Source of the DNA: Anaeromyxobacter dehalogenans 2CP-1
GTDB taxonomy: Bacteria > Myxococcota > Myxococcia > Myxococcales > Anaeromyxobacteraceae
Length of the DNA: 64,000 nt
NCBI RefSeq assembly: GCF_000022145.1
Contig: NC_011891.1
Coordinates: forward strand, 4,508,501 to 4,572,500
Direction of reading: 5' to 3'
Part shown: positions 1-64,000 of the stretch, one piece after another
Position numbering within the stretch: position 1 is the first letter of the stretch
How the letters are laid out: the number at the start of each line of letters is the position of its first letter
The notes under the pieces: model-generated
What the model saw: the letters and a program-made list of their open reading frames with translations, nothing else
The model's database searches: none
What the model was told of the DNA's origin: nothing
Made by a program: the position numbers and the translations under genes

Positions 1-3000
1 GCTGGAACGCGCCCGAGGGATCCGCGGCCGGCGCGCCCAGGCCGAGCGTGCCGCCCAGCGAGGTCACGGCCACGTACGCGCCGGGCCGCGCCGGGGTGGA
101 GGCGAGGAGCGCGTCGTAGATCCGGCGCACCAGCGCATAGGACGTCTCGGCGGCCGCGCGGGCCGCGCCGGCGATCGCGCCGCCGTCCAGGGAGAGGTCG
201 AGCCGCGCCGGCGCGCCGAACGCGGTGAGGTCCACCAGCACCTCGGGCGCGCCGAGCGACGCGACCGCGGCGTCCACCGCCTCCGGGGTCGAGGACAGGG
301 CCTCGGCGCCGCGGGACCGCAGCGCCTCCGCCACGACCTCCGCCGCGCCGCCGGCCGCGCCGACCACCAGCGCGCGCCGGCCCGCGAGCGGTAGGCGCGG
401 GGACCGCGCCGGGAGCGCCACCGGCACGGCCTCGGGCACCAGCCGGTCGGCGGCGAGGCCGTCGCCGGGCGGGATCACCACGGGCCCCGCCGCGGCAGCG
501 GAGGGCGCCGCCTCCTCCAGGATCACGTGGTGGTTCACCCCGGCCATGCCGAACGTGCTCACCGCCGCGCGGCGCGGGTGGCCGGCGACGGGCCAGGGGC
601 GGGCCTCGGTGGCGAGCTCCGCCGGGATGGCCTCGAGGCGCAGCTCGGCGTCGAGATCGCGGGTGGCGTTGGAGGGCGGCAGCACGCGGCGGTGCAGCGC
701 CAGGCAGGCGCGCACCAGCGCGATGAGCCCGGCCGCGCTGGTGGTGTGGCCGACCTGCGACTTGGAGGCGGAGAGCACGAGCGGGGTCGCGCGCGGCAGA
801 CCGCCGTACACCGCGGCGTAGGTGGCGACCTCGGTGCGGTCGCCGAGGCGGGTGGCGGGGCCGTGCGACTCGAGCAGGTCCACCGTCTCGGGCCGCACCC
901 GCGCATGGGCGAGCGCCCGGCGCAGCGCGAGCTGCTGGCCGCTCGTGCTGGGCGAGTAGATCGACAGCCCGCGACCGTCGCTGGAGATCCCGTGGCCGCG
1001 GACCACCGCGTAGATGCGGTCGCCGTCGGCCCGGGCGTCGGCGAGGCGCTTCAGCGCCACCGCGCCGGCCCCCTCCGCCGGCACGAAGCCCTCGGCGTCC
1101 ACGTGGAACGGCAGGCCGCCGCGCGGCGACAGCGCGCCGAGCAGCCCGAGCGCCACGTAGTACTCGGGCACCAGGTTGTAGGCGACGCCGCCGGCCAGCG
1201 CGACGTCGACCTCCCCGCGCGCCAGCGCCTCGCAGGCGGCCGCCACCGCCGCGAGCGAGGAGGCGCAGGCCGCGTCCACCGTGAGCGGGATGCCGCCGAG
1301 CCCGAAGGCGGCGGCCACCCGCGCGGTGAGCGCGTAACCGGAGGTGGCGGCGAGCGCCTGGGGCCAGCGCGCCTCGCCGCGCGCGTCGAACACGGCGCGG
1401 GCGCGGGCCACCACCCCGGCGATGCAGGGCTCGTCGAGCCCCGCCTCGCGCATCGCGTCCTCGGCGAGCGCGAGCGTGTTCCCGAACGCGACGCGGGTCT
1501 CGACCGCCGCCTCGCGGGCGCGGAGCGAGAGCTGCCCGAACACCGCCTGGCCGCGCAGGCCGCGCGCGCGGGCGGCCTCCCAGCCCGCATCGGCGAGCGC
1601 CTGCTCCGCGGCGAGCAGCGAGATGGGCACCGCGCCGTCGAGCGCCGGCGCCTCCGCGGGATCGATCCCGTAGCGCTCGGGCTGGAACGGCGGCGGCGAC
1701 ACCGGGGCGGCGAGCCGGGTGCGGAACGCGTGCGCCAGCTCGGCGTTCGCGCCCACCAGCGCGTCCACGTCGAAGCGCGAGCGCGGCAGGTCGAGCACCG
1801 GGTCGGCGTGGTCGAGCACGTTGCGCCAGTAGGTGTCCACGTCGTTCGCGCCCGGGACCACCAGGCCCACGCCCACGACGGCGTAGCCCTGCTCGTCGCG
1901 CCGGGGCCGCGGGCGCGGCGCCGGGGCGGCCGGCCGGGGCGCGCCCGGCGCGGCCAGCACCGCGTGGTAGGCGACCGGCTCGGGGCCGCCGTCGCTCACG
2001 CCGATGCGGCGCGGCGCCCCGGCGGTCGCGGGCGCCGGCGCGGACGCGGGCCAGGCGCCCCGGTGCAGCGCGAGCGCGGCCTCCACGAGCGCCACCATCC
2101 CGGTGGCGCCCTGGAGGAAGCCGGTCGAGGGCACGCACGAGCCGGTGGGCACGGGGGCCTTCCGCGCACGGTAGGCGGCGGCGAGCCCGGCCGCCTCGCC
2201 GGCGTCGCTGGCGAGGCCGGCGGCGCGCGAGACCACCGCGTCCACCTCGGCCGGCCCGATGCCCTCCACCGCGGCACGGGCCGCCCGCTCCACGCAGCGC
2301 GCCAGCGCGCCCGCGTCGCGGGCGCCCGGCTCGGCGGCGGCGCCCAGCCGCTCCACCAGCGCGTACACCCGCGCGCCGGCGACGTCGTCCTCGCGCCGGA
2401 GCACCAGCGCGGCCGCGCCCTCCCCCGGCAGCGTGCCCGCCGCCTCGGGGTCGAACGGGCGCGGGACGTCGTCGGCCAGCTCGCCGCGGTGCGCGAGGGA
2501 GAGCAGCACCGACGGCGTCACCAGCGGCGACACCGCGCACACCACCGCAACGTCGCACTCGCCGCGCCGGAGCGCCTCGATCGACTCGGAGAGCGCCGCC
2601 AGCGACGACGCGCTGCCCACGTCCACCGCCGCGTGGCCGCCGCGGAAGTCGAACAGGTTCGCGGCCCGGCCGGCCACGATGCTCGACGAGGTGAAGAGCG
2701 AGTCCGGCTCGATGGCCGGGCAGGCCAGGTCCACCACGCGATCCAGGATGGCGAGCGCCAGCTCGCGGCGGTCCGGCGCCTCGCGCGCCAGCGCGTCGCC
2801 GATGGGGATGGCGAGCCGGTTGCGGCGGATGCGCCGCATCGGATCGGTGCGCGGGTCGGGACCGAGCGTGGTGGCCGCGATGCGGATCTGTCCGCGCTCC
2901 ACCGGCGCGGCGCCGGGCTTCATGCCGGCGTCGGCGAGCGCCTCGGCCATGGTCTGCAGCGCGAGCTTCTCGGCGAGGTGCAGCCGCTCCACCTGGAGCG

Positions 3001-3244
3001 GCGGGACGCGGAGCGCGCGCCAGTCGAGCGGCACGTCGTCGAGGAGCGCCGCGCGCGGCGCCCGCCCGCCCAGCAGCGCGCCCGCCTCCGGGCCGAACGC
3101 CACCGGATCGAAGCGCGCCGCCGGCACGCGCGCGAACGGCGCCGGCCGGCGCGCCGAGAGCCGCGCCCAGAGCGCGTCCAGGCCGGAGGCGCCGGCGAGC
3201 CGGCACCCCATCCCCACCACCGCGATGCGGGCGCCCTGGCTCAC
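1..3244 (-). CDS. Pfa/Hgl-like lipid/polyketide synthase subunit (dead KS - KS - KR-like), 3' end outside window
   Basis: Second subunit of a type I iterative fatty-acid/polyketide synthase. It starts at a GTG that overlaps the stop of the upstream subunit (GTGA), so the two are translationally coupled. The reading frame runs off the left edge after about 1081 codons. Domain order seen: ketosynthase 1 (about residues 7-420), ketosynthase 2 (about 450-870), then a Rossmann-type ketoreductase-like start (LVVGAAGG near residue 954). KS1 has Ser211 where the catalytic Cys should be (VDVGSASSL), and both catalytic His motifs are lost, so it should act like a chain-length-factor or be structural. 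KS2 keeps Cys660 (VDAACASSL), the first His (ESHGPAT) and the second (KSQVGH), so it looks active. The order dead-then-active is opposite to the KS-CLF of PfaC. The product is unknown; a very long or unusual lipid is likely for the family. Confidence 0.85.
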   Translation of the reverse strand, partial: MSQGARIAVVGMGCRLAGASGLDALWARLSARRPAPFARVPAARFDPVAFGPEAGALLGGRAPRAALLDDVPLDWRALRVPPLQVERLHLAEKLALQTMAEALADAGMKPGAAPVERGQIRIAATTLGPDPRTDPMRRIRRNRLAIPIGDALAREAPDRRELALAILDRVVDLACPAIEPDSLFTSSSIVAGRAANLFDFRGGHAAVDVGSASSLAALSESIEALRRGECDVAVVCAVSPLVTPSVLLSLAHRGELADDVPRPFDPEAAGTLPGEGAAALVLRREDDVAGARVYALVERLGAAAEPGARDAGALARCVERAARAAVEGIGPAEVDAVVSRAAGLASDAGEAAGLAAAYRARKAPVPTGSCVPSTGFLQGATGMVALVEAALALHRGAWPASAPAPATAGAPRRIGVSDGGPEPVAYHAVLAAPGAPRPAAPAPRPRPRRDEQGYAVVGVGLVVPGANDVDTYWRNVLDHADPVLDLPRSRFDVDALVGANAELAHAFRTRLAAPVSPPPFQPERYGIDPAEAPALDGAVPISLLAAEQALADAGWEAARARGLRGQAVFGQLSLRAREAAVETRVAFGNTLALAEDAMREAGLDEPCIAGVVARARAVFDARGEARWPQALAATSGYALTARVAAAFGLGGIPLTVDAACASSLAAVAAACEALARGEVDVALAGGVAYNLVPEYYVALGLLGALSPRGGLPFHVDAEGFVPAEGAGAVALKRLADARADGDRIYAVVRGHGISSDGRGLSIYSPSTSGQQLALRRALAHARVRPETVDLLESHGPATRLGDRTEVATYAAVYGGLPRATPLVLSASKSQVGHTTSAAGLIALVRACLALHRRVLPPSNATRDLDAELRLEAIPAELATEARPWPVAGHPRRAAVSTFGMAGVNHHVILEEAAPSAAAAGPVVIPPGDGLAADRLVPEAVPVALPARSPRLPLAGRRALVVGAAGGAAEVVAEALRSRGAEALSSTPEAVDAAVASLGAPEVLVDLTAFGAPARLDLSLDGGAIAGAARAAAETSYALVRRIYDALLASTPARPGAYVAVTSLGGTLGLGAPAADPSGAFQ

Positions 3245-6200
3245 GCCACGCCCTCGCTGGCCCGCCCGTCGCGGACGCGCCGGCTGTAGCGCCGCCAGGC
3301 GCGCTCGGCCGCCTCGCCGATGGGGCCGGCGGCGGCGCCGGTCGCGACCGTTCGGCCGCACACGCCGCGCAGCTCGGCCACCAGCGCGTCCCCCGCCACC
3401 ACCGTCACGTCGGCGCGCCACAGCCCGCCCTCCGGCGCGACCATCTTCACGTGGATCCCGAACGCGTCGCCGGCCGCGGGCGCCGCGTGCACGCGCACCT
3501 TCTCCACCGAGCAGACCGCGTGCGGCGCCCCGGTCACCCCGAGCCAGGCGAACGACGCGAGCTCGCTCGCCGCGGCGAGCGCGGCCGCCAGCCGCTCCAC
3601 CTCGTCGCCGTCGCCCGCGTCGGCCCCGCCGGCCGCGACCATGAAGCCGTCGGAGCGCGCCCAGGCGAGCACGCCGTCGGCCGCGCCGAGGACCGGCGCG
3701 AGCGCGTCGCGCAGCTCCGCCCCGCTCGCGGCCCGGCCGCGCCGCTCCGGCGCGATGGCGCGCAGGATCTCGGCGGGCGCCGCGGCGGCCGGCCCGGGCG
3801 CGCCCACCCGCACCGTGGCCTCGGCCTCGCTCTCGCCCAGGATGGCGCGCAGCCGGAGCGCGCCGTCGCTGGCGTGCGCCACGTCGACGAGCGGCTCGCG
3901 CGCCGGCGCCGCCTCGCCGGAGGCGCGCAGCTCCAGGTGGGCGACCTCGCGGACGCCCTCGCCGGCCGCGCCGAGCAGCGCCTCCAGCAGGCGACGCGAG
4001 GCGGCCACCGCCGGCCCGCGCGCGTCATTCACCACCGGTGTAGCGACGGCGGCCGCGGCGTGCGGGGCCACGGCGAGCGGCGTGGCGGTGGGCCGGGGGG
4101 CGCCGCCGCCGGGCGGGCGGGGGCCGCCGCCGGGACCGTCCGGATCGGCGGGCGCGAGCCGGCGGGCGAGCGCGTCGGCCGCCTTGCGGATGGTGTTCGC
4201 GTCGCGGAGCTTGAAGCCGGGATCGGGCGGCAGGCCGAAGCGCTCGCGCGCGGCGGCGAGCACCGCCACCTGCTTCACCGTGTCGATGCCCAGCTCGGCC
4301 TCGAGGTCGAGGTCGGCGTCGAGCATCTCCGCCGGGTAGCCCGTCCGCTTCACCAGCTCCTCCACGATGGCGGCGCCCACCTGCTCGCGGGCAGCCTCGA
4401 GCGTGAGGCGAGGGGCGGCGCGGCCGAGCGCGTTCGGGGGTGGCGGCGGGGGCGCCGAGGAGACCGCAGGCGCCGGCGCGGCGACGACCTTCGGCGGGGG
4501 CGGGGCAACGGTCGGGGCAGCGGTCGGGGCGACGGGCGCGACGACGGGCGCCACATGGACGCGGCTGGCGAGCCACGCGGTCGCCTTCGCGATGGTGTTC
4601 GCGTCGCGGAGCTTGAACGCCGGATCCGGCGGCACGCCGAGGCGCTCGCGGACCGCGGCCAGCACCGCCACCTGCTTCACCGTGTCGATGCCGAGCTCGG
4701 CCTCCAGGTCCAGCTCGGGGTCGAGCATCTCCTCGGGGTAGCCGGTGCGCCGGGCGTACTCCGCGACGAGCGCGCGTCGGACCTCGTCGGCGCCGACCGC
4801 GGGCGCCGCGGCGGCCACCGGCTCGGCGGCGGGCGCGGCCACGGGAGCGGTGGCCGGTGCGGGAGCGGGCTCGGGTGCGGCCACCGCCTGGGCGACCGCG
4901 ACCGGCTCCTGCCCGGCCGGCGCTGCGACCGGCGCGGGCGCTGGGGCGGCGACGGCGACGGACGCCGCGAGCGCCGGCTGCTCCGGCACGGTCCCGGTGA
5001 GCACGCCGTCGATGAGGTCGCGGATCCCGCGCAGCAGCGTCGCCACGTAGGCCGGCATCGCCTCCGGCGACGGGGCCGCGCCCGCGCCCTGCGGCGCGGA
5101 GCGGATCTCGGGAATGCTGCGGGACGGGGTGCTCATCGCAGTGTCCTCCTCCAGGACTCCAGCGCCGTGGACGAACAGGCAGGCGAGCGCGCGCTGGAGC
5201 TGCTCGACCTCGCCGACCTTCGGGTGGAGCGTGGCGTGCGCGACGTGCGGGCGATCCCCGAGGATCTGCCCGACGAAGGTGGTGAGCGGCCACTTGGGCC
5301 CGCACTCCACGAAGAGCCGCACGCCGCGCGCGTGGAGCGCGTCCACCGCCGGCCGGAGCCGCACCGGCTCGACGAACTGGCTGGCGAGGTGCTCGGGAAA
5401 GCGCTCCGGCGAGACCTCGGCGAGGCTCCGCCCGGTGACGGTGGAGACGATCTCCACCTCCGGCGCGCGGAACGGGATGGTGCGGAGCAGGCGCAGGTAG
5501 CGCGGCTGCGCCGCGGCGATGAGCTGCGAGTGGTAGCCGTGCGAGACCGCCAGCACGGTCGCCTCGACGCCCTCGTCCGACGCCCGGCGGAGCAGCTCGG
5601 GCATGGCGCGGCGGTCGCAGGAGACGATGCAGGCGCCGGGCCCGTTGTCGGCGGCGAGCGCGGCGTAGCCGGGGAGCCCGGCCGTGAACCGCGCGGCCCG
5701 CTCGGCGCCGCAGGTGAGCGCGACCATCTGGCCGGGGTCGTCGCGGGTGAGCGCCAGCACCGAGAGCGTCCGCTCGCGGACCACCGCGAGCCCGTCCTCG
5801 AGCGACATGGCGCCGGCCGCCACCAGCGCGGCCAGCTCGCCCGCGCTCTGGCCCATGAGCGCGCGCGGCGCGAGGCCGTGGCGCACGAGCAGCCGGTGCA
5901 GCGCCACGTTCACCACGAACACCGCGCAGTGGATGTCCTCGTCGCTCTGCGCGTAGGCGTCCGGCCGGTCGGTGAAGAACGACGGCCGCAGCGGGCGCCC
6001 GCACAGCGCCTGGTAGGCGCGGTCGGCGTCGTCGAGCGTCCGGCCCAGCGACGGGAACGCGGCGAGCGCGTCGCGGAGCATGTTCGGGTACTGCGGCCCC
6101 TGGCCCGGGAACGTCACCGCCACCTGCGCCGGTTTCCGCGCATCCGCCGCGTGCACGCCCTGGGCCCGGAGCAGCCCGAGGTCGAGCCCGACGCGCACCG

Positions 6201-9200
6201 CGCGGGAGAGGTGCGCGGCGCGCGCGGCGAGCGCCGCGGGATCCGCCGCCACCACCGCGGCCCGGAACGGCGCCTCCGCCGCCGCCCGGCGCGAGGCCCG
6301 GAGCGCCGCGAGGTAGTCCTCGGGGCCCGCGTCGCGGAGCGCGCTCGCGAGCCGCTCCAGCGCCTCGGCGCAGCCGGCCGCGTCCTCCGCGCCCGCGGCG
6401 GCGATGGCGAGCGGCCGCGCCGCGAGGGACGAGGCGGCGAGCGCCGGGGCCGGGGCCGCCTTCTGGACCGGAGGAGGCTGCACGACCGGGGCGACGCGGG
6501 CCGGCGCGGCGGGGCGGTACTCCTCCACCAGCGCGTGCACGTTCGTGCCGCCCAGGCCGAAGCCGGACACGCCTGCCCGCCGGGGCGCGCCGTCGGGCGC
6601 GGTCCAGCGCTCGGCGCGCGTGACCACCTCGACCGGGCCGGCGCCGAAGTCGATGGCCGGGTTGGGCCGCTCGACCTCGAGCGACGGCGGCAGCAGGCCC
6701 TCGCGCACGGCCAGCACCGCCTTCAGCAGCGCCGGGGCGCCGGCCGCGCCGAGCAGGTGGCCGATGTTGGACTTCACCGAGCCGATGCGGAGCGGCCGGG
6801 CCCGTCCGCGCCCGTACGCGCGCACGCAGGCCTCCACCTCGGTCCGGTCGCCGAGGGCGGTGCCGGTGCCGTGGCACTCCACGTAGTCCACCAGCGCGGG
6901 ATCGATCCCGCCCGCCTCCAGCGCGCGCCGCATGGCGAGCGCCTCGCCTTCCAGCGACGGCGCGAACACCGACTTGCCCTTGCCGTCGCTGGACGCGCCC
7001 ACCGCGCGGACGAGCGCGTGGACGCGCTGCCCGTCGCGCTCGGCGTCGGCGAGGCGGCGCAGCACCAGGACGCCCGCGCCCTCGCCCGGCACGAACCCGT
7101 CGGCGCGCGCGTCGAACGGCGTGCTCCCGGTGGCGGAGAGCGCGTTGAAGCGGCAGCAGCCCACGTAGAACTCGGGCTGCATGTCGGCCCACACGCCGCC
7201 CACCAGCGCCGTGTCGCAGGTGCCGTCGCGGAGCGCCTGCACCGCTGCCTGGAGCGCGGCGAGCGTCGAGGCGCAGGCCGACTCGACGGTGAGCTGCGGG
7301 CCGCGCAGGTCGAAGCGGCGCGCGATGCGCGCGGCCATGACGCTGCCGAGCCACCCGGGCAGCGAGTCCTCCGCGAGCGGGGGCAGCTCGCCCTCCACCC
7401 GCGCCCGCGCGGCGTCGAGCAGCGCCCTGGCCTGCGCGCCGGTGAGCCCGGCGGCCGGCGCCGCGGCCTCCACCTCGGCGGCGAGGCGCGCCAGGTGGAA
7501 GCGCACCTCGGCGAGGAGCTTGCGCCCCTGGCACGCCATGAAGCCGAGGAACACGCCGGTGCGGCCGCGATCCCAGGCGCCGCGCTCGAGGCCGGCGTCG
7601 GCCACCGCCTCCTCGGCCACGCGCAGCGCGAGGAGGTGCGCCGGGTCCACCGCCTCGCGCGCGGCGGGCGGGATGCGCCAGCGCGCGTCGGCGAGCGCGG
7701 GCGCGTCGGTGAAGCCGCCCAGGCGCGTGTAGCTGCGCTCCAGCCGCGCGGCGTCGGGGTGGCAATAGCGCGACGCGTCCCAGCGGCTCGCCGGGACGTC
7801 GCGGATCGACGACCGCCCGTCCTGCAGCGCGCGCCAGAACGCCGGCACGTCCTCGGCGCCGGGGAGCATCGCGCCCAGGCCGATCACCGCCAGCGGCGCG
7901 GCCTCTGCCGGTGCGCGCCACGCCCCGGCGGCCGCGGGCGCGGGCGAAGGGGCCGCCAGCACCGCGTGGTAGGCGAGGCCGCCCAGCGACACCGCGCTCA
8001 CCGCGGCGCGCGCGGCGTCGCAGCCGGCGCGCGGCCGGAGCGGCGCGGGCGCGCGCGGCACCTCGAACGCGGTCTCCTCGAGGCGGAGGTCCGGGTGCGG
8101 GCGGGAGAACCCGGCCTGCGGCGGGACCACCCCGTGCTGCAGCGCCAGCACCGTGCGCAGCATGCCCACCGCGGCGCTCGCGCCGCGCAGGTGGCCGACC
8201 TGCGCCTTGGCCGAGCCGATGGCGACCGGCCCGGGGACGCCGCGATAGCCCTGCGCGAGCGCGGCGAGCTCGCTCGCGTCGCCGCGCGGCGTGCCGGTGG
8301 CGTGGCACTCCACGAAGCCGACCGTGGCGGGATCGACCGCGCCCTCCTCGTGCGCCCGCCGGATCGCGAGCGCGAGGCCGTCCGGGCGCGGCGCGAGCGG
8401 CGAGGCCGCGGCGCCGTCGCAGGCGCCGGCCACGCCGAGCACCACCGCCAGGATGCGATCGCCGTCACGGAGCGCGTCGTCGAGCCGCTTGGCGGCGAAC
8501 ATGACCGCGCCCTCGCCGGGCAGCGTCCCGTCGGCGGCGGCGTCGAACGGGCGCGGCCGGCCGGCGGAGAGCACGCCCATGCGCGAGAGCGCCACCAGCT
8601 CGGCCGGCGAGAGGAGCTCGCTCGCGGCGCCGAACAGCGCGCAGTCCACCGTCCCGTCGCGCAGCGCGCGCGCCGCCACGTCGAGCGCGGCCAGCCCCGA
8701 GGCGAAGCCGGCGTCCACCGCGGCGTGCGGCCCGCGCAGGTCGAGCAGCATGCCCACGCGCCCGGCCGCGATGCTGCCGGCCGAGTTCACCACCGGCTCC
8801 TCGCTGGCCGGCCGCAGCCGGGCCTCCAGCGAGGCGCGCGCCGACGCGAGCGCCGCCTCGGCCGCCGCGACGGGCACGCCCGCCTCGCCGGCGGCCTCGC
8901 GCACCGCCGACGCGAGCGCGTCGAGCCGGACGCGGAGCCCGGTGTCCGGCCGCCAGCCGAGGCCCGTCGCGCCGAGCCACACGCCGGTGCGCTCGCGCGG
9001 CAGCGCCTTCACCGCGGCCAGCGCCTGGCGCCCCGCCTCCAGCACCTGGAGTTGCGCGGGGTTCATCGCGTCGGCGTCGGCCGGCGGCATCCGGAAGGCG
9101 CGCCAGTCGGGCCGGAACCCGGTCACCTGGGCCGCGGCCGGGAGCCGGCCGAGCCCGAGCCGCTCCCAGTCCCACGCCCCGCCCGCGAGCGGCTCGAACG

Positions 9201-9351
9201 CGTCGCGCCCGGCCTGCATCGCGTCCCAGAACGCCTCGACGCTGCCTGCGCCCGGAAGCACACACCCGACGCCGATGAGGGCGATCGGGACCCTGGGTGT
9301 TCCCCGCTGCTCCGAAGTGGTCACGCCGGAGAGGGTGGCGGATAACGTCAC
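3241..9351 (-). CDS. Pfa/Hgl-like lipid/polyketide synthase subunit (dead KS - KS - MAT - ACP - ACP - DH-like)
   Basis: A 2036-residue multidomain synthase that loads and elongates acyl chains on its own carrier domains. Domains seen: KS1 (about 20-440) with Phe216 in place of the catalytic Cys (VDAGFASG) but both His motifs kept (ECHATGT, QVGH); KS2 (about 465-920) with Cys693 (VESACAST), ECHGTGT and NIGH; malonyl-type acyltransferase (about 1060-1370) with GQSAGE (Ser1169) and SHGYHS; Ala/Pro linker; two tandem ACPs whose attachment motif reads LGIDTVKQV, with Thr1557 and Thr1691 where Ser normally carries phosphopantetheine; and a C-terminal double-hotdog dehydratase-like region (about 1790-2036) with no visible catalytic His. 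The GTG at 9351 is taken as the start; GTG at 9324 is an alternative, and neither has a strong SD. It is first in its operon and is followed by the overlapping second subunit. Confidence 0.88.
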   Translation of the reverse strand: MTLSATLSGVTTSEQRGTPRVPIALIGVGCVLPGAGSVEAFWDAMQAGRDAFEPLAGGAWDWERLGLGRLPAAAQVTGFRPDWRAFRMPPADADAMNPAQLQVLEAGRQALAAVKALPRERTGVWLGATGLGWRPDTGLRVRLDALASAVREAAGEAGVPVAAAEAALASARASLEARLRPASEEPVVNSAGSIAAGRVGMLLDLRGPHAAVDAGFASGLAALDVAARALRDGTVDCALFGAASELLSPAELVALSRMGVLSAGRPRPFDAAADGTLPGEGAVMFAAKRLDDALRDGDRILAVVLGVAGACDGAAASPLAPRPDGLALAIRRAHEEGAVDPATVGFVECHATGTPRGDASELAALAQGYRGVPGPVAIGSAKAQVGHLRGASAAVGMLRTVLALQHGVVPPQAGFSRPHPDLRLEETAFEVPRAPAPLRPRAGCDAARAAVSAVSLGGLAYHAVLAAPSPAPAAAGAWRAPAEAAPLAVIGLGAMLPGAEDVPAFWRALQDGRSSIRDVPASRWDASRYCHPDAARLERSYTRLGGFTDAPALADARWRIPPAAREAVDPAHLLALRVAEEAVADAGLERGAWDRGRTGVFLGFMACQGRKLLAEVRFHLARLAAEVEAAAPAAGLTGAQARALLDAARARVEGELPPLAEDSLPGWLGSVMAARIARRFDLRGPQLTVESACASTLAALQAAVQALRDGTCDTALVGGVWADMQPEFYVGCCRFNALSATGSTPFDARADGFVPGEGAGVLVLRRLADAERDGQRVHALVRAVGASSDGKGKSVFAPSLEGEALAMRRALEAGGIDPALVDYVECHGTGTALGDRTEVEACVRAYGRGRARPLRIGSVKSNIGHLLGAAGAPALLKAVLAVREGLLPPSLEVERPNPAIDFGAGPVEVVTRAERWTAPDGAPRRAGVSGFGLGGTNVHALVEEYRPAAPARVAPVVQPPPVQKAAPAPALAASSLAARPLAIAAAGAEDAAGCAEALERLASALRDAGPEDYLAALRASRRAAAEAPFRAAVVAADPAALAARAAHLSRAVRVGLDLGLLRAQGVHAADARKPAQVAVTFPGQGPQYPNMLRDALAAFPSLGRTLDDADRAYQALCGRPLRPSFFTDRPDAYAQSDEDIHCAVFVVNVALHRLLVRHGLAPRALMGQSAGELAALVAAGAMSLEDGLAVVRERTLSVLALTRDDPGQMVALTCGAERAARFTAGLPGYAALAADNGPGACIVSCDRRAMPELLRRASDEGVEATVLAVSHGYHSQLIAAAQPRYLRLLRTIPFRAPEVEIVSTVTGRSLAEVSPERFPEHLASQFVEPVRLRPAVDALHARGVRLFVECGPKWPLTTFVGQILGDRPHVAHATLHPKVGEVEQLQRALACLFVHGAGVLEEDTAMSTPSRSIPEIRSAPQGAGAAPSPEAMPAYVATLLRGIRDLIDGVLTGTVPEQPALAASVAVAAPAPAPVAAPAGQEPVAVAQAVAAPEPAPAPATAPVAAPAAEPVAAAAPAVGADEVRRALVAEYARRTGYPEEMLDPELDLEAELGIDTVKQVAVLAAVRERLGVPPDPAFKLRDANTIAKATAWLASRVHVAPVVAPVAPTAAPTVAPPPPKVVAAPAPAVSSAPPPPPPNALGRAAPRLTLEAAREQVGAAIVEELVKRTGYPAEMLDADLDLEAELGIDTVKQVAVLAAARERFGLPPDPGFKLRDANTIRKAADALARRLAPADPDGPGGGPRPPGGGAPRPTATPLAVAPHAAAAVATPVVNDARGPAVAASRRLLEALLGAAGEGVREVAHLELRASGEAAPAREPLVDVAHASDGALRLRAILGESEAEATVRVGAPGPAAAAPAEILRAIAPERRGRAASGAELRDALAPVLGAADGVLAWARSDGFMVAAGGADAGDGDEVERLAAALAAASELASFAWLGVTGAPHAVCSVEKVRVHAAPAAGDAFGIHVKMVAPEGGLWRADVTVVAGDALVAELRGVCGRTVATGAAAGPIGEAAERAWRRYSRRVRDGRASEGVA

Positions 9352-9371
9352 TTTTCGTCAATAGGGGTGGT

Positions 9372-9390
9372 GCAATTATCCACGAATTGC
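9372..9390 (-). promoter_or_regulatory. Candidate promoter with operator palindrome for the synthase operon
   Basis: On the minus strand a 19-base inverted repeat, GCAATT-N7-AATTGC, encloses a -10-like GATAAT (9381 to 9376). It lies about 25 bases upstream of the synthase GTG, in an AT-rich pocket (about 9352-9420) that stands out from the GC-rich surroundings. A repressor bound to the palindrome would cover the -10. No convincing -35 is visible. The regulator is not identifiable from the window. Confidence 0.5.
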
Positions 9391-9669
9391 GACATGCACA
9401 AACGAATAGGTGAATATTTTGCGTGCGGGGCTGCCCGCGAAGCGCGCACGCGCGCACCCGGGTTGCGCAGACACCATGCGGTTTCCGGAAATTGACTGGG
9501 TGTGATGCGACTCCGGGTCCGTTGAGACTCCGGGTGCGTTCGCCTCGATCGCGCCCCTCGTGGTCCACGACGACCCTATTGACTGTCGGCGTGTGTTCTC
9601 GGGGGGGCGGGCGCCGTCCACCGCGCGCGACCGCGGCCGGGGCGGTGGACGGGCCGCCGGGGAACGGCC
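9391..9669. other. Intergenic region between synthase promoter and VOC gene
   Basis: About 280 bases with no gene I can support. It holds a 10-base direct repeat GACTCCGGGT at 9509-9518 and 9526-9535 (17-base period) and two TTGACT hexamers (about 9492 and 9579). An 81-codon minus-strand frame here lacks a ribosome binding site and recognisable motifs. Confidence 0.6.
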
Positions 9670-10068
9670 TCACGCGGCCGCGGACGCGGCGGACGTCGCT
9701 GCCCTGGGCTCGTGGAGGCCGACGCGGTTCCCCTCGCTGTCGATCAGGATCGCGAAGCGGCCGTGCGGGCCGATGTCGGTGACCGGCACGATCACCTTCC
9801 CGCCCGCGGCCTCGACCCGGCGGAGGCAGCGCTCGAGCGAGCCGCGGGTATCGAGGTACACGATGGGGCCGTCCGTCCCGGGCCGTGCGTGCTCGCTCTT
9901 CACGATGGCGCCGCCGGTGCCCTTCCCCTCCGAGTACGGGAAGAACGCCATCGGCATCCGGCCGCTGGTGTCCACCTTCAGCTCGGTCCCCAGGACGGCC
10001 TCGTAGAAGCTGCGGGCGCGGTCGAAGTCGATCGCGGGCAGCTCGAACCAGTTGATCGCGGTGCTCAT
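9670..10068 (-). CDS. VOC family (glyoxalase/bleomycin-resistance fold) protein
   Basis: A 132-residue single-unit VOC protein. The N-terminus (INWFELPAIDFDRARSFYE) and the C-terminal IGPHGRFAILIDSEGN stretch ending in GLHE are typical of the glyoxalase/dioxygenase fold, where paired beta-alpha-beta-beta-beta units bind a metal and a small substrate. The last dozen residues are a low-complexity Ala/Ser tail. A GGGAGAG Shine-Dalgarno precedes the ATG. It is divergent from a YafY-type regulator, a common arrangement in which the regulator controls the enzyme; the substrate cannot be told from sequence. Confidence 0.85.
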   Translation of the reverse strand: MSTAINWFELPAIDFDRARSFYEAVLGTELKVDTSGRMPMAFFPYSEGKGTGGAIVKSEHARPGTDGPIVYLDTRGSLERCLRRVEAAGGKVIVPVTDIGPHGRFAILIDSEGNRVGLHEPRAATSAASAAA

Positions 10069-10132
10069 GTGTCTCTCCCTCGGAGGTGCGGCGGTGCATC
10101 CGCCGGACGCGAGGGGAAGATGCTTGCGGGCG

Positions 10133-10150
10133 ATGTCAGCGTTATGTCAG
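10133..10150. promoter_or_regulatory. ATGTCAG direct repeat in the divergent VOC/WYL promoter region
   Basis: ATGTCAG occurs at 10133-10139 and 10144-10150, offset 11 bases (one helical turn), between the divergent VOC gene and the WYL regulator gene. This is the kind of same-face repeat a dimeric HTH protein could bind. The second ATG is also an in-frame alternative start for the regulator. Confidence 0.35.
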
Positions 10151-10212
10151 GTTTCGAGCACGCTCCCCGCCCGGAGCCCTGCCAGCCGGGGACGCAGCCA
10201 GAGGCAGCCGAG

Positions 10213-10878
10213 ATGGACCGCCAGGCCCGCCTGTTCGCCATCGCCGAGTACCTGCGCGGCCGCCGCACCGGCGTGACCGCCGCGCAGATCGCCGAACGTT
10301 TCGGGGTGACGCTCCGCACCGTCTACCGGGACCTCGACGCGCTCCGCTCGGCCGATCTGCCGCTCCGCGCCGAGCAAGGGCGCGGCGGCGGCTACGCGCT
10401 CGACCGGCACTACGCGCTGCCGCCCATCAACCTGAGCGCGCGCGAGGCGGCGGTGCTCGTCGCGCTCGGCGCCTACGCGGCGCGCATGCGCCTGCTGCCG
10501 TTCGCCGAGACGCTGGAGGCGGCGCTCGACAAGGTGCGCGGGGCGCTGTCCGCCTCGGCGCAGCGCGAGCTCCTGAAGGTGCTCGACGGACTGCAGTTCG
10601 TGGGCGTGCCGGCCCTGCCCTCGCCGGCGGCCGTGCGGCGCGCCGTGGAGGAGGCGTGGTTCGGCGGGACGGCGCTGCGGGTTCGCTACCGCCGCGCCGA
10701 CGAGAGCACCAGCGAGCGCACCGTGAAGGTGGCCGGTGTGATCATGGAGCGCCACGCCACGCTGGTGCACTGCGTGGACGTGGACACCGGCGAGGCGCGC
10801 CACTACCGGCTCGACCGCATCGACGTGGCGACCCCGGTGACCTCCGCGCCCGCGAGTCCGGGCGGCGGGCGCCGGTGA
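10213..10878 (+). CDS. YafY-type HTH/WYL transcriptional regulator
   Basis: A 221-residue one-component regulator. Residues 1-60 form an HTH_11-type winged helix (ERFGVTLRTVYRDLDALRS). After a GGGYALDRHYALPP linker comes a short WYL-like domain ending in HYRLDRID. The ligand-binding part is shorter than in typical 230-320-residue relatives, and the W-Y-L motif itself is replaced (ATLVHCVDV). The start at 10213 is chosen because family members begin just before this helix; ATG at 10144 is in frame and would add 23 residues. Divergent from the VOC gene, its probable target. It ends three bases from the convergent PsiE gene. Confidence 0.85.
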   Translation: MDRQARLFAIAEYLRGRRTGVTAAQIAERFGVTLRTVYRDLDALRSADLPLRAEQGRGGGYALDRHYALPPINLSAREAAVLVALGAYAARMRLLPFAETLEAALDKVRGALSASAQRELLKVLDGLQFVGVPALPSPAAVRRAVEEAWFGGTALRVRYRRADESTSERTVKVAGVIMERHATLVHCVDVDTGEARHYRLDRIDVATPVTSAPASPGGGRR

Positions 10879-10881
10879 GGC

Positions 10882-11346
10882 TCAGCGCGGCGCCTCGGCG
10901 GAGTCGCGCCGGCGCAGGATCACCACCGAGCCGACCAGCACCAGGATGAGCACGGTGAGCAGGCCCAGCTCGCTCATGACGTGCCGGAACTTCTCGTCGC
11001 TGGTGGGCGACTGCGCGCCGAATTCCGCGGTGATGACGAGGATGCGCCGGATCGCGGCGATGAGCGCGACGAGCAGGAACGGCTCCGGAACGAGCAGGTG
11101 GTCGCGGAACGACACCTTCACCGTGTAGAGGAGCTCGACGATCATCATCGCGAGCAGGATCCGGTCGAGGAGCTGCACGATGATCTGCAGGTCGAGGTCG
11201 CGGCCCAGCGCGCCGAGCAGGTCCACGCCTCCGTGGAAGAGCAGCGCCGCGCAGGCCAGCGTCAGCAGGATGCCCAGCGCGACGTAGATGAAGTCCTGGA
11301 CCCAGGTGATCCCGACCGAGACCCATTCCCGCGCCTGCTTGTTCAA
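10882..11346 (-). CDS. PsiE-family (phosphate-starvation-inducible E) inner-membrane protein
   Basis: A 154-residue protein with four hydrophobic helices (about residues 17-40, 55-78, 88-108 and 124-146), the layout of the PsiE family. The conserved core RILLAMMIVELLYTVKVSF and the following PFLLVALIAAIRRIL are recognisable. The start codon is TTG, backed by a strong AAGGAGG Shine-Dalgarno four bases upstream. The role is unknown beyond induction by phosphate starvation in E. coli. A bidirectional AT-rich -10 (11421-11428) lies upstream. Confidence 0.85.
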   Translation of the reverse strand: MNKQAREWVSVGITWVQDFIYVALGILLTLACAALLFHGGVDLLGALGRDLDLQIIVQLLDRILLAMMIVELLYTVKVSFRDHLLVPEPFLLVALIAAIRRILVITAEFGAQSPTSDEKFRHVMSELGLLTVLILVLVGSVVILRRRDSAEAPR

Positions 11347-11420
11347 GTTCCCTCCTTCGCGCCACGGGTCATCCTGCGCGGCCGCCCCGATCGCCTTCCG
11401 GGCGTCCGGGCGTGCGCCGG

Positions 11421-11428
11421 ACTATATT
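11421..11428. promoter_or_regulatory. Possible bidirectional -10 between psiE-like gene and unknown gene
   Basis: ACTATATT reads as TATATT on the plus strand (11423-11428) and TATAGT on the minus strand (11426 to 11421). It lies in otherwise GC-rich DNA between divergent genes at 11346 and 11582. Both directions lack a clear TTGACA. Confidence 0.35.
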
Positions 11429-11581
11429 AATGAACGCGCAGCCCGGCGCCCCTCGCGCCGAGGACCCGCGCCGCCGCCGGCTGGCGGCGGCCCACCGCGC
11501 CACCTTCTGCACCGGGACCCGCGCGCCTCGCGCGGAGGCGGCCTCGTGCGATCGCGTGTGCGCCGACGAAGGAGCGTATCG

Positions 11582-12550
11582 ATGGACCTCGAGAAGGGGA
11601 TGCTGGTGCAGCACGCGTCGCTGGGGATCGGGAAGGTCGTGGCGGTGGAGCGCGACGCCGTGCACGTCTACTTCGCGGGCGGCGACGGCCGCGTGGCTGC
11701 GAAGCTGAAGCTGCCGACCGCGCTCCCGTTCCTCTCGCCCGCCGCGGGCGCGAACGCGTGGCTCGCCGCGCTCCCCGCGTTCCGGCTCGATCCGGACACC
11801 GGGCGCTACGAGGTCGCGGACGGCCGCATCACGCACGCGGAGGCGCTGGAGCGCTACCGCGCGGCCTCGTCCGATGCGACCGACGCCGAGGCCGGCGCGG
11901 AGCCCGCGAAGGTGAAGCGCGACCGCGCCTGGAAGTGGCGCCGCGCCCACGAGGCCTGGGAGCAGGAGCTCGGCGGCGGCGAGGGCGAGCGGCTGCTCGC
12001 CGCGGGGGACGTGGGCGCGCTCGTCGCCCGCGCCGTGAAGGTCGAGCACCACGTGCGCCCGCTGCTGCCGGCGGCGGAGCGCCCGGCCTTCGCGGCCGCG
12101 CTCTCGGATCCCGCCTCCGCGGGCGAGCTGTTCGCGGCGCTGTTCGCCCTGCTCGCGGCGCCGAAGCCGGAGCAGGCCGCGTTCGAGCGCCTCGCCGCCG
12201 CGGTGGGGGCCCTGCCCGCCCCGGCCACGCTCGAGTCGCGCTGGCAGGTGCTCACGCTGCTTCCGTTCGTGGCCCGCCCGGACGTCCACATGCTCCTCGA
12301 GCCGCGCACCACCTGCGCCGCGGCGCTCCGGCTGGGGATCGAGCTCGCGTACACCCCCGAGCCGAGCTGGGCCACCTACGCCGCGCTGCTCGGCGCCTCG
12401 GGTCGGCTGCTGGCGCAGCTCGCGCCGCTCGGCGCGCGCGACCACGTGGACGTCGAGACGTTCTTCCACGCGAACGTCAAGGCGCCGCCGCGCGCCCCGC
12501 GCGCGCCCCAGCCCCGGCGCACGCCGCGCCTCCCCACCGCGGTGGCCTGA
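11582..12550 (+). CDS. Protein of unknown function with DUF3553/CarD-like N-terminal motif
   Basis: A 322-residue cytoplasmic protein. Residues 5-30 (GMLVQHASLGIGKVVAVE) resemble the short beta-barrel turn motif of DUF3553 and CarD-type Tudor-like domains, which contact polymerase or nucleic acid. The rest is alpha-helical and Ala/Leu rich with no recognised domain, and the C-terminus is a basic Pro/Arg tail. The start is fixed by AAGGAG seven bases before the ATG. It stands alone ahead of the malate synthase-like gene. The N-terminal resemblance is by eye; function is unknown. Confidence 0.75.
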   Translation: MDLEKGMLVQHASLGIGKVVAVERDAVHVYFAGGDGRVAAKLKLPTALPFLSPAAGANAWLAALPAFRLDPDTGRYEVADGRITHAEALERYRAASSDATDAEAGAEPAKVKRDRAWKWRRAHEAWEQELGGGEGERLLAAGDVGALVARAVKVEHHVRPLLPAAERPAFAAALSDPASAGELFAALFALLAAPKPEQAAFERLAAAVGALPAPATLESRWQVLTLLPFVARPDVHMLLEPRTTCAAALRLGIELAYTPEPSWATYAALLGASGRLLAQLAPLGARDHVDVETFFHANVKAPPRAPRAPQPRRTPRLPTAVA

Positions 12551-12623
12551 GGCGCCGCCCCTTCGCGTGGCGCCCTGCTGCGGCGCACGCCGGCTGCCTG
12601 AGTCTCCCGGTCGCAGCCCTCTC

Positions 12624-12657
12624 AGGTGCATGCCCCGCGGCGCGCGCGGGAGCACCT
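12624..12657 (+). terminator. Strong stem-loop between unknown gene and malate synthase-like gene
   Basis: Outer arms AGGTGC/GCACCT (12624-12629, 12652-12657) and inner arms CCCGCG/CGCGGG (12634-12639, 12645-12650) form a near-continuous hairpin 74 bases after the upstream stop and 62 bases before the next ATG. There is no T-run, so it could be a terminator without U-tract or a leader structure of the downstream gene. Confidence 0.4.
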
Positions 12658-12719
12658 AAGCTGGACGCCCGCCGCGCGGCGCCTGCCGCCGGCGCGCGTG
12701 CCAGCCACCGGAGGGCCTC

Positions 12720-15023
12720 ATGATCCGCGCGGACATCCTCGACCAGTTCCCCGACCTGTTCGGCCGCAAGCGCGTCAACGGCCGCGAGCTCGACGTGGAC
12801 GCGACCATCGAGACGCTCACCCGCGAGCTCGAGCCGGACATCGAGGCCGCGCTGACCGCGCGCGGCGCGCTGCTCCGCTCGCCCGAGCCGGTGGCCACGA
12901 AGTACGCGTGGCCGCACTGGAACGAGGCGTTCGAGGATCCCGTGGGCGGGAGCGCCTGGACGTTCCGCCAGATCGTCCAGGGCATGATCGACAACTTCCT
13001 CGGCAAGGAGAGCCCGCTGCGCTGGCGGCTCAACGACGAGGTGCCGATCCCCGAGCACGTCCACCCGTCGCGCAACCCGGGCCTGGAGCTGACCGGGCCC
13101 TGGCACCCGCTCGACATGGCGTTCAACGCGCTCAACAGCCCGGCGCCGATGAACATGCCGGACTTCGAGGACGCCTCGCCGCCGCACTTCCGCCCCGACG
13201 GCGCGCCCGCGCGCGAGCCGGTGGGCGTGTTCGCGGCGCTCAAGAACGCGAAGGATATCTTCGAGGGGCGCTGGTCCGACCGCGCCTACGAGGTCGAGAA
13301 GAAGGGGAAGGTCCGCAGCTACCGGATCACGACGCCGCAGGCGAAGTGGCCCACGCGCCTGGCGCGCCCGCCCAGCCTGCACGTGCGCTATGACCACGTC
13401 ACCGTGGACGGCCGGCCCGCGCCGGGCCTGGTGGTGGTGGCGACGCTCTGGACGCTGAACGGCTACGACCCGCTCACCCGCGTCGGCAGCGGCGCGTACT
13501 TCTACATCCCGAAGCTGCAGACGCCGCGCGAGGCGCTCATCGTGGAGCGGCTGCTGTCGCGCCTGGAGGGGATGATCGGCGTGCCCGCCGGCACGCTCAA
13601 GGCGAAGATGCTCTACGAGGAGGGGAACGCCGGCCGCCAGCTTCCCGCCATCGTCTGGACGCTGCGGCGGCGGCTGCTCGGCACGAACGTCGGCCGCTGG
13701 GACTACCTCGGCAGCCTCATCGAGATGTGGAAGGACGATCCGCAGGGCGTCTTCCCCGACCCGCAGACCGTGGGCATGGCGACGCCCGGGATGCTCGCCT
13801 ACCAGCGCTACAACGCGCTCCTCATGCTCATGGCCGGCATGAAGGACGGCGAGCTGACCCACGCCGCGCCCATCGGCGGCATGGCCGCGGTGATGATCTA
13901 CCAGGGCGGCGATCCCTACGGCCGCGCGCGCTACAACCCGCTCGCGCTCCGCGCCATGGTGATCGACAAGCTGCGCGAGCGGTTGCTGGGCCTGTTCTTC
14001 GTGCCCGACGCGCCGCTCCGGCCCGGCGAGCTCCCCACGCTCGACGCGATCCTCTCCGGCAAGGTCCGCGGCACGCTCCACGACGCCTACCGGCAGAGCT
14101 GGGTGGCGAGCCCGGAGCCCGAGTACGTGGGTGCCGGCAACGGCCCGCTCCGCGCGCGGGTGGGCGCGCTGCAGGAGCTGCTCGACGCGCCGGTGGAGCT
14201 GGTGGACGCGGGCGGGAAGCCGGTGCCCACGGTGGCGAGCGGGCTCTCAGACGCCGAGCGGGCCGTGTTCCACGCGCGCGGCCTGGTGGACGCGAACGGG
14301 CGCATCACGCCGTTCGTGCTGGCGCGCGAGCACGTGGACGCGCCGGAGAAGCTCCTCGACCGGGCGCGCTGGGAGGCGATCTACCGGGTGCCCGAGGGCG
14401 ACGTCACCATCGAGCACGTCCAGCACGCGTTCTACATGGCGGCGAACTACGGGTTCCAGATCCTGAACGGCAACTTCGCCGCCGCCATCGACGACTACGA
14501 GCTGAAGCTCCGCTTCATGAACGACCTCGCCACCTACCGCATCAACGTGTCCTGGCTGTGGGCGCTCCTGCGTCACCAGGCGCCCGTCACGAAGGACGGC
14601 CACCTGCTCCGCGCCACGCTCACCGGGGACGGCGTGGTGCTCGGCAAGCCCGCCGAGCCGGTGAAGGCCGGGACGCACCTCGATCGCGCGCTGTTCGAGA
14701 AGGTGTACACGTTCCACGGTGAGTGGACGGACGCGTTCTTCGCCGAGCAGGACCGCCGCGGCGAGCCCGCGCGCTTCGACCGCTCCAAGGCGCCCGTCAT
14801 CATGGAGCTGCTGCACCGGCAGCTCCTCTCCCCGCGCTACATTCAGCACAGCGCCCGCGCGCTGTTCGTGATCGGCGCCGCCCGCCCCGAGGACCGCGCC
14901 GGCCTGCTCGACGCCATGTTCGACCTCGAGCGCGCCGACGTCGCCGCGCGGGTGGAGAAGGGCGCGCTTCCGAAGGGCGCGCTGGAGGCGCACGACTACG
15001 TGAACGACGTGTTCGGGGGGTAG
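12720..15023 (+). CDS. Malate synthase-like protein (large divergent form)
   Basis: A 767-residue protein related to malate synthase, which condenses glyoxylate with acetyl-CoA. The signature region is recognisable: GTLKAKMLYEEG, then LLGTNVGRWDYLGS (compare GLNxGxWDYxF), then the ATPGMLAYQRYNALLMLMAG stretch and IGGMAAVM (compare GGMAAxIP). In the C-terminal domain MNDLATYRINVSWLWALL parallels the family's MEDAATAEISRSQLWQW, placing the likely catalytic Asp at residue 602. It is longer than form A (about 530) and somewhat longer than form G (about 720), with an extra N-terminal 200 residues of unknown role. GGAGGG lies six bases before the ATG. No isocitrate lyase lies in the window. Activity is probable but unproven given the divergence. 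Confidence 0.75.
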   Translation: MIRADILDQFPDLFGRKRVNGRELDVDATIETLTRELEPDIEAALTARGALLRSPEPVATKYAWPHWNEAFEDPVGGSAWTFRQIVQGMIDNFLGKESPLRWRLNDEVPIPEHVHPSRNPGLELTGPWHPLDMAFNALNSPAPMNMPDFEDASPPHFRPDGAPAREPVGVFAALKNAKDIFEGRWSDRAYEVEKKGKVRSYRITTPQAKWPTRLARPPSLHVRYDHVTVDGRPAPGLVVVATLWTLNGYDPLTRVGSGAYFYIPKLQTPREALIVERLLSRLEGMIGVPAGTLKAKMLYEEGNAGRQLPAIVWTLRRRLLGTNVGRWDYLGSLIEMWKDDPQGVFPDPQTVGMATPGMLAYQRYNALLMLMAGMKDGELTHAAPIGGMAAVMIYQGGDPYGRARYNPLALRAMVIDKLRERLLGLFFVPDAPLRPGELPTLDAILSGKVRGTLHDAYRQSWVASPEPEYVGAGNGPLRARVGALQELLDAPVELVDAGGKPVPTVASGLSDAERAVFHARGLVDANGRITPFVLAREHVDAPEKLLDRARWEAIYRVPEGDVTIEHVQHAFYMAANYGFQILNGNFAAAIDDYELKLRFMNDLATYRINVSWLWALLRHQAPVTKDGHLLRATLTGDGVVLGKPAEPVKAGTHLDRALFEKVYTFHGEWTDAFFAEQDRRGEPARFDRSKAPVIMELLHRQLLSPRYIQHSARALFVIGAARPEDRAGLLDAMFDLERADVAARVEKGALPKGALEAHDYVNDVFGG

Positions 15024-15026
15024 GGC

Positions 15027-15060
15027 GAGGACGCCGGGTTCGATTCCCGGCGCCTCCACT
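15027..15060 (+). repeat. 3'-end fragment of a tmRNA/tRNA gene, possible att scar
   Basis: Four bases after the malate synthase-like stop lies a perfect T-arm (CCGGG-TTCGATT-CCCGG, 15034-15050) followed by an acceptor 3' strand CGCCTCC and discriminator A (15051-15058). This is the 3' end expected of a tmRNA or tRNA. No D-arm, anticodon arm or mRNA-like domain precedes it, so the gene is not intact. Such 3' tails are typical remnants of integrase attachment sites. The genes downstream (15077-20330) look accessory, but no integrase is in the window. Confidence 0.5.
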
Positions 15061-15076
15061 CGCACGCCCCGCCGCC

Positions 15077-15823
15077 TCACCGCGCCATCAGCGCAAACAC
15101 GCCCCAGCCCAGGTATTCGCGGGTGAACGTCGCGTAGCGCTCGGGCGCGACGGTCAGTTCGGCCCGGACCTCCTTCGCGAAGTCATCGCCGGCGTTCGCC
15201 TCGAGCCATCGGCGCATCGTGAGCCACTTCGCTACCTCGTACCGGTCCCAACTGCCCGGGTCGGCCAGCACCATCTCGACCACGTCGTAGCGGAGGTTGC
15301 CGAAGGACGCGAGGAGGTCCCGGAGCAGGAGGAAGTCCGAGGTGGAGGCGGCGTGGCATCCCCTGGCGACCTCCTCGGTCGGCGGCATTTTCAGCCAGTA
15401 CGGCTCGCCGACGAGGATGGTCCCTCCCGTGCGGAGGCTCCTGGCCAGGAGCTCGATGGTGCCGGCGACGCCGCCGCCGATCCAGGTGGCGCCGAGACAC
15501 GCTGCCACACCGACCTTCTCGCCGGCGACGTGGCCGGCCGCGTCGCCGTGGATGAACTCGACCCGATCGGCGACTCCCAGTTCGGCGGCGCGGCGCCTCG
15601 CCTGCTCGGTGAACAGCTGGCTCATGTCGATGCCGGTGCCGCGGATCCCGTGATCGCGCGCCCACGTGCACAGCATCTCGCCCGAGCCGCTGCCGAGATC
15701 GAGCACCCGCGTCCCCGGCTCCAGCCGGAGCGCCGCGCCGAGCGCGGCGAGCTTCTCCGGCGTGAACGGGTTGTGGATGCGATGCGCGCTCTCGCTGACG
15801 TTGAAGATCCGTGGGATGTCCAC
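15077..15823 (-). CDS. Class I SAM-dependent methyltransferase
   Basis: A 248-residue methyltransferase. Motif I VLDLGSGSGEML (about residue 40), motif II GIDMSQLF, and DRVEFIHGDAAG form the SAM-binding Rossmann fold. The C-terminal half (EPYWLKMPPTEEVARGC) gives the acceptor side and includes several Cys. The start is GTG with an AAAGGAG Shine-Dalgarno about ten bases upstream. It is divergent from a peroxiredoxin-like gene across a palindromic intergenic region. The substrate is unknown. Confidence 0.82.
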   Translation of the reverse strand: MDIPRIFNVSESAHRIHNPFTPEKLAALGAALRLEPGTRVLDLGSGSGEMLCTWARDHGIRGTGIDMSQLFTEQARRRAAELGVADRVEFIHGDAAGHVAGEKVGVAACLGATWIGGGVAGTIELLARSLRTGGTILVGEPYWLKMPPTEEVARGCHAASTSDFLLLRDLLASFGNLRYDVVEMVLADPGSWDRYEVAKWLTMRRWLEANAGDDFAKEVRAELTVAPERYATFTREYLGWGVFALMAR

Positions 15824-15870
15824 TGCAGTGCTCCTTTCGCGCGCTGGATGCGCTAGCCTCGCGTGAGGGT

Positions 15871-15895
15871 GTACCGGGGCTCGGCCGAGCGGTAC
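15871..15895. promoter_or_regulatory. Palindrome between divergent methyltransferase and peroxiredoxin-like genes
   Basis: Outer arms GTACCG/CGGTAC (15871-15876, 15890-15895) flank a perfect inner palindrome CTCGGCCGAG (15880-15889). This nested dyad lies in the 115-base gap between divergent genes, about 48 and 44 bases from the two starts. It may be an operator shared by both genes. Confidence 0.4.
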
Positions 15896-15938
15896 CCCGC
15901 ATCATGATGCCGCAGCCTGCACCATCCAGGGACCCGGG

Positions 15939-16505
15939 ATGAGGCTACGTGTCAGCGATCGCGCGCCGGACGTCGCGCTGGAAGGCGTCGATGGGGGCCG
16001 GCTCGAGTGCAGCAGGCCTGGCGCACCGGCGGTGGTGCTGTTCACGCGCTACGCGGGCTGCCCGGTCTGCCAGCTCGAGGTCGCGCGGATCGCGAGCGCG
16101 ATGCCCGAGTTCCGTGCCCGTTCGTGCGGGGTCTGGATGGTGTTCCAATCGACCGCGGAGCACCTCCGGGCGGCCATGGCAGAGTGGAAGCCGGGCTTCG
16201 CGGCCGTAGCGGACCCGACGGCGCACCTGTACGAGGCGTTCGGGGTCGAGGCGAGCGTGGCGGGATATCTCGCTCCCGGCTCGCTGCTCGCGCTGGTGCG
16301 CGCGACGATGGCCGGCAAACGCCACGGCCGGTTCGAGGGCCGGGAGACGCAACTGCCGGCGGGGTTCGTGCTCGACCCGACCGGACGGATCGCCCTCGCA
16401 CACTACGGCCGCAGCGTCGGGGACGACGCTCCGGTCTCCGCACTGCTCGGCGCCCTGGACTCGTTGAACAACGGCGCAGACCAGCGCGTTCGCCCGGTGC
16501 CGTGA
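15939..16505 (+). CDS. AhpC/TSA-like (peroxiredoxin-like, thioredoxin fold) protein
   Basis: A 188-residue thioredoxin-fold protein. RAPDVALEGVDG followed by VVLFTRYAGCPVCQLE places a CxxC (Cys41, Cys44) at the position of the redox centre of AhpC/TSA and PRXL2-type proteins. LPAGFVLDPTGRIALAHYG is the usual C-terminal strand pair. It probably reduces peroxide or a disulfide in the cytoplasm. Its stop overlaps the GTG of the downstream DUF3267 gene (GTGA), so the two are coupled. The SD is weak. Confidence 0.8.
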   Translation: MRLRVSDRAPDVALEGVDGGRLECSRPGAPAVVLFTRYAGCPVCQLEVARIASAMPEFRARSCGVWMVFQSTAEHLRAAMAEWKPGFAAVADPTAHLYEAFGVEASVAGYLAPGSLLALVRATMAGKRHGRFEGRETQLPAGFVLDPTGRIALAHYGRSVGDDAPVSALLGALDSLNNGADQRVRPVP

Positions 16506-17047
16506 AGGCGATCCTCCAAGGCGCGGCACGGCCGCAGCGACGCCGCGTCTCGTCTCGCGCCGTCATCGCGACCTCGATCGCGCTCGGGCTGGCCGGCTGG
16601 GCGGTCGCCGCGGCGGTGCGCGCCGGTTCGGGCGCGCCGTCGCAGCGAGGAGGCCTTCCGTTCACCGCGGCGGTCGTCGCCGGACTCGTGGCGCACGAGC
16701 TGCTCCATGCGCTCGCGTTCCTCGCCGCCGGAGCCAGGGTTTCCGAGCTCCGCTTCGGGGTGCGGCTCCGGCGCGGCGTCGCCCATGTCGCGTGCGCACG
16801 CGCGGTGAGCGCGCGGGGCTTCCGGTTCGTCGCGATCGTGCCGGGGGTGGCGCTCGGCCTGGCGCCACTCGTCGCCGGCGTGGCGACTCGCTCTTACCTG
16901 GTCACGCTCTTCGGCGCGATGCTCCTCGCGGCCGCCGGAGGGGATCTCATGCTCGTGTGGGCGGTCCGGGACGTCGGCCCGAACGCGTCTATCGGTGACG
17001 ACCCGGCGGACCCGAACGTCATCCTCGTCGCGAACGAGCGTCGCTGA
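16502..17047 (+). CDS. DUF3267 family membrane zincin
   Basis: A 181-residue membrane protein with HELLH at residues 65-69, the zinc-binding HExxH of DUF3267 putative peptidases. Hydrophobic helices lie at about 20-40, 54-75 (carrying the HExxH), 108-125 and 130-152. The start GTG overlaps the TGA of the peroxiredoxin-like gene. DUF3267 proteins are considered site-2-protease-like zincins; the substrate is unknown. Confidence 0.75.
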   Translation: MKAILQGAARPQRRRVSSRAVIATSIALGLAGWAVAAAVRAGSGAPSQRGGLPFTAAVVAGLVAHELLHALAFLAAGARVSELRFGVRLRRGVAHVACARAVSARGFRFVAIVPGVALGLAPLVAGVATRSYLVTLFGAMLLAAAGGDLMLVWAVRDVGPNASIGDDPADPNVILVANERR

Positions 17048-17105
17048 CGCGCGCGGCGGTCGCGGGATGGACGCTCGCGCTCACCGCGCTCCGCGCGCCG
17101 CCCAG

Positions 17106-18341
17106 TCACCGCACCGCGCGCAGCCGCCCGCCGCCGCCCCAGCGCGCGGCGAGCGACGACTCGCGCGCCACGATCTCGGCGGTGTCCCGGGCGATCATGA
17201 ACTCCTCGTTCGTCGGGATGACGGCGGCCATGGGGCTGGTGCTGCGCGTGATCCGGCCGCCCTGCCCGCGCCCGTGGGCCTCGTTCGCCTTCGGATCGAG
17301 CGCGAAGCCCGCGAACGAGAGCAGCCCGATGATCTGCGCGCGCACCTTGGCCTGGTTCTCGCCGATGCCGCCGGTGAACACGAGGGCGTCCACGCGGCCG
17401 AGCGACACGAACATGCCCGCCGCGGCCTTCGAGACGGAGTAGCAGAACTTGTCGATCGCGAGCCGGGCGCGCTCGTTCCCCGAGTCCGCCGCCCGCTCCA
17501 GCGTCAGCATGTCCTTCGAGACGCCGGAGATGCCGAGCAGGCCCGAGCCCTCGTTCAGCTTCTCCATCACCTCGTCCATGCTGCAGCTCAGCTGCTTCTT
17601 CATGTGCGCGATGATCGACGGGTCGATGTTACCGCTGCGCGTGTCCATGACCACGCCCTCGAGCGGCGTGAGGCCCATGGTCGTGTCCAGGCTCTGCCCG
17701 TTGCGCACCGCCGCGAGCGAGCACCCCTTGCCGAGGTGCGCGGTCACGATGGCGTGATCGTCCGGGTCCAGGCCGAGCTGCTTCACGGCCAGCTCCGAGA
17801 CGTAGCGGTGGCTGGTGCCGTGGAAGCCGTAGCGCCGGACCTCGTGCTCGAGGAACCACGCGTAGGGGACCGCGTAGAGGTACGACCGCGGCGGCATGGT
17901 CTGGTGGAAGGCGGTGTCGAAGACCGCCACCTGGGGCAGCTCGGGGAGGAACTCGTGCGCCACCTCGATGCCGCGCACGTTCCAGGGGTTGTGGAGCGGG
18001 CCGAGCGGGATGCACTCCTTGATCTTGGTGATCACCTCCGGGGTGATCAGGATCGAGGTGGAGAACTTCGCGCCGCCGTGCACGACGCGGTGTCCGATGC
18101 CCAGCAGCCCGCCCAGGAGGCCGAGCTCGCGGAGGAGCTCGTGCACGGTGCGCAGCGCGGCGTCGATCGACTCGCCCGCGACGGTCCGCCGCTCCGAGCG
18201 GCCCTCGTGCTGGAGCTCGAGGGCCGACTGCCCGCTCCCGAGGGGCTCGATCTTCCCGGCGACGTGGACGTGGCCGTCGGTGGCATGGACGACGGCGAAC
18301 TTGGTACAGGCGCTGCCGCAGTTGAGGACGAGGACGTTCAT
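17106..18341 (-). CDS. ackA: Acetate kinase
   Basis: A 411-residue acetate kinase interconverting acetyl-phosphate + ADP with acetate + ATP in the cytoplasm. The N-terminal VLVLNCGSACTKF is the phosphate-binding signature (Ser/Ala-Cys variant of NCGSSSLK). GIGHRVVHGG, VAVFDTAFHQTMP, YGFHGTSHRYV, TAHLGKGCS, GLTPLEGVVMDTRSG and FTGGIGENQ follow in family order. No phosphotransacetylase gene is adjacent; the nearest such domain is the C-terminus of the malic enzyme at 40936-43251. A -10-like TATAAG (18378 to 18373) gives a leader of about 25 bases. Confidence 0.95.
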   Translation of the reverse strand: MNVLVLNCGSACTKFAVVHATDGHVHVAGKIEPLGSGQSALELQHEGRSERRTVAGESIDAALRTVHELLRELGLLGGLLGIGHRVVHGGAKFSTSILITPEVITKIKECIPLGPLHNPWNVRGIEVAHEFLPELPQVAVFDTAFHQTMPPRSYLYAVPYAWFLEHEVRRYGFHGTSHRYVSELAVKQLGLDPDDHAIVTAHLGKGCSLAAVRNGQSLDTTMGLTPLEGVVMDTRSGNIDPSIIAHMKKQLSCSMDEVMEKLNEGSGLLGISGVSKDMLTLERAADSGNERARLAIDKFCYSVSKAAAGMFVSLGRVDALVFTGGIGENQAKVRAQIIGLLSFAGFALDPKANEAHGRGQGGRITRSTSPMAAVIPTNEEFMIARDTAEIVARESSLAARWGGGGRLRAVR

Positions 18342-18452
18342 CGGGTGGGGACCGTGGGCGGAAGGTCGAGCCCTTATACAGCATCCCTTCCGGGTCGGGA
18401 TCGCACGAGCCCCCCCTCGATCGGCTCCGCATCCTCCCGACGCACGCGTGCC

Positions 18453-18845
18453 CTACTCCTCGGAGCGACCGCCCGACTCCCGGTTGCGCTCGTAGCGCCG
18501 CGTCTGCGGGAACGGCGGCAGCCAGGCCTCGCGACGGATGGTCCAGAGCTCGTAGGTCGGCGTCAGCTGGTCCGGCGCGTCGAGGCAGCCCAGGTTCACG
18601 CCCATCTCGTCGTCGAAGAGCCCGAACACGGGCGAGCCGCAGCGCGGACAGAAGGACCTCCCGGCGAACGTGCGCGACTCGCCGGTGATGGTCACCGCCT
18701 CCGCCGGGAAGATCGCCGACGCGTGGAACAGCGCGCCGTGGTTCTTGCGGCAGTCGAGGCAGTGGCAGATGCCGACGCGGTACGGGCGGCCGGTCGCCAC
18801 GAATCGAAGGTCACCACACAGACAGCCGCCGGTGAATCGTTCCAT
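18453..18845 (-). CDS. GFA family (glutathione-dependent formaldehyde-activating/CENP-V) protein
   Basis: A 130-residue zinc protein with the GFA cysteine pattern: GGCLCG (Cys8, Cys10), CHCLDCRK (Cys27, Cys29, Cys32) and FCPRCGSPVFG (Cys66, Cys69). These normally hold one structural and one catalytic zinc. The family includes enzymes acting on S-hydroxymethylglutathione and related thiol adducts, but most members are uncharacterised. GGAGG precedes the ATG by five bases. Confidence 0.88.
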   Translation of the reverse strand: MERFTGGCLCGDLRFVATGRPYRVGICHCLDCRKNHGALFHASAIFPAEAVTITGESRTFAGRSFCPRCGSPVFGLFDDEMGVNLGCLDAPDQLTPTYELWTIRREAWLPPFPQTRRYERNRESGGRSEE

Positions 18846-19053
18846 CTGCGCCTCCTCTGGAATCCGCGCTCGCTCGTTGCTTCTAGCCGGCCGACTCTGG
18901 CGAGGCGAGGTGACGGCCGCACGCCGTTCTACCGGCCGCTACCTCGCGCGTGGCCCGTGCCGTCGCGTCTCGGTTGGGGCCGGATCGATGGTCCGTGCCC
19001 GCCCGCCGGGTCGAGTGCATGGGGGTTGGTCTCCCCTCGAGGAGGACGCGCGT

Positions 19054-19668
19054 ATGCCCAAGATCGTCGTGAACGCATTCCTCACCCTGGACGGCGTCAT
19101 GCAGGCTCCGGGCGCTCCGGACGAGGACCGTGAAGGTGGCTTCGTGCACGGAGGCTGGATGGCCCCCTACTCCGACGACGTCCTGGACCGGATCGTCGGC
19201 GACGGGTTCGCGGACGCCGACGGCTTCCTGCTCGGGCGCAAGACCTACGACATCTTCGCGAGCTACTGGCCGAAGTTCACCGACCCCGGCAACCCCGTCG
19301 CGAGCTCGCTCAACGCGCTGCCGAAGTACGTCGTGTCGCGCGGCCTCGACCGCGTGGGCTGGAACAACTCCCACCTGATCAAGGGCGACGTGGTCGCCGA
19401 GCTCCGCACGCTGCGGCGGCAGCCCGGCCGCACCGTGCAGACCTGGGGCAGCGCGGAGCTGCTCCAGACGCTGCTCCAGCACGATCTCGTCGACGAGTAC
19501 CGGTTGTTCGTCTTCCCGGTGCTGCTCGGCTCCGGCAAGCGCCTCTTCGCCGGCGGCACGGCGCCGGCGGCGCTGAGGCGCGTCGAGACCGTCAGCGGCC
19601 CGAAGGGCGGGACGTACCTGCGCCTCGAGCGCGCCGGGAAGCCGGAGTACGGGCGGATGGACGCGTAG
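19054..19668 (+). CDS. Dihydrofolate reductase family (RibD C-terminal-like) protein
   Basis: A 204-residue protein of the RibD-C/DHFR-like fold. VVNAFLTLDGVM opens the fold; FLLGRKTYDIF, YVVSRGL, TWGSAELLQTLLQHDLVDEY and FPVLLGSGKRLF are the NADPH-site strands seen in YyaP/YwjB-type proteins. It is likely a cytoplasmic NADPH-dependent reductase of unknown substrate. The start is set by GAGGAGGAC seven bases before the ATG. It converges on a second, divergent member of the same family with two bases between the stops. Confidence 0.85.
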   Translation: MPKIVVNAFLTLDGVMQAPGAPDEDREGGFVHGGWMAPYSDDVLDRIVGDGFADADGFLLGRKTYDIFASYWPKFTDPGNPVASSLNALPKYVVSRGLDRVGWNNSHLIKGDVVAELRTLRRQPGRTVQTWGSAELLQTLLQHDLVDEYRLFVFPVLLGSGKRLFAGGTAPAALRRVETVSGPKGGTYLRLERAGKPEYGRMDA

Positions 19669-19670
19669 GT

Positions 19671-20330
19671 CTACCTCGTCAGCACCACGTGCATCGCGCG
19701 CTCGGTCGCGACGTGCTCGGTGCAGCGGTAGCCGAGGGCGGCCGTGTCGAGGCCGGCGAGGAGGTGCTCGCCGCGGCCGAGGAGGACGGGCGAGATGGCG
19801 AGGTGGACCTCGTCCACGAGCCCGGCGGCGAGGTACTCGCGGACAGTCGCGACGCCGCCGCCGAGGCGGACGTCCTTCCCACCCGCCGCCTCCTTCGCGC
19901 GGTCGAGCGCGGCGTGGATGCCTTCGGTCACGAAGTGGAAGGTGGTCCCGCCCTGCATCTCGAGCGGCGGGCGGGCGTGGTGCGTGAGCACGAAGACGGG
20001 CACGTGATAGACGGGGTTCTCTCCCCACCACCCCTTCCAGCCGTCGTCGGGCCACGGGCCGCGCGACGGCGCGAACATGTTGCGACCGAGGATCCAGGCG
20101 CCGACGTTCTCGAAGCTGCGCACGGCCAGGTCGTCGTCCACGCCGCGCCGGCCCTCGTCGGCCCCCGGCCCCGCGCCGTCGCCGTGCATCCTCCGGAACG
20201 TCCGCGTGTCGAGCACCCAGCGGTGCAGCGCCATGCCTCCGACGCCGAGCGGGTTCTCGAGGCTCTGGTCCGGGCCGGCGCCGTAGCCGTCGATCGAGAT
20301 CGAGAACGCATTCACACGAAGCTTCGACAT
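19671..20330 (-). CDS. Dihydrofolate reductase family (RibD C-terminal-like) protein
   Basis: A 219-residue RibD-C-like reductase: LRVNAFSISIDGYGAG, AWILGRNMF, VFVLTHHARPPLEM, LGGGVATVREYLAAGLVDE and LAISPVLLGRGEHL. Only the fold motifs are shared with the neighbouring family member, so the two are not recent duplicates. The start ATG follows AGAGGA. The substrate is unknown. Confidence 0.85.
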   Translation of the reverse strand: MSKLRVNAFSISIDGYGAGPDQSLENPLGVGGMALHRWVLDTRTFRRMHGDGAGPGADEGRRGVDDDLAVRSFENVGAWILGRNMFAPSRGPWPDDGWKGWWGENPVYHVPVFVLTHHARPPLEMQGGTTFHFVTEGIHAALDRAKEAAGGKDVRLGGGVATVREYLAAGLVDEVHLAISPVLLGRGEHLLAGLDTAALGYRCTEHVATERAMHVVLTR

Positions 20331-20619
20331 GGTTCGATTCCTCTCGCGCAGGCCGCGCCCGCGGCAGCAGGGACCCCCGTCATCGGATCGAGCGACGCAC
20401 GAGGCGAGCCGGAGGATACGTGGTGACGTGGGCCACCCCACGCGTAGGACGGACGCCGCCGGCCGGCACCGTCCCGATGGGGTGAAGACGGATCGACGGC
20501 TCGAACGTCACGTCGCCGCCTCGCGTGCCTCTGGATGGCTTCCGGAGGCCTGCCGCACCGCGCGCCGGGCGTTATCCTACGGACCTTCTTGCACGGGCAC
20601 CGATGAGGCGGCGGAGCGG

Positions 20620-21600
20620 ATGACGAACGCGATCGAGACGGCGGGCCTGGTGAAGCACTTCGGCGCGACGCACGCGCTGAACGGCGTGGACCTCGCCATC
20701 CGGCGGGGCTCGGTGTACGGGCTGCTGGGCCCGAACGGCGCCGGCAAGACCACGACCATCCGCATCCTCGCCACCCTGCTGCGCCCGACCGCCGGCCGCG
20801 CCATGGTGCTCGGCCACGACGTGGCCCACGAGCCGGCCGCGGTGCGCAGCAAGGTGAGCCTGACCGGCCAGTTCGCCTCGGTGGACGAGGACCTCTCCGG
20901 CCAGGAGAACCTGGTGCTGGTGGGGCGGCTGCTGGGCCTCGCCTGGCGCGACGCGCGGCGGCGCGCGACGGAGCTGCTCGACGCGTTCGGCCTCGGCGAC
21001 ATGGCGGGCCGGCAGGTGCAGACCTACTCGGGCGGCGAGCGGCGGCGCATCGACATCGCGGCGAGCCTGGTGACCGTCCCGGAGATCCTGTTCCTCGACG
21101 AGCCCACCACCGGGCTCGATCCGCGCAGCCGCACGCAGGTCTGGGACCTGGTGCGCCGCATCGCGGCCGGGGGCACGACCGTGCTCCTCACCACCCAGTA
21201 CCTCGACGAGGCGGACCGGCTGGCGGAGCGCATGGCGGTGATCGATCACGGCCGCGTCATCGCGGAGGGGACGAGCCGCGAGCTGAAGGCGTCGGTCGGG
21301 TCGAACGCGCTCCGGCTGCGGCTCGCCGACGCGGGCCAGCGCCTGGCGGCGCAGCAGGTGATCACGCGCGTGCTGGGCGATGGGGTGATGCCCGGGTCGG
21401 AGCCGGCGGAGGTGGCGGCGCGGCTCGAGAAGGCGGCGCAGGCGGGCGCGGTCCTCACGGCGCTCAGCGAGGGCGGGATCGAGATCGCGGAGGTGACGGT
21501 GGGCAACCCGAGCCTGGACGAGGTGTTCCTGGCGCTCACCGGCCGGCCGGCGGAGCGGGACGAGTCCGAGGGCGGCGGCGAGAAGGAGGCGAGCCGATGA
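20620..21600 (+). CDS. DrrA-type ABC transporter ATP-binding protein
   Basis: A 326-residue ATPase of the daunorubicin-resistance (DrrA) type. Walker A GPNGAGKTT, signature YSGGERRR, Walker B EILFLDEPTTGLDP. The switch position reads TTQYLDEAD, with Gln where most ABC ATPases have His, as is usual in DrrA relatives. The last 60 residues are the DrrA-type C-terminal extension (NPSLDEVFLALTG). The ATG follows GGCGGAGCGG. Its TGA overlaps the permease ATG (ATGA), so the two form one coupled exporter. Confidence 0.92.
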   Translation: MTNAIETAGLVKHFGATHALNGVDLAIRRGSVYGLLGPNGAGKTTTIRILATLLRPTAGRAMVLGHDVAHEPAAVRSKVSLTGQFASVDEDLSGQENLVLVGRLLGLAWRDARRRATELLDAFGLGDMAGRQVQTYSGGERRRIDIAASLVTVPEILFLDEPTTGLDPRSRTQVWDLVRRIAAGGTTVLLTTQYLDEADRLAERMAVIDHGRVIAEGTSRELKASVGSNALRLRLADAGQRLAAQQVITRVLGDGVMPGSEPAEVAARLEKAAQAGAVLTALSEGGIEIAEVTVGNPSLDEVFLALTGRPAERDESEGGGEKEASR

Positions 21601-22400
21601 ACGCGGTCCACGAGGCGCTCGCGATCCGCGCGCGGCCGCGGCCGGCCTCGGCGGCGTCGGCGGTGCTGACGCTGGCGTGGCGGGCGATGCTGAAGATCAA
21701 GCACGTCCCCTTCCAGCTGTTCGACGTGACCGTCACGCCGATCATGTTCACCTTGCTGTTCACGTTCATCTTCGGCGGCGCGCTGGCCGGCTCGCCGCGC
21801 CAGTACGTGCAGTACCTCGTGCCCGGCGTGCTGGTGCAGACGGTGCTGTTCATCACCGTCTACACCGGCGTGGGGCTGAACTCGGACATCCGCAAGGGCC
21901 TGTACGACCGCTTCCGGTCGCTGCCCATGTGGCAGCCGGCGCCGCTGCTCGGGGCGCTCGCGGGCGACGTGTTCCGCTACTCGGTGGCCGGGGCGGTGAT
22001 CCTGGTGGTCGGGTTCATCCTCGGCTTCCGGCCGCAGGGCGGGGCGCCGGGCGTCCTCGCCGCGATGGCGCTGGTGCTGGTGTTCAGCTTCGCGCTCTCG
22101 TGGCTGTGGATCGTGGTGGGCATGCTGGTGCGCACGCCCGAGTCGGTCATGACCACGAGCTTCGTGTTCCTGATGCCGCTCACGTTCGCGAGCGACATCT
22201 TCGTCGGCCTGGGGACGATGCCCGGCTGGCTCCAGGGCGTCGTCCGGCACAACCCGGTGACGCACCTCGCGAACGCGTCGCGCGACCTCATGCACGGCCG
22301 GCCGGCCGGCGCGGACGTGTCCTGGACGCTGCTCGCGTCGCTCGTGATCGTGGCCGCGGTGGCGCCGCTCGCGATGCGGCTCTACCGGAAGGAGCGGTAG
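21597..22400 (+). CDS. DrrB-type ABC-2 transporter permease
   Basis: A 267-residue ABC-2 permease. FQLFDVTVTPIMFTLLFTFIFGGAL, then YLVPGVLVQTVLF, KGLYDRFRSLPM, LSWLWIVVGMLVRTPESVM, FLMPLTFASDIFVG and RHNPVTHLANASRDL are the standard motifs over six membrane spans. It partners with the overlapping ATPase gene in exporting a drug, lipid or polysaccharide; the cargo cannot be inferred. Confidence 0.92.
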   Translation: MNAVHEALAIRARPRPASAASAVLTLAWRAMLKIKHVPFQLFDVTVTPIMFTLLFTFIFGGALAGSPRQYVQYLVPGVLVQTVLFITVYTGVGLNSDIRKGLYDRFRSLPMWQPAPLLGALAGDVFRYSVAGAVILVVGFILGFRPQGGAPGVLAAMALVLVFSFALSWLWIVVGMLVRTPESVMTTSFVFLMPLTFASDIFVGLGTMPGWLQGVVRHNPVTHLANASRDLMHGRPAGADVSWTLLASLVIVAAVAPLAMRLYRKER

Positions 22401-22452
22401 CGCCCCCGCTCGGCCTCGACGGGCTCGGGGGGCGCGGGGGCCGGGGGCGCGC

Positions 22453-24117
<1,665 letters not shown>

Positions 24118-24281
24118 TTCGCGCGTTCTCTCGGGAAGGGGGAAGGCGCGGGAATCTACCCGAAAACCGGCCTGCGCGCCGCGCCATGCGCGCCGCGCGC
24201 TCGAGGCCCGAGACGGCGAGAGGGCCGGCGGGGCGGCGCTCGCCCCTGCCGGCCCTCCGCGCCCTCGGCCTCGCGCCCGGG

Positions 24282-24773
24282 TCAGGTCCGCTGGTGCTGC
24301 TGCTCCCACTGCCGCGCGAACTCGGCGCCGGCCCGCCGGACCTCCTCGTCGCTCAGGTCCTTCACGTGCGTGGCGAACGACCAGGAGTAGCCGAACGGAT
24401 CGGCGACGCCGGCGCAGCGGTCGCCCCAGAACATGTCGGCCGGCTCCATCCTCGAGGTGGCGCCGGCCTGCGTGGCCTTCCGGTAGGCCGCGTCCGCGTC
24501 CTCGGTCCAGAGCCAGAACGTGGTGGGCGCGGGGTGCTCCGGGCTCGGCGCCGCCGTGCTCATGCCGGGCATCTCGTCGTTCAGGTAGAAGGTCGAGTCG
24601 CCGATCTTGAGCTCGGCGTGCCAGATCAGCTTCCCGTCCGGCGACGGCATTCGCATCAGCTCCTGCGCACCGAGCGCCTTCTTGTAGAACTCGATGGCCT
24701 TCGCGCAGTCGCGCAGCACCAGGTTCGGCGTGAGCGTGTGCGCTCCCTGCGGGATGGGCTTCGTCGTGGCCAT
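24282..24773 (-). CDS. VOC family protein, PhnB/YdcC-like
   Basis: A 163-residue VOC protein. LTPNLVLRDCAKAIEFYKKA and the central WHAELKIGDSTFYLNDEMPG are characteristic of PhnB-like glyoxalase-fold proteins; DRCAGVADPFGYSWSFATH is the typical ending before the short helical tail. Function and substrate are unknown. The start is supported by GAGGAGGAC six to seven bases before the ATG. Confidence 0.87.
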   Translation of the reverse strand: MATTKPIPQGAHTLTPNLVLRDCAKAIEFYKKALGAQELMRMPSPDGKLIWHAELKIGDSTFYLNDEMPGMSTAAPSPEHPAPTTFWLWTEDADAAYRKATQAGATSRMEPADMFWGDRCAGVADPFGYSWSFATHVKDLSDEEVRRAGAEFARQWEQQHQRT

Positions 24774-25050
24774 GACCGTCCTCCTCGAGTGCACTGCGGG
24801 TTCCGCCGCCGTGTAAGGCGCGACCGGGGTCGCGATCGAGCCCGAGATGGGCCCGGCGCCGTGACGTGGGTCGGATGGGCCGTAAGCGCCGGTTCGGCCA
24901 CCGGACCCGCCGCGCGCCCGGTGGGTCGCCTCCCTCGGACCTGCGCGCCAGCGTGCCGCGCGTCCGATTGGCGCACCGGATTGCACGCGTCGTTTACACC
25001 GGATCGTCTCCCCCGAGCGGAGATACCGTGCTCGCCGAGGGGAGATCACC

Positions 25051-26835
25051 ATGGCTCGTCGGGCCGTCGCCCTGGGCGCCGTCCGCTCGCCGTGCTGGAG
25101 CCTCGTCGCCGCCGCGCTCGCGCTGCTCGGACCGTCCGGCCCGGCGACCGCCACCGAGCTCGACCTCGGGGTCGCGGACCTCGAGCTCCGCCTGGACACC
25201 ACGCTCCGCTACAACCTCGGCCTCCGCACCGACGCCGTGAGCCGCCGGCTCGGCGACAACCCCGCCTTCACCGCGGGCGAGAACAGCGTCTCGCAGGGCG
25301 ACCTCACCACGAGCCGGCTCGACGTGCTCGCCGAGCTCGACGCCTCCTGGCGGCACCGGTTCGGCGTCCGCGTCACCGCGGCCGGCTGGTACGACCAGGC
25401 CTACGTCCACGAGCGCGCCACCCGCAGCCCGCGGCTCGTCGCGCAGGGCATCCCCGGCTCGTACCTGAACGACGACTTCAGCCAGGTGGTCCGCCGCCGC
25501 TACCACGGCCCGTGGGGCGAGCTGCTCGACGCGTTCGCGTTCGCGCAGCTCCGGGCCGGCGGCGTCCCGGTGTCGCTGAAGGCGGGCCGCCACACCGTCT
25601 ACTGGGGCGAGTCGCTCATGCAGGCGGGGCTCACCCACTCGGTGGCCTACGCGCAGATGCCACTCGATCTCCAGAAGGCGTTCGCGAACCCGGGGGCCGA
25701 GCCGAAGGAGCTGTTCCGCCCGCTCGCCAGCGTCTCCGCGCAGGCGCAGCTCGCGCCCACCCTCTCGCTCGCCGCCCAGGTGTTCCTCGAGTGGCAGCCG
25801 TTCCTGTACCCGGAGGGCGGCACGTTCCTCGGCGCCTCCGACGCCACCTACGACGGGCCGGACGGCCTGTACCGGAACGGCGCGTACCTGGTGAACGGCG
25901 GCGTGAACTGGCCGCGCCAGGCGGGCGACGCCGGCGTGGCGCTGCGCTGGGCGCCGGCCTGGCTCGACGGCACGCTCGGGCTCTACTACCGGCGCTTCAC
26001 CGACAAGTTCGCGGCGGTGCTGCTCACCCGGAACCCGGGCGCGCAGGGGCCGCTCAGCCCCGAATACCCGTCGCCGTTCCGCTACCAGCAGTACTACGGC
26101 GCCGACGTGGACCTCCTCGGCGTGAGCCTGGCGAAGCAGGTGCTCGGGGTGAGCGTGGGCGCCGAGGCGTCGTGGCGCCACGGCATGCCGCTCGTCGCGC
26201 AGTCGCCCGGCTTCGCGGTCGCGCCGGCGCCGCCGCTCCAGGCCGCGCTGTTCCCGCACGGCCTCCCGCGCAAGATCGGCAGCTCCTACCAGGCGCGCGG
26301 CGACACGCTGCACGGCCTCGTCAACCTGCTGGGCGTCGTCCCCGGGGGCGAGGCCTTCTCCAGCGCGGCCTGGGCGCTCGAGCTCACCTTCAGCCGCCGG
26401 CTCCGGGTGACCGACAACGAGGATCTGTTCTACGGCGAGGGCTACGGCGTGTGCCGGCCGGATCCGGCGCTGGTGCAGGCGGGGCTCGCCCGCACCCGCC
26501 ACGACGGCTGCGCCACCCGCGGGCACGTCGGCCTCGGCGCGAGCCTCACGCCCACCTGGTTCCGGGTGGCCTCGGGCGCGGACCTGTACGTGCCGGTGAC
26601 GGTCTCGTGGACCGTCCGCGGCAACTCGCCGGTCGGCCAGGGCGGCAACCAGGCCTCGGGGAGCTGGACCGCCGGCGCCGGCCTCGACCTGCGGAGCCGC
26701 TACCGCGTCGAGCTGCGCTACGCGGACTGGTTCGGGAAGACGAGCGGGGGCGCCACGATCGACACGGCGAACGGGCTGCCCGCGCTCCTGAAGAGCCGCG
26801 GGAACGTGACGCTCACCGCGAAGACGACGTTCTAG
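25051..26835 (+). CDS. DUF1302 family outer-membrane beta-barrel protein
   Basis: A 594-residue secreted protein. The signal peptide is about residues 1-36, ending ATA before TELDLG. The body is rich in alternating beta strands with motifs such as AGRHTVYWGESLM and LELTFSRRLRVTDNED, and it ends in a C-terminal Phe (LTAKTTF), all as expected of DUF1302 outer-membrane proteins. First gene of a coupled five-gene operon with DUF1329, YCF48-like, RND and MFS genes. In Proteobacteria this set accompanies uptake or export of hydrophobic or aromatic compounds, so it is probably the outer-membrane channel or receptor. GGGGAGA lies seven bases before the ATG. Confidence 0.85.
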   Translation: MARRAVALGAVRSPCWSLVAAALALLGPSGPATATELDLGVADLELRLDTTLRYNLGLRTDAVSRRLGDNPAFTAGENSVSQGDLTTSRLDVLAELDASWRHRFGVRVTAAGWYDQAYVHERATRSPRLVAQGIPGSYLNDDFSQVVRRRYHGPWGELLDAFAFAQLRAGGVPVSLKAGRHTVYWGESLMQAGLTHSVAYAQMPLDLQKAFANPGAEPKELFRPLASVSAQAQLAPTLSLAAQVFLEWQPFLYPEGGTFLGASDATYDGPDGLYRNGAYLVNGGVNWPRQAGDAGVALRWAPAWLDGTLGLYYRRFTDKFAAVLLTRNPGAQGPLSPEYPSPFRYQQYYGADVDLLGVSLAKQVLGVSVGAEASWRHGMPLVAQSPGFAVAPAPPLQAALFPHGLPRKIGSSYQARGDTLHGLVNLLGVVPGGEAFSSAAWALELTFSRRLRVTDNEDLFYGEGYGVCRPDPALVQAGLARTRHDGCATRGHVGLGASLTPTWFRVASGADLYVPVTVSWTVRGNSPVGQGGNQASGSWTAGAGLDLRSRYRVELRYADWFGKTSGGATIDTANGLPALLKSRGNVTLTAKTTF

Positions 26836-26853
26836 ACGCTCGAGGAGGATGCC

Positions 26854-28200
26854 ATGACGGTGCGTGAACGGGCGTGCGCGGCGCTGCTGGCGGCGGTGCT
26901 CCCTGCGGCCGTCCCGGCGCTCTCGCCGGAGGAGGCGCGGCAGCTCGGCTCGACGCTCACCGCGCTGGGCGCGGAGCGGGTGGGCAACGCGGACGGGACC
27001 ATCCCGGCGTACACCGGCGGCCTCACCACCCCGCCGCCCGGCTTCGTCGCGGGCAGCGGCAGCCGCCCGGATCCTTTCGCCGCGGAGCGCCCGCTCCTCT
27101 CCATCGACGCCGCCAGCGCGGCCCGCCACGCCGACCGGCTCTCGGAGGGCGCGAAGGCGCTCCTGGCGCGCTACCCCGGCTTCCGGATGGACGTGTACCC
27201 GACCCACCGCACCGCCGCGTTCCCGGCGTTCGTGACCGAGCAGACCGTGCGCGCCGCCACCTCCGCCCGCACCACCCACGGCGGCGTCTCGCTCGCCGGC
27301 GTGCACGCGGCCTACCCGTTCCCCATCCCGAAGACCGGCAACGAGGCGATGTGGAACCACCTGGTGCGGTTCAACGGGCGCTGCCTCCACAAGCGGATCT
27401 CCGCCTACCGCATGGAGGCGTCGGGCCGGCTCACGCACGCCAGCACCGCCCGCGTGATCGAGGACTACCCGTACTGGACCGAGCGGACCGCGTCACCGAA
27501 CGTGTACTTCCGGTTCCGGATCCAGTACGAGGCCCCTGCGCGCCGCGCCGGCGAGGGCTTCATCCTGGTGGACCCGATCGACTACCTGGAGCGCGGCCGC
27601 CGCTCCTGGCAGTACCTGCCCGGCCAGCGGCGCGTGCGCCTCGCGCCCGACCTCGCCTACGACACCCCGAACGCCGCCACCTCCGGCGCGCAGACCTTCG
27701 ACGACGCGCTGCTGTTCAACGGCGCCATGGACCGCTTCGACTTCACGCTGGTGGGGAAGAAGGAGATCTACGTCCCGTACAACGTCTACCGCGCCGCCTA
27801 CCAGGCGCGGCCGGAGGAGCTGTTCCGGAAGCACTTCGTGAACCCGGACCTGTTCCGCTGGGAGCTGCACCGGGTGTGGGTGGTGGACGCGCGGCTGAAG
27901 CCGGGCAAGCGCCACGTGTACGCGCGGCGGGTGTTCTACCTCGACGAGGACAGCTGGGCGATCCTGACCAGCGACCAGTACGACGCCCGCGGGCAGCTCT
28001 GGCGCGTGGGGATCGCGTTCATGGCGCCGAGCTACGACGTGCCGGCCATGTGGGCCGACGCGTTCCTGCACTACGACCTCGCCACCGGCGGCTACGGCAT
28101 CAACAGCTGGCCCGGCAAGGACGGCTGGATCCGCACCGGCGCCTGCCCGGGCGACGCCGAGTGGTCGCCGGACGCGCTCGCGGGATCGGGCCTGCGCTGA
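26854..28200 (+). CDS. DUF1329 family periplasmic protein
   Basis: A 448-residue exported protein (signal about residues 1-22). The N-terminal LGSTLTALGAERVGNADGTIPAYTGG is diagnostic of DUF1329. The middle and C-terminal parts (RRSWQYLPGQRRVRLAPDLAYD, KLKPG-type RLKPGKRHVYARRVFYLDED) form the beta-sheet shell that resembles the lipoprotein carriers LolA/LolB. It is likely a periplasmic or membrane-peripheral carrier working with the DUF1302 barrel and the RND pump. GAGGAGG precedes the ATG; the stop overlaps the next start by one base (TGATG). Confidence 0.87.
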   Translation: MTVRERACAALLAAVLPAAVPALSPEEARQLGSTLTALGAERVGNADGTIPAYTGGLTTPPPGFVAGSGSRPDPFAAERPLLSIDAASAARHADRLSEGAKALLARYPGFRMDVYPTHRTAAFPAFVTEQTVRAATSARTTHGGVSLAGVHAAYPFPIPKTGNEAMWNHLVRFNGRCLHKRISAYRMEASGRLTHASTARVIEDYPYWTERTASPNVYFRFRIQYEAPARRAGEGFILVDPIDYLERGRRSWQYLPGQRRVRLAPDLAYDTPNAATSGAQTFDDALLFNGAMDRFDFTLVGKKEIYVPYNVYRAAYQARPEELFRKHFVNPDLFRWELHRVWVVDARLKPGKRHVYARRVFYLDEDSWAILTSDQYDARGQLWRVGIAFMAPSYDVPAMWADAFLHYDLATGGYGINSWPGKDGWIRTGACPGDAEWSPDALAGSGLR

Positions 28201-29270
28201 TGCGCCGCCGGGCCCACGTCGCGGCGCTGGGCCTGCTCCTCGCGGCGTCCCCCGCCGCCGCGGCGGGGTTCGTGGATCCGCTCGACCAGCCCGCCGGCCC
28301 GAGCGCGCTCGCGGCGCGGCGGCCGCTGCTGTCGGTGGCCCGCGCGGGCGAGCGCCTGGTGGCGGTCGGCGAGCGCGGGCTGGCGGTCCTCTCCGACGAC
28401 GGCGGCGCGCGCTGGACGCAGGCGGCGGTGCCGGTGAGCGAGGACCTCACCGCGGTGCGCTTCGCGTCGCCGCGGCTCGGCTGGGCGGTGGGCCACGGCG
28501 GCGTGGTGCTCGCGAGCGAGGACGGCGGCGCGCGCTGGGAGCGACGCCTCGACGGGCGCGGGCTGGCGCGGCTCCTCGACGCGTGGGCGCGGGACGGCGC
28601 CGGCCGGATCGCGCCGGCCGCGCTGGCGCAGGCGCGCGACCTCGCGGCGCGCGGCCCGGACCAGCCGCTCCTCGACGTGTGGCTGGACGCCGCCGGCCGC
28701 GAGGGCTTCGCGGTGGGCGCGTTCGGCCTCGCGCTCGCCACCCGCGACGGCGGGCGGACCTGGACGCCCTGGCTCGACCGGCTCGAGAACCCGCGCGCGC
28801 TGCACCTGCACGCGCTCCTCGAAGCCCGCGGGGCGCTGTACCTCGCCGGCGAGCAGGGCCTGCTCCTGCGGCTCGACCGCGCCGCCGGGCGCTTCCGGGC
28901 GGTGGCCATCCCGTACGCGGGCACCCTGTTCGGCCTCGCCGCCGACGGGCGCGCGCTGCTCGCGTTCGGGCTGCGCGGGACGGTGCTGCGCAGCGTGGAC
29001 GGCGGGCCCTGGCGCAAGGTCGCGTCCGGCGTGGAGGCGGCGCTCACCGGCGGCGCGGCGCTGCCCGACGGGCGGCTGGCGCTCGCGGCCGCCTCCGGCG
29101 AGCTGCTCGTGTCGGCGGACGGCGGCGCCACCTTCGAGCGCGTCTCGGCGCCGGGCGCGGTGCTCGCGCCCGCCTTCGCGATCGCGCCGGCGGGTCCGGG
29201 CGCGCTGGCGGTGGCCGGCGCCGAGGGCGTGCGGGTGGTGGCGCTGCCGCGCCCGCGCGAGGCGCCGTGA
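28200..29270 (+). CDS. YCF48/BNR-repeat beta-propeller protein
   Basis: A 356-residue exported protein (signal about residues 1-21). It carries repeated Asp-box motifs of type SxDGGxxW (SDDGGARW, SEDGGARW, TRDGGRTW, SVDGGPW, SADGGATF), building a beta-propeller like the photosystem assembly factor YCF48. It overlaps its upstream neighbour by one base and its downstream RND gene by four (GTGA). In related operons a YCF48-type protein always sits beside the RND subunit, suggesting an assembly or adaptor role in the periplasm. Confidence 0.85.
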   Translation: MRRRAHVAALGLLLAASPAAAAGFVDPLDQPAGPSALAARRPLLSVARAGERLVAVGERGLAVLSDDGGARWTQAAVPVSEDLTAVRFASPRLGWAVGHGGVVLASEDGGARWERRLDGRGLARLLDAWARDGAGRIAPAALAQARDLAARGPDQPLLDVWLDAAGREGFAVGAFGLALATRDGGRTWTPWLDRLENPRALHLHALLEARGALYLAGEQGLLLRLDRAAGRFRAVAIPYAGTLFGLAADGRALLAFGLRGTVLRSVDGGPWRKVASGVEAALTGGAALPDGRLALAAASGELLVSADGGATFERVSAPGAVLAPAFAIAPAGPGALAVAGAEGVRVVALPRPREAP

Positions 29271-31708
29271 GGCGGGCGAGCGCGCGCGCGCCGGGGCACG
29301 AGCGCCCCGACGCAGCCGGTCCTGCGACGGGGAACGCGTCCTCGCGCGGCGCGCCCGGGCCGTTCGATCCCGCCGAGGGGAGCTGGCTGGAGCGGCTGGT
29401 GTTCGGGCACCGCGCCGCGGTGGTGATCCTGACCGCGCTCGTGACGCTCGCGCTCGGGGCCGCGGCCGCCACCCGCCACGTGGTGAGCGCCGACCTGGAC
29501 CGGATCACGCCCGGCTCCCACCCGTTCGTGCAGGCCGCCCGCGCCCGCGCCGACCGGCTGCGCGGCCTCGGCAACACCCTCCTCGTGGTGGTCGAGAACC
29601 CGCGCGGCGACGTCTGGGATCGCGCCTACCTGGAGGCGCTCCGCGACGCGAGCGACACGCTGTTCCTCATGCCCGGCGTGGATCGCCCCTGGGTGAAGTC
29701 GCTCTGGACGCCGTCGGTCCGCTGGACCGAGGTGACCGAGGAGGGCTTCCGGGGTGGCCCGGTGATGCCGGACGCGGCCGACGGCTCGCCGGAGGCCATC
29801 GCGGCGCTGCGCCGGAACGTGCGGCGGGCCGGGCTGACGGGGACGCTGGTCGCGCTCGACGAGCGATCCAGCGCGGTGCAGGTGCCGCTGCTGGATCGCG
29901 ATCCGGTCACCGGCGCCGGCCTCGACTACCGTGCGCTCTCGGCGGAGCTGGAGGCGCTGCGGCGGCGCCTCGAGGGGCCGGCCGGCGACGGGCCGGTGCG
30001 CGTGCGCATCGTCGGCTTCGCGAAGCGGGTGGGCGCGATCCTCGACGGCACCGTGGCGGTGGGCGCCTGGTTCGGCGTGGCCGCCGCCATCGCGGCCGCC
30101 ATCCTGTGGCTCTCCTCGCGCTGCCTCCGGAGCACGGCGCTGGTGCTCGCCTGCTCGGGCGTGGCGCTGGTGTGGCAGCTCGGCATCGTCTCGCTGCTGG
30201 GCGTGCCGCTCGATCCGTTCTCGGTGCTGGTGCCGTTCCTGATCTTCGCCATGGGGGTGTCCCACGGCACGCAGAAGATGAACGGCGTGCTGCAGGACGT
30301 GGGGCGCGGCGCCGACCGGCGGCTCGCGGCTCGCCGCACCTTCCGCCGGCTCTTCCCGGCCGGGCTCACCGCGCTCCTCACCGACGCGGTCGGGTTCTCG
30401 GTGCTCGCGCTGGTGGACGTCCCGGCCATCCGGCAGCTCTCCCTCGCCGCCACGGTGGGCGTGGGCGTGCTCATCGTCACGAACCTGGTGCTGCTGCCGG
30501 TGCTGCTCTCGTACACCGGGGTGAGCGGCGCGGCGGCGCTGCGGAGCCTCCGCGGCGAGGCCGGCGGCGCGGGGCCCTGGGGCGCCTGGCGGCTGGTGGA
30601 CCGCTTCACCGAGCCGCGCTGGGCGGCGGGGATCCTGGCCGTGGCCGCGGTGCTCGTCGGGATCGGGCTCGCCGCCGGGCGCGGGGTGCCGGTCGGCTCG
30701 ACCCAGCCCGGCGCGCCGGAGCTGCGCGCCGACGCCCGCTACAACCAGGACGACGCCTACCTCGCGGCCCACTACGGCGCGTCGAGCGACGTGTTCGCGG
30801 TGATGGTGGAGACGCCGCCCGAGGGCTGCACCTCCTGGGAGACGCTCGTCGAGGCCGACCGGCTGGGCTGGGCGCTGCGGCAGGTCCCGGGCGTGCAGGC
30901 CACCGCCTCGCTCGCCGACGCGGTCCGGCAGATCACGGCGGGCTCGTTCGAGGGCTGCCCGAAGTGGCTGACGCTCTCGCGCGACCCGCGGATCCTGGGG
31001 GGCGCGGCCGAGGCGGCTGGGACGCGCAACCCCGACCTGTTCGACCCGGAGTGCACGGTCATGCCGGTGCTCGCGTACCTCTCCGACCACCGCGCCGACA
31101 CGCTCGACCGCGTGGTGGCCGCCGCCGAGGCGTTCGCGCGCGACCACGCCTCGCCGGGCCGCGCCTTCCTGCTCGCAGCGGGGAGCGCGGGCGTGGAGGC
31201 CGCCACCAACCTCGCCGTCCGCGAGGCGCAGCCGCGCATGACCGCCTGCGTGTTCGCGGCGGTGGTGGCGCTCTGCCTGCTGGTCTTCCGGAGCTGGCGG
31301 GCGGTGGTGGTGACGGTGGTGCCGCTCGCCACCACCGCGGTGCTGTGCCGGGCGGTGATGGCGTGGCTGGGCATCGGCATGACCCTCGCCACGCTGCCGG
31401 TCATCGCGCTCGGCGTGGGCATCCCGGACTTCGCGCTCTACCTGCTCTCGGTCCAGCTCGCGCACCAGCGCGCGGGCGCGCCGCTCGGCGAGGCGCACCG
31501 GCGCGCGCTCCGCTTCACCGGGCGGCCGGTGGTGCTGGTGGCCGTGACGCTCGCGGCGGGCGTCGTCACCTGGGCGTTCTCGCCGCTCCGCCTCCAGGCC
31601 GACATGGGCATCCTGCTCACCTTCATGTTCCTCGGGAACATGGTCGCCGCGGTGGCGCTCGTGCCGGCGCTCTCCCGGCTCCTCCTCCGGGAGGTCCCCG
31701 CCCGATGA
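29267..31708 (+). CDS. MMPL/RND superfamily transporter
   Basis: An 813-residue inner-membrane RND-type permease. There is one helix near residues 48-67, a periplasmic loop, a five-helix bundle (about 263-440), a second loop, and a second bundle from about residue 653, with VPFLIFAMGVSHGTQKMN and VIALGVGIPDFALYLLSVQ as paired signature helices. This HpnN/MMPL-type class moves lipids or other hydrophobic cargo with proton energy. The GTG start overlaps the YCF48-like stop; its stop overlaps the MFS ATG. It is shorter than tripartite AcrB pumps and has no adaptor gene; DUF1302/DUF1329/YCF48 presumably replace it. Confidence 0.88.
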   Translation: MRRASARAPGHERPDAAGPATGNASSRGAPGPFDPAEGSWLERLVFGHRAAVVILTALVTLALGAAAATRHVVSADLDRITPGSHPFVQAARARADRLRGLGNTLLVVVENPRGDVWDRAYLEALRDASDTLFLMPGVDRPWVKSLWTPSVRWTEVTEEGFRGGPVMPDAADGSPEAIAALRRNVRRAGLTGTLVALDERSSAVQVPLLDRDPVTGAGLDYRALSAELEALRRRLEGPAGDGPVRVRIVGFAKRVGAILDGTVAVGAWFGVAAAIAAAILWLSSRCLRSTALVLACSGVALVWQLGIVSLLGVPLDPFSVLVPFLIFAMGVSHGTQKMNGVLQDVGRGADRRLAARRTFRRLFPAGLTALLTDAVGFSVLALVDVPAIRQLSLAATVGVGVLIVTNLVLLPVLLSYTGVSGAAALRSLRGEAGGAGPWGAWRLVDRFTEPRWAAGILAVAAVLVGIGLAAGRGVPVGSTQPGAPELRADARYNQDDAYLAAHYGASSDVFAVMVETPPEGCTSWETLVEADRLGWALRQVPGVQATASLADAVRQITAGSFEGCPKWLTLSRDPRILGGAAEAAGTRNPDLFDPECTVMPVLAYLSDHRADTLDRVVAAAEAFARDHASPGRAFLLAAGSAGVEAATNLAVREAQPRMTACVFAAVVALCLLVFRSWRAVVVTVVPLATTAVLCRAVMAWLGIGMTLATLPVIALGVGIPDFALYLLSVQLAHQRAGAPLGEAHRRALRFTGRPVVLVAVTLAAGVVTWAFSPLRLQADMGILLTFMFLGNMVAAVALVPALSRLLLREVPAR

Positions 31709-33090
31709 CCGCCCTGCCGGACAGCGCCACGGGTTCCCGGAGCGTGAACGTCACCGACCTCGTGGACGCGGGGCGGCTCGGGCGCTTCCACCTGGGCGCG
31801 TTCGCGGTGCTGGGCGGCTGCCTGGTGATGGACGGGTTCGACCTGCAGGCCATGGGCTACGCCGCGCCGGCGCTGGCGCGCGACTGGGGGCTGCCCATCG
31901 CCCGCCTCGGCCCGGTGTTCGGCGCCGGCCTGCTGGGCCTGTTCCTCGGCTCGATCCTGGCCGGCATGGCGGCCGACCGGATCGGCCGCCGCCCGGTGCT
32001 GATCGGCTCGACCGCGGCGTTCGGGGTCTTCACGCTCGCCACCGCGGCCGCCGGCTCCATGCCCTCGCTGCTCGCGGCCCGGTTCCTGGCCGGCCTCGGC
32101 CTCGGCGCCATCATGCCGAACGCCACCGCGCTGGTGGGCGAGTACGCGCCGCGCCGGAACCGCGTCGCGACCATGATGATCGTGACGAACGGCTTCATGG
32201 TGGGCGCGGTCGCGGCCGGCGCGCTGTCCGCCTGGCTCGTCCCCGCGTACGGCTGGCGCGCGCCGTTCTGGATCGGCGGCGCCATCCCGCTCGTCCTGCT
32301 CCCGCCCATGGCGCGCTGGCTGCCCGAGTCGCTGCAGCTCCTGGCGGTCTCCGGGCGCCGGCCGGCGGAGCTGGCGCGCTGGCTGCGGCACGCCGCGCCG
32401 GGCGCACCGGTGGGCCCGGGCGTCCGCTACACCGTGCGCGAGGCTCCGCGCCGCGGGTTCGTGCTCGTGGAGCTGCTCCGCGGCGGGCGCGCCGCCGCGA
32501 CGGTCCTGCTCTGGCTCGCGAACTTCGCGAACATGATCGTCATCTACGCGGTGGCGAGCTGGCTGCCCACGCTCGTGCGCGAGGCGGGCTTCTCCACCGC
32601 GACCGCGGTCTGGGCCGGCACCGCGGTGCAGCTCGGCGGGCTCGTCGGCACGGTGGTGCTGGGCCTCGTGCTCCAGCGGCTCGGCTTCGTGCCGGTGCTG
32701 GCGAGCTGCTTCGCGACGGCCGCGGCGTGCCTGCTCGTGCTGGGCCGCCCCGGCCTCCCGCTCCCGGCGCTCCTCACCGTCGCGTTCGTGGTGGGCTGGG
32801 CGGTGCAGGGCGGCCAGCCCGGCCTCAACGCGCTCGCCGCCACGTTCTACCCGACCGACCTCCGCTCCACCGGCATCGGCGCCGGGCTCGGCGTGGGCCG
32901 GCTGGGCGGCTTCCTCGGCCCGCTGGTGGCGGGCGCGATCCTGGCGCGCGGCGGCGGCGCGCAGGGCGTGTTCCAGGCCGCCGCGGTGCCGGCGGTCGCC
33001 TCCGCGCTCGTCATGCTCGCGCTGCGCCGGGCGGCCCCGGGCGTGGGCGCGCGCGCGCCGGAAGGCCACGCGCCGGCCGCCGGACGATGA
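31705..33090 (+). CDS. MFS transporter, aromatic acid:H+ symporter (AAHS)-like
   Basis: A 461-residue major facilitator permease with about 12 spans. GGCLVMDGFDLQAMGYAAPA in helix 1, GMAADRIGRRPVLIGS in the 2-3 loop, and RFLAGLGLGAIMPNATALVGEYAP are typical of the AAHS (PcaK/BenK) family importing benzoate-type acids. Last gene of the operon, overlapping the RND gene by four bases. Its presence suggests the operon handles an aromatic or carboxylic substrate, but no catabolic genes are adjacent. Confidence 0.87.
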   Translation: MTALPDSATGSRSVNVTDLVDAGRLGRFHLGAFAVLGGCLVMDGFDLQAMGYAAPALARDWGLPIARLGPVFGAGLLGLFLGSILAGMAADRIGRRPVLIGSTAAFGVFTLATAAAGSMPSLLAARFLAGLGLGAIMPNATALVGEYAPRRNRVATMMIVTNGFMVGAVAAGALSAWLVPAYGWRAPFWIGGAIPLVLLPPMARWLPESLQLLAVSGRRPAELARWLRHAAPGAPVGPGVRYTVREAPRRGFVLVELLRGGRAAATVLLWLANFANMIVIYAVASWLPTLVREAGFSTATAVWAGTAVQLGGLVGTVVLGLVLQRLGFVPVLASCFATAAACLLVLGRPGLPLPALLTVAFVVGWAVQGGQPGLNALAATFYPTDLRSTGIGAGLGVGRLGGFLGPLVAGAILARGGGAQGVFQAAAVPAVASALVMLALRRAAPGVGARAPEGHAPAAGR

Positions 33091-33242
33091 AGGCGCTTCC
33101 CGGCGCCTCCGCTCCCGGCTCGGTGGATTCACGGTGAGTGGATCCCGGCCCAGCGCAGCGCCTTCGCCGCGGCCGGCGATGTCCGCCGCGGGTGCTAGCC
33201 TCGGGGCGTACGGGCGCGCCGCATGCGCCCGGGGGAGCCCCG

Positions 33243-34523
33243 ATGAACGCCCTCGTCCCGATCCTCGTCGCCGCGCTCGCGGTCGCCGCCGCGGTGGCGG
33301 CGCTGGTGGCGCTGGTGCCGCCGCGCGTGGCCGCGACGGTGCGCGCGCTGCTCGCCGACCGGCTCGACGCGGTCGAGCGCGCGCAGGAGCGGCTGGAGCG
33401 GACGCTGCGCGAGGAGCTGGGGCGCGGGCGCGCCGAGGCGGCGCAGGGGACGCAGCGGCTCCGCGAGGAGGTCCGCGCCTCGCTGGGCGAGTCGCTCGGC
33501 CGGATGGGCGAGGCCACCGAGCGCCGGCTCGACGCGCTGCGCGCCACGGTGGAGCAGCGGCTGAAGGTGCTGCAGGAGGAGAACGGCGCGCGCCTCGAGC
33601 AGATGCGCGCCACCGTGGACGAGAAGCTGCAGGGCACGCTCGAGAAGCGCCTGGGCGAGTCGTTCCGGCTGGTGAGCGAGCGCCTCGAGGCGGTGCAGCG
33701 CGGCCTGGGCGAGATGCAGACGCTCGCGAACGGGGTGGGCGACCTGAAGCGCGTGCTCGCGAACGTGAAGGTGCGCGGCACGTTCGGCGAGGTGCAGCTC
33801 GAGGCGCTGCTCGAGCAGCTCCTCGCGCCGGAGCAGCTCGCGAAGAACGTCGCTACGCGCCCCGGCTCGGGGGAGCGGGTCGAGTTCGCGATCCGGCTCC
33901 CCGGCCACGACGGGGCGCGCACCGAGGTGCTGCTGCCCATCGACGCGAAGTTCCCCATCGAGGACTACCAGCGCCTGGTGGACGCGTCGGAGCGCGGCGA
34001 CGCCGCCCGCGTCGAGGAGGTGAGCCGCGCGCTGGAGGTGCGCGTCCGCGGCTGCGCCCGCGACATCCACGACAAGTACATCGCGCCGCCCGGCACCACC
34101 GACTTCGCGCTGCTGTACCTGCCCACCGAGGGGCTCTACGCCGAGGTGGTCCGCCGCCCCGGCCTCACCGAGGCGCTGCAGCGCGACCTCCAGGTGGTGG
34201 TGGCCGGGCCGACCACGCTCGCCGCGCTGCTCAACAGCCTGCAGATGGGCTTCCGCACGCTCGCCATCCAGAAGCGCTCGAGCGAGGTGTGGCAGGTGCT
34301 CGGCGCGGTGAAGACCGAGTTCGGCAAGTTCGGGCAGGTGATCGAGAAGGTGGACCGGAAGCTCCAGGAGGCCTCCACCACGCTCGGCACGGTCGCGACG
34401 CGCAGCCGCGCCATCCAGCGGCGGCTCCGCGACGTGGAGGCGCTCCCGGCCGTCGACGCCGCGGCGCACCTGCCCGCGATCGACCCCGCGCTCGAGCCGG
34501 TGGAGGACGACGTGCCGGCGTAG
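33243..34523 (+). CDS. rmuC: DNA recombination protein RmuC
   Basis: A 426-residue RmuC. One N-terminal transmembrane helix (residues 1-25) is followed by a long coiled coil (about 35-165) and then the nuclease-like domain: LKRVLANVKVRGTFGEVQLE, LPIDAKFPIEDYQRLV, DFALLYLPTEGLYAEV and LQMGFRTLAIQKRSSEVWQ, the classic motifs. It limits inversion at short inverted repeats. A promoter-like TAGCCT lies about 45 bases before the start. Confidence 0.94.
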   Translation: MNALVPILVAALAVAAAVAALVALVPPRVAATVRALLADRLDAVERAQERLERTLREELGRGRAEAAQGTQRLREEVRASLGESLGRMGEATERRLDALRATVEQRLKVLQEENGARLEQMRATVDEKLQGTLEKRLGESFRLVSERLEAVQRGLGEMQTLANGVGDLKRVLANVKVRGTFGEVQLEALLEQLLAPEQLAKNVATRPGSGERVEFAIRLPGHDGARTEVLLPIDAKFPIEDYQRLVDASERGDAARVEEVSRALEVRVRGCARDIHDKYIAPPGTTDFALLYLPTEGLYAEVVRRPGLTEALQRDLQVVVAGPTTLAALLNSLQMGFRTLAIQKRSSEVWQVLGAVKTEFGKFGQVIEKVDRKLQEASTTLGTVATRSRAIQRRLRDVEALPAVDAAAHLPAIDPALEPVEDDVPA

Positions 34524-34559
34524 GCCGGCCCCTGTCCACCCGCGCGCGACGATGTCCCC

Positions 34560-36095
34560 ATGCCGGCCGCGTCCACGCCGCGCCTGATACGCACCCTCGG
34601 TCACGCGCTCGTCCGCGGACGCTCCGCGCGGATCCGCGTCGCGGACGGGCTGCCCGCCGGCGCGGCGCCGCACGGGCCGGTGGACGTGCTCGCGCTCGCG
34701 TTCGACGGTGCGTGGCGCGTGGCCGCCCGGGAGCGCCCCGCCACGCTGCGCGTCCTCGCGCTCGACCGCATCGCCGCAGCCCGCGCGACCTGCCGCCGCG
34801 CCGGCCCACCGCCGCCGGACTTCGACCCGCTCGACTTCACGCGCTGCGCCTGGCTCGACGGGAGCGGCCCGGCCCGCACCGTCACCGTGCGGCTCCCCGC
34901 CGCGCTCGCCCCGCTCGCGCCGGCGCTGCTGCCCGGCGCCCGCTGCGTCCCCGGATCCGGGGACGGTGCCGTGCTCTGCCACGTGCGCACCTCGCGCCCG
35001 GACCTGCTCTCGGCGCTCACCGCCTCCCTCGGCGCCGGCCCCGCGCTAGACTGCGAGTCCATGCCGACCGCAACGACCCGGCCGCCCGCGGCCCGGACGA
35101 GCGCCCAGGCCCGGCTGCTCGGCCTCGCCACCTTCATCCTGGCGCAGCCCGGCCCGGTGTCGCGCCGGCGCATCTACGAGGCGTTCCCGGACGACTACGC
35201 CGGGAGCGCCGACGCGAAGGAGAAGAAGTTCTCGCGCGACAAGCGCGACCTCGAGCGGCTCGGCTTCGTGCTCGACCGCGAGGACGTGCCGGGCGGCGAC
35301 GACCAGGTCGGCTACTTCATCGACCCGCGCGCCTCGGCGCTGCCGCCGCTGGAGCTCGCGCCGGAGGAGGCCGCGGTGGTGTGGACCGCGGGCGTGTCGG
35401 CGCTGCGCGCCTCGGATCACCCGCTACGCGACGAGCTGGAGAGCGCGCTGCGCAAGCTCCTGGTGGGCGCGAAGGGGCTCCCGCCGCGCGCCGCGGCCGT
35501 GGAGGAGCTGGCGGCGGACGGCGCGCCGGCCTCGGGCGCGCTGCTCGACAAGCTGGTGGACGCGTGGGAGCGCCGCCGCACCGTGACGCTCGAGTACCTG
35601 CGCATCGCCACCGGCGAGGTGGTCCGGCGCGACGTGGACGTGTACGGCTGGGGCCGCCGCCGGGGCGAGTGGATCTTCGCCGGCCACTGCCACCTGCGCG
35701 ACGCCGAGCGCGTGTTCTACCTCTCGCGCGTGCGCGCGCTGAAGGTGAACGCGCGCCGGCGCGACCCGTACCGGATCCCGGCGACCTTCGACGTCCGGCG
35801 CTGGACCCGCCAGCAGATCTGGGACTACGACGTCCACCCGCCGCGCGAGGCGGTGATCCGCTTCCGCGGCTCGCTGGCGCGCGTGGCCGGCCAGCTCCTG
35901 CCCGCGGCGCGGCTGCGCCCCGACGCGGAGGGTGGGCGGGTGGCGCGGCTCGAGGTGCGGAACCTGCGCGGCCTGGTGCGCCAGGCGCTGGCCTGGGGTC
36001 CCGAGGCGGAGCTGCTCGAGCCGGCCGAGGGCCGGGCCATGGCGCGCGAGATGCTCGCCACGCTCGCCGCCGCGCTGGACGGGAGGTCGCCGTGA
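34560..36095 (+). CDS. WYL-domain regulator resembling PafB, with extra N-terminal WYL-like segment
   Basis: A 511-residue frame. Residues 168-511 form a complete PafB-like regulator: HTH (LATFILAQPGPVSRRRIYEA, EKKFSRDKRDLERLGF), WYL domain (VTLEYLRIATGEVVRRDVDV, FYLSRVRALKVNARR) and WCX C-terminal part. Residues 1-167 look like a separate WYL/WCX piece (PATLRVLALDRIAAAR, FDPLDFTRCAWLDG). An internal ATG at 35061 (M168) has a -10-like TAGACT eight bases upstream, so the regulator may be made from its own, near-leaderless start. It overlaps the next WYL gene by four bases, as in pafBC. PafBC activates DNA-damage genes in mycobacteria; here it follows rmuC. Confidence 0.75.
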   Translation: MPAASTPRLIRTLGHALVRGRSARIRVADGLPAGAAPHGPVDVLALAFDGAWRVAARERPATLRVLALDRIAAARATCRRAGPPPPDFDPLDFTRCAWLDGSGPARTVTVRLPAALAPLAPALLPGARCVPGSGDGAVLCHVRTSRPDLLSALTASLGAGPALDCESMPTATTRPPAARTSAQARLLGLATFILAQPGPVSRRRIYEAFPDDYAGSADAKEKKFSRDKRDLERLGFVLDREDVPGGDDQVGYFIDPRASALPPLELAPEEAAVVWTAGVSALRASDHPLRDELESALRKLLVGAKGLPPRAAAVEELAADGAPASGALLDKLVDAWERRRTVTLEYLRIATGEVVRRDVDVYGWGRRRGEWIFAGHCHLRDAERVFYLSRVRALKVNARRRDPYRIPATFDVRRWTRQQIWDYDVHPPREAVIRFRGSLARVAGQLLPAARLRPDAEGGRVARLEVRNLRGLVRQALAWGPEAELLEPAEGRAMAREMLATLAAALDGRSP

Positions 36096-37060
36096 GCGAG
36101 CCGTATCTCAGGTCGCTCCGGCGGCTGCTCCTGCTGGTCCCGGTGGCGGTGCGCGCCGCGCGGCAGGGGCGCGGCGTCCCGCTCGATCGCGCCGTCGAGG
36201 TGACCGGCGCGCGCAGCGTGGCCGAGCTGGCCGCGGACGTCGAGAGCATCCGCTCGCTGTGGGTCGATCCGGAGCGCGCCGAGGACCTGGTCTCGCTGTA
36301 CGTCGAGGACGGCGAGGTTCACCTCGTGTACGCGCACGAGCTGGGCCGGCCGGTGGCGCTGTCGCTCTCCGAGGGCGCGGTGCTGCTCGCCGCGCTCGCG
36401 CCGTTCGAGGAGACCGCCGGCAAGCCGGTGCGCGAGGCCAGCCGCAAGCTGCGCAAGGCCATCCCCGAGCCGCTCCGCCCCGAGGCCGAGCAGCTGGTGC
36501 GCGGCCTCGACGTGGTGCTCGCGCCCACCGGGCCCTGGGCCGGCGCGCTCGAGCAGGCCATCGCCGCGCGCGTCGAGGTGGTGCTCGACTACCGCGCGGT
36601 CGGCGACGGGGCGGTGGCGCGCCGCACGGTGGAGCCGCGCGCGCTGTTCCACCGCGACGGCCAGTGGTACCTGGCCGCCTGGAACGTGGAGAAGGCGCAC
36701 GAGCACCTGTACCGGCTCGACCGGATCGCCGCGGTGACCACCGGGGCGCGGGTCTTCGGCCCGCACCGCGTCTCCCTGGCCCGCTACGCGGGGCGGCTCT
36801 ACTTCGAGTCCGGCGCGGAGCGCGAGGTGACGCTCCGGCTCACCGGCGTGGCGGCCCGGGTGGCGCGCTCGAACCCGGCGCTGCGCATCCGCGAGCGCGA
36901 CGACGGCTCGGTGTCGCTCGCGCAGCGGGTCACGCCCGGCAACTACCTCGCCGGCGCGGTGCTGGGCTGGGGCGGCGAGGCGACCGTGGAGGGCCCGCCG
37001 GACGTCCGCGAGGCGCTCCGGGCGCGGGTGGCCGAGCTGGCGGCGCGCTACGCCGGCTAG
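36092..37060 (+). CDS. WYL-domain regulator resembling PafC
   Basis: A 322-residue regulator starting at a GTG that overlaps the PafB-like stop, with GGGAGG five bases upstream. It has an N-terminal HTH-like region (VPVAVRAARQGRGVPLDRAVE), a WYL domain (EVVLDYRAVGDGAVARRTVEP, HRDGQWYLAAWNVEKAHEHL with the W-Y-L triad, YRLDRIAAV), and a WCX end. It should pair with its upstream neighbour as a heterodimer or complex. Its TAG shares a CTAG with the convergent plsC stop. Confidence 0.83.
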   Translation: MSEPYLRSLRRLLLLVPVAVRAARQGRGVPLDRAVEVTGARSVAELAADVESIRSLWVDPERAEDLVSLYVEDGEVHLVYAHELGRPVALSLSEGAVLLAALAPFEETAGKPVREASRKLRKAIPEPLRPEAEQLVRGLDVVLAPTGPWAGALEQAIAARVEVVLDYRAVGDGAVARRTVEPRALFHRDGQWYLAAWNVEKAHEHLYRLDRIAAVTTGARVFGPHRVSLARYAGRLYFESGAEREVTLRLTGVAARVARSNPALRIRERDDGSVSLAQRVTPGNYLAGAVLGWGGEATVEGPPDVREALRARVAELAARYAG

Positions 37061-37833
37061 GCCGGCGGCAGCGTCGCCAGCGCCTCCTCGATCCGCGCGC
37101 GCACCAGGTCGCGGAGCTTCGGCGCGTCCTCCGGCTTCAGGCCCTCGACGCTCACCGGCGCGAGGATCCGCGCGGTCCCGCGGCAGGGGCGCACCCACGG
37201 GCCGCCCTTCGGCATGCCGTGCGCCGTGCCGGACACCGCCACCGGCAGCACCGGGACGCCCGCCTCGATGGCCAGGCGGAACGCGCCGGACTTGAACGGG
37301 AGCATGCGCCCCTTGGCGCTGCGCGTGCCCTCCGGGAACATCATCACGTTCATGCCGCGCGCGAGGTAGCCCTTCGCCTTGCCGAGCGCCTCGCCGCCGC
37401 TCTCCGCGTCGCCGCGGCGCACCGGGATGTCGCCCGTCATGCGCAGCATGGTGCCGACCCAGGGGATCTTGAACAGCTCCTCCTTGGCGACCCACTTCAT
37501 CTCCCGCGGCATCCGCGAGAGCAGCAGGATGTCGAGCATCGACTGGTGGTTCGCGACCACCACGTACGGGCCGGCACCGGGCCAGCGGCCCTCGAGCTTG
37601 AGCCGCCAGGGCGGGAACGTCTTGGTGATGGCGACGCCCACGAAGCGCAGGAAGCGGCCGGCCACCACGCGGTTCCGGTCGAACGCGACGGTGAGCGCGA
37701 GGAGCACCGCCTGGATCGGCAGCGCCAGGGCGAGGATCAGGAGGACGAAGACGTAGCCGACGGCGGCGATCGGCACGTAGAGGGAGCGCGAGAGCTGGGG
37801 CACGGAGACCGCATCCTGCCGGGCGGACGTCAT
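37057..37833 (-). CDS. plsC: 1-acyl-sn-glycerol-3-phosphate acyltransferase (PlsC family)
   Basis: A 258-residue lysophosphatidic-acid acyltransferase that makes phosphatidic acid at the inner membrane. Motif I NHQSMLDILLL (HxxxxD), motif II around GDIPVRRGD, motif III FPEGTRS and motif IV VPVLPVAVSGT are all present after an N-terminal hydrophobic segment (about 18-48). The start overlaps the amidase stop (ATGA), giving a coupled amidase-plsC pair. The stop overlaps the convergent WYL gene by three bases. Confidence 0.92.
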   Translation of the reverse strand: MTSARQDAVSVPQLSRSLYVPIAAVGYVFVLLILALALPIQAVLLALTVAFDRNRVVAGRFLRFVGVAITKTFPPWRLKLEGRWPGAGPYVVVANHQSMLDILLLSRMPREMKWVAKEELFKIPWVGTMLRMTGDIPVRRGDAESGGEALGKAKGYLARGMNVMMFPEGTRSAKGRMLPFKSGAFRLAIEAGVPVLPVAVSGTAHGMPKGGPWVRPCRGTARILAPVSVEGLKPEDAPKLRDLVRARIEEALATLPPA

Positions 37834-39305
37834 CGGATGGTCACCGGGCCGGAGAGATGCCCGCCGGCGCGGGCGGACGGCGGGGACGGGCGGGCCAGCT
37901 TCGGCCGGGCCAGGTGGTGGTCCGTGCGCGACTGGAACACCGCCGCGGCGGCCAGCACGCGCGCCTCCTCCAGCGGCGCGCCCACGAGCTGCATCGACAC
38001 CGGCAGCCCGTCCACGAGGCCCATGGGCAGCGCCACCGCCGGCAGGCCGGCCAGGTTGCCGGCCGCGCCGAGGAGGTCCGGGAACGCGAACATCGCGTCG
38101 AAGTTCTCGGTCACGCGCGGCGGCGGGTACGGGAGGTTCGGCGCGAGCACGAGATCGTACCGCGCGAAGAAGCCGGCCAGCGCGCGCTGCACCTCGCCGC
38201 GCACGCGCATGGCGCGGACGTAGTCGGACGGGTTGCCCTTCGGCAGGTAGTCGTCCGGCTTGCGGGTGGCGTGGGAGCGGTCGGCGAGCTCGCGGGTGCG
38301 GCCGGAGCGGATCAGCTCCTCGAACGCGGTGGCCGCCTCCGCCTCGATGAAGAACGACGCGAGCGGCTCGTAGGGCAGGTCGGGCAGCGCCGCCGGGGTG
38401 AGGATGGCGCCGGCGTCGCGCAGCACCGCCTGTGCCGCCTCGTACGCGGCGCGCGCGCCGGGCGCGACCGCCGGCTTCTCCGGGAACCCGAGCACCGCGA
38501 CGCGCAGGCCGCGCGGGATCCCGCCCCGGACCTTGCCGTTGCCGAGCCCCGGCGGCGGCGCGATCGAGGTCGGGTCGCGCGGGTCGACGCCGGAGAGCAC
38601 GCCGAGCACGAGCGCGCAGTCCTCCGCGGTCCGCGCCATGGGGCCGAGCTTGTCGAGCGTGTACGAGAGCGCCATGGCGCCGGCGCGGGAGAGCACGCCG
38701 TACGTGGGACGCAGGCCGGTGACGCCGCAGAACGCGGCCGGACAGGTGATGGAGCCCCAGGTCTCCGAGCCGATCGCGAACGGCACCAGCCCGGCGGCCA
38801 CGGCGGCGCCCGCCCCGGAGGACGAGCCGCCCGCCCAGCGCGTCGGATCCCAGGGCGTGCGGCAGGGCCCGTTCAGCGCCGCCTCGCCGGTGTGGTAGCC
38901 GAGGCCGCCGGCCAGCTCGATCATGGACAGCTTCCCGAGCAGCACGCCGCCCGCCTCGGCGAGCCGCCGGGCGACGGTCGCGTCGCGCTCGGGCGCCCGG
39001 TCCGCGTACGGGCGCGCGCCGAACGTCGTCCGGATCCCGGCGGTGTCCACCAGGTCCTTCAGGCCGTAGGGGACGCCGTGGAGCGGCCCGCGCCAGCGGC
39101 CGGCGACGAGGTCGGCCTCGGCGGCGCGCGCGTCGGCGAGCGCGCGATCGCGGGTCACGGTCACGAAGCAGCCCAGCGCAGGGCCGAGCGCGTCGATGCG
39201 CGCGAGGTACGCCTCGGCGAGCTCCACCGGGGAGAGCTCGCGCGCCTGGATGCGGCGCGAGAGCGCCGCCACGCCGGAGAACAGGACGTCGTCGTCGAGG
39301 GCCAT
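37830..39305 (-). CDS. Amidase signature family hydrolase
   Basis: A 491-residue amidase (GatA/AmiE signature class). YGLKDLVDT gives Lys83, WAGGSSSGAGAAVAAG gives Ser161 (cis-Ser), and SETWGSITCPAAFCGVTG gives nucleophile Ser185: the Ser-cisSer-Lys triad. The usual TGGS is TWGS. It hydrolyses an amide of unknown identity. No GatB or GatC is adjacent, so it is probably not the tRNA amidotransferase subunit. It lies directly downstream of a small Tat lipoprotein gene (three-base gap) and is coupled to plsC. Confidence 0.88.
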   Translation of the reverse strand: MALDDDVLFSGVAALSRRIQARELSPVELAEAYLARIDALGPALGCFVTVTRDRALADARAAEADLVAGRWRGPLHGVPYGLKDLVDTAGIRTTFGARPYADRAPERDATVARRLAEAGGVLLGKLSMIELAGGLGYHTGEAALNGPCRTPWDPTRWAGGSSSGAGAAVAAGLVPFAIGSETWGSITCPAAFCGVTGLRPTYGVLSRAGAMALSYTLDKLGPMARTAEDCALVLGVLSGVDPRDPTSIAPPPGLGNGKVRGGIPRGLRVAVLGFPEKPAVAPGARAAYEAAQAVLRDAGAILTPAALPDLPYEPLASFFIEAEAATAFEELIRSGRTRELADRSHATRKPDDYLPKGNPSDYVRAMRVRGEVQRALAGFFARYDLVLAPNLPYPPPRVTENFDAMFAFPDLLGAAGNLAGLPAVALPMGLVDGLPVSMQLVGAPLEEARVLAAAAVFQSRTDHHLARPKLARPSPPSARAGGHLSGPVTIR

Positions 39306-39308
39306 GGG

Positions 39309-39572
39309 CTACTCGCGCGGGCGCGCCGGGGCGGCGCGGAAGACGAAGGCCGGCTCGGCGTCGGCCCGGAGCGGGAACGCCCGGATGGCACCCGTGGCCT
39401 CGTCGGGCGCGGGGGCCGGCGCCGGCGGGGCGGCCGCCGCGGCAGGCGAGGACGCGGGGCCGCCGGAGCGCGCGGTGGCGCACCCGGCCGCGACGGCGGC
39501 GGGCGCGAGCGCGAGCACGCGCAGGAAGTCGCGGCGGGGGGTGCCCTGCGGACGTCGTGGGGAGCTGGGCAT
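39309..39572 (-). CDS. Small Tat-signal lipoprotein of unknown function
   Basis: An 87-residue protein. A twin-arginine motif TPRRDFLRVLAL (Arg13-Arg14) is followed by a lipobox AAGC with Cys31, so it should be exported folded or cofactor-bound and lipid-anchored. The mature part is Ala/Pro-rich and then ends in FPLRADAEPAFVFRA. The stop is three bases before the amidase ATG, so it is first in the amidase-plsC operon. It could instead be a truncated leader of a once larger Tat-exported amidase partner. Confidence 0.7.
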   Translation of the reverse strand: MPSSPRRPQGTPRRDFLRVLALAPAAVAAGCATARSGGPASSPAAAAAPPAPAPAPDEATGAIRAFPLRADAEPAFVFRAAPARPRE

Positions 39573-39681
39573 GCGGCTGTCTCTAGCAGATTTCGGGGGC
39601 GCGGCGGGGCGGCGGTGCCCGGTCGGGCGGGGGGGCGGAGACGGCCTGGCCGCGCGGGCCGCGCCGGGGCAGGATCCCGGG

Positions 39682-40647
39682 GTGCCGGAGCTGCCGGACA
39701 TCGAGGTGTACGTCGAGGCGCTCGCGGCGCGGGTGCTGGGTCAGCCGCTGGAGCGCATCCGGCTGGGGAACCCCTTCCTGCTCCGCTCCGCAGACCCGCC
39801 GCTCGCGGAGGCGGAGGGGCGGCGCGTCGCCGCGGTGCGCCGGCAGGGCAAGCGCCTCGTCCTGGCGCTCGACGGCGACCTCCACCTGGCGCTGCACCTC
39901 ATGATCGCGGGCCGGCTGCACTGGAAGGACCCCGGCGCGCGGCTCCCGGGGAAGGCGGGGCTGGCGGCGTTCGACTTCCCCAACGGCACGCTGGTCCTCA
40001 CCGAGGCCGGCACGAAGCGGCGCGCCGCGCTCCACCTGGTGCGCGGCGCCGCGGCGCTCGCCGCGCTGGACCGCGGCGGCATCGAGCCGCTCGACGTGGA
40101 CCTCGCCGCGTTCGCCGCCGCGCTCCGGCGCGAGAACCACACGCTGAAGCGCGCGCTGACGGATCCCTCGCTCTTCTCCGGCATCGGCAACGCCTACTCG
40201 GACGAGATCCTGCACCGGGCCCGCCTGTCGCCGGTCGCGCTGACGTCGCGGCTCGGCGACGCAGAGGTGGCGCGCCTGTTCGAGGCCACGCGCGAGGTGC
40301 TGACCGGCTGGACGGCGCGGCTCCGCGAGGAGGCGGGGAGCGGCTTCCCCGAGGGCGTCACCGCGTTCCGCGAGGGAATGGCCGTGCACGGACGGCACCG
40401 CCAGCCGTGCCCGGTGTGCGGCACCGCGGTGCAGCGGATCGTGCGCGCGGAGAACGAGGTGAACTACTGCCCGCGCTGCCAGACCGGCGGGCAGATCCTC
40501 TCGGACCGCTCCCTCGCCCGCCTGCTGAAGCACGACTGGCCACGGACGGTGGACGAGCTGGAGCGCAACCCGGCGCTCGGCCTCCGGCCCGCGCCGGGGC
40601 CGGCCGGGCCGCGATCCAGGGGGCCGCCGCGCCGTTCGTCGCGCTGA
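39682..40647 (+). CDS. Formamidopyrimidine-DNA glycosylase / Nei family protein
   Basis: A 321-residue base-excision-repair glycosylase/AP lyase. The GTG start gives (M)PELPDIEVY, so Pro2 is the N-terminal nucleophile and Glu3 the acid; Lys57 (RQGKRLVL) matches the essential Fpg lysine. The H2TH region contains DPSLFSGIGNAYSDEIL, and a zinc finger CPVC-x16-CPRC closes the domain. About 45 extra basic residues follow the finger. It acts on oxidised purines or pyrimidines; the PELPDIE start leaves Fpg versus Nei-like open. Confidence 0.9.
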   Translation: MPELPDIEVYVEALAARVLGQPLERIRLGNPFLLRSADPPLAEAEGRRVAAVRRQGKRLVLALDGDLHLALHLMIAGRLHWKDPGARLPGKAGLAAFDFPNGTLVLTEAGTKRRAALHLVRGAAALAALDRGGIEPLDVDLAAFAAALRRENHTLKRALTDPSLFSGIGNAYSDEILHRARLSPVALTSRLGDAEVARLFEATREVLTGWTARLREEAGSGFPEGVTAFREGMAVHGRHRQPCPVCGTAVQRIVRAENEVNYCPRCQTGGQILSDRSLARLLKHDWPRTVDELERNPALGLRPAPGPAGPRSRGPPRRSSR

Positions 40648-40659
40648 CGCCCCGCGCCT

Positions 40660-40935
40660 GCGTCGAGTCCCACGCGCACGGTGCCACGCGCGCGACGCAC
40701 CCGTGGACCGGAAGGCGACGGCCCGTCCGTGCGGAAGTGCCTGCAATCTGGTGGGGGCGGCTGCGCCCGAGACGCACTGCGGCAATGTGTCGGCGCACCT
40801 CGGGCGATGCGGGGTGCGGCATATTGCAAAAGATGCACCAATTGATCTGCGTCTCATTGACAGCGGATTTATTTTGGGATTTCCTCTTCGCCCCAATTCA
40901 AGCTCGTCGACTCCTACCGCCGCACCGAGGAGATC
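40660..40935 (+). promoter_or_regulatory. AT-rich upstream region of the malic enzyme gene
   Basis: From about 40818 to 40920 the sequence drops sharply in GC. It holds TTGCAA (40824-40829), TTGATC (40842-40847) and a perfect TTGACA (40857-40862), but no well-spaced TATAAT. GGTGC...GCACC (about 40813-40839) forms an inverted repeat around it. GAGGAG lies four bases before the ATG. This is a likely promoter region; the exact site is not assigned. Confidence 0.45.
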
Positions 40936-43251
<2,316 letters not shown>

Positions 43252-43296
43252 TCTGACGGGGCTGCGCGCCGCCCCACCCTGCTGCGCGGGCCCCGT

Positions 43297-43358
43297 GACC
43301 TCGTGCGCCCGCCTTGGCGGGCTCGCACGAGGTCCCCGCGGGCGCGGCTTCGCCGCGC
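43297..43358 (+). terminator. Tandem hairpins downstream of maeB
   Basis: An 11-base arm pair GACCTCGTGCG/CGCACGAGGTC (43297-43307, 43324-43334) encloses CCCGCC/GGCGGG (43308-43313, 43316-43321). A second hairpin, GCGCGGC-TTC-GCCGCGC, follows at 43342-43358. There is no T-run, as is common for terminators in very GC-rich genomes. Confidence 0.6.
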
Positions 43359-43380
43359 GCTCGAGAGCACATTGACAGGC

Positions 43381-43406
43381 GGGGGAGGGCCGGACCACCC
43401 TCCCCC
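43381..43406 (+). promoter_or_regulatory. Perfect 9-bp hairpin abutting the homoserine dehydrogenase-like start
   Basis: GGGGGAGGG (43381-43389), an 8-base loop, and CCCTCCCCC (43398-43406) form a perfect stem that ends three bases before the ATG at 43410. The only SD-like GGAGG is inside the stem and too far away. TTGACA lies at 43372-43377 just upstream. The structure could gate translation or be an operator. Confidence 0.45.
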
Positions 43407-43409
43407 GCC

Positions 43410-44462
43410 ATGTCCCGCGCCGCCCCCCGCCCGCTCCGCCTCGCGCTCGCCGGCTTCGGCAACGTCGGCCGGACCTTCGCCGAGCTGCTCCCTGGTCCGT
43501 ACGGCCGCGCGCTCCGCGCCGAGGGCGCGGCGCCTGTCGTCACCGCCATCTTCACGAACCGTCACGGGGCCGCGATCGATCCGCGCGGGCTGCCGCTCCG
43601 GCGCGCGCTGCGGCTGGTGCGCGCCGGCGGCTCGCTCGACGCGCTCCACCGCGGGCCGCCGGTCGCCTCGGCGCTCGACCTCGTCCGCCGCGCGCCGGCC
43701 GACGTGCTGGTGGAGCTGACCCCCCTCGCGCCCACCACCGGCGAGCCGGCCATCTCGCTGGCCCGCGCCGCGCTGGGGCGCGGGCTGCACGTGGTGACCG
43801 CGAACAAGGGGCCGGTGGCGCACGCCCGCGCGCGGCTGGCGCGCCTCGCGGCACGGAACGGCGTGCGCTTCCTGCACGAGGGCGCCGTGCTCGACGGGAC
43901 GCCGGTGTTCAACCTGGTGGAGCGTTGCCTGCCCGGCGCGCGGATCCTCGGCTTCCGCGGCCTGCTCAACAGCACCACCACCCGCGTCCTCGCCGGCATG
44001 GAGGCCGGGGCGAGCTTCGAGGCGGCGCTCGCCGACGCGCAGCGCGCCGGCGTGGCGGAGGCCGACCCGCGGCACGACCTCGAGGGCTGGGACGCGGCGG
44101 TGAAGGCCTGCGCGCTCGCGAACGCGCTCATGGGCGCGGACGTGCGGCCCGCCGCCGTCGAGCGCCGGGGCATCACCGGCCTCGGCCCCGAGGACGTCCG
44201 CGCCGCCCGCGGGCGCGGGGCGGTGCTCCGCCTCGTCGCCCGGGCGCGGCGCGACGGCCGCGCGGTGCGGGTGAGCGTGGGGCCGGAGGAGGTCGCGGAC
44301 GGCGACGTGCTCGTCTCGCGGGGCGCCGACGGCGTGCTCGTGCTCGAGACCGACCTCATGCGCGAGATCGGCATCTGGGAGGGCGCCGGCGGGGTGGACC
44401 AGACCGCCTACGCGATCCTGTCCGACCTGGTGGCGATCGCCCGCGGGCGCCGGCGCCGCTGA
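43410..44462 (+). CDS. Homoserine dehydrogenase-like NAD(P)-dependent oxidoreductase
   Basis: A 350-residue enzyme with an N-terminal Rossmann fold (LALAGFGNVGRTFAELL) and the homoserine dehydrogenase catalytic region (GLHVVTANKGPVAHA, LNSTTTRVLAGMEAG, EADPRHDLEGWDAAVKACAL). It lacks the C-terminal ACT domain of threonine-inhibited enzymes. It may reduce aspartate semialdehyde to homoserine, or act on a related semialdehyde. No thrB or thrC is adjacent. The ATG at 43410 is inferred from homology; no free SD is visible because of the adjoining hairpin. Confidence 0.83.
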   Translation: MSRAAPRPLRLALAGFGNVGRTFAELLPGPYGRALRAEGAAPVVTAIFTNRHGAAIDPRGLPLRRALRLVRAGGSLDALHRGPPVASALDLVRRAPADVLVELTPLAPTTGEPAISLARAALGRGLHVVTANKGPVAHARARLARLAARNGVRFLHEGAVLDGTPVFNLVERCLPGARILGFRGLLNSTTTRVLAGMEAGASFEAALADAQRAGVAEADPRHDLEGWDAAVKACALANALMGADVRPAAVERRGITGLGPEDVRAARGRGAVLRLVARARRDGRAVRVSVGPEEVADGDVLVSRGADGVLVLETDLMREIGIWEGAGGVDQTAYAILSDLVAIARGRRRR

Positions 44463-44565
44463 TCGCGCCGGCTCAGCAGCGCGGCGCAGGACCGCCGGGG
44501 CCCTCGCCGTCCTGCGGCTCGCCGTCCTGCGTGCCGGCCCCGGACCGGGGCCGCTGCGGCACCGC

Positions 44566-44655
44566 TCAGGTAGGCACGCCCATGCGCGGCAGGATCACGA
44601 ACTGCATCAGGAACCAGAGCGCGGCGACGGCGGCGAAGGCGAGGAGATCGTTCAT
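44566..44655 (-). CDS. 29-residue single-span membrane peptide
   Basis: A 30-codon frame starting ATG and ending TGA. It begins MNDLLAFAAVAALWFLMQ and ends VILPRMGVPT: a hydrophobic helix of about 18 residues with Trp near the middle, then a polar LPR-MGVPT tail. It lies 150 bases downstream of the DUF302 gene on the same strand and beside the flavoprotein at 45326. No strong SD is visible. The composition is far more protein-like than chance GC-rich frames here. Unrecognised; it may be a membrane anchor or small regulator. Confidence 0.55.
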   Translation of the reverse strand: MNDLLAFAAVAALWFLMQFVILPRMGVPT

Positions 44656-44710
44656 GTGGACCGTCGTGGGAGCCGGGGCCCCGCCGAAAGGGTTCACTCC
44701 CCCGCCCGTA

Positions 44711-44785
44711 GTTCGACGCGCTCACCACGCGCGGGGCCGGGATGGCTGGCTCACACGAGCGGGACTCCCGACCGCTCGTCCTGAG
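44711..44785. repeat. Inverted copies of the dispersed CTCGTGGTGAG repeat
   Basis: GTTCGAC (44711-44717) and GCTCACCACGCGCGG (about 44720-44734) form a near-exact reverse complement of the repeat that is arrayed at 46531-46757. A direct-orientation half copy CCGCTCGTCCTGAGGGCGG follows at about 44772-44790. Head-to-head copies of this kind resemble REP doublets. They lie between the DUF302 gene and the 29-residue ORF. Confidence 0.55.
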
Positions 44786-44805
44786 GGCGGCGGAGGGCGA
44801 GCCCC

Positions 44806-45195
44806 TTACCCGACCTGCTCCAGCACGCGCGCCAGCCGCGCGCGCACCTCGCTCGCGATCGGCGCCAGCTCCGGCCGCGCGGCGGCGATGGTCTGCATGG
44901 GGTCGACGGAGGTCACCACCGCCTTGCCGTCGTCGCCCTCGTACACCACCACGTTGCAGGGGAGCATGACGCCCAGGTCCACCACGGCCGAGAGCGCCTG
45001 GTGCGCGAGCGTGGGGTTGCAGGCGCCGAGGATCCTGTACTTGCGGAAGTCCAGGCCGAGCTTGGCCTTCAGCGTCTCCTTCACGTCGATCTGCGTCAGG
45101 ATCCCGAAGCCCTCCGCCTTGAGCAGCTCCGGCAGCTTCTCCAGCGCCTGCTCGTAGGTCCAGGACGACGGCTTCTTCATTCCGAGCTGGGACAT
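44806..45195 (-). CDS. DUF302 family protein
   Basis: A 129-residue DUF302 protein. WTYEQALEKLPELLKAEGFG, IDVKETLKAKLGLDFRKYRI, LGACNPTLAHQAL and LGVMLPCNVVVYE are the standard family blocks. It is predicted soluble with no signal peptide, and its function is unknown. AAGGAG lies ten bases before the ATG. It is divergent from the sulfide:quinone-reductase-like flavoprotein gene 130 bases away; DUF302 proteins often lie near sulfur or redox genes. Confidence 0.9.
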   Translation of the reverse strand: MSQLGMKKPSSWTYEQALEKLPELLKAEGFGILTQIDVKETLKAKLGLDFRKYRILGACNPTLAHQALSAVVDLGVMLPCNVVVYEGDDGKAVVTSVDPMQTIAAARPELAPIASEVRARLARVLEQVG

Positions 45196-45325
45196 CGTCT
45201 CGATTCTCCTTTCGCGGTGCGAGCCTCCCACCCCGGCGCCGGTTCGTCCGCGCCCCCGAAGGAATCCCGCGCTCGCGGCGTGGCTCTGACGACCGAGAGG
45301 CCGATCGCCGGCCGGGAGGACGCCC

Positions 45326-46492
45326 ATGGGGAAGCGAGCACTGGTGCTGGGCGGCGGCTTCGCCGGCCTGGAGAGCGCGGTCCGGCTGCGCGCGCGCGGC
45401 TTCGAGGTCACGCTGGTCTCCGACCGGCCCTACCTGTTCATCCACCCCACCTCGATCTGGATCCCGACCGGCGAGCTGGCGTTCGACGACGCCTGCCTGG
45501 ACCTCGCCGGCGTGGCCGCGCGCCGCGGGTTCGAGCTGCGCGTCGGGAAGGTCGAGGAGATCGAGGGCGCCTCCCGGCGGGCGAAGGTGGACGGGCGCCG
45601 GCTCGCCGCCGACCACCTGGTGGTCGCGCTCGGCGCCTCCCGGCTCCGGCCGGAGGGGGTCGAGCACACGGTGACGCTCGGCGGGGACCCCGCCGCCGCC
45701 ACCTCGTTCCGCATGGCGCTGGAGGCGCTGCTCGCGCGAGGCCGCGGGCGCATCGCGGTCGGCTTCGGCGGGAACCCCAAGGCGCCCTCGGCGGTGCGCG
45801 GGGGCCCGGCGTTCGAGGTGGGGTTCAACCTCGACGCGCTCCTGCGCCGGCGCGGCCTGCGCGACCGGTTCGAGCTGACGTTCTTCGCGCCCATGGCGCG
45901 GCCCGGCGAGCGCATGGGCGCGAAGGCGGTGGAGGCCGTGGGGCGGATGCTGGCGCGCCAGGGCATCGCCGCCCGCACCGGCCGGAAGATCCTGTCCTTC
46001 GACGCGGGCGGGGTGGCGCTGGAGGGCGGCGAGCGCATCGACGCCGACCTGGTCGCGTTCCTCCCGGCAGGCGATGGGCACCCGCTCGCGAGGGCGTCCG
46101 ACCTGCCGCTCGACGAGGCCGGCTTCGTGCGCGTGGACTCGGGCTGCGCCGTCCCCGGGATGCCGGGGGTGTGGGCGGTCGGCGACGTGGCCGCGCTGGA
46201 GGGGCCGGCGTGGCGCGCGAAGCAGGGACACCTGGCGCAGGCGATGGCGCGGGTCGCCGCGGACAACGCCGCCTCCTGCGAGGCGGGCGGTGCGCCGTGC
46301 GCGAGCTACCTCGGGCACCTCGCGATCGTGTGCCTGATGGACACCGGCACCGGCGGCGCGCTGGTGTACCGGGATGATCGGACGGAGCGCCTGGTGCCGC
46401 TGCCGGTGGTGGGCCACTGGATGAAGAAGGCGTGGGGACGGTACTTCAAGGCGGAGCGGCGCGGGGTGGTGCCGAGGTTTCCGGGGATGTAG
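45326..46492 (+). CDS. NAD(P)/FAD-dependent oxidoreductase, sulfide:quinone reductase-like
   Basis: A 388-residue flavoprotein. ALVLGGGFAGLESAVRLRAR is the ADP-binding FAD motif, DHLVVALGAS the second dinucleotide segment, and PGVWAVGDVAAL the FAD-closing motif. The C-terminus (GHWMKKAWGRYFKAER) is amphipathic, as in SQR and FccB relatives that dock on the membrane. The two catalytic Cys pairs of classical SQR are not clearly placed (Cys only near residues 54, 274 and the 315-335 region), so the substrate may not be sulfide. GGGAGGAC lies four bases before the ATG. Confidence 0.82.
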   Translation: MGKRALVLGGGFAGLESAVRLRARGFEVTLVSDRPYLFIHPTSIWIPTGELAFDDACLDLAGVAARRGFELRVGKVEEIEGASRRAKVDGRRLAADHLVVALGASRLRPEGVEHTVTLGGDPAAATSFRMALEALLARGRGRIAVGFGGNPKAPSAVRGGPAFEVGFNLDALLRRRGLRDRFELTFFAPMARPGERMGAKAVEAVGRMLARQGIAARTGRKILSFDAGGVALEGGERIDADLVAFLPAGDGHPLARASDLPLDEAGFVRVDSGCAVPGMPGVWAVGDVAALEGPAWRAKQGHLAQAMARVAADNAASCEAGGAPCASYLGHLAIVCLMDTGTGGALVYRDDRTERLVPLPVVGHWMKKAWGRYFKAERRGVVPRFPGM

Positions 46493-47135
46493 GGGGGGGC
46501 TGGCTTTGAGGGTGCGGAGTTCGGAAGCTCGCTCGTGGTGAGCTTGTCGAAGCACGGGCGGGGGGCGGTTCTGAAGCCGCTCGTGGTGAGTTGGTGTCGC
46601 TCGTGGTGAGTTGGTGTCCGCTCGTGGTGAGTTGGTGTCGCTCGTGGTGAGTTGGTGTCCGCTCGTGGTGAGCTTGTCGAACCAACGGGCGGGGGTGCGG
46701 TTCTGAAAGGCGCTCGTGGTGAGTTGGTGTCCGCGCGTGGTGAGCTTGTCGAACCAACGGGCGGGGGGCTTTGAGGGTGCGGGGGCGGTCGGGGGCGGGG
46801 CTGCCTGACCGGAACCGGGGGCGGCGGGGATCGGCTTGCGAGAGGCTCGTGGGTGAGGCGCGGGGCGCAGGGCGCGGGGCGGGCCGGGCGAATCACCGTT
46901 AGTGAACGGCTGCTTGCGGCCCAACGGGAACGACCTTCGCGCTTGACGGGGTCGGGGCGGGGAGCGGCTTGCGCGAGCGGAATGGCTGGGGCGCAGGGCT
47001 CTGGGGCGTCGGCAGGGCGCGGCTGAGGCGCTGGAGGACGACGCGAGGGGTCGCGGGACCCTGGGGGCGTTCGCGCTTCGGGGGCGAGTTTCGTGCGCTT
47101 CACGGAGGGCGGAATCCTCGTGCGATGCTTCGTGC
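46493..47135. other. Intergenic region rich in repeats, no gene
   Basis: About 640 bases between the flavoprotein stop and the HNH start. The first half is the repeat array described separately. CTTTGAGGGTGCGG occurs on both sides of the array (46504-46517 and about 46769-46782). The second half (46785-47135) is G-rich with one small hairpin, CCGTT-AGTG-AACGG (46896-46909). No protein or RNA gene is supported. Confidence 0.7.
46531..46757 (+). repeat. Tandem array of 20/21-bp CTCGTGGTGAG units
   Basis: Eight occurrences of (T/G)CGTGGTGAG start at 46533, 46581, 46601, 46622, 46642, 46663, 46714 and 46735. The core five are spaced 20, 21, 20 and 21 bases because units alternate between TGTCG and TGTCCG endings, giving a 41-base higher-order unit present twice. 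Outer copies continue into AGCTTGTCGAA(C)C and ACGGGCGGGG instead of AGTTGGTGTC. No unique spacers, so it is not CRISPR. Confidence 0.85.
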
Positions 47136-48359
47136 ATGGACAACGCAACCGAGTTCACGAAGCGTCTCGTCGAGCTGCTGCGGTCGGAGCGGCACGCCAT
47201 GGCGGAGTTCCTGGTCGCGCTGGCGGAGTTCGACCGGCGGGCCCTATGGCGGGAGCGGGGGCACACCTCGCTCTTTTCGTTCCTCCGGCGCGAGCTGGGG
47301 CTGTCCGCCGGCGCGGCGCAGTACCGGAAGACGGCGGCGGAGCTCATCCAGCGGTACCCGGCGGTGGACGGCGCGCTCCGGGAGGGCAAGCTGTGCCTGT
47401 CCTCGGTCTGCGAGCTGGCGAAGGTGGTGACCACCGAGAATTTCGCGGAGATCCTGCCGCGGTTCTACGGGCTGTCGAGCCGGGATGCGGCGGAGGTGGC
47501 TGCGTCGATCCGGCCGGTGGAGAATCCGCCGCGGCGCGAGGTCGTCGTGCCGGTCCGGTCGGTCTCTGTGCCGTCGGCGGTGACGGTGCCTGCTGCGGAG
47601 CCGATTCTATTTCGGGCGCCCGAACTGAATGTACCCAGCAGGGTCGAGACCTCTCACTCAGAGGTCGCTCGCACTGAGCCTGAGTCCGCTCGCAGCGAGC
47701 CTGTCGACCTGCGGGCGGCGACGCCTGTCCCGAAGCCCAGCTCCATCGACTGGCTCGACGGCGATCAGGCGCGGATGCACCTCACCGTGTCCAAGGCCTT
47801 CCTGAAGAAGCTCGAGGCGGCTCGGGATGCGCTCTCGCACTCCATGCCCGGTGCCACCCGCGAGAACGTCCTCGAGGCGGCGCTCGACCTGCTCCTCGTC
47901 GAACGCGACCGGCGCAAGGGGCTCACGGCTCGGCCGCAGAAGACGCCTCGTCCCTCCACGCGGCCGGACCACATCCCGGCCCACGTGCGCCGCGAGGTCT
48001 GGGCCCGCGACTGCGGGCGGTGCACCTTCGTCCTCGCCTCGGGCGAGCCGTGCGGGTCCACGCACCGGCTCGAGCTCGATCACATCGTCCCGCGAGCACG
48101 CGGCGGGGGCTCGACGGCGGACAACCTCCGCATCCGTTGCCGGGGGCACAACCTCGAGGAGGCGCGGCGGGTGTTCGGGAACGCGCTCGTGGACGCGTAT
48201 GCGGGCGCGGGCGGCGGCGGCGGGGCGCCGCTACTCGGAGCCGCGGCGGCTCACAGGCTCACGCGCAGCGCCACGCCGGCGTCCAGCACGGGCGCCTTGC
48301 CGAGCCGCGGATCGGGCGAGGCGCCGAGGAACGCGGCGGCGCCGGCGGGGACCTCGTAG
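47136..48359 (+). CDS. HNH endonuclease domain protein with in-frame repeat insertion
   Basis: A 407-residue protein. The N-terminal helical region (about 1-125) begins EFTKRLVELLRSERHAMAEF and resembles the helical front part of repeat-associated HNH proteins. Residues about 177-191 are encoded by a copy of the local dispersed repeat. Then come a short DNA-binding-like stretch (AFLKKLEAARDALSHSMPGA) and the HNH domain: VRREVWARDCGRCTF, HRLELDHIVPRARGG, NLRIRCRGHNLEEAR. The last 36 or so residues (after position 371) are antisense to the convergent beta-barrel gene (109-base overlap), suggesting loss of an earlier stop. Often multicopy in myxobacteria. Substrate unknown. Confidence 0.8.
   Translation: MDNATEFTKRLVELLRSERHAMAEFLVALAEFDRRALWRERGHTSLFSFLRRELGLSAGAAQYRKTAAELIQRYPAVDGALREGKLCLSSVCELAKVVTTENFAEILPRFYGLSSRDAAEVAASIRPVENPPRREVVVPVRSVSVPSAVTVPAAEPILFRAPELNVPSRVETSHSEVARTEPESARSEPVDLRAATPVPKPSSIDWLDGDQARMHLTVSKAFLKKLEAARDALSHSMPGATRENVLEAALDLLLVERDRRKGLTARPQKTPRPSTRPDHIPAHVRREVWARDCGRCTFVLASGEPCGSTHRLELDHIVPRARGGGSTADNLRIRCRGHNLEEARRVFGNALVDAYAGAGGGGGAPLLGAAAAHRLTRSATPASSTGALPSRGSGEAPRNAAAPAGTS
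47664..47708 (+). repeat. Copy of the dispersed repeat inside the HNH coding sequence
   Basis: GTCGCTCGCACTGAGCCTGA followed by GTCCGCTCG and GAGCCTGTCGAC reproduces the 20-then-21-base phase of the array at 46581-46690, with changes confined to the centre of each unit. It stays in frame, encoding VARTEPESARSEPVD. Confidence 0.7.
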
Positions 48360-49852
48360 GCGAAGCGGAGCTCGCCGCCCTTTCGTCCCATGTGGCCGGC
48401 CACGAACGTCTCGACGCGCAGGTAGGTCAGCGCCAGCACCGAGTGGTCGAGGCGCACCACGAACGTGCGATCCGACAGGTTCCCGAGCGCGGAGAGCGTG
48501 AAGATGGTGTTGTTCCAGCGGCCGGGCTTGGGCAGCGTCACGAACGTCCCGGCGTAGTGGCGGCCGAGGTAGAACGGGCGGAACGCGGTGGGGTCCTGCT
48601 GCACCAGCGCGGGCGCGGCGGGGTTCGTGAGATCGAGCCGCGGGGCGCCGGCAGCGAGGAACGGGTACACGTCCGCGTCCGAGTAGCCGGCGTCGTCGAA
48701 GAAGTACTCGGCGCCGACCAGGACGGCGTCCTCGTCCGAGTAGTTCGCCGACCAGCTCCCGCCGAGCACGATCTGCGGGGTGAAGCCGCGCGGCTCGTAC
48801 GGCGCGTAGCCGAACGGGTCCGTCAGCGTGGGCGCGGTCTTCCGCCAGCGGGGCCCGTCGGTGCCGGTGCGCAGCGCGGCCTCGGCGTAGAGGTCGAAGT
48901 CCCCGAGGCCGCCGGACAGGTCCACGCCGAAGCGCGGGCGGTGGCCGTCCTGCACCATGGCGTCGAGCCCGAGCTCGGCGGTGCCGGCCACCAGCTCGGC
49001 CCGGCCCCCGGCGCCGACGCGGCCGACGCGGTCGGTGGCGCGCGCCTCGCCGGCCAGGTCCTCGAACGCGAGCACGCCGTAGAAGTTCCAGCCGCGCGCC
49101 TCCCAGGGCACGTGCACCTTCACCATGCTGGTGCCGCTGCGCGCGTCGTAGACGGCCAGCGGGTCGCGCTTCGAGGGGTGGAGGAAGTCGGTGGGGTTCC
49201 AGAACTTGCCCACGCCCCACTTCACGTGCTGCTTGCCGGCGGTGACGAACGCGCGCCGGCCGAGGTCGAAGTTCACCCACAGCTGATCGAGCGTGCCGCG
49301 CGGGTTCGAGGCGGCGGTGGCGGCGGACTCGGTCACGCCGGCGCTGGGCTGGGTGAGCGCGACGCTGGTCCGCGAGAGCGTCGGGTCGTAGCTCATGCGG
49401 CCGAGCACGAACGCGCGGACCCGATCGTTGGGCCGGGCGTCGAGGTAGGTGTCGAGCAGGTTCGGCGAGGCGAGGTACCAGTCGGCGGGGTCCACGCCCT
49501 CCTGCCAGGTGCCGATCGTGCGCAGGTAGAGCTGCCCGCCGATGCGGAGCGGGTCCTCGCGCTCGCGCGAGATGATCCCCTCGGGCGGCGGGGGCACCGC
49601 GTTGGGCGAGCCGCGGCTCCCGAACAGCTCGGCCTCGACGTCGCCGCGGTCGCGCGCGGCGGGAGCCGGCGCCGGCGCGGTGCCCTCGGCGCCGCGCGTG
49701 GCCTCCGGGGCCGGTGCGGCGGCGGCGGGCGGCGCGGCGGGCGCGCCGAACAGGTCGTCCTCGCTGGGGCGGTCCTGGGCCGAGGCGGGCCGGCCCGGGA
49801 GCGCGCAGAGGGCGGCCGCGGCGAGCAGCGCGGCGGTGCGGGGCGAGGGCAT
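48251..49852 (-). CDS. Outer-membrane beta-barrel protein (DUF1302/porin-like)
   Basis: A 533-residue exported protein: signal peptide about 1-25 (PASAQD), an Ala/Pro linker to residue about 75, then beta strands. GRRAFVTAGKQHVKWGVGKF, WNPTDFLHPSKRDPLAVYD, WNFYGVLAFEDLAG and LGGSWSANYSDEDAVLVG resemble DUF1302 barrels. Last gene of a minus-strand operon of ABC ATPase, two permeases and a LolA-like protein; it is the likely outer-membrane end of that export route. Its 3' end overlaps the HNH gene by 109 bases. Confidence 0.8.
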   Translation of the reverse strand: MPSPRTAALLAAAALCALPGRPASAQDRPSEDDLFGAPAAPPAAAAPAPEATRGAEGTAPAPAPAARDRGDVEAELFGSRGSPNAVPPPPEGIISREREDPLRIGGQLYLRTIGTWQEGVDPADWYLASPNLLDTYLDARPNDRVRAFVLGRMSYDPTLSRTSVALTQPSAGVTESAATAASNPRGTLDQLWVNFDLGRRAFVTAGKQHVKWGVGKFWNPTDFLHPSKRDPLAVYDARSGTSMVKVHVPWEARGWNFYGVLAFEDLAGEARATDRVGRVGAGGRAELVAGTAELGLDAMVQDGHRPRFGVDLSGGLGDFDLYAEAALRTGTDGPRWRKTAPTLTDPFGYAPYEPRGFTPQIVLGGSWSANYSDEDAVLVGAEYFFDDAGYSDADVYPFLAAGAPRLDLTNPAAPALVQQDPTAFRPFYLGRHYAGTFVTLPKPGRWNNTIFTLSALGNLSDRTFVVRLDHSVLALTYLRVETFVAGHMGRKGGELRFAYEVPAGAAAFLGASPDPRLGKAPVLDAGVALRVSL

Positions 49853-49862
49853 GGGCGCGCTC

Positions 49863-50648
49863 CTACCGGCTCTTCGACTCGAGCCAGGCCTTGGTGAAGA
49901 GGTTGGCCTCCAGCGAGCGGAGGTCGATCTCGCGGATCAGGATCAGGGTGGAGTTCCCCTTCTCGATCTCGTCGTAGATGCGGATCTCCTCCGGGTACCA
50001 GACCTCGCCCTTCTTCGACTCCGAGTAGATCTTCCGCCAGCGCGGCGTGTAGGTGGTGCGCATGAGCCGGCCGGAGAGCGCCACGTCCTGCCGCTTCAGG
50101 ATGTTGAGGGTGGCCTTGTCCACCCACAGCCGCCGCACCGGGTAGGAGACGTCCACCCCCGGCTTCACCGTGAGCACGAGCTCGTGCACGTCGAACACGC
50201 CCAGCTTCGAGTCGCCCTTCCACTCGGCGGTGTAGTCCTCGGACAGGCGCGGCTCGGAGAGGTCGTCGCGGCGCGTGTCGGTGCCGCCGATGCGCTCGCG
50301 CTCGGTGCGCCGCTCCCACCGGCCGGTCGACGGCTCGTAGCTCCACAGGTTCTTGTCGATGCGCAGGTAGCCCTTGCCGGCCTCGGCCTTGGGCTTGGTG
50401 AACAGGAAGAGCTGCTTGTCGTCCTCGTCGCGCCGGTAGACCAGCAGCTCGTAGACGACGTCGGTCTTCCCCTTCTCCTTCGCCTCCATGTAGCAGAGCG
50501 CCTTCCAGTCGCCGGAGTTGCGCTGGCGGTCGTCGAGCGTGGCGACCACGCGCTTCAGCTCGTCGGGCCCGAGCGCCGCGGCGGGCGGCGCCGCGAGCGC
50601 CAGGGCGGCGGCGGCGAGGGAGAGGACGGCGGCGAGGCGTGCGTGCAT
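49863..50648 (-). CDS. LolA-like outer membrane lipoprotein-sorting family protein
   Basis: A 261-residue periplasmic protein (signal about 1-25). The order of strands (ALCYMEAKEKGKTDVVYELL, LFTKPKAEAGKGYLRIDKNL, LTVKPGVDVSYPVRRLWVDK, GEVWYPEEIRIYDEIEKGNS) matches the LolA-like 'outer membrane lipoprotein-sorting' family that sits beside ABC or RND pumps. It is a carrier shell for a lipid moiety. Ten bases separate it from the barrel gene downstream and eighteen from the permease upstream. Confidence 0.85.
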   Translation of the reverse strand: MHARLAAVLSLAAAALALAAPPAAALGPDELKRVVATLDDRQRNSGDWKALCYMEAKEKGKTDVVYELLVYRRDEDDKQLFLFTKPKAEAGKGYLRIDKNLWSYEPSTGRWERRTERERIGGTDTRRDDLSEPRLSEDYTAEWKGDSKLGVFDVHELVLTVKPGVDVSYPVRRLWVDKATLNILKRQDVALSGRLMRTTYTPRWRKIYSESKKGEVWYPEEIRIYDEIEKGNSTLILIREIDLRSLEANLFTKAWLESKSR

Positions 50649-50666
50649 GGTGCGGGTCCCTGGGGT

Positions 50667-51974
50667 TCAGCCGATGTGGTGCATGGCGGTGACCGGCCGC
50701 AGGCGCGCCGCCCGTCGGGCGGGGAGCAGCGCGGCCACGACGGTCACGCCGGCGAGGAACAGCACGTCGGCGAGGATGGCGCCGGGCTGGAGCAGGAACG
50801 AGAGCTTCTCCTGCATGAGGAACAGCTGCATGCCCTCGGGCACGCCGATGCCGGCCAGGTTGAGCAGGAGCGCGATCCCGGCCGCCACCGCCGCGCCGGC
50901 GGCGGCGCCGGTGAGGCCGAGCAGCGCCGTCTCCAGCACGAACAGCCACAGCACCTTGCGGCGCTGCATGCCGATGGCGCGCAGCGTGCCGATCTCGCGC
51001 GTCCGCTCGCGGATGGCGATGGCGAGCGTGTTGAGGATGCCGATGACGACCACCACCATGAGCACGAACACGAGCAGCGCGGTGAGCGCGCGCAGGCCGA
51101 GGATGAACTGCTTGAACTGGCCCATCTCGTCTTCCCAGGTGGTGACGTCGAGCTTCTGCCCGGTCCAGTCCTCGCTCGGCACCTTCTGCATGAGCTTGAT
51201 CCAGTACGGCTGCGACTCGGGCTCCATCACCCGCCAGCCCGCCTCGGCCAGCGCGGCGCGCAGCCGGCTCGCCACCGCCGGCGCGTCGGCCGGGTCCTTC
51301 AGGTAGAGGTGCAGCGCGCCGGTGGCGGTGGGCGCGAGGCCGTAGAGCCGGCGCAGCGTGTCCCCCTGGATGAAGGCGCTGAACGCGGAGAGCAGCCCGA
51401 CGTTGCGGGCGATCACCGCCACCCGGACGTCGGCGGTGTTGTTGACGCCGCGGGTGGTCGGGGCGGAGAGCGTCACCACGTCGCCCACCTTCACCTTGAG
51501 CCGGTCGGCCTGCCCCTGGAACAGCAGCACCGTGTCCGGCTGGGCCAGATCCTCGAGGCGGCCCTCCACCGGGCGGATCACCTTCGCGAACCCGCGCTCC
51601 TGGGCCACGTCCACCCCGCCCAGCACCAGGTCCATCGACGAGCTCTCGGAGACGGCCTTGGCCCAGCCGCGCCCGCGCACCGCGACGTAGTCGATCTCCG
51701 GGACGAGCGCCCGCACCGTGTCGAGCGCGCGCGGGTACTCGGACACGATGGGCGCGGCGCTGCCCGAGGTGATCTTGAAGAACCCGCCCACGTTCACGTG
51801 GCCGGTGAGCAGGGTGGTGGCCGACACCATCATGGCCCGCTCCACCCCGCCGGTCAGGCTGGAGAGCAGCACGAGCAGCGCCGTCACCGCCGCGAGCGCG
51901 CCGCCCAGGAACAGGTTGCGCCGCGTGTGCCGGGTGAGGTTGCGGGCGGCGATCTGGAGGTCCACGCCGATCAC
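50667..51974 (-). CDS. FtsX/MacB-type ABC transporter permease
   Basis: A 435-residue permease with the LolC/E and MacB topology: one N-terminal helix (LFLGGALAAVTALLVLLSSL), a large periplasmic domain (about 45-300), then three helices with MVVVVIGILNTLAIAIRERTREIGTLRAIGMQ (coupling motif) and a final DVLFLAGVTVVAALLPARRAARLRPVTAM. The GTG at 51974 has GGAGGA six bases upstream; that SD lies within the end of the preceding permease gene. Partner of the ATPase and the larger permease in a three-component exporter. Confidence 0.88.
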   Translation of the reverse strand: MIGVDLQIAARNLTRHTRRNLFLGGALAAVTALLVLLSSLTGGVERAMMVSATTLLTGHVNVGGFFKITSGSAAPIVSEYPRALDTVRALVPEIDYVAVRGRGWAKAVSESSSMDLVLGGVDVAQERGFAKVIRPVEGRLEDLAQPDTVLLFQGQADRLKVKVGDVVTLSAPTTRGVNNTADVRVAVIARNVGLLSAFSAFIQGDTLRRLYGLAPTATGALHLYLKDPADAPAVASRLRAALAEAGWRVMEPESQPYWIKLMQKVPSEDWTGQKLDVTTWEDEMGQFKQFILGLRALTALLVFVLMVVVVIGILNTLAIAIRERTREIGTLRAIGMQRRKVLWLFVLETALLGLTGAAAGAAVAAGIALLLNLAGIGVPEGMQLFLMQEKLSFLLQPGAILADVLFLAGVTVVAALLPARRAARLRPVTAMHHIG

Positions 51975-51976
51975 GA

Positions 51977-54118
51977 TCAGTCCTCCGTCGCCATCGCCTC
52001 GACGGGCGTGACGCGCATGGCGAGCAGCGCCGGGTAGAAGCCGGAGAGCACGCTCACCACCACCACCACCAGGATCGACACGGCCACGCTGCCGCCGCCC
52101 AGGGTAGGCATGAGCGCGGGGCCCGAGAACAGGAAGTTGAGGAGGTCGGAGGTGGCGGGGATGCCGCCCGCGGCGCGCACCGCCCACACCCCCAGCCCGC
52201 CGAGGCCCGCGCCGGCCAGCCCGAACGCCAGGCCCACCGAGGCGATCTCCACCAGCATCATCGCGAGCACGAACCGGCGCTGGGCGCCGATGGCGCGCAG
52301 CGTGCCGATCTCCTTCACCCGCTGGAGCGTGGCCATCACCATGGCGTTGTTGATGATGACGAGCGCGATGGCGAAGAAGATCACCACCGCGCTGTAGAGG
52401 ATCACCCGCAGCAGCGTGACGAACTGGCCCACCAGCCCGGACGCCTGCTGCCAGTCGATCACCTTCAGGTGCAGCCCGGCCCGGTCCGAGGCCGCCTGCA
52501 CGTCCCGCATGGTCTCGCGCAGCCGCGCCGGGTCGCGCAGGATCAGCGCCGCGTTCAGCGCCACGCCGCGGTCGATCTCCTCCTGCGAGTACGTGCGCGT
52601 GGAGAGATCCTCGGCGGGCCGGTCCGCCCGGCGGTCGGCGAGCAGCCGCCCCTCGTCGATGCGGGCCGCGCGCGACTCGCCCTCCAGCGCGCCGCCGCCG
52701 CCGCCGAACAGCGCCGCCTCGGCGTCGTCGCGCGCCAGGTCGGTGGCGCCCACCGAGCGCTTGATGGCCTCGATCTCCGCCGCCCGCTCGCGGGTCATGT
52801 AGCCGTACAGATCGCGGAACGACTGCAGGTCCATCACGCTCATCATCCCGGCGATGCCGGACTTCTCGATCTGCCGGAACTGGATGAACCCGTAGACCTT
52901 CACGTTCACCGAGTTGAAGTACCCGCTCTTCGCCGGCGCCTTGATGGTGATGGTGTCGCCGACGTTGATGACGTACAGGCGCAGCAGCGGGGCGAGCTGG
53001 TCGTAGAAGATCCGGTAGCGCGCGTCGAAGCTCGCGTCGTCGGCGTCGAACAGGCGCGCGAGCAGCGCGGGCAGCGCCTCCGCCGCCGCGGCCGGGCCGA
53101 GCGCGCGCCGCAGCCGGACGGTGGCCTCCTCCGCCTGGATGGGGTCGAGCTGCAGGAGGATGTCCTTCAGCCCGGCGCGGTTCTCGCGCACCCAGCGCTG
53201 CAGCTCCTCGTCGTCCGCGATGCGGCGGCCGCGCCGGTCGCGCGCCTCCTTGATCTGGTCGAGCCGCCGCGCGTTCCGGAGCTTCAGCCACTCCTCGGCG
53301 TACTGCTTGCCCACCAGGATCCCGCGACGGCCGCGCGGGATCATCTCGCCCTCGGCCACCTGCGCGAGCTGGAACGCGCGGAAGAACGCGTCCACGTCGG
53401 TGCCCACGTAGCGGATGAACGTGAAGCCGCCGTCCATGGACAGCTTCGCGATCCGGTTCTCCAGGAACTCGAGGTTGCCGTAGCGGTCGCGGTCGAACCC
53501 GGCCCAGAACGCGTCGTCCGCGGCGCGGGTCAGGTCGGCCCACTCCCGCCGCCGGTCCTCGGCGTCGCGGCCCTCCAGGTCGGCGATGCTGCGCGCCTGG
53601 CCCAGCTCGTCGCGGAGCAGGCCCACCATCCGGCGCACGTGCGCCTTGCGCGCCTCGTAGCCGCGCAGCGCCTCCGGCGTGCGGTCGCCGCCCTCCACGC
53701 GCCGCACGTCGGCGCGGAGCCGCTCCAGGGCGACGTCGAACACGTTCCCGGTGGCGACCATGGCCTGGTCGATGCCCATCGGCACCACCGTCTCCACGTT
53801 CGGGACCGTCGAGAGGACCTGCTTCACCTTCGCGAAGTCCTCGATGGGCTCGAGCAGCGACTCGCCGCGGAGGCCGCCGTACAGCTCCAGCGAGTCCTCG
53901 GAGCGGGCGTCGTACACCTGCAGCTGGCCGCCCAGGCTGCCCTGGATCGAGGTGCGCATGCCGCGGTCGATCGAGTCGAGGAGCGACAGCCCCAGCACCA
54001 CCAGGAACGCGCCGCCCAGCACGATGGCGCCGATGATGGAGGTGCGGACCTTGCTCGCGGCCAGGTTGCGGAACGCGATCCGCAAGAGGACCAGCAGCGC
54101 GTCGCGCCGGCCGGTCAC
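51977..54118 (-). CDS. FtsX/MacB-type ABC transporter permease with large periplasmic insert
   Basis: A 713-residue permease starting at a GTG overlapping the ATPase stop (GTGA). One N-terminal helix (IIGAIVLGGAFLVVLGLSLL) is followed by an unusually large periplasmic region (about 45-580, versus about 200-300 in LolC or MacB) rich in charged helices, then the three-helix block with VIFFAIALVIINNAMVMATL and RVKEIGTLRAIGAQ. It is the heavier half of the heterodimer; the insert may contact the LolA-like carrier or the cargo. ABC type VII mechanotransmission is likely for the family. Confidence 0.87.
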   Translation of the reverse strand: MTGRRDALLVLLRIAFRNLAASKVRTSIIGAIVLGGAFLVVLGLSLLDSIDRGMRTSIQGSLGGQLQVYDARSEDSLELYGGLRGESLLEPIEDFAKVKQVLSTVPNVETVVPMGIDQAMVATGNVFDVALERLRADVRRVEGGDRTPEALRGYEARKAHVRRMVGLLRDELGQARSIADLEGRDAEDRRREWADLTRAADDAFWAGFDRDRYGNLEFLENRIAKLSMDGGFTFIRYVGTDVDAFFRAFQLAQVAEGEMIPRGRRGILVGKQYAEEWLKLRNARRLDQIKEARDRRGRRIADDEELQRWVRENRAGLKDILLQLDPIQAEEATVRLRRALGPAAAAEALPALLARLFDADDASFDARYRIFYDQLAPLLRLYVINVGDTITIKAPAKSGYFNSVNVKVYGFIQFRQIEKSGIAGMMSVMDLQSFRDLYGYMTRERAAEIEAIKRSVGATDLARDDAEAALFGGGGGALEGESRAARIDEGRLLADRRADRPAEDLSTRTYSQEEIDRGVALNAALILRDPARLRETMRDVQAASDRAGLHLKVIDWQQASGLVGQFVTLLRVILYSAVVIFFAIALVIINNAMVMATLQRVKEIGTLRAIGAQRRFVLAMMLVEIASVGLAFGLAGAGLGGLGVWAVRAAGGIPATSDLLNFLFSGPALMPTLGGGSVAVSILVVVVVSVLSGFYPALLAMRVTPVEAMATED

Positions 54119-54828
54119 CGCGCCGCCTCCGCCGCCGCGCCCTGCCCCGCCTCGCGGCCCACGATGCGCCCGTCGGCGATGCGGATCACCGCGCTGGCGT
54201 GCGCCATCACCTTGGGATCGTGGGTGGAGAAGACGAACGTGGTGCCGTCGCGCGCGTTCATCTCCTTCATGAGGTCGATGATGTTCTCGCCGGTGGCCGA
54301 GTCGAGGTTGGCGGTGGGCTCGTCCGCGAGCACCAGCGACGGCGCGGTCACGAGCGCGCGGGCCACCGCGACGCGCTGGCGCTGGCCGCCGGACAGCTCG
54401 CTGGGACGGTGCCGGGCGTGGCTGGCGAGGCCCACCGCCTCGAGCAGCCCCAGGACGCGCGCCTCGCGGTCCCGCCGCGAGAGCCCGCCCTGGAGCAGCA
54501 GCGGGAACTCCACGTTCTGGAACACCGACAGGACCTGGACCAGGTTGAAGCTCTGGAAGATGAAGCCGATGGTGCGCAGGCGGAGGTCGGTGAGCTGCCG
54601 CTCGCTGAGGCGCGAGGTGTCCTTCCCGTCCACCTGCACGACGCCGGTCGTGGGCGTGTCCACGCAGCCGATGAGGTTGAGCAGGGTCGTCTTCCCGCTG
54701 CCCGACGGCCCGGCGATGGACAGGAACTCGCCCCGCCCGATCTCGAGCGTCACGTCCCGGAGCGCCGGCACCACCGTCTTGCCGAGCATGTAGTCCTTCG
54801 AGACGCCCTGCACCGCGACGATGGACAT
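54115..54828 (-). CDS. LolD/MacB-type ABC transporter ATP-binding protein
   Basis: A 237-residue ATPase: Walker A GPSGSGKTT, Q-loop FIFQSFNLV, signature LSGGQRQR, Walker B LVLADEPTANLDS, switch His in FVFSTHDPKVM. This is the LolD/MacB/FtsE group. The ATG at 54828 is preferred over the GTG at 54834 because GGAGG is nine bases before it. First gene of the export cassette, overlapping the large permease. Confidence 0.92.
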   Translation of the reverse strand: MSIVAVQGVSKDYMLGKTVVPALRDVTLEIGRGEFLSIAGPSGSGKTTLLNLIGCVDTPTTGVVQVDGKDTSRLSERQLTDLRLRTIGFIFQSFNLVQVLSVFQNVEFPLLLQGGLSRRDREARVLGLLEAVGLASHARHRPSELSGGQRQRVAVARALVTAPSLVLADEPTANLDSATGENIIDLMKEMNARDGTTFVFSTHDPKVMAHASAVIRIADGRIVGREAGQGAAAEAAR

Positions 54829-54911
54829 GCCCACGCTCCTCCGCGGCCCCAGGGGCCGCGCGCGCCGCTTCTACCCCAAGTGACACCAACGGGCTAGCGA
54901 CATCGTGCTGC

Positions 54912-55094
54912 TCAGTCGTCCTGGCGCCCCACCGCGACCGCGAACCCGCCGGGCTCCTCCTCGACCGCGTGCACGGTCCAGGGCCGGCAGCATACCGGGC
55001 AGTCCTCGACGTACGTCTGCGACGCCCCGCCGCCGGGATCGACGAAGATCGTCACCAGCTCGCCGCAGTACGGGCACTCGATCTCGATGTCCAA
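54912..55094 (-). CDS. CPXCG motif-containing cysteine-rich protein
   Basis: A 60-residue zinc-ribbon-like protein with ECPYCGELV and DCPVCCRPW, the two Cys pairs of the CPXCG family, and a charged tail. Function unknown. The start is TTG at 55094. A -10-like TATAAC (55110 to 55105) leaves a leader of only a few bases, so the message may be nearly leaderless. It is divergent from the Smr gene with a 24-base gap. Confidence 0.8.
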   Translation of the reverse strand: MDIEIECPYCGELVTIFVDPGGGASQTYVEDCPVCCRPWTVHAVEEEPGGFAVAVGRQDD

Positions 55095-55104
55095 GGTGCC
55101 CCCC

Positions 55105-55112
55105 GTTATAGT
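55105..55112. promoter_or_regulatory. Overlapping divergent -10 elements for CPXCG and Smr genes
   Basis: GTTATAGT reads TATAGT on plus (55107-55112) and TATAAC on minus (55110-55105). Start codons lie at 55119 and 55094, so each -10 sits 6-11 bases from its start and both mRNAs would be leaderless or nearly so. No SD fits in the 24-base gap. Confidence 0.55.
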
Positions 55113-55118
55113 CGCGGC

Positions 55119-55784
55119 GTGGCGAAGCGGCCGTTCAACGAGGGTTTGCAGAAGCTGAAGGCGCTCTCTCCTCCCCGTGAGGAGCGGCCCCAGAAGCCCG
55201 TACGCCCTCCCCCGCCGCCGCCCCCCGCGCCGCCCGCGGAGCCGAGCGAGTCCGAGCTGTGGGCGCAGGCGACGCGCGGCGCGCGCCCGGTCGAGCGCGG
55301 GCCCGACACCGTGGCGCCGCCCGCGCCCCGCGGCGCCCCCGGCGCCCACTGGCACCCGGACCTCGAGGCCATCGACGCGCTCCGCGCCCTGGTCTCGGGG
55401 GAGGCGCCCTTCGACCTCTCCGACTCCGACGAGTACATCGAGGGCCGGGTGGCCGGGCTCGACCAGTCGGTGGTCCGCAAGCTCCGCCGCGGCGAGTTCG
55501 CGGTGCAGGGCCACGTGGACCTGCACGGTCTGACGCGCGCCGAGGCGAAGCAGGCGGTGGACGCGTACCTGCGCGGCGCGCGGCAGGCGGGCAAGCGCTG
55601 CGTCCTGGTGGTCCACGGCCGCGGGCTGCACTCCAAGGACCAGCTCCCGGTGCTGAAGGACGCGCTCAGGAGCTGGCTCGCCTCGGCGCGCTTCGCGCGG
55701 CACGTGCTGGCGTTCGCGACCGCGCGGCCGGTGGATGGCGGGGCGGGGGCGCTCTACGTGCTGCTGCGCCGGCCCGGGCGATAG
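55119..55784 (+). CDS. Smr-domain (MutS2/SMR) protein
   Basis: A 221-residue protein. A Pro-rich N-terminal part (residues 28-45 mostly Pro/Ala) precedes an Smr domain (about 130-215): GHVDLHGLTRAEAKQAVDAY carries the DLHG motif and CVLVVHGRGLHSK the HGxG loop; HVLAFATARPVDGGAGALYV completes the fold. Stand-alone Smr proteins nick or bind branched DNA or cleave RNA (SmrB-like). The GTG start is preceded by TATAGT rather than an SD. Confidence 0.88.
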   Translation: MAKRPFNEGLQKLKALSPPREERPQKPVRPPPPPPPAPPAEPSESELWAQATRGARPVERGPDTVAPPAPRGAPGAHWHPDLEAIDALRALVSGEAPFDLSDSDEYIEGRVAGLDQSVVRKLRRGEFAVQGHVDLHGLTRAEAKQAVDAYLRGARQAGKRCVLVVHGRGLHSKDQLPVLKDALRSWLASARFARHVLAFATARPVDGGAGALYVLLRRPGR

Positions 55785-55888
55785 CGCGCAGCCCCGAGCG
55801 TTGGAGCCCGGGTCGGGCGGGAGGATTCGCCCCAGCCTGCCCGGGACGTTGCGGAAACCTTTGGGTGGCGCGTTGGCTCTGAGCCACC

Positions 55889-57229
55889 GTGACCACGCAC
55901 ATTCCTTCCAAGGCCTCCCGCCTGGCGACGCTCGCCGCCGCCGCGGCGCTCCTCGCGCCCGCCGCGGCCCTCGCCGCGCCGCTCACCATCGAGGACGCGA
56001 TCCGCGCGGCCTGGGCGCGGAACCCGGGCCTGCAGGCCTCGGCCGCGCAGGCCGAGGCGGCCCGGGCCGACGCCGACCGCGCCCGCGACGCCCGCCTCCC
56101 CACGCTCTCCTTCACCGCCCGGGCGTTCCGCACCGACGAGCCGATGATGGCGTTCGGCACCCGGCTCGATCAGGGCCGGATCACCATGGCCGACTTCGAG
56201 CCCGCCCGCCTGAACGATCCGCCGGGCATCGGCGGCGTGGGCGCCGGCGCCAGCATCCAGGTGCCGCTGTTCATGGGCGGCCGGCTGCTCGCCGGGCAGA
56301 GCGCCGCGGGCGCCATGGCCGGCGCGGAGGGCGCCTCGCACGCGCAGCGGCAGCGCGAGCTGGCCGCGGGCGTGGTGCAGGCGTACTTCGGCGCGCAGGC
56401 CGCCGACGAGGGCGTCCGCTACGCGGAGGACCTGCTCGCGCAGGCGCAGGAGACCGAGCGCTTCGTCCGCCAGCGCGCCGCCCAGCAGCTCGCGCTCGAG
56501 GCGGACGTGGCCCGCGCGGTGGCGTTCCGCGCGCAGGCCGAGGCCGAGCGCGCCGCAGCGCTGCAGCGCCGCGCCACCGCCCGCTCGGCGCTCGTGATGC
56601 TGGCCGGCGACGAGGTGGCCGACGCCGAGCTGACCACGCCCATCGACGCGCTGCCCGCGCTCCCCGGAGGCGCCGCCCCGCCGCCCGAGCGCCCCGACCT
56701 GCTCGCCGCGCGCCTGCAGCGCGACGCGGCCGAGGCCGGCGTGCGCGCCGCGCGCGGCAGCCTGCTCCCGGCGCTGTTCGCCCAGGCGAGCGCCGAGACC
56801 CTGCGCACCCCCAGCCTCTCCGACGGCACCGCCTGGACCATGGTGGGCGTCATGGCGAAGTGGGACCTGTCGCTCGGCGACGCCCGCGCGCTGCGGGCCG
56901 CCCAGGCCCGCGCCACCGCCGCCGGCGACGCGCTGGTCTGGCGCGAGCGCGAGGCCGCTCGCGAGGGCGGCGAGGCGCGCCGCGCGGTGGAGACCGCCGA
57001 CGCCCGGGTGCGCTCCGCCCAGGAGGCGGTGGCCGCCTCCGAGGAGGCGCGCCGGATGCGCGCCGCCCGCCATCGCCAGGGGATGCTCCCCCTCACCGAC
57101 CTGCTCGACGCCGAGACCGGCCTCGCCGGCGCCCGGGCCCTGCTCGTCGCGAGCCGCCTGGAGGCGCGCCTGGCGCGCGCCCGGCTCGCCCTCGCCCTCA
57201 ACGCTCCCATCGAAGGACTCACGCCATGA
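55889..57229 (+). CDS. TolC family outer-membrane efflux protein
   Basis: A 446-residue TolC-like channel (signal about 1-30, ALAAPLTIEDAIRAAWARNP). Two long coiled-coil halves (about 40-225 and 255-440) repeat the OEP helix pattern; GAGASIQVPLFMGGRLLAGQ is the typical inter-repeat strand. First gene of a complete tripartite pump; its stop overlaps the adaptor ATG. The GTG start is directly preceded by a GGTGGC/GCCACC inverted repeat (55864-55888), a possible operator. Confidence 0.9.
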   Translation: MTTHIPSKASRLATLAAAAALLAPAAALAAPLTIEDAIRAAWARNPGLQASAAQAEAARADADRARDARLPTLSFTARAFRTDEPMMAFGTRLDQGRITMADFEPARLNDPPGIGGVGAGASIQVPLFMGGRLLAGQSAAGAMAGAEGASHAQRQRELAAGVVQAYFGAQAADEGVRYAEDLLAQAQETERFVRQRAAQQLALEADVARAVAFRAQAEAERAAALQRRATARSALVMLAGDEVADAELTTPIDALPALPGGAAPPPERPDLLAARLQRDAAEAGVRAARGSLLPALFAQASAETLRTPSLSDGTAWTMVGVMAKWDLSLGDARALRAAQARATAAGDALVWREREAAREGGEARRAVETADARVRSAQEAVAASEEARRMRAARHRQGMLPLTDLLDAETGLAGARALLVASRLEARLARARLALALNAPIEGLTP

Positions 57230-58250
57230 ACCACCGCTCCCTGATGCTCGCGCTCGCGCTCGCCGCCCCGGCGCTCCCCGTCCCCTCCCTCGCCGCCGAG
57301 GCCGCGGCCGCCCCCGCGGCGCCGGCCCGCGTCCGCGCCGCCCGCGTGGACGGCGGCGGCGCCAGCCGCACCGTGGCCGCGAACGTGGTCGCGGTGCGCC
57401 GCGCCACCCTCTCGACGCGGCTCGCCGCCAGCGTCACCCAGGTGCACGTGGAGGAGGGCCAGCGCGTCGCCGCGGGCCAGCTGCTCGTGTCCCTGGCCGA
57501 CGGCGACGTGAAGGGCGGCCTCGAGGCCGCCGAGGCCGCGCTCGCCGCCGCCTCCGCCCACGAGAAGCGCATCGAGGCGCTGCTCGCGGAGCGGGCCGCC
57601 ACCACCTCCGAGCTGGAGGGCGCGCGGGCCCAGCGCGCCCAGGCCGCCGCCGCGGTGGCCGGCGCCCGCGCCAACGTGGGCTACTCGCTGCTCCGCGCCC
57701 CGTTCGCCGGCACGGTCCAGTCGCGCCGGGTGAACACCGGCGACCTGGTCGGCCCCGGCCAGCCGCTGCTGCAGCTCGAGGGCGACGCGCTCGAGCTGAC
57801 CGCCAGCCTCTCCGACGACGAGGCGCGCGGCCTCGCCGTGGGCAAGACCCTCCCGTTCCTCGCCGGCGCCACCCGCGGCACCGCCGAGATCACCGCGCTC
57901 ACCCCCGGCGGCGATCCCCTCTCCCACCGGCGCGGGCTGCGCGCCCGCGTCCAGAAGGCGGAGGGCGAGCTCCGCTCCGGCTCGTTCGCGCGCCTGGTGT
58001 TGCCGGCGGCCGCCGGCGCGAAGGCGGGCGCCGGGCAGGCGGCGCTGTGGGTGCCGAAGAGCGCGCTCGTCCAGCGCGGCGATCTCACCGGCGTGTTCGT
58101 GGCCGACGGCGGCAAGGCCCGCCTGCGCTGGATCTCGCCCGGCGAGCCCGCCGGCGAGGCGGTGCTGGTGCGGGCCGGGCTGCGCGCCGGCGAGACCGTC
58201 ATCGACGCGCCCGGCGCGCTCCGCGACGGGCAGGCGGTGGAGGTGACGCC

Positions 58251-58254
<4 letters not shown>
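57226..58254 (+). CDS. RND efflux periplasmic adaptor (HlyD/AcrA family)
   Basis: A 342-residue membrane-fusion protein (signal about 1-23). Lipoyl half-motifs ASVTQVHVEEGQRVAAGQLL and SLLRAPFAGTVQSRRVNTGD flank a short alpha-hairpin (about 95-145); the beta-barrel and membrane-proximal domains follow (VPKSALVQRGDLTGVFV, VLVRAGLRAGETVI). It has no lipobox, so it is probably periplasmic. It overlaps both neighbours by four bases (ATGA, GTGA). Confidence 0.92.
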
Positions 58255-61604
<3,350 letters not shown>

Positions 61605-62897
61605 ATGACGAGCCCGGTCACGTCGACCAGCGTGGCCACGAACGGCGCGGAGGCGCTGGCGGGGTCCAGCTTCAGGCTGCGCAGCACGAACGGCAGCAGC
61701 GAGCCCGCCAGCGTCCCGAACGTCACCACGCCGATCAGGCTGCAGAACACGGTGGCGGCGACCAGCAGGTAGTGCTCACCGTAGGTGGGCCGCACCGCCT
61801 GCCACAGCACGATGCGCAGGAACCCGATGGTGCCGAGCACGGCGCCGAGCGCGAGCCCGGCGCCGATCTCGCGCCGCATCACCCGCCACCAGTCGCGGAG
61901 CCGGACCTCGCCGAGCGCCATGGCGCGGATGACGAGGGTGGTGGCCTGCGAGCCGGAGTTGCCGCCCGACGAGATGATGAGCGGCACGAACAGCGCCAGC
62001 ACCACCGCGCGCGCGATCTCGCCCTCGTAGCGCGCCATGGCTGTGGCGGTCAGCATCTCGCCCAGGAACAGGGCGGCGAGCCAGCCGGCGCGCTTCTTCA
62101 CCATGGCGGTGAAGCCGACCTCGAGGTACGGCGCCCCCAGGGCCTCCATGCCGCCGATCTTCTGGATGTCCTCGGTGGCCTCCTCCTCGACCACGTCGAC
62201 GATGTCGTCCACCGTGACGATGCCCTTGAGGTGCCCCTCGGCGTCCACCACCGGCAGCGCCATGAAGTCGGTGTCGCGGAACACGCGGCTCACCGCCTCC
62301 TGGTCCTGGTCGTCGCGCACGGTGACCGGGTCGGTGCGCATGATGTCGCGCACCCGGCGCCCCGGCTGCGCGGCGAACAGCTCGCGGAAGCTCACCACCC
62401 CGAGCAGCCGCTGCGCGTCGTCGAGCACGTACACGTAGTAGATGGTCTCGAGCCGCTCCTGGGCCTGGCGGCGCAGGTAGATGATGGCCTCGTCCATCGT
62501 CATGTCCGGCCGGAGCCGCGCGTACCGCGGGCTCATCAGGCCGCCGGCGTCGTCCTCGGCGTAGGCGAGCAGCGCGCGCACGTCGCGCCGGGTCTGCTCG
62601 TCGAGCAGGCCGAGCAGCCGCTCGCGCTCCTCCGGCTCCGCCGCCTGCACCAGGTCGGCGGCGTCGTCCGGCGCGAGCAGGCGCGCCCAGGAGCGCTGCT
62701 CCTCGTGCGGCACGGCGCGGAGGAGATCGGCCTGGTCGCGCGCCGAGCGCGTCAGGAACAGGTCCTCCGCCTCCGCCCGCGGCAGCAGGTGGAAGCCCTC
62801 CACCCGGTCCTCGGGGGAGAGCACCGGCCACAGGTCCGCCAGCTCCTCGGCGGTGACCTCCTCGCGCGCCTCGGTGTCGGCCATGGGCGTCGCCCCG

Positions 62898-63581
62898 CTA
62901 GAGCCCGGCGGCGATGGCGCGGGCCGCGGCGGCCGGATCCGGCGCGTCGCGGAGCGGTCGCCCCACCACGATGACGTCGGCGCCGGCGCGCACCGCCTCG
63001 GCGGGCGTCGCCACCCGGGCTTGATCGCCCTTCGCCGCCCCCGCGGGCCGGACCCCGGGCACCACCAGCAGCGGGCCGGGCCCCACCGCCGCGCGCACCG
63101 CCGCGACCTCGTGCGGCGAGCAGACGATCCCGCCGGCGCCGGCGACCACCGCCAGCCGCGCCAGCCGGACCACCGCCGCCTCGGGCGGGCCGGCGAGGCC
63201 GACGGCGTCGAGCGCCGCGGCGTCCAGGCTGGTGAGCACCGTCACCGCCAGCACCCGCACCCCGGGGCCGGCGCCGCGCACGGCCGCCCTCACCATCTCC
63301 GCGCCGCCGGCGGCGTGCACGGTCAGCAGCGCCGCGCCGCTCGCGGCCGCGCTCCGCGCCGCGCCCTCCACGGTGTTGGGGATGTCGTGCAGCTTCAGGT
63401 CGAGGAACACCGGCCGGCCCAGCCGCGCCGCGCCGCGCACCGCGGCGGGCCCTTCGGCCGCGAACAGCTCGAGGCCCACCTTGAGCAGGCCGACCTCCGG
63501 CGCGACGGCCCGCGCGAACGGCTCCGCCGCGGCGAAGGTGGGGAAGTCGAGCGCGGCGCAGATCCGTTCCGACGGCTTCAT
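62898..63581 (-). CDS. pyrF: Orotidine 5'-phosphate decarboxylase
   Basis: A 227-residue TIM-barrel enzyme converting OMP to [11 protein letters not shown] (Asp12), LLKVGLELF (Lys34), and [12 protein letters not shown] (Asp61, Lys63, Asp66) provide the catalytic charge network; VPGVRPAG and [15 protein letters not shown] form the phosphate-binding end. It follows the partial upstream gene by two bases and precedes mgtE. Confidence 0.96.
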
Positions 63582-63583
63582 GG

Positions 63584-64000
63584 CTAGGCCTTTCCGACCT
63601 GCATGCGCCCGACCTCGCGCAGCAGCGCGTCGGCCTCGGGGCGGGGCAGGCAGTTCTTCACCTCGAACAGCGCGAACGCGAGCAGGTCCTCGAGCGCCTC
63701 CAGCGCCCGCGCCCGCGCCGCCGCGCCGGTCCAGGTCCCGACCGCGAGCACGTTCGCGAGCACCAGCATCACGTCCACCGACCCGTCCTCGGCGAGGCGG
63801 ACGCCCTCGAACAGCGCCCGCTGCTTCGGGGGCAGGCGCTCGAAGTAGCTGTTGAGCCGCGCCGAGGCGTCCGGCTGCGCGGCGGCGAGCGCCTCGTGCA
63901 CGCGCACGAAGATGCGGCGGTAGATCTCGAACGGCCCCGAGGTGCGCACGCCGGGCGGCGGGGTCGGGCGCGGCGTCTCCGGCACCGGCTCGGGCGCCGG
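63584..64000 (-). CDS. Hypothetical protein, 5' end outside window
   Basis: The frame is open to the right window edge (at least 139 codons). It has a Pro-rich N-terminal stretch ([11 protein letters not shown]), then helical segments such as [20 protein letters not shown] and [24 protein letters not shown] at 63985 could be a start, but the Pro-rich frame continues upstream without a stop, so the gene probably begins beyond 64000. Not recognised. It lies two bases upstream of pyrF, so it is probably co-transcribed. Confidence 0.6.

Follow-up and report, generated by a model that had tools for sequence, protein, structure and literature searches.

A conserved five-gene cassette of Anaeromyxobacter dehalogenans combines a LolCDE-type ABC engine with a LolA-like carrier and a predicted outer-membrane barrel

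It is largely an open question how hydrophobic molecules that are neither LPS nor lipoproteins get across the periplasm and out of the outer membrane. Related RND systems in the literature serve hydrophobic compounds (PMC6394551, PMC10866462, PMC6304351). AmeABCD of Castellaniella is an HAE3 RND exporter with DUF1302, DUF1329 and YCF48 components (PMC6394551), the RND form has been modelled for PP_0765/0766 of P. putida (PMC10866462), and in Thalassolituus an MMPL-LolA fusion and a porin gene are induced on n-C28 (PMC6304351). An ABC/LolA-like/Omp85 cluster, BBJ23-29 of Borrelia, was proposed in 2026 (PMC13078400); the accessible part of that report notes no RND counterpart. The initial annotation of the DNA studied here called such a design little described. 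It is so still, but the RND form has been published and an ABC/LolA-like/barrel arrangement has been proposed.

The window analysed here is a 64,000-nucleotide stretch of A. dehalogenans 2CP-1 (Table 1). Five envelope genes had been placed at 48251-54828, and all are present there on the minus strand. Together they form a tightly packed block at 48251-54834, in which the ATPase starts with GTG and has an alternative in-frame ATG at 54828. Because the junctions consist of a 4-nt overlap between ATPase and permease 1 followed by gaps of ~2, ~18 and ~10 nt, the five genes probably share one transcript. Each of the five has a GC3 of 0.98-1.00, higher than that of the long antisense ORFs, which identifies the five as the coding frames.

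Table 1. Features of the ABC and RND cassettes, in positions of the window
Feature	Position	Strand	Evidence or detail
ABC ATPase, LolD/MacB-type, 239 aa	54115..54834	-	ABC_tran E 3.2e-31; LolD_lipo_ex E 1.2e-66 (under cut-off)
Permease 1, LolC/E-type, 713 aa	51977..54118	-	FtsX E 7.8e-16
Permease 2, LolC/E-type, 435 aa	50667..51974	-	FtsX E 3.5e-21; lolCE E 2.7e-23 (under cut-off)
LolA-like periplasmic carrier (PF17131), 261 aa	49863..50648	-	PF17131 E 1.3e-39
Outer-membrane beta-barrel, 533 aa, predicted ~18 strands	48251..49852	-	structure model
Tail motif copy 1, EDDLFG within RPSEDDLFG	49745..49762	-	barrel residues 31-36
Tail motif copy 2, EAELFG	49619..49636	-	barrel residues 73-78
RND cassette: DUF1302 barrel	25051..26835	+	PF06980 E 2.1e-95
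RND cassette: DUF1329 LolA-fold carrier	26854..28200	+	PF07044 E 8.1e-135
RND cassette: YCF48/BNR-like protein	28200..29270	+	PSII_BNR E 9.4e-13
RND cassette: HAE3-type RND pump	29363..31708	+	TIGR00921 HAE3 E 4.6e-36 (under cut-off); MMPL E 2.7e-9

The five-gene block is a conserved cassette. Among 51 loci with enough flanking sequence to be testable, 49 hold all five genes in order, almost all of them in Myxococcota; the other two, L060 and L100, have no adjacent barrel gene, and neither does L094. We read the five genes as one export relay, in which a LolCDE-like engine would extract a lipophile from the membrane and a carrier would hand it over to the barrel, and give this reading a probability of roughly 55%. 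On this reading, the relay would carry a lipid or a lipophilic metabolite, not a lipoprotein.

LolD is the best NCBIfam equivalog for the ATPase, yet the match falls under its cut-off; orthologues of the ATPase are 61-98% identical. Permease 1 likewise matches lolCE (E 3.6e-13) under the NCBIfam cut-off and carries ~300 extra periplasmic residues, mostly helical. Its structure model (pLDDT 82) is closest in the PDB to LolE/LolC of LolCDE (Z 26.1, rmsd 6.1 over 369 residues), with MacB below them at Z 20.6. The engine is thus of LolCDE type, but below the equivalog cut-offs. The ATPase and two MacB/LolC-type permeases of the initial annotation are confirmed, with ABC_tran in the ATPase and FtsX in both permeases. 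MacB-type efflux, which that wording suggested, was considered and rejected, as MacA and TolC partners are missing and the LolC/E folds are the better match. A survey of ABC-transporter mutants in M. xanthus holds, in its accessible part, no gene that could be mapped to the five-gene cassette (PMC4103005).

The carrier exceeds the Pfam cut-off for PF17131 (LolA_like) with 136.2 bits against 30, and among PDB sequences it matches 3buu, 'LolA superfamily protein NE2245' (E 2.1e-10). Its single predicted hydrophobic segment is N-terminal. With paralogues counted, it is present in 137 of the 195 sampled genomes of its phylum, while a search of a plasmid collection gave no match. A paralogue sits in NRPS clusters of other sampled myxobacteria, with no barrel gene beside it in the stretches examined. 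The missing barrel there, as beside L060, L100 and L094, is a point against the export relay.

Pfam names PF17131 a lipoprotein-sorting protein, which would suit a second, specialised Lol system. Here the LolCDE-type engine would extract some of the lipoproteins for the LolA-like protein to carry, and, LolB being absent from the genome, the barrel would act as the receptor or flippase that inserts them or exposes them at the surface. That the best PDB match of permease 1 is LolE of lipoprotein-bound or inhibitor-bound LolCDE fits a lipoprotein cargo and speaks against export of a lipophile, and LolB (PF03550) gave no match in the genome. LolB is not universal, and many Lol-bearing species lack it. 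However, a canonical LolA (PF03548 E 3.6e-25, genome position 118334) is encoded elsewhere in the genome, as are stronger LolC/E candidates than permeases 1 and 2, and the PF17131 family is also paired with RND pumps and found in NRPS clusters, where lipoprotein cargo is unlikely. Given this canonical equipment and the NRPS-linked paralogue, the carrier is unlikely to be a lipoprotein sorter alone, a role that the initial annotation had weighed against its own proposal, and we consider a specialised Lol system unlikely, if still a serious contender.

For the barrel, the structure model (pLDDT 74.6, the barrel part mostly 75-97) contains 18 strands of eight or more residues. Its nearest folds in the PDB are uptake porins of the OprD/Occ group (Z 21.2) and the exporter AlgE (Z 19.4). 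The sequence itself has no match in Pfam, including DUF1302 (PF06980), and no useful match among PDB sequences. Three of 18 orthologues match DUF1302 weakly (best E 0.005), and a direct comparison of the barrel profile with DUF1302 is weak as well (probability 11%, E 0.0027). Profiles of ABC-cassette barrels and RND-linked barrels match at E 5.8e-16, the latter profile being built from rows picked by their match to the same ABC-barrel profile, and RND-linked barrels match DUF1302 at E 2.4e-14. The description 'DUF1302-like' therefore finds no Pfam match in the window barrel and survives through the RND-linked barrels, which make its apparent homology to DUF1302 indirect; the ABC-linked and RND-linked barrels are not dissimilar, as had been allowed for, but homologous. 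The indirectness of the DUF1302 link is a further point against the export relay.

The OprD/Occ resemblance also counts against export, and would favour an uptake or retrograde route, in which some hydrophobic or aromatic compound would use the barrel as its porin and the carrier would ferry it inward or keep it off the inner membrane. RND/LolA-like/porin genes are indeed induced in Thalassolituus on long-chain alkanes (PMC6304351). However, type VII ABC systems characterised so far extract or expel and do not import (PMC12646458), and deletion of AmeABCD raised dye accumulation, pointing to export (PMC6394551); we judge the uptake route improbable.

The mature N-terminus of the barrel contains a conserved RPxExx[LM]FG peptide, found in 71 of 81 orthologues at a mean of 1.28 copies per barrel, against 0.003 in shuffled tails of the 81 barrels. 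Genome-wide, the pattern matched the barrel site and one other, with no excess above chance. A role as an address on other proteins was rejected, since the one other match equals the backward-control count. The peptide is new here and private to the barrel gene, and it is short, hence open to direct testing.

A second cassette in the window, of RND type, was said to have the same slots. Pump, LolA-fold carrier and barrel do occur in both, but the order differs (barrel-DUF1329-YCF48-RND against ATPase-permease-permease-carrier-barrel) and only the RND operon has a YCF48 gene. Its DUF1329 carrier also has a 47-residue match to PF17131 (E 9.4e-7) that narrowly misses the cut-off, and its pump has 12 predicted membrane segments and a true start slightly upstream of 29363. 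The two cassettes of the window are related but diverged.

The claim that two engines feed the same carrier/barrel architecture holds outside the window. Our survey of PF17131 loci covered three phylum-level groups including Myxococcota. Among 60 loci from the two other groups, 26 lay beside RND genes, 28 beside ABC/FtsX genes, one beside both and five beside neither; an engine thus adjoins the PF17131 gene in 55 of 60, with a barrel mostly downstream. The ABC-cassette barrel profile matched 29 of 1372 ORFs in these loci, including barrels adjoining RND pumps, and no reversed decoys. Gene neighbourhoods in three phylum-level groups thus support a genetic tie between LolA-fold carrier and barrel, whether the engine is an RND pump or a LolCDE/FtsX-type ABC transporter, and the carrier-barrel design seems general. 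Type VII ABC proteins may also signal, or extract for hydrolysis, in place of transport (PMC12646458), which would allow mechanotransmission of the FtsEX or YbbAP-TesA kind, with the carrier-like protein a regulator and the barrel a mere neighbour. The barrel adjoins in 49 of 51 loci, however, and RND pumps partner PF17131 no less often than ABC pumps do, making this very improbable.

In the export relay that we favour, the LolA-like protein would take cargo into its hydrophobic half-barrel, cross the periplasm and deliver to the ~18-stranded barrel in place of LolB. The barrel would release its load into the outer membrane or across it, and its flexible N-terminal tail, with the RPxExx[LM]FG peptides, would probably be a docking site for the carrier or for permease 1. 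More tentatively, as a possibility we hold short of probable, PF17131/DUF1329 LolA-fold carriers may define one general trans-envelope class of lipid and lipophile export, in which RND and LolCDE-type engines can stand in for each other and a large barrel is dedicated to the task; the myxobacterial barrel would use its mature N-terminal RPxExx[LM]FG to capture either the carrier with its load or the engine, replacing LolB. A conserved unit that ties a LolA-fold shuttle to its own barrel and occurs with two unrelated motors would be a separate principle of export, alongside tripartite TolC pumps, Lpt and Lol. The carrier-barrel unit may bear on the origin of LolA, and the five-gene unit occurs widely in Myxococcota, cultured Myxococcus species among them.

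Each known system shares part of this design. AmeABCD, of which the window holds a cassette of the same type at 25051-31708, likewise has an inner-membrane pump that serves a LolA-fold carrier and a related barrel, but the pump is RND where the ABC cassette has an ABC/FtsX engine, the carrier is a diverged DUF1329 protein, there is an extra YCF48-like protein, and the gene order differs. Thalassolituus TOL_3187/3188 resembles the ABC cassette in its pump, LolA-like domain and porin gene directly downstream, but its RND/MMPL engine is fused to the carrier, and it was interpreted by its authors as a route for porin delivery (PMC6304351). Borrelia BBJ23-29 shares a type VII ABC engine, a LolA-like 'lipoprotein-sorting' protein, an outer-membrane barrel and proposed delivery of a non-polar ligand, and differs in its Omp85-type barrel, single homodimeric permease and two TPR chaperones (PMC13078400). 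MacAB-TolC has the type VII ABC fold in common, but uses a MacA adaptor and a TolC-type exit duct where the five-gene operon has neither and encodes a LolA-like protein and a barrel, and permease 1 is structurally closer to LolC/E. LolCDE-LolA(-LolB) shares the LolD-type ATPase, the LolC/E-type permease pair and a LolA-fold periplasmic carrier. Its LolA belongs to PF03548 whereas the cassette carrier belongs to PF17131, permease 1 is some 300 residues longer, the canonical Lol genes lie apart from the cassette in this genome, and the genetic end-point of the ABC cassette is a barrel in place of LolB.

The genome of Anaeromyxobacter dehalogenans 2CP-1 is a single contig of 5,029,329 bases, in which the window spans G000:C1:4508501-4572500; the nearest named relative in our scan was Anaeromyxobacter sp. 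PSR-1, whose proteins are 98-99% identical. The five-gene ABC cassette described in the initial annotation proved to be real. Its genes are tightly packed head to tail, with one 4-nt overlap followed by gaps of ~2, 18 and 10 nt, and third-position GC is strong in all five. The first encodes a LolD-like ATPase and the next two FtsX/LolCE-type permeases; the fourth product is a PF17131 LolA-like carrier matching the solved LolA-superfamily protein NE2245 (PDB 3buu) at E 2.1e-10, and the fifth has no Pfam match. An HNH-nuclease-like ORF convergently overlaps ~109 bases of the 3' end of the fifth gene, and low-complexity translated repeats (THHER, TTSDTNSPRA) between that ORF and an oxidoreductase gene suggest short DNA repeats. 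Just upstream of the cassette, ORF translations judged by eye indicate a TolC-like/adaptor/RND pump set, which places three different export designs within ~37 kb.

Features in the window
Feature	Position	Strand
Five-gene ABC cassette	48251-54834	-
Carrier (PF17131)	49863-50648	-
Barrel gene	48251-49852	-
Tail motif copy in barrel gene	49745-49762	-
Tail motif copy in barrel gene	49619-49636	-
RND cassette	25051-31708	+
HNH-nuclease-like ORF	47136-48359	+
Overlap of HNH-nuclease-like ORF and barrel gene	48251-48359	
Translated repeats	46446-46757	
TolC-like/adaptor/RND set	55889-61604	+

Modelling of the fifth product with AlphaFold2 and 18 orthologues gave a barrel with confident walls and 18 strands of at least 8 residues, preceded by a disordered tail (residues 1-98). 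Among solved structures it is closest in fold to OprD/Occ porins (Z 21.2, rmsd 3.1 over 296 residues) and to AlgE, which exports alginate (Z 19.4, rmsd 4.0 over 330 residues). The model of permease 1 (pLDDT 82) best matched LolE/LolC of LolCDE (Z 26.1, rmsd 6.1, 369 residues), whereas MacB was a poorer match (Z 20.6). With ~300 extra, mostly helical residues, permease 1 is predicted to be a LolC/E protein with an enlarged periplasmic part.

The ABC cassette is a conserved unit. Among 80 named loci, 51 had flanks long enough to judge gene order, and 49 of these kept the order ATPase, permease 1, permease 2, carrier, barrel. Carrier orthologues or paralogues occur in 137/195 sampled genomes of the phylum, compared with 40/193 for DUF1302 genes; within this phylum the ABC cassette is therefore the usual type, and the RND cassette seems to be accessory. 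At three sampled loci (L060, L094, L100) no barrel adjoins the carrier, which is followed by a predicted multi-span membrane protein in L094 and a radical-SAM-like ORF in L100; at L079:1965-3475 the carrier directly adjoins the ATPase, the two permeases being absent from between.

The initial annotation had further proposed that two engines feed one carrier/barrel architecture. This is supported by a survey of 60 PF17131 loci and by barrel homology, while gene order, prior art and cargo had to be corrected. The loci, up to ~12 kb each, come from two phylum-level groups, which we entered by way of MAGs titled Spirochaetia and Candidatus Coatesbacteria. Counting pumps within three same-strand genes, we found RND engines at 26, ABC/FtsX at 28, both at 1 and neither at 5, proportions that are rough because pumps were called automatically and sampling was biased towards well-flanked carriers with high scores. 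On a quick carrier tree engine labels required 4 (ABC) and 6 (RND) changes, versus ~22-23 when shuffled; such strong clustering implies few engine switches.

A profile built solely from ABC-cassette barrels matched 29 of 1372 ORFs in these loci (reversed decoys, 0); RND-linked barrels were among these matches, with E values as low as 2e-12. Profile comparison joined ABC-cassette to RND-linked barrels at E 5.8e-16, a value that leans upward because the latter were picked through matches to the ABC profile, and RND-linked barrels to DUF1302 at E 2.4e-14; the direct ABC-cassette/DUF1302 comparison was weak (E 0.0027). Consensus sequences of all three groups have a common core, G-[KR]-Q-x-x-x-WG, then NP-D or a related stretch. 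Together these sequence comparisons indicate that the barrels are related across engines. The window DUF1329 protein touches PF17131 at E 9.4e-7.

Directly after their signal peptide the barrels carry the motif [QA]-[DE]-R-P-x-E-x-x-[LMI]-F-G, or one that differs from it slightly, in many cases twice. One or two copies of [DE]xx[LIM]FG lie in the disordered tail of 71/81 orthologues (mean 1.28 versus 0.003 in shuffled tails). These proteins are related and the copies therefore not independent, but outside the motif the tails differ greatly in both sequence and length. A whole-genome search for the RPxExx[LM]FG DNA pattern returned the barrel gene and one other site only, not above chance, so the partner of the motif probably lies within the cassette. 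The motif is also present in the second group's three related barrels. Looser acidic-aromatic tails (e.g. DYDALFKEA) occur on some RND-linked barrels, and the second-group barrels of L243, L246 and L247, two of which have an RND pump in view, carry acidic-aromatic tails (DALF, SLFG) after the signal peptide that look like the myxobacterial motif; for the RND-linked tails this resemblance is only suggestive.

In the Myxococcus-group genomes sampled, a carrier paralogue (~36-40% identical) lies with permeases inside NRPS-type clusters encoding condensation, adenylation, A-KR-PCP, O-methyltransferase and CmlA-like enzymes. Of the published RND relatives, one acts on monoterpenes (PMC6394551) and another is required for the use of Tween 20 (PMC10866462); a porin and an MMPL-LolA fusion increase on n-C28 (PMC6304351). 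These associations lead us to favour a lipophile over lipoproteins as cargo. The NRPS-linked LolA-like/LolCE-type sets of the Myxococcus and Archangium group (L302-L306, L035) are second sets, and no barrel gene adjoined them in the stretches read.

AmeABCD (2018) is the RND version of the carrier/barrel design (PMC6394551), and for Borrelia BBJ23-29 an ABC/LolA-like/Omp85 system was proposed in 2026 (PMC13078400). The literature searched, without preprints and most subscription journals, yielded no paper joining the ABC and RND forms and none on the tail peptide, which is a new feature as far as we found. Several findings set the ABC cassette apart from the standard Lol machinery: elsewhere the genome encodes a PF03548 LolA (at 118334) and LolC/E candidates scoring better than the cassette permeases (~1356396-1357631 and 3977147-3978103), LolB was not detected in the genome, and the cassette ATPase and permeases score under the Lol equivalog cut-offs. 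With LolCDE-LolA as its mechanistic model, the cassette probably couples a LolCDE-like engine to a carrier relay that ends in a barrel.
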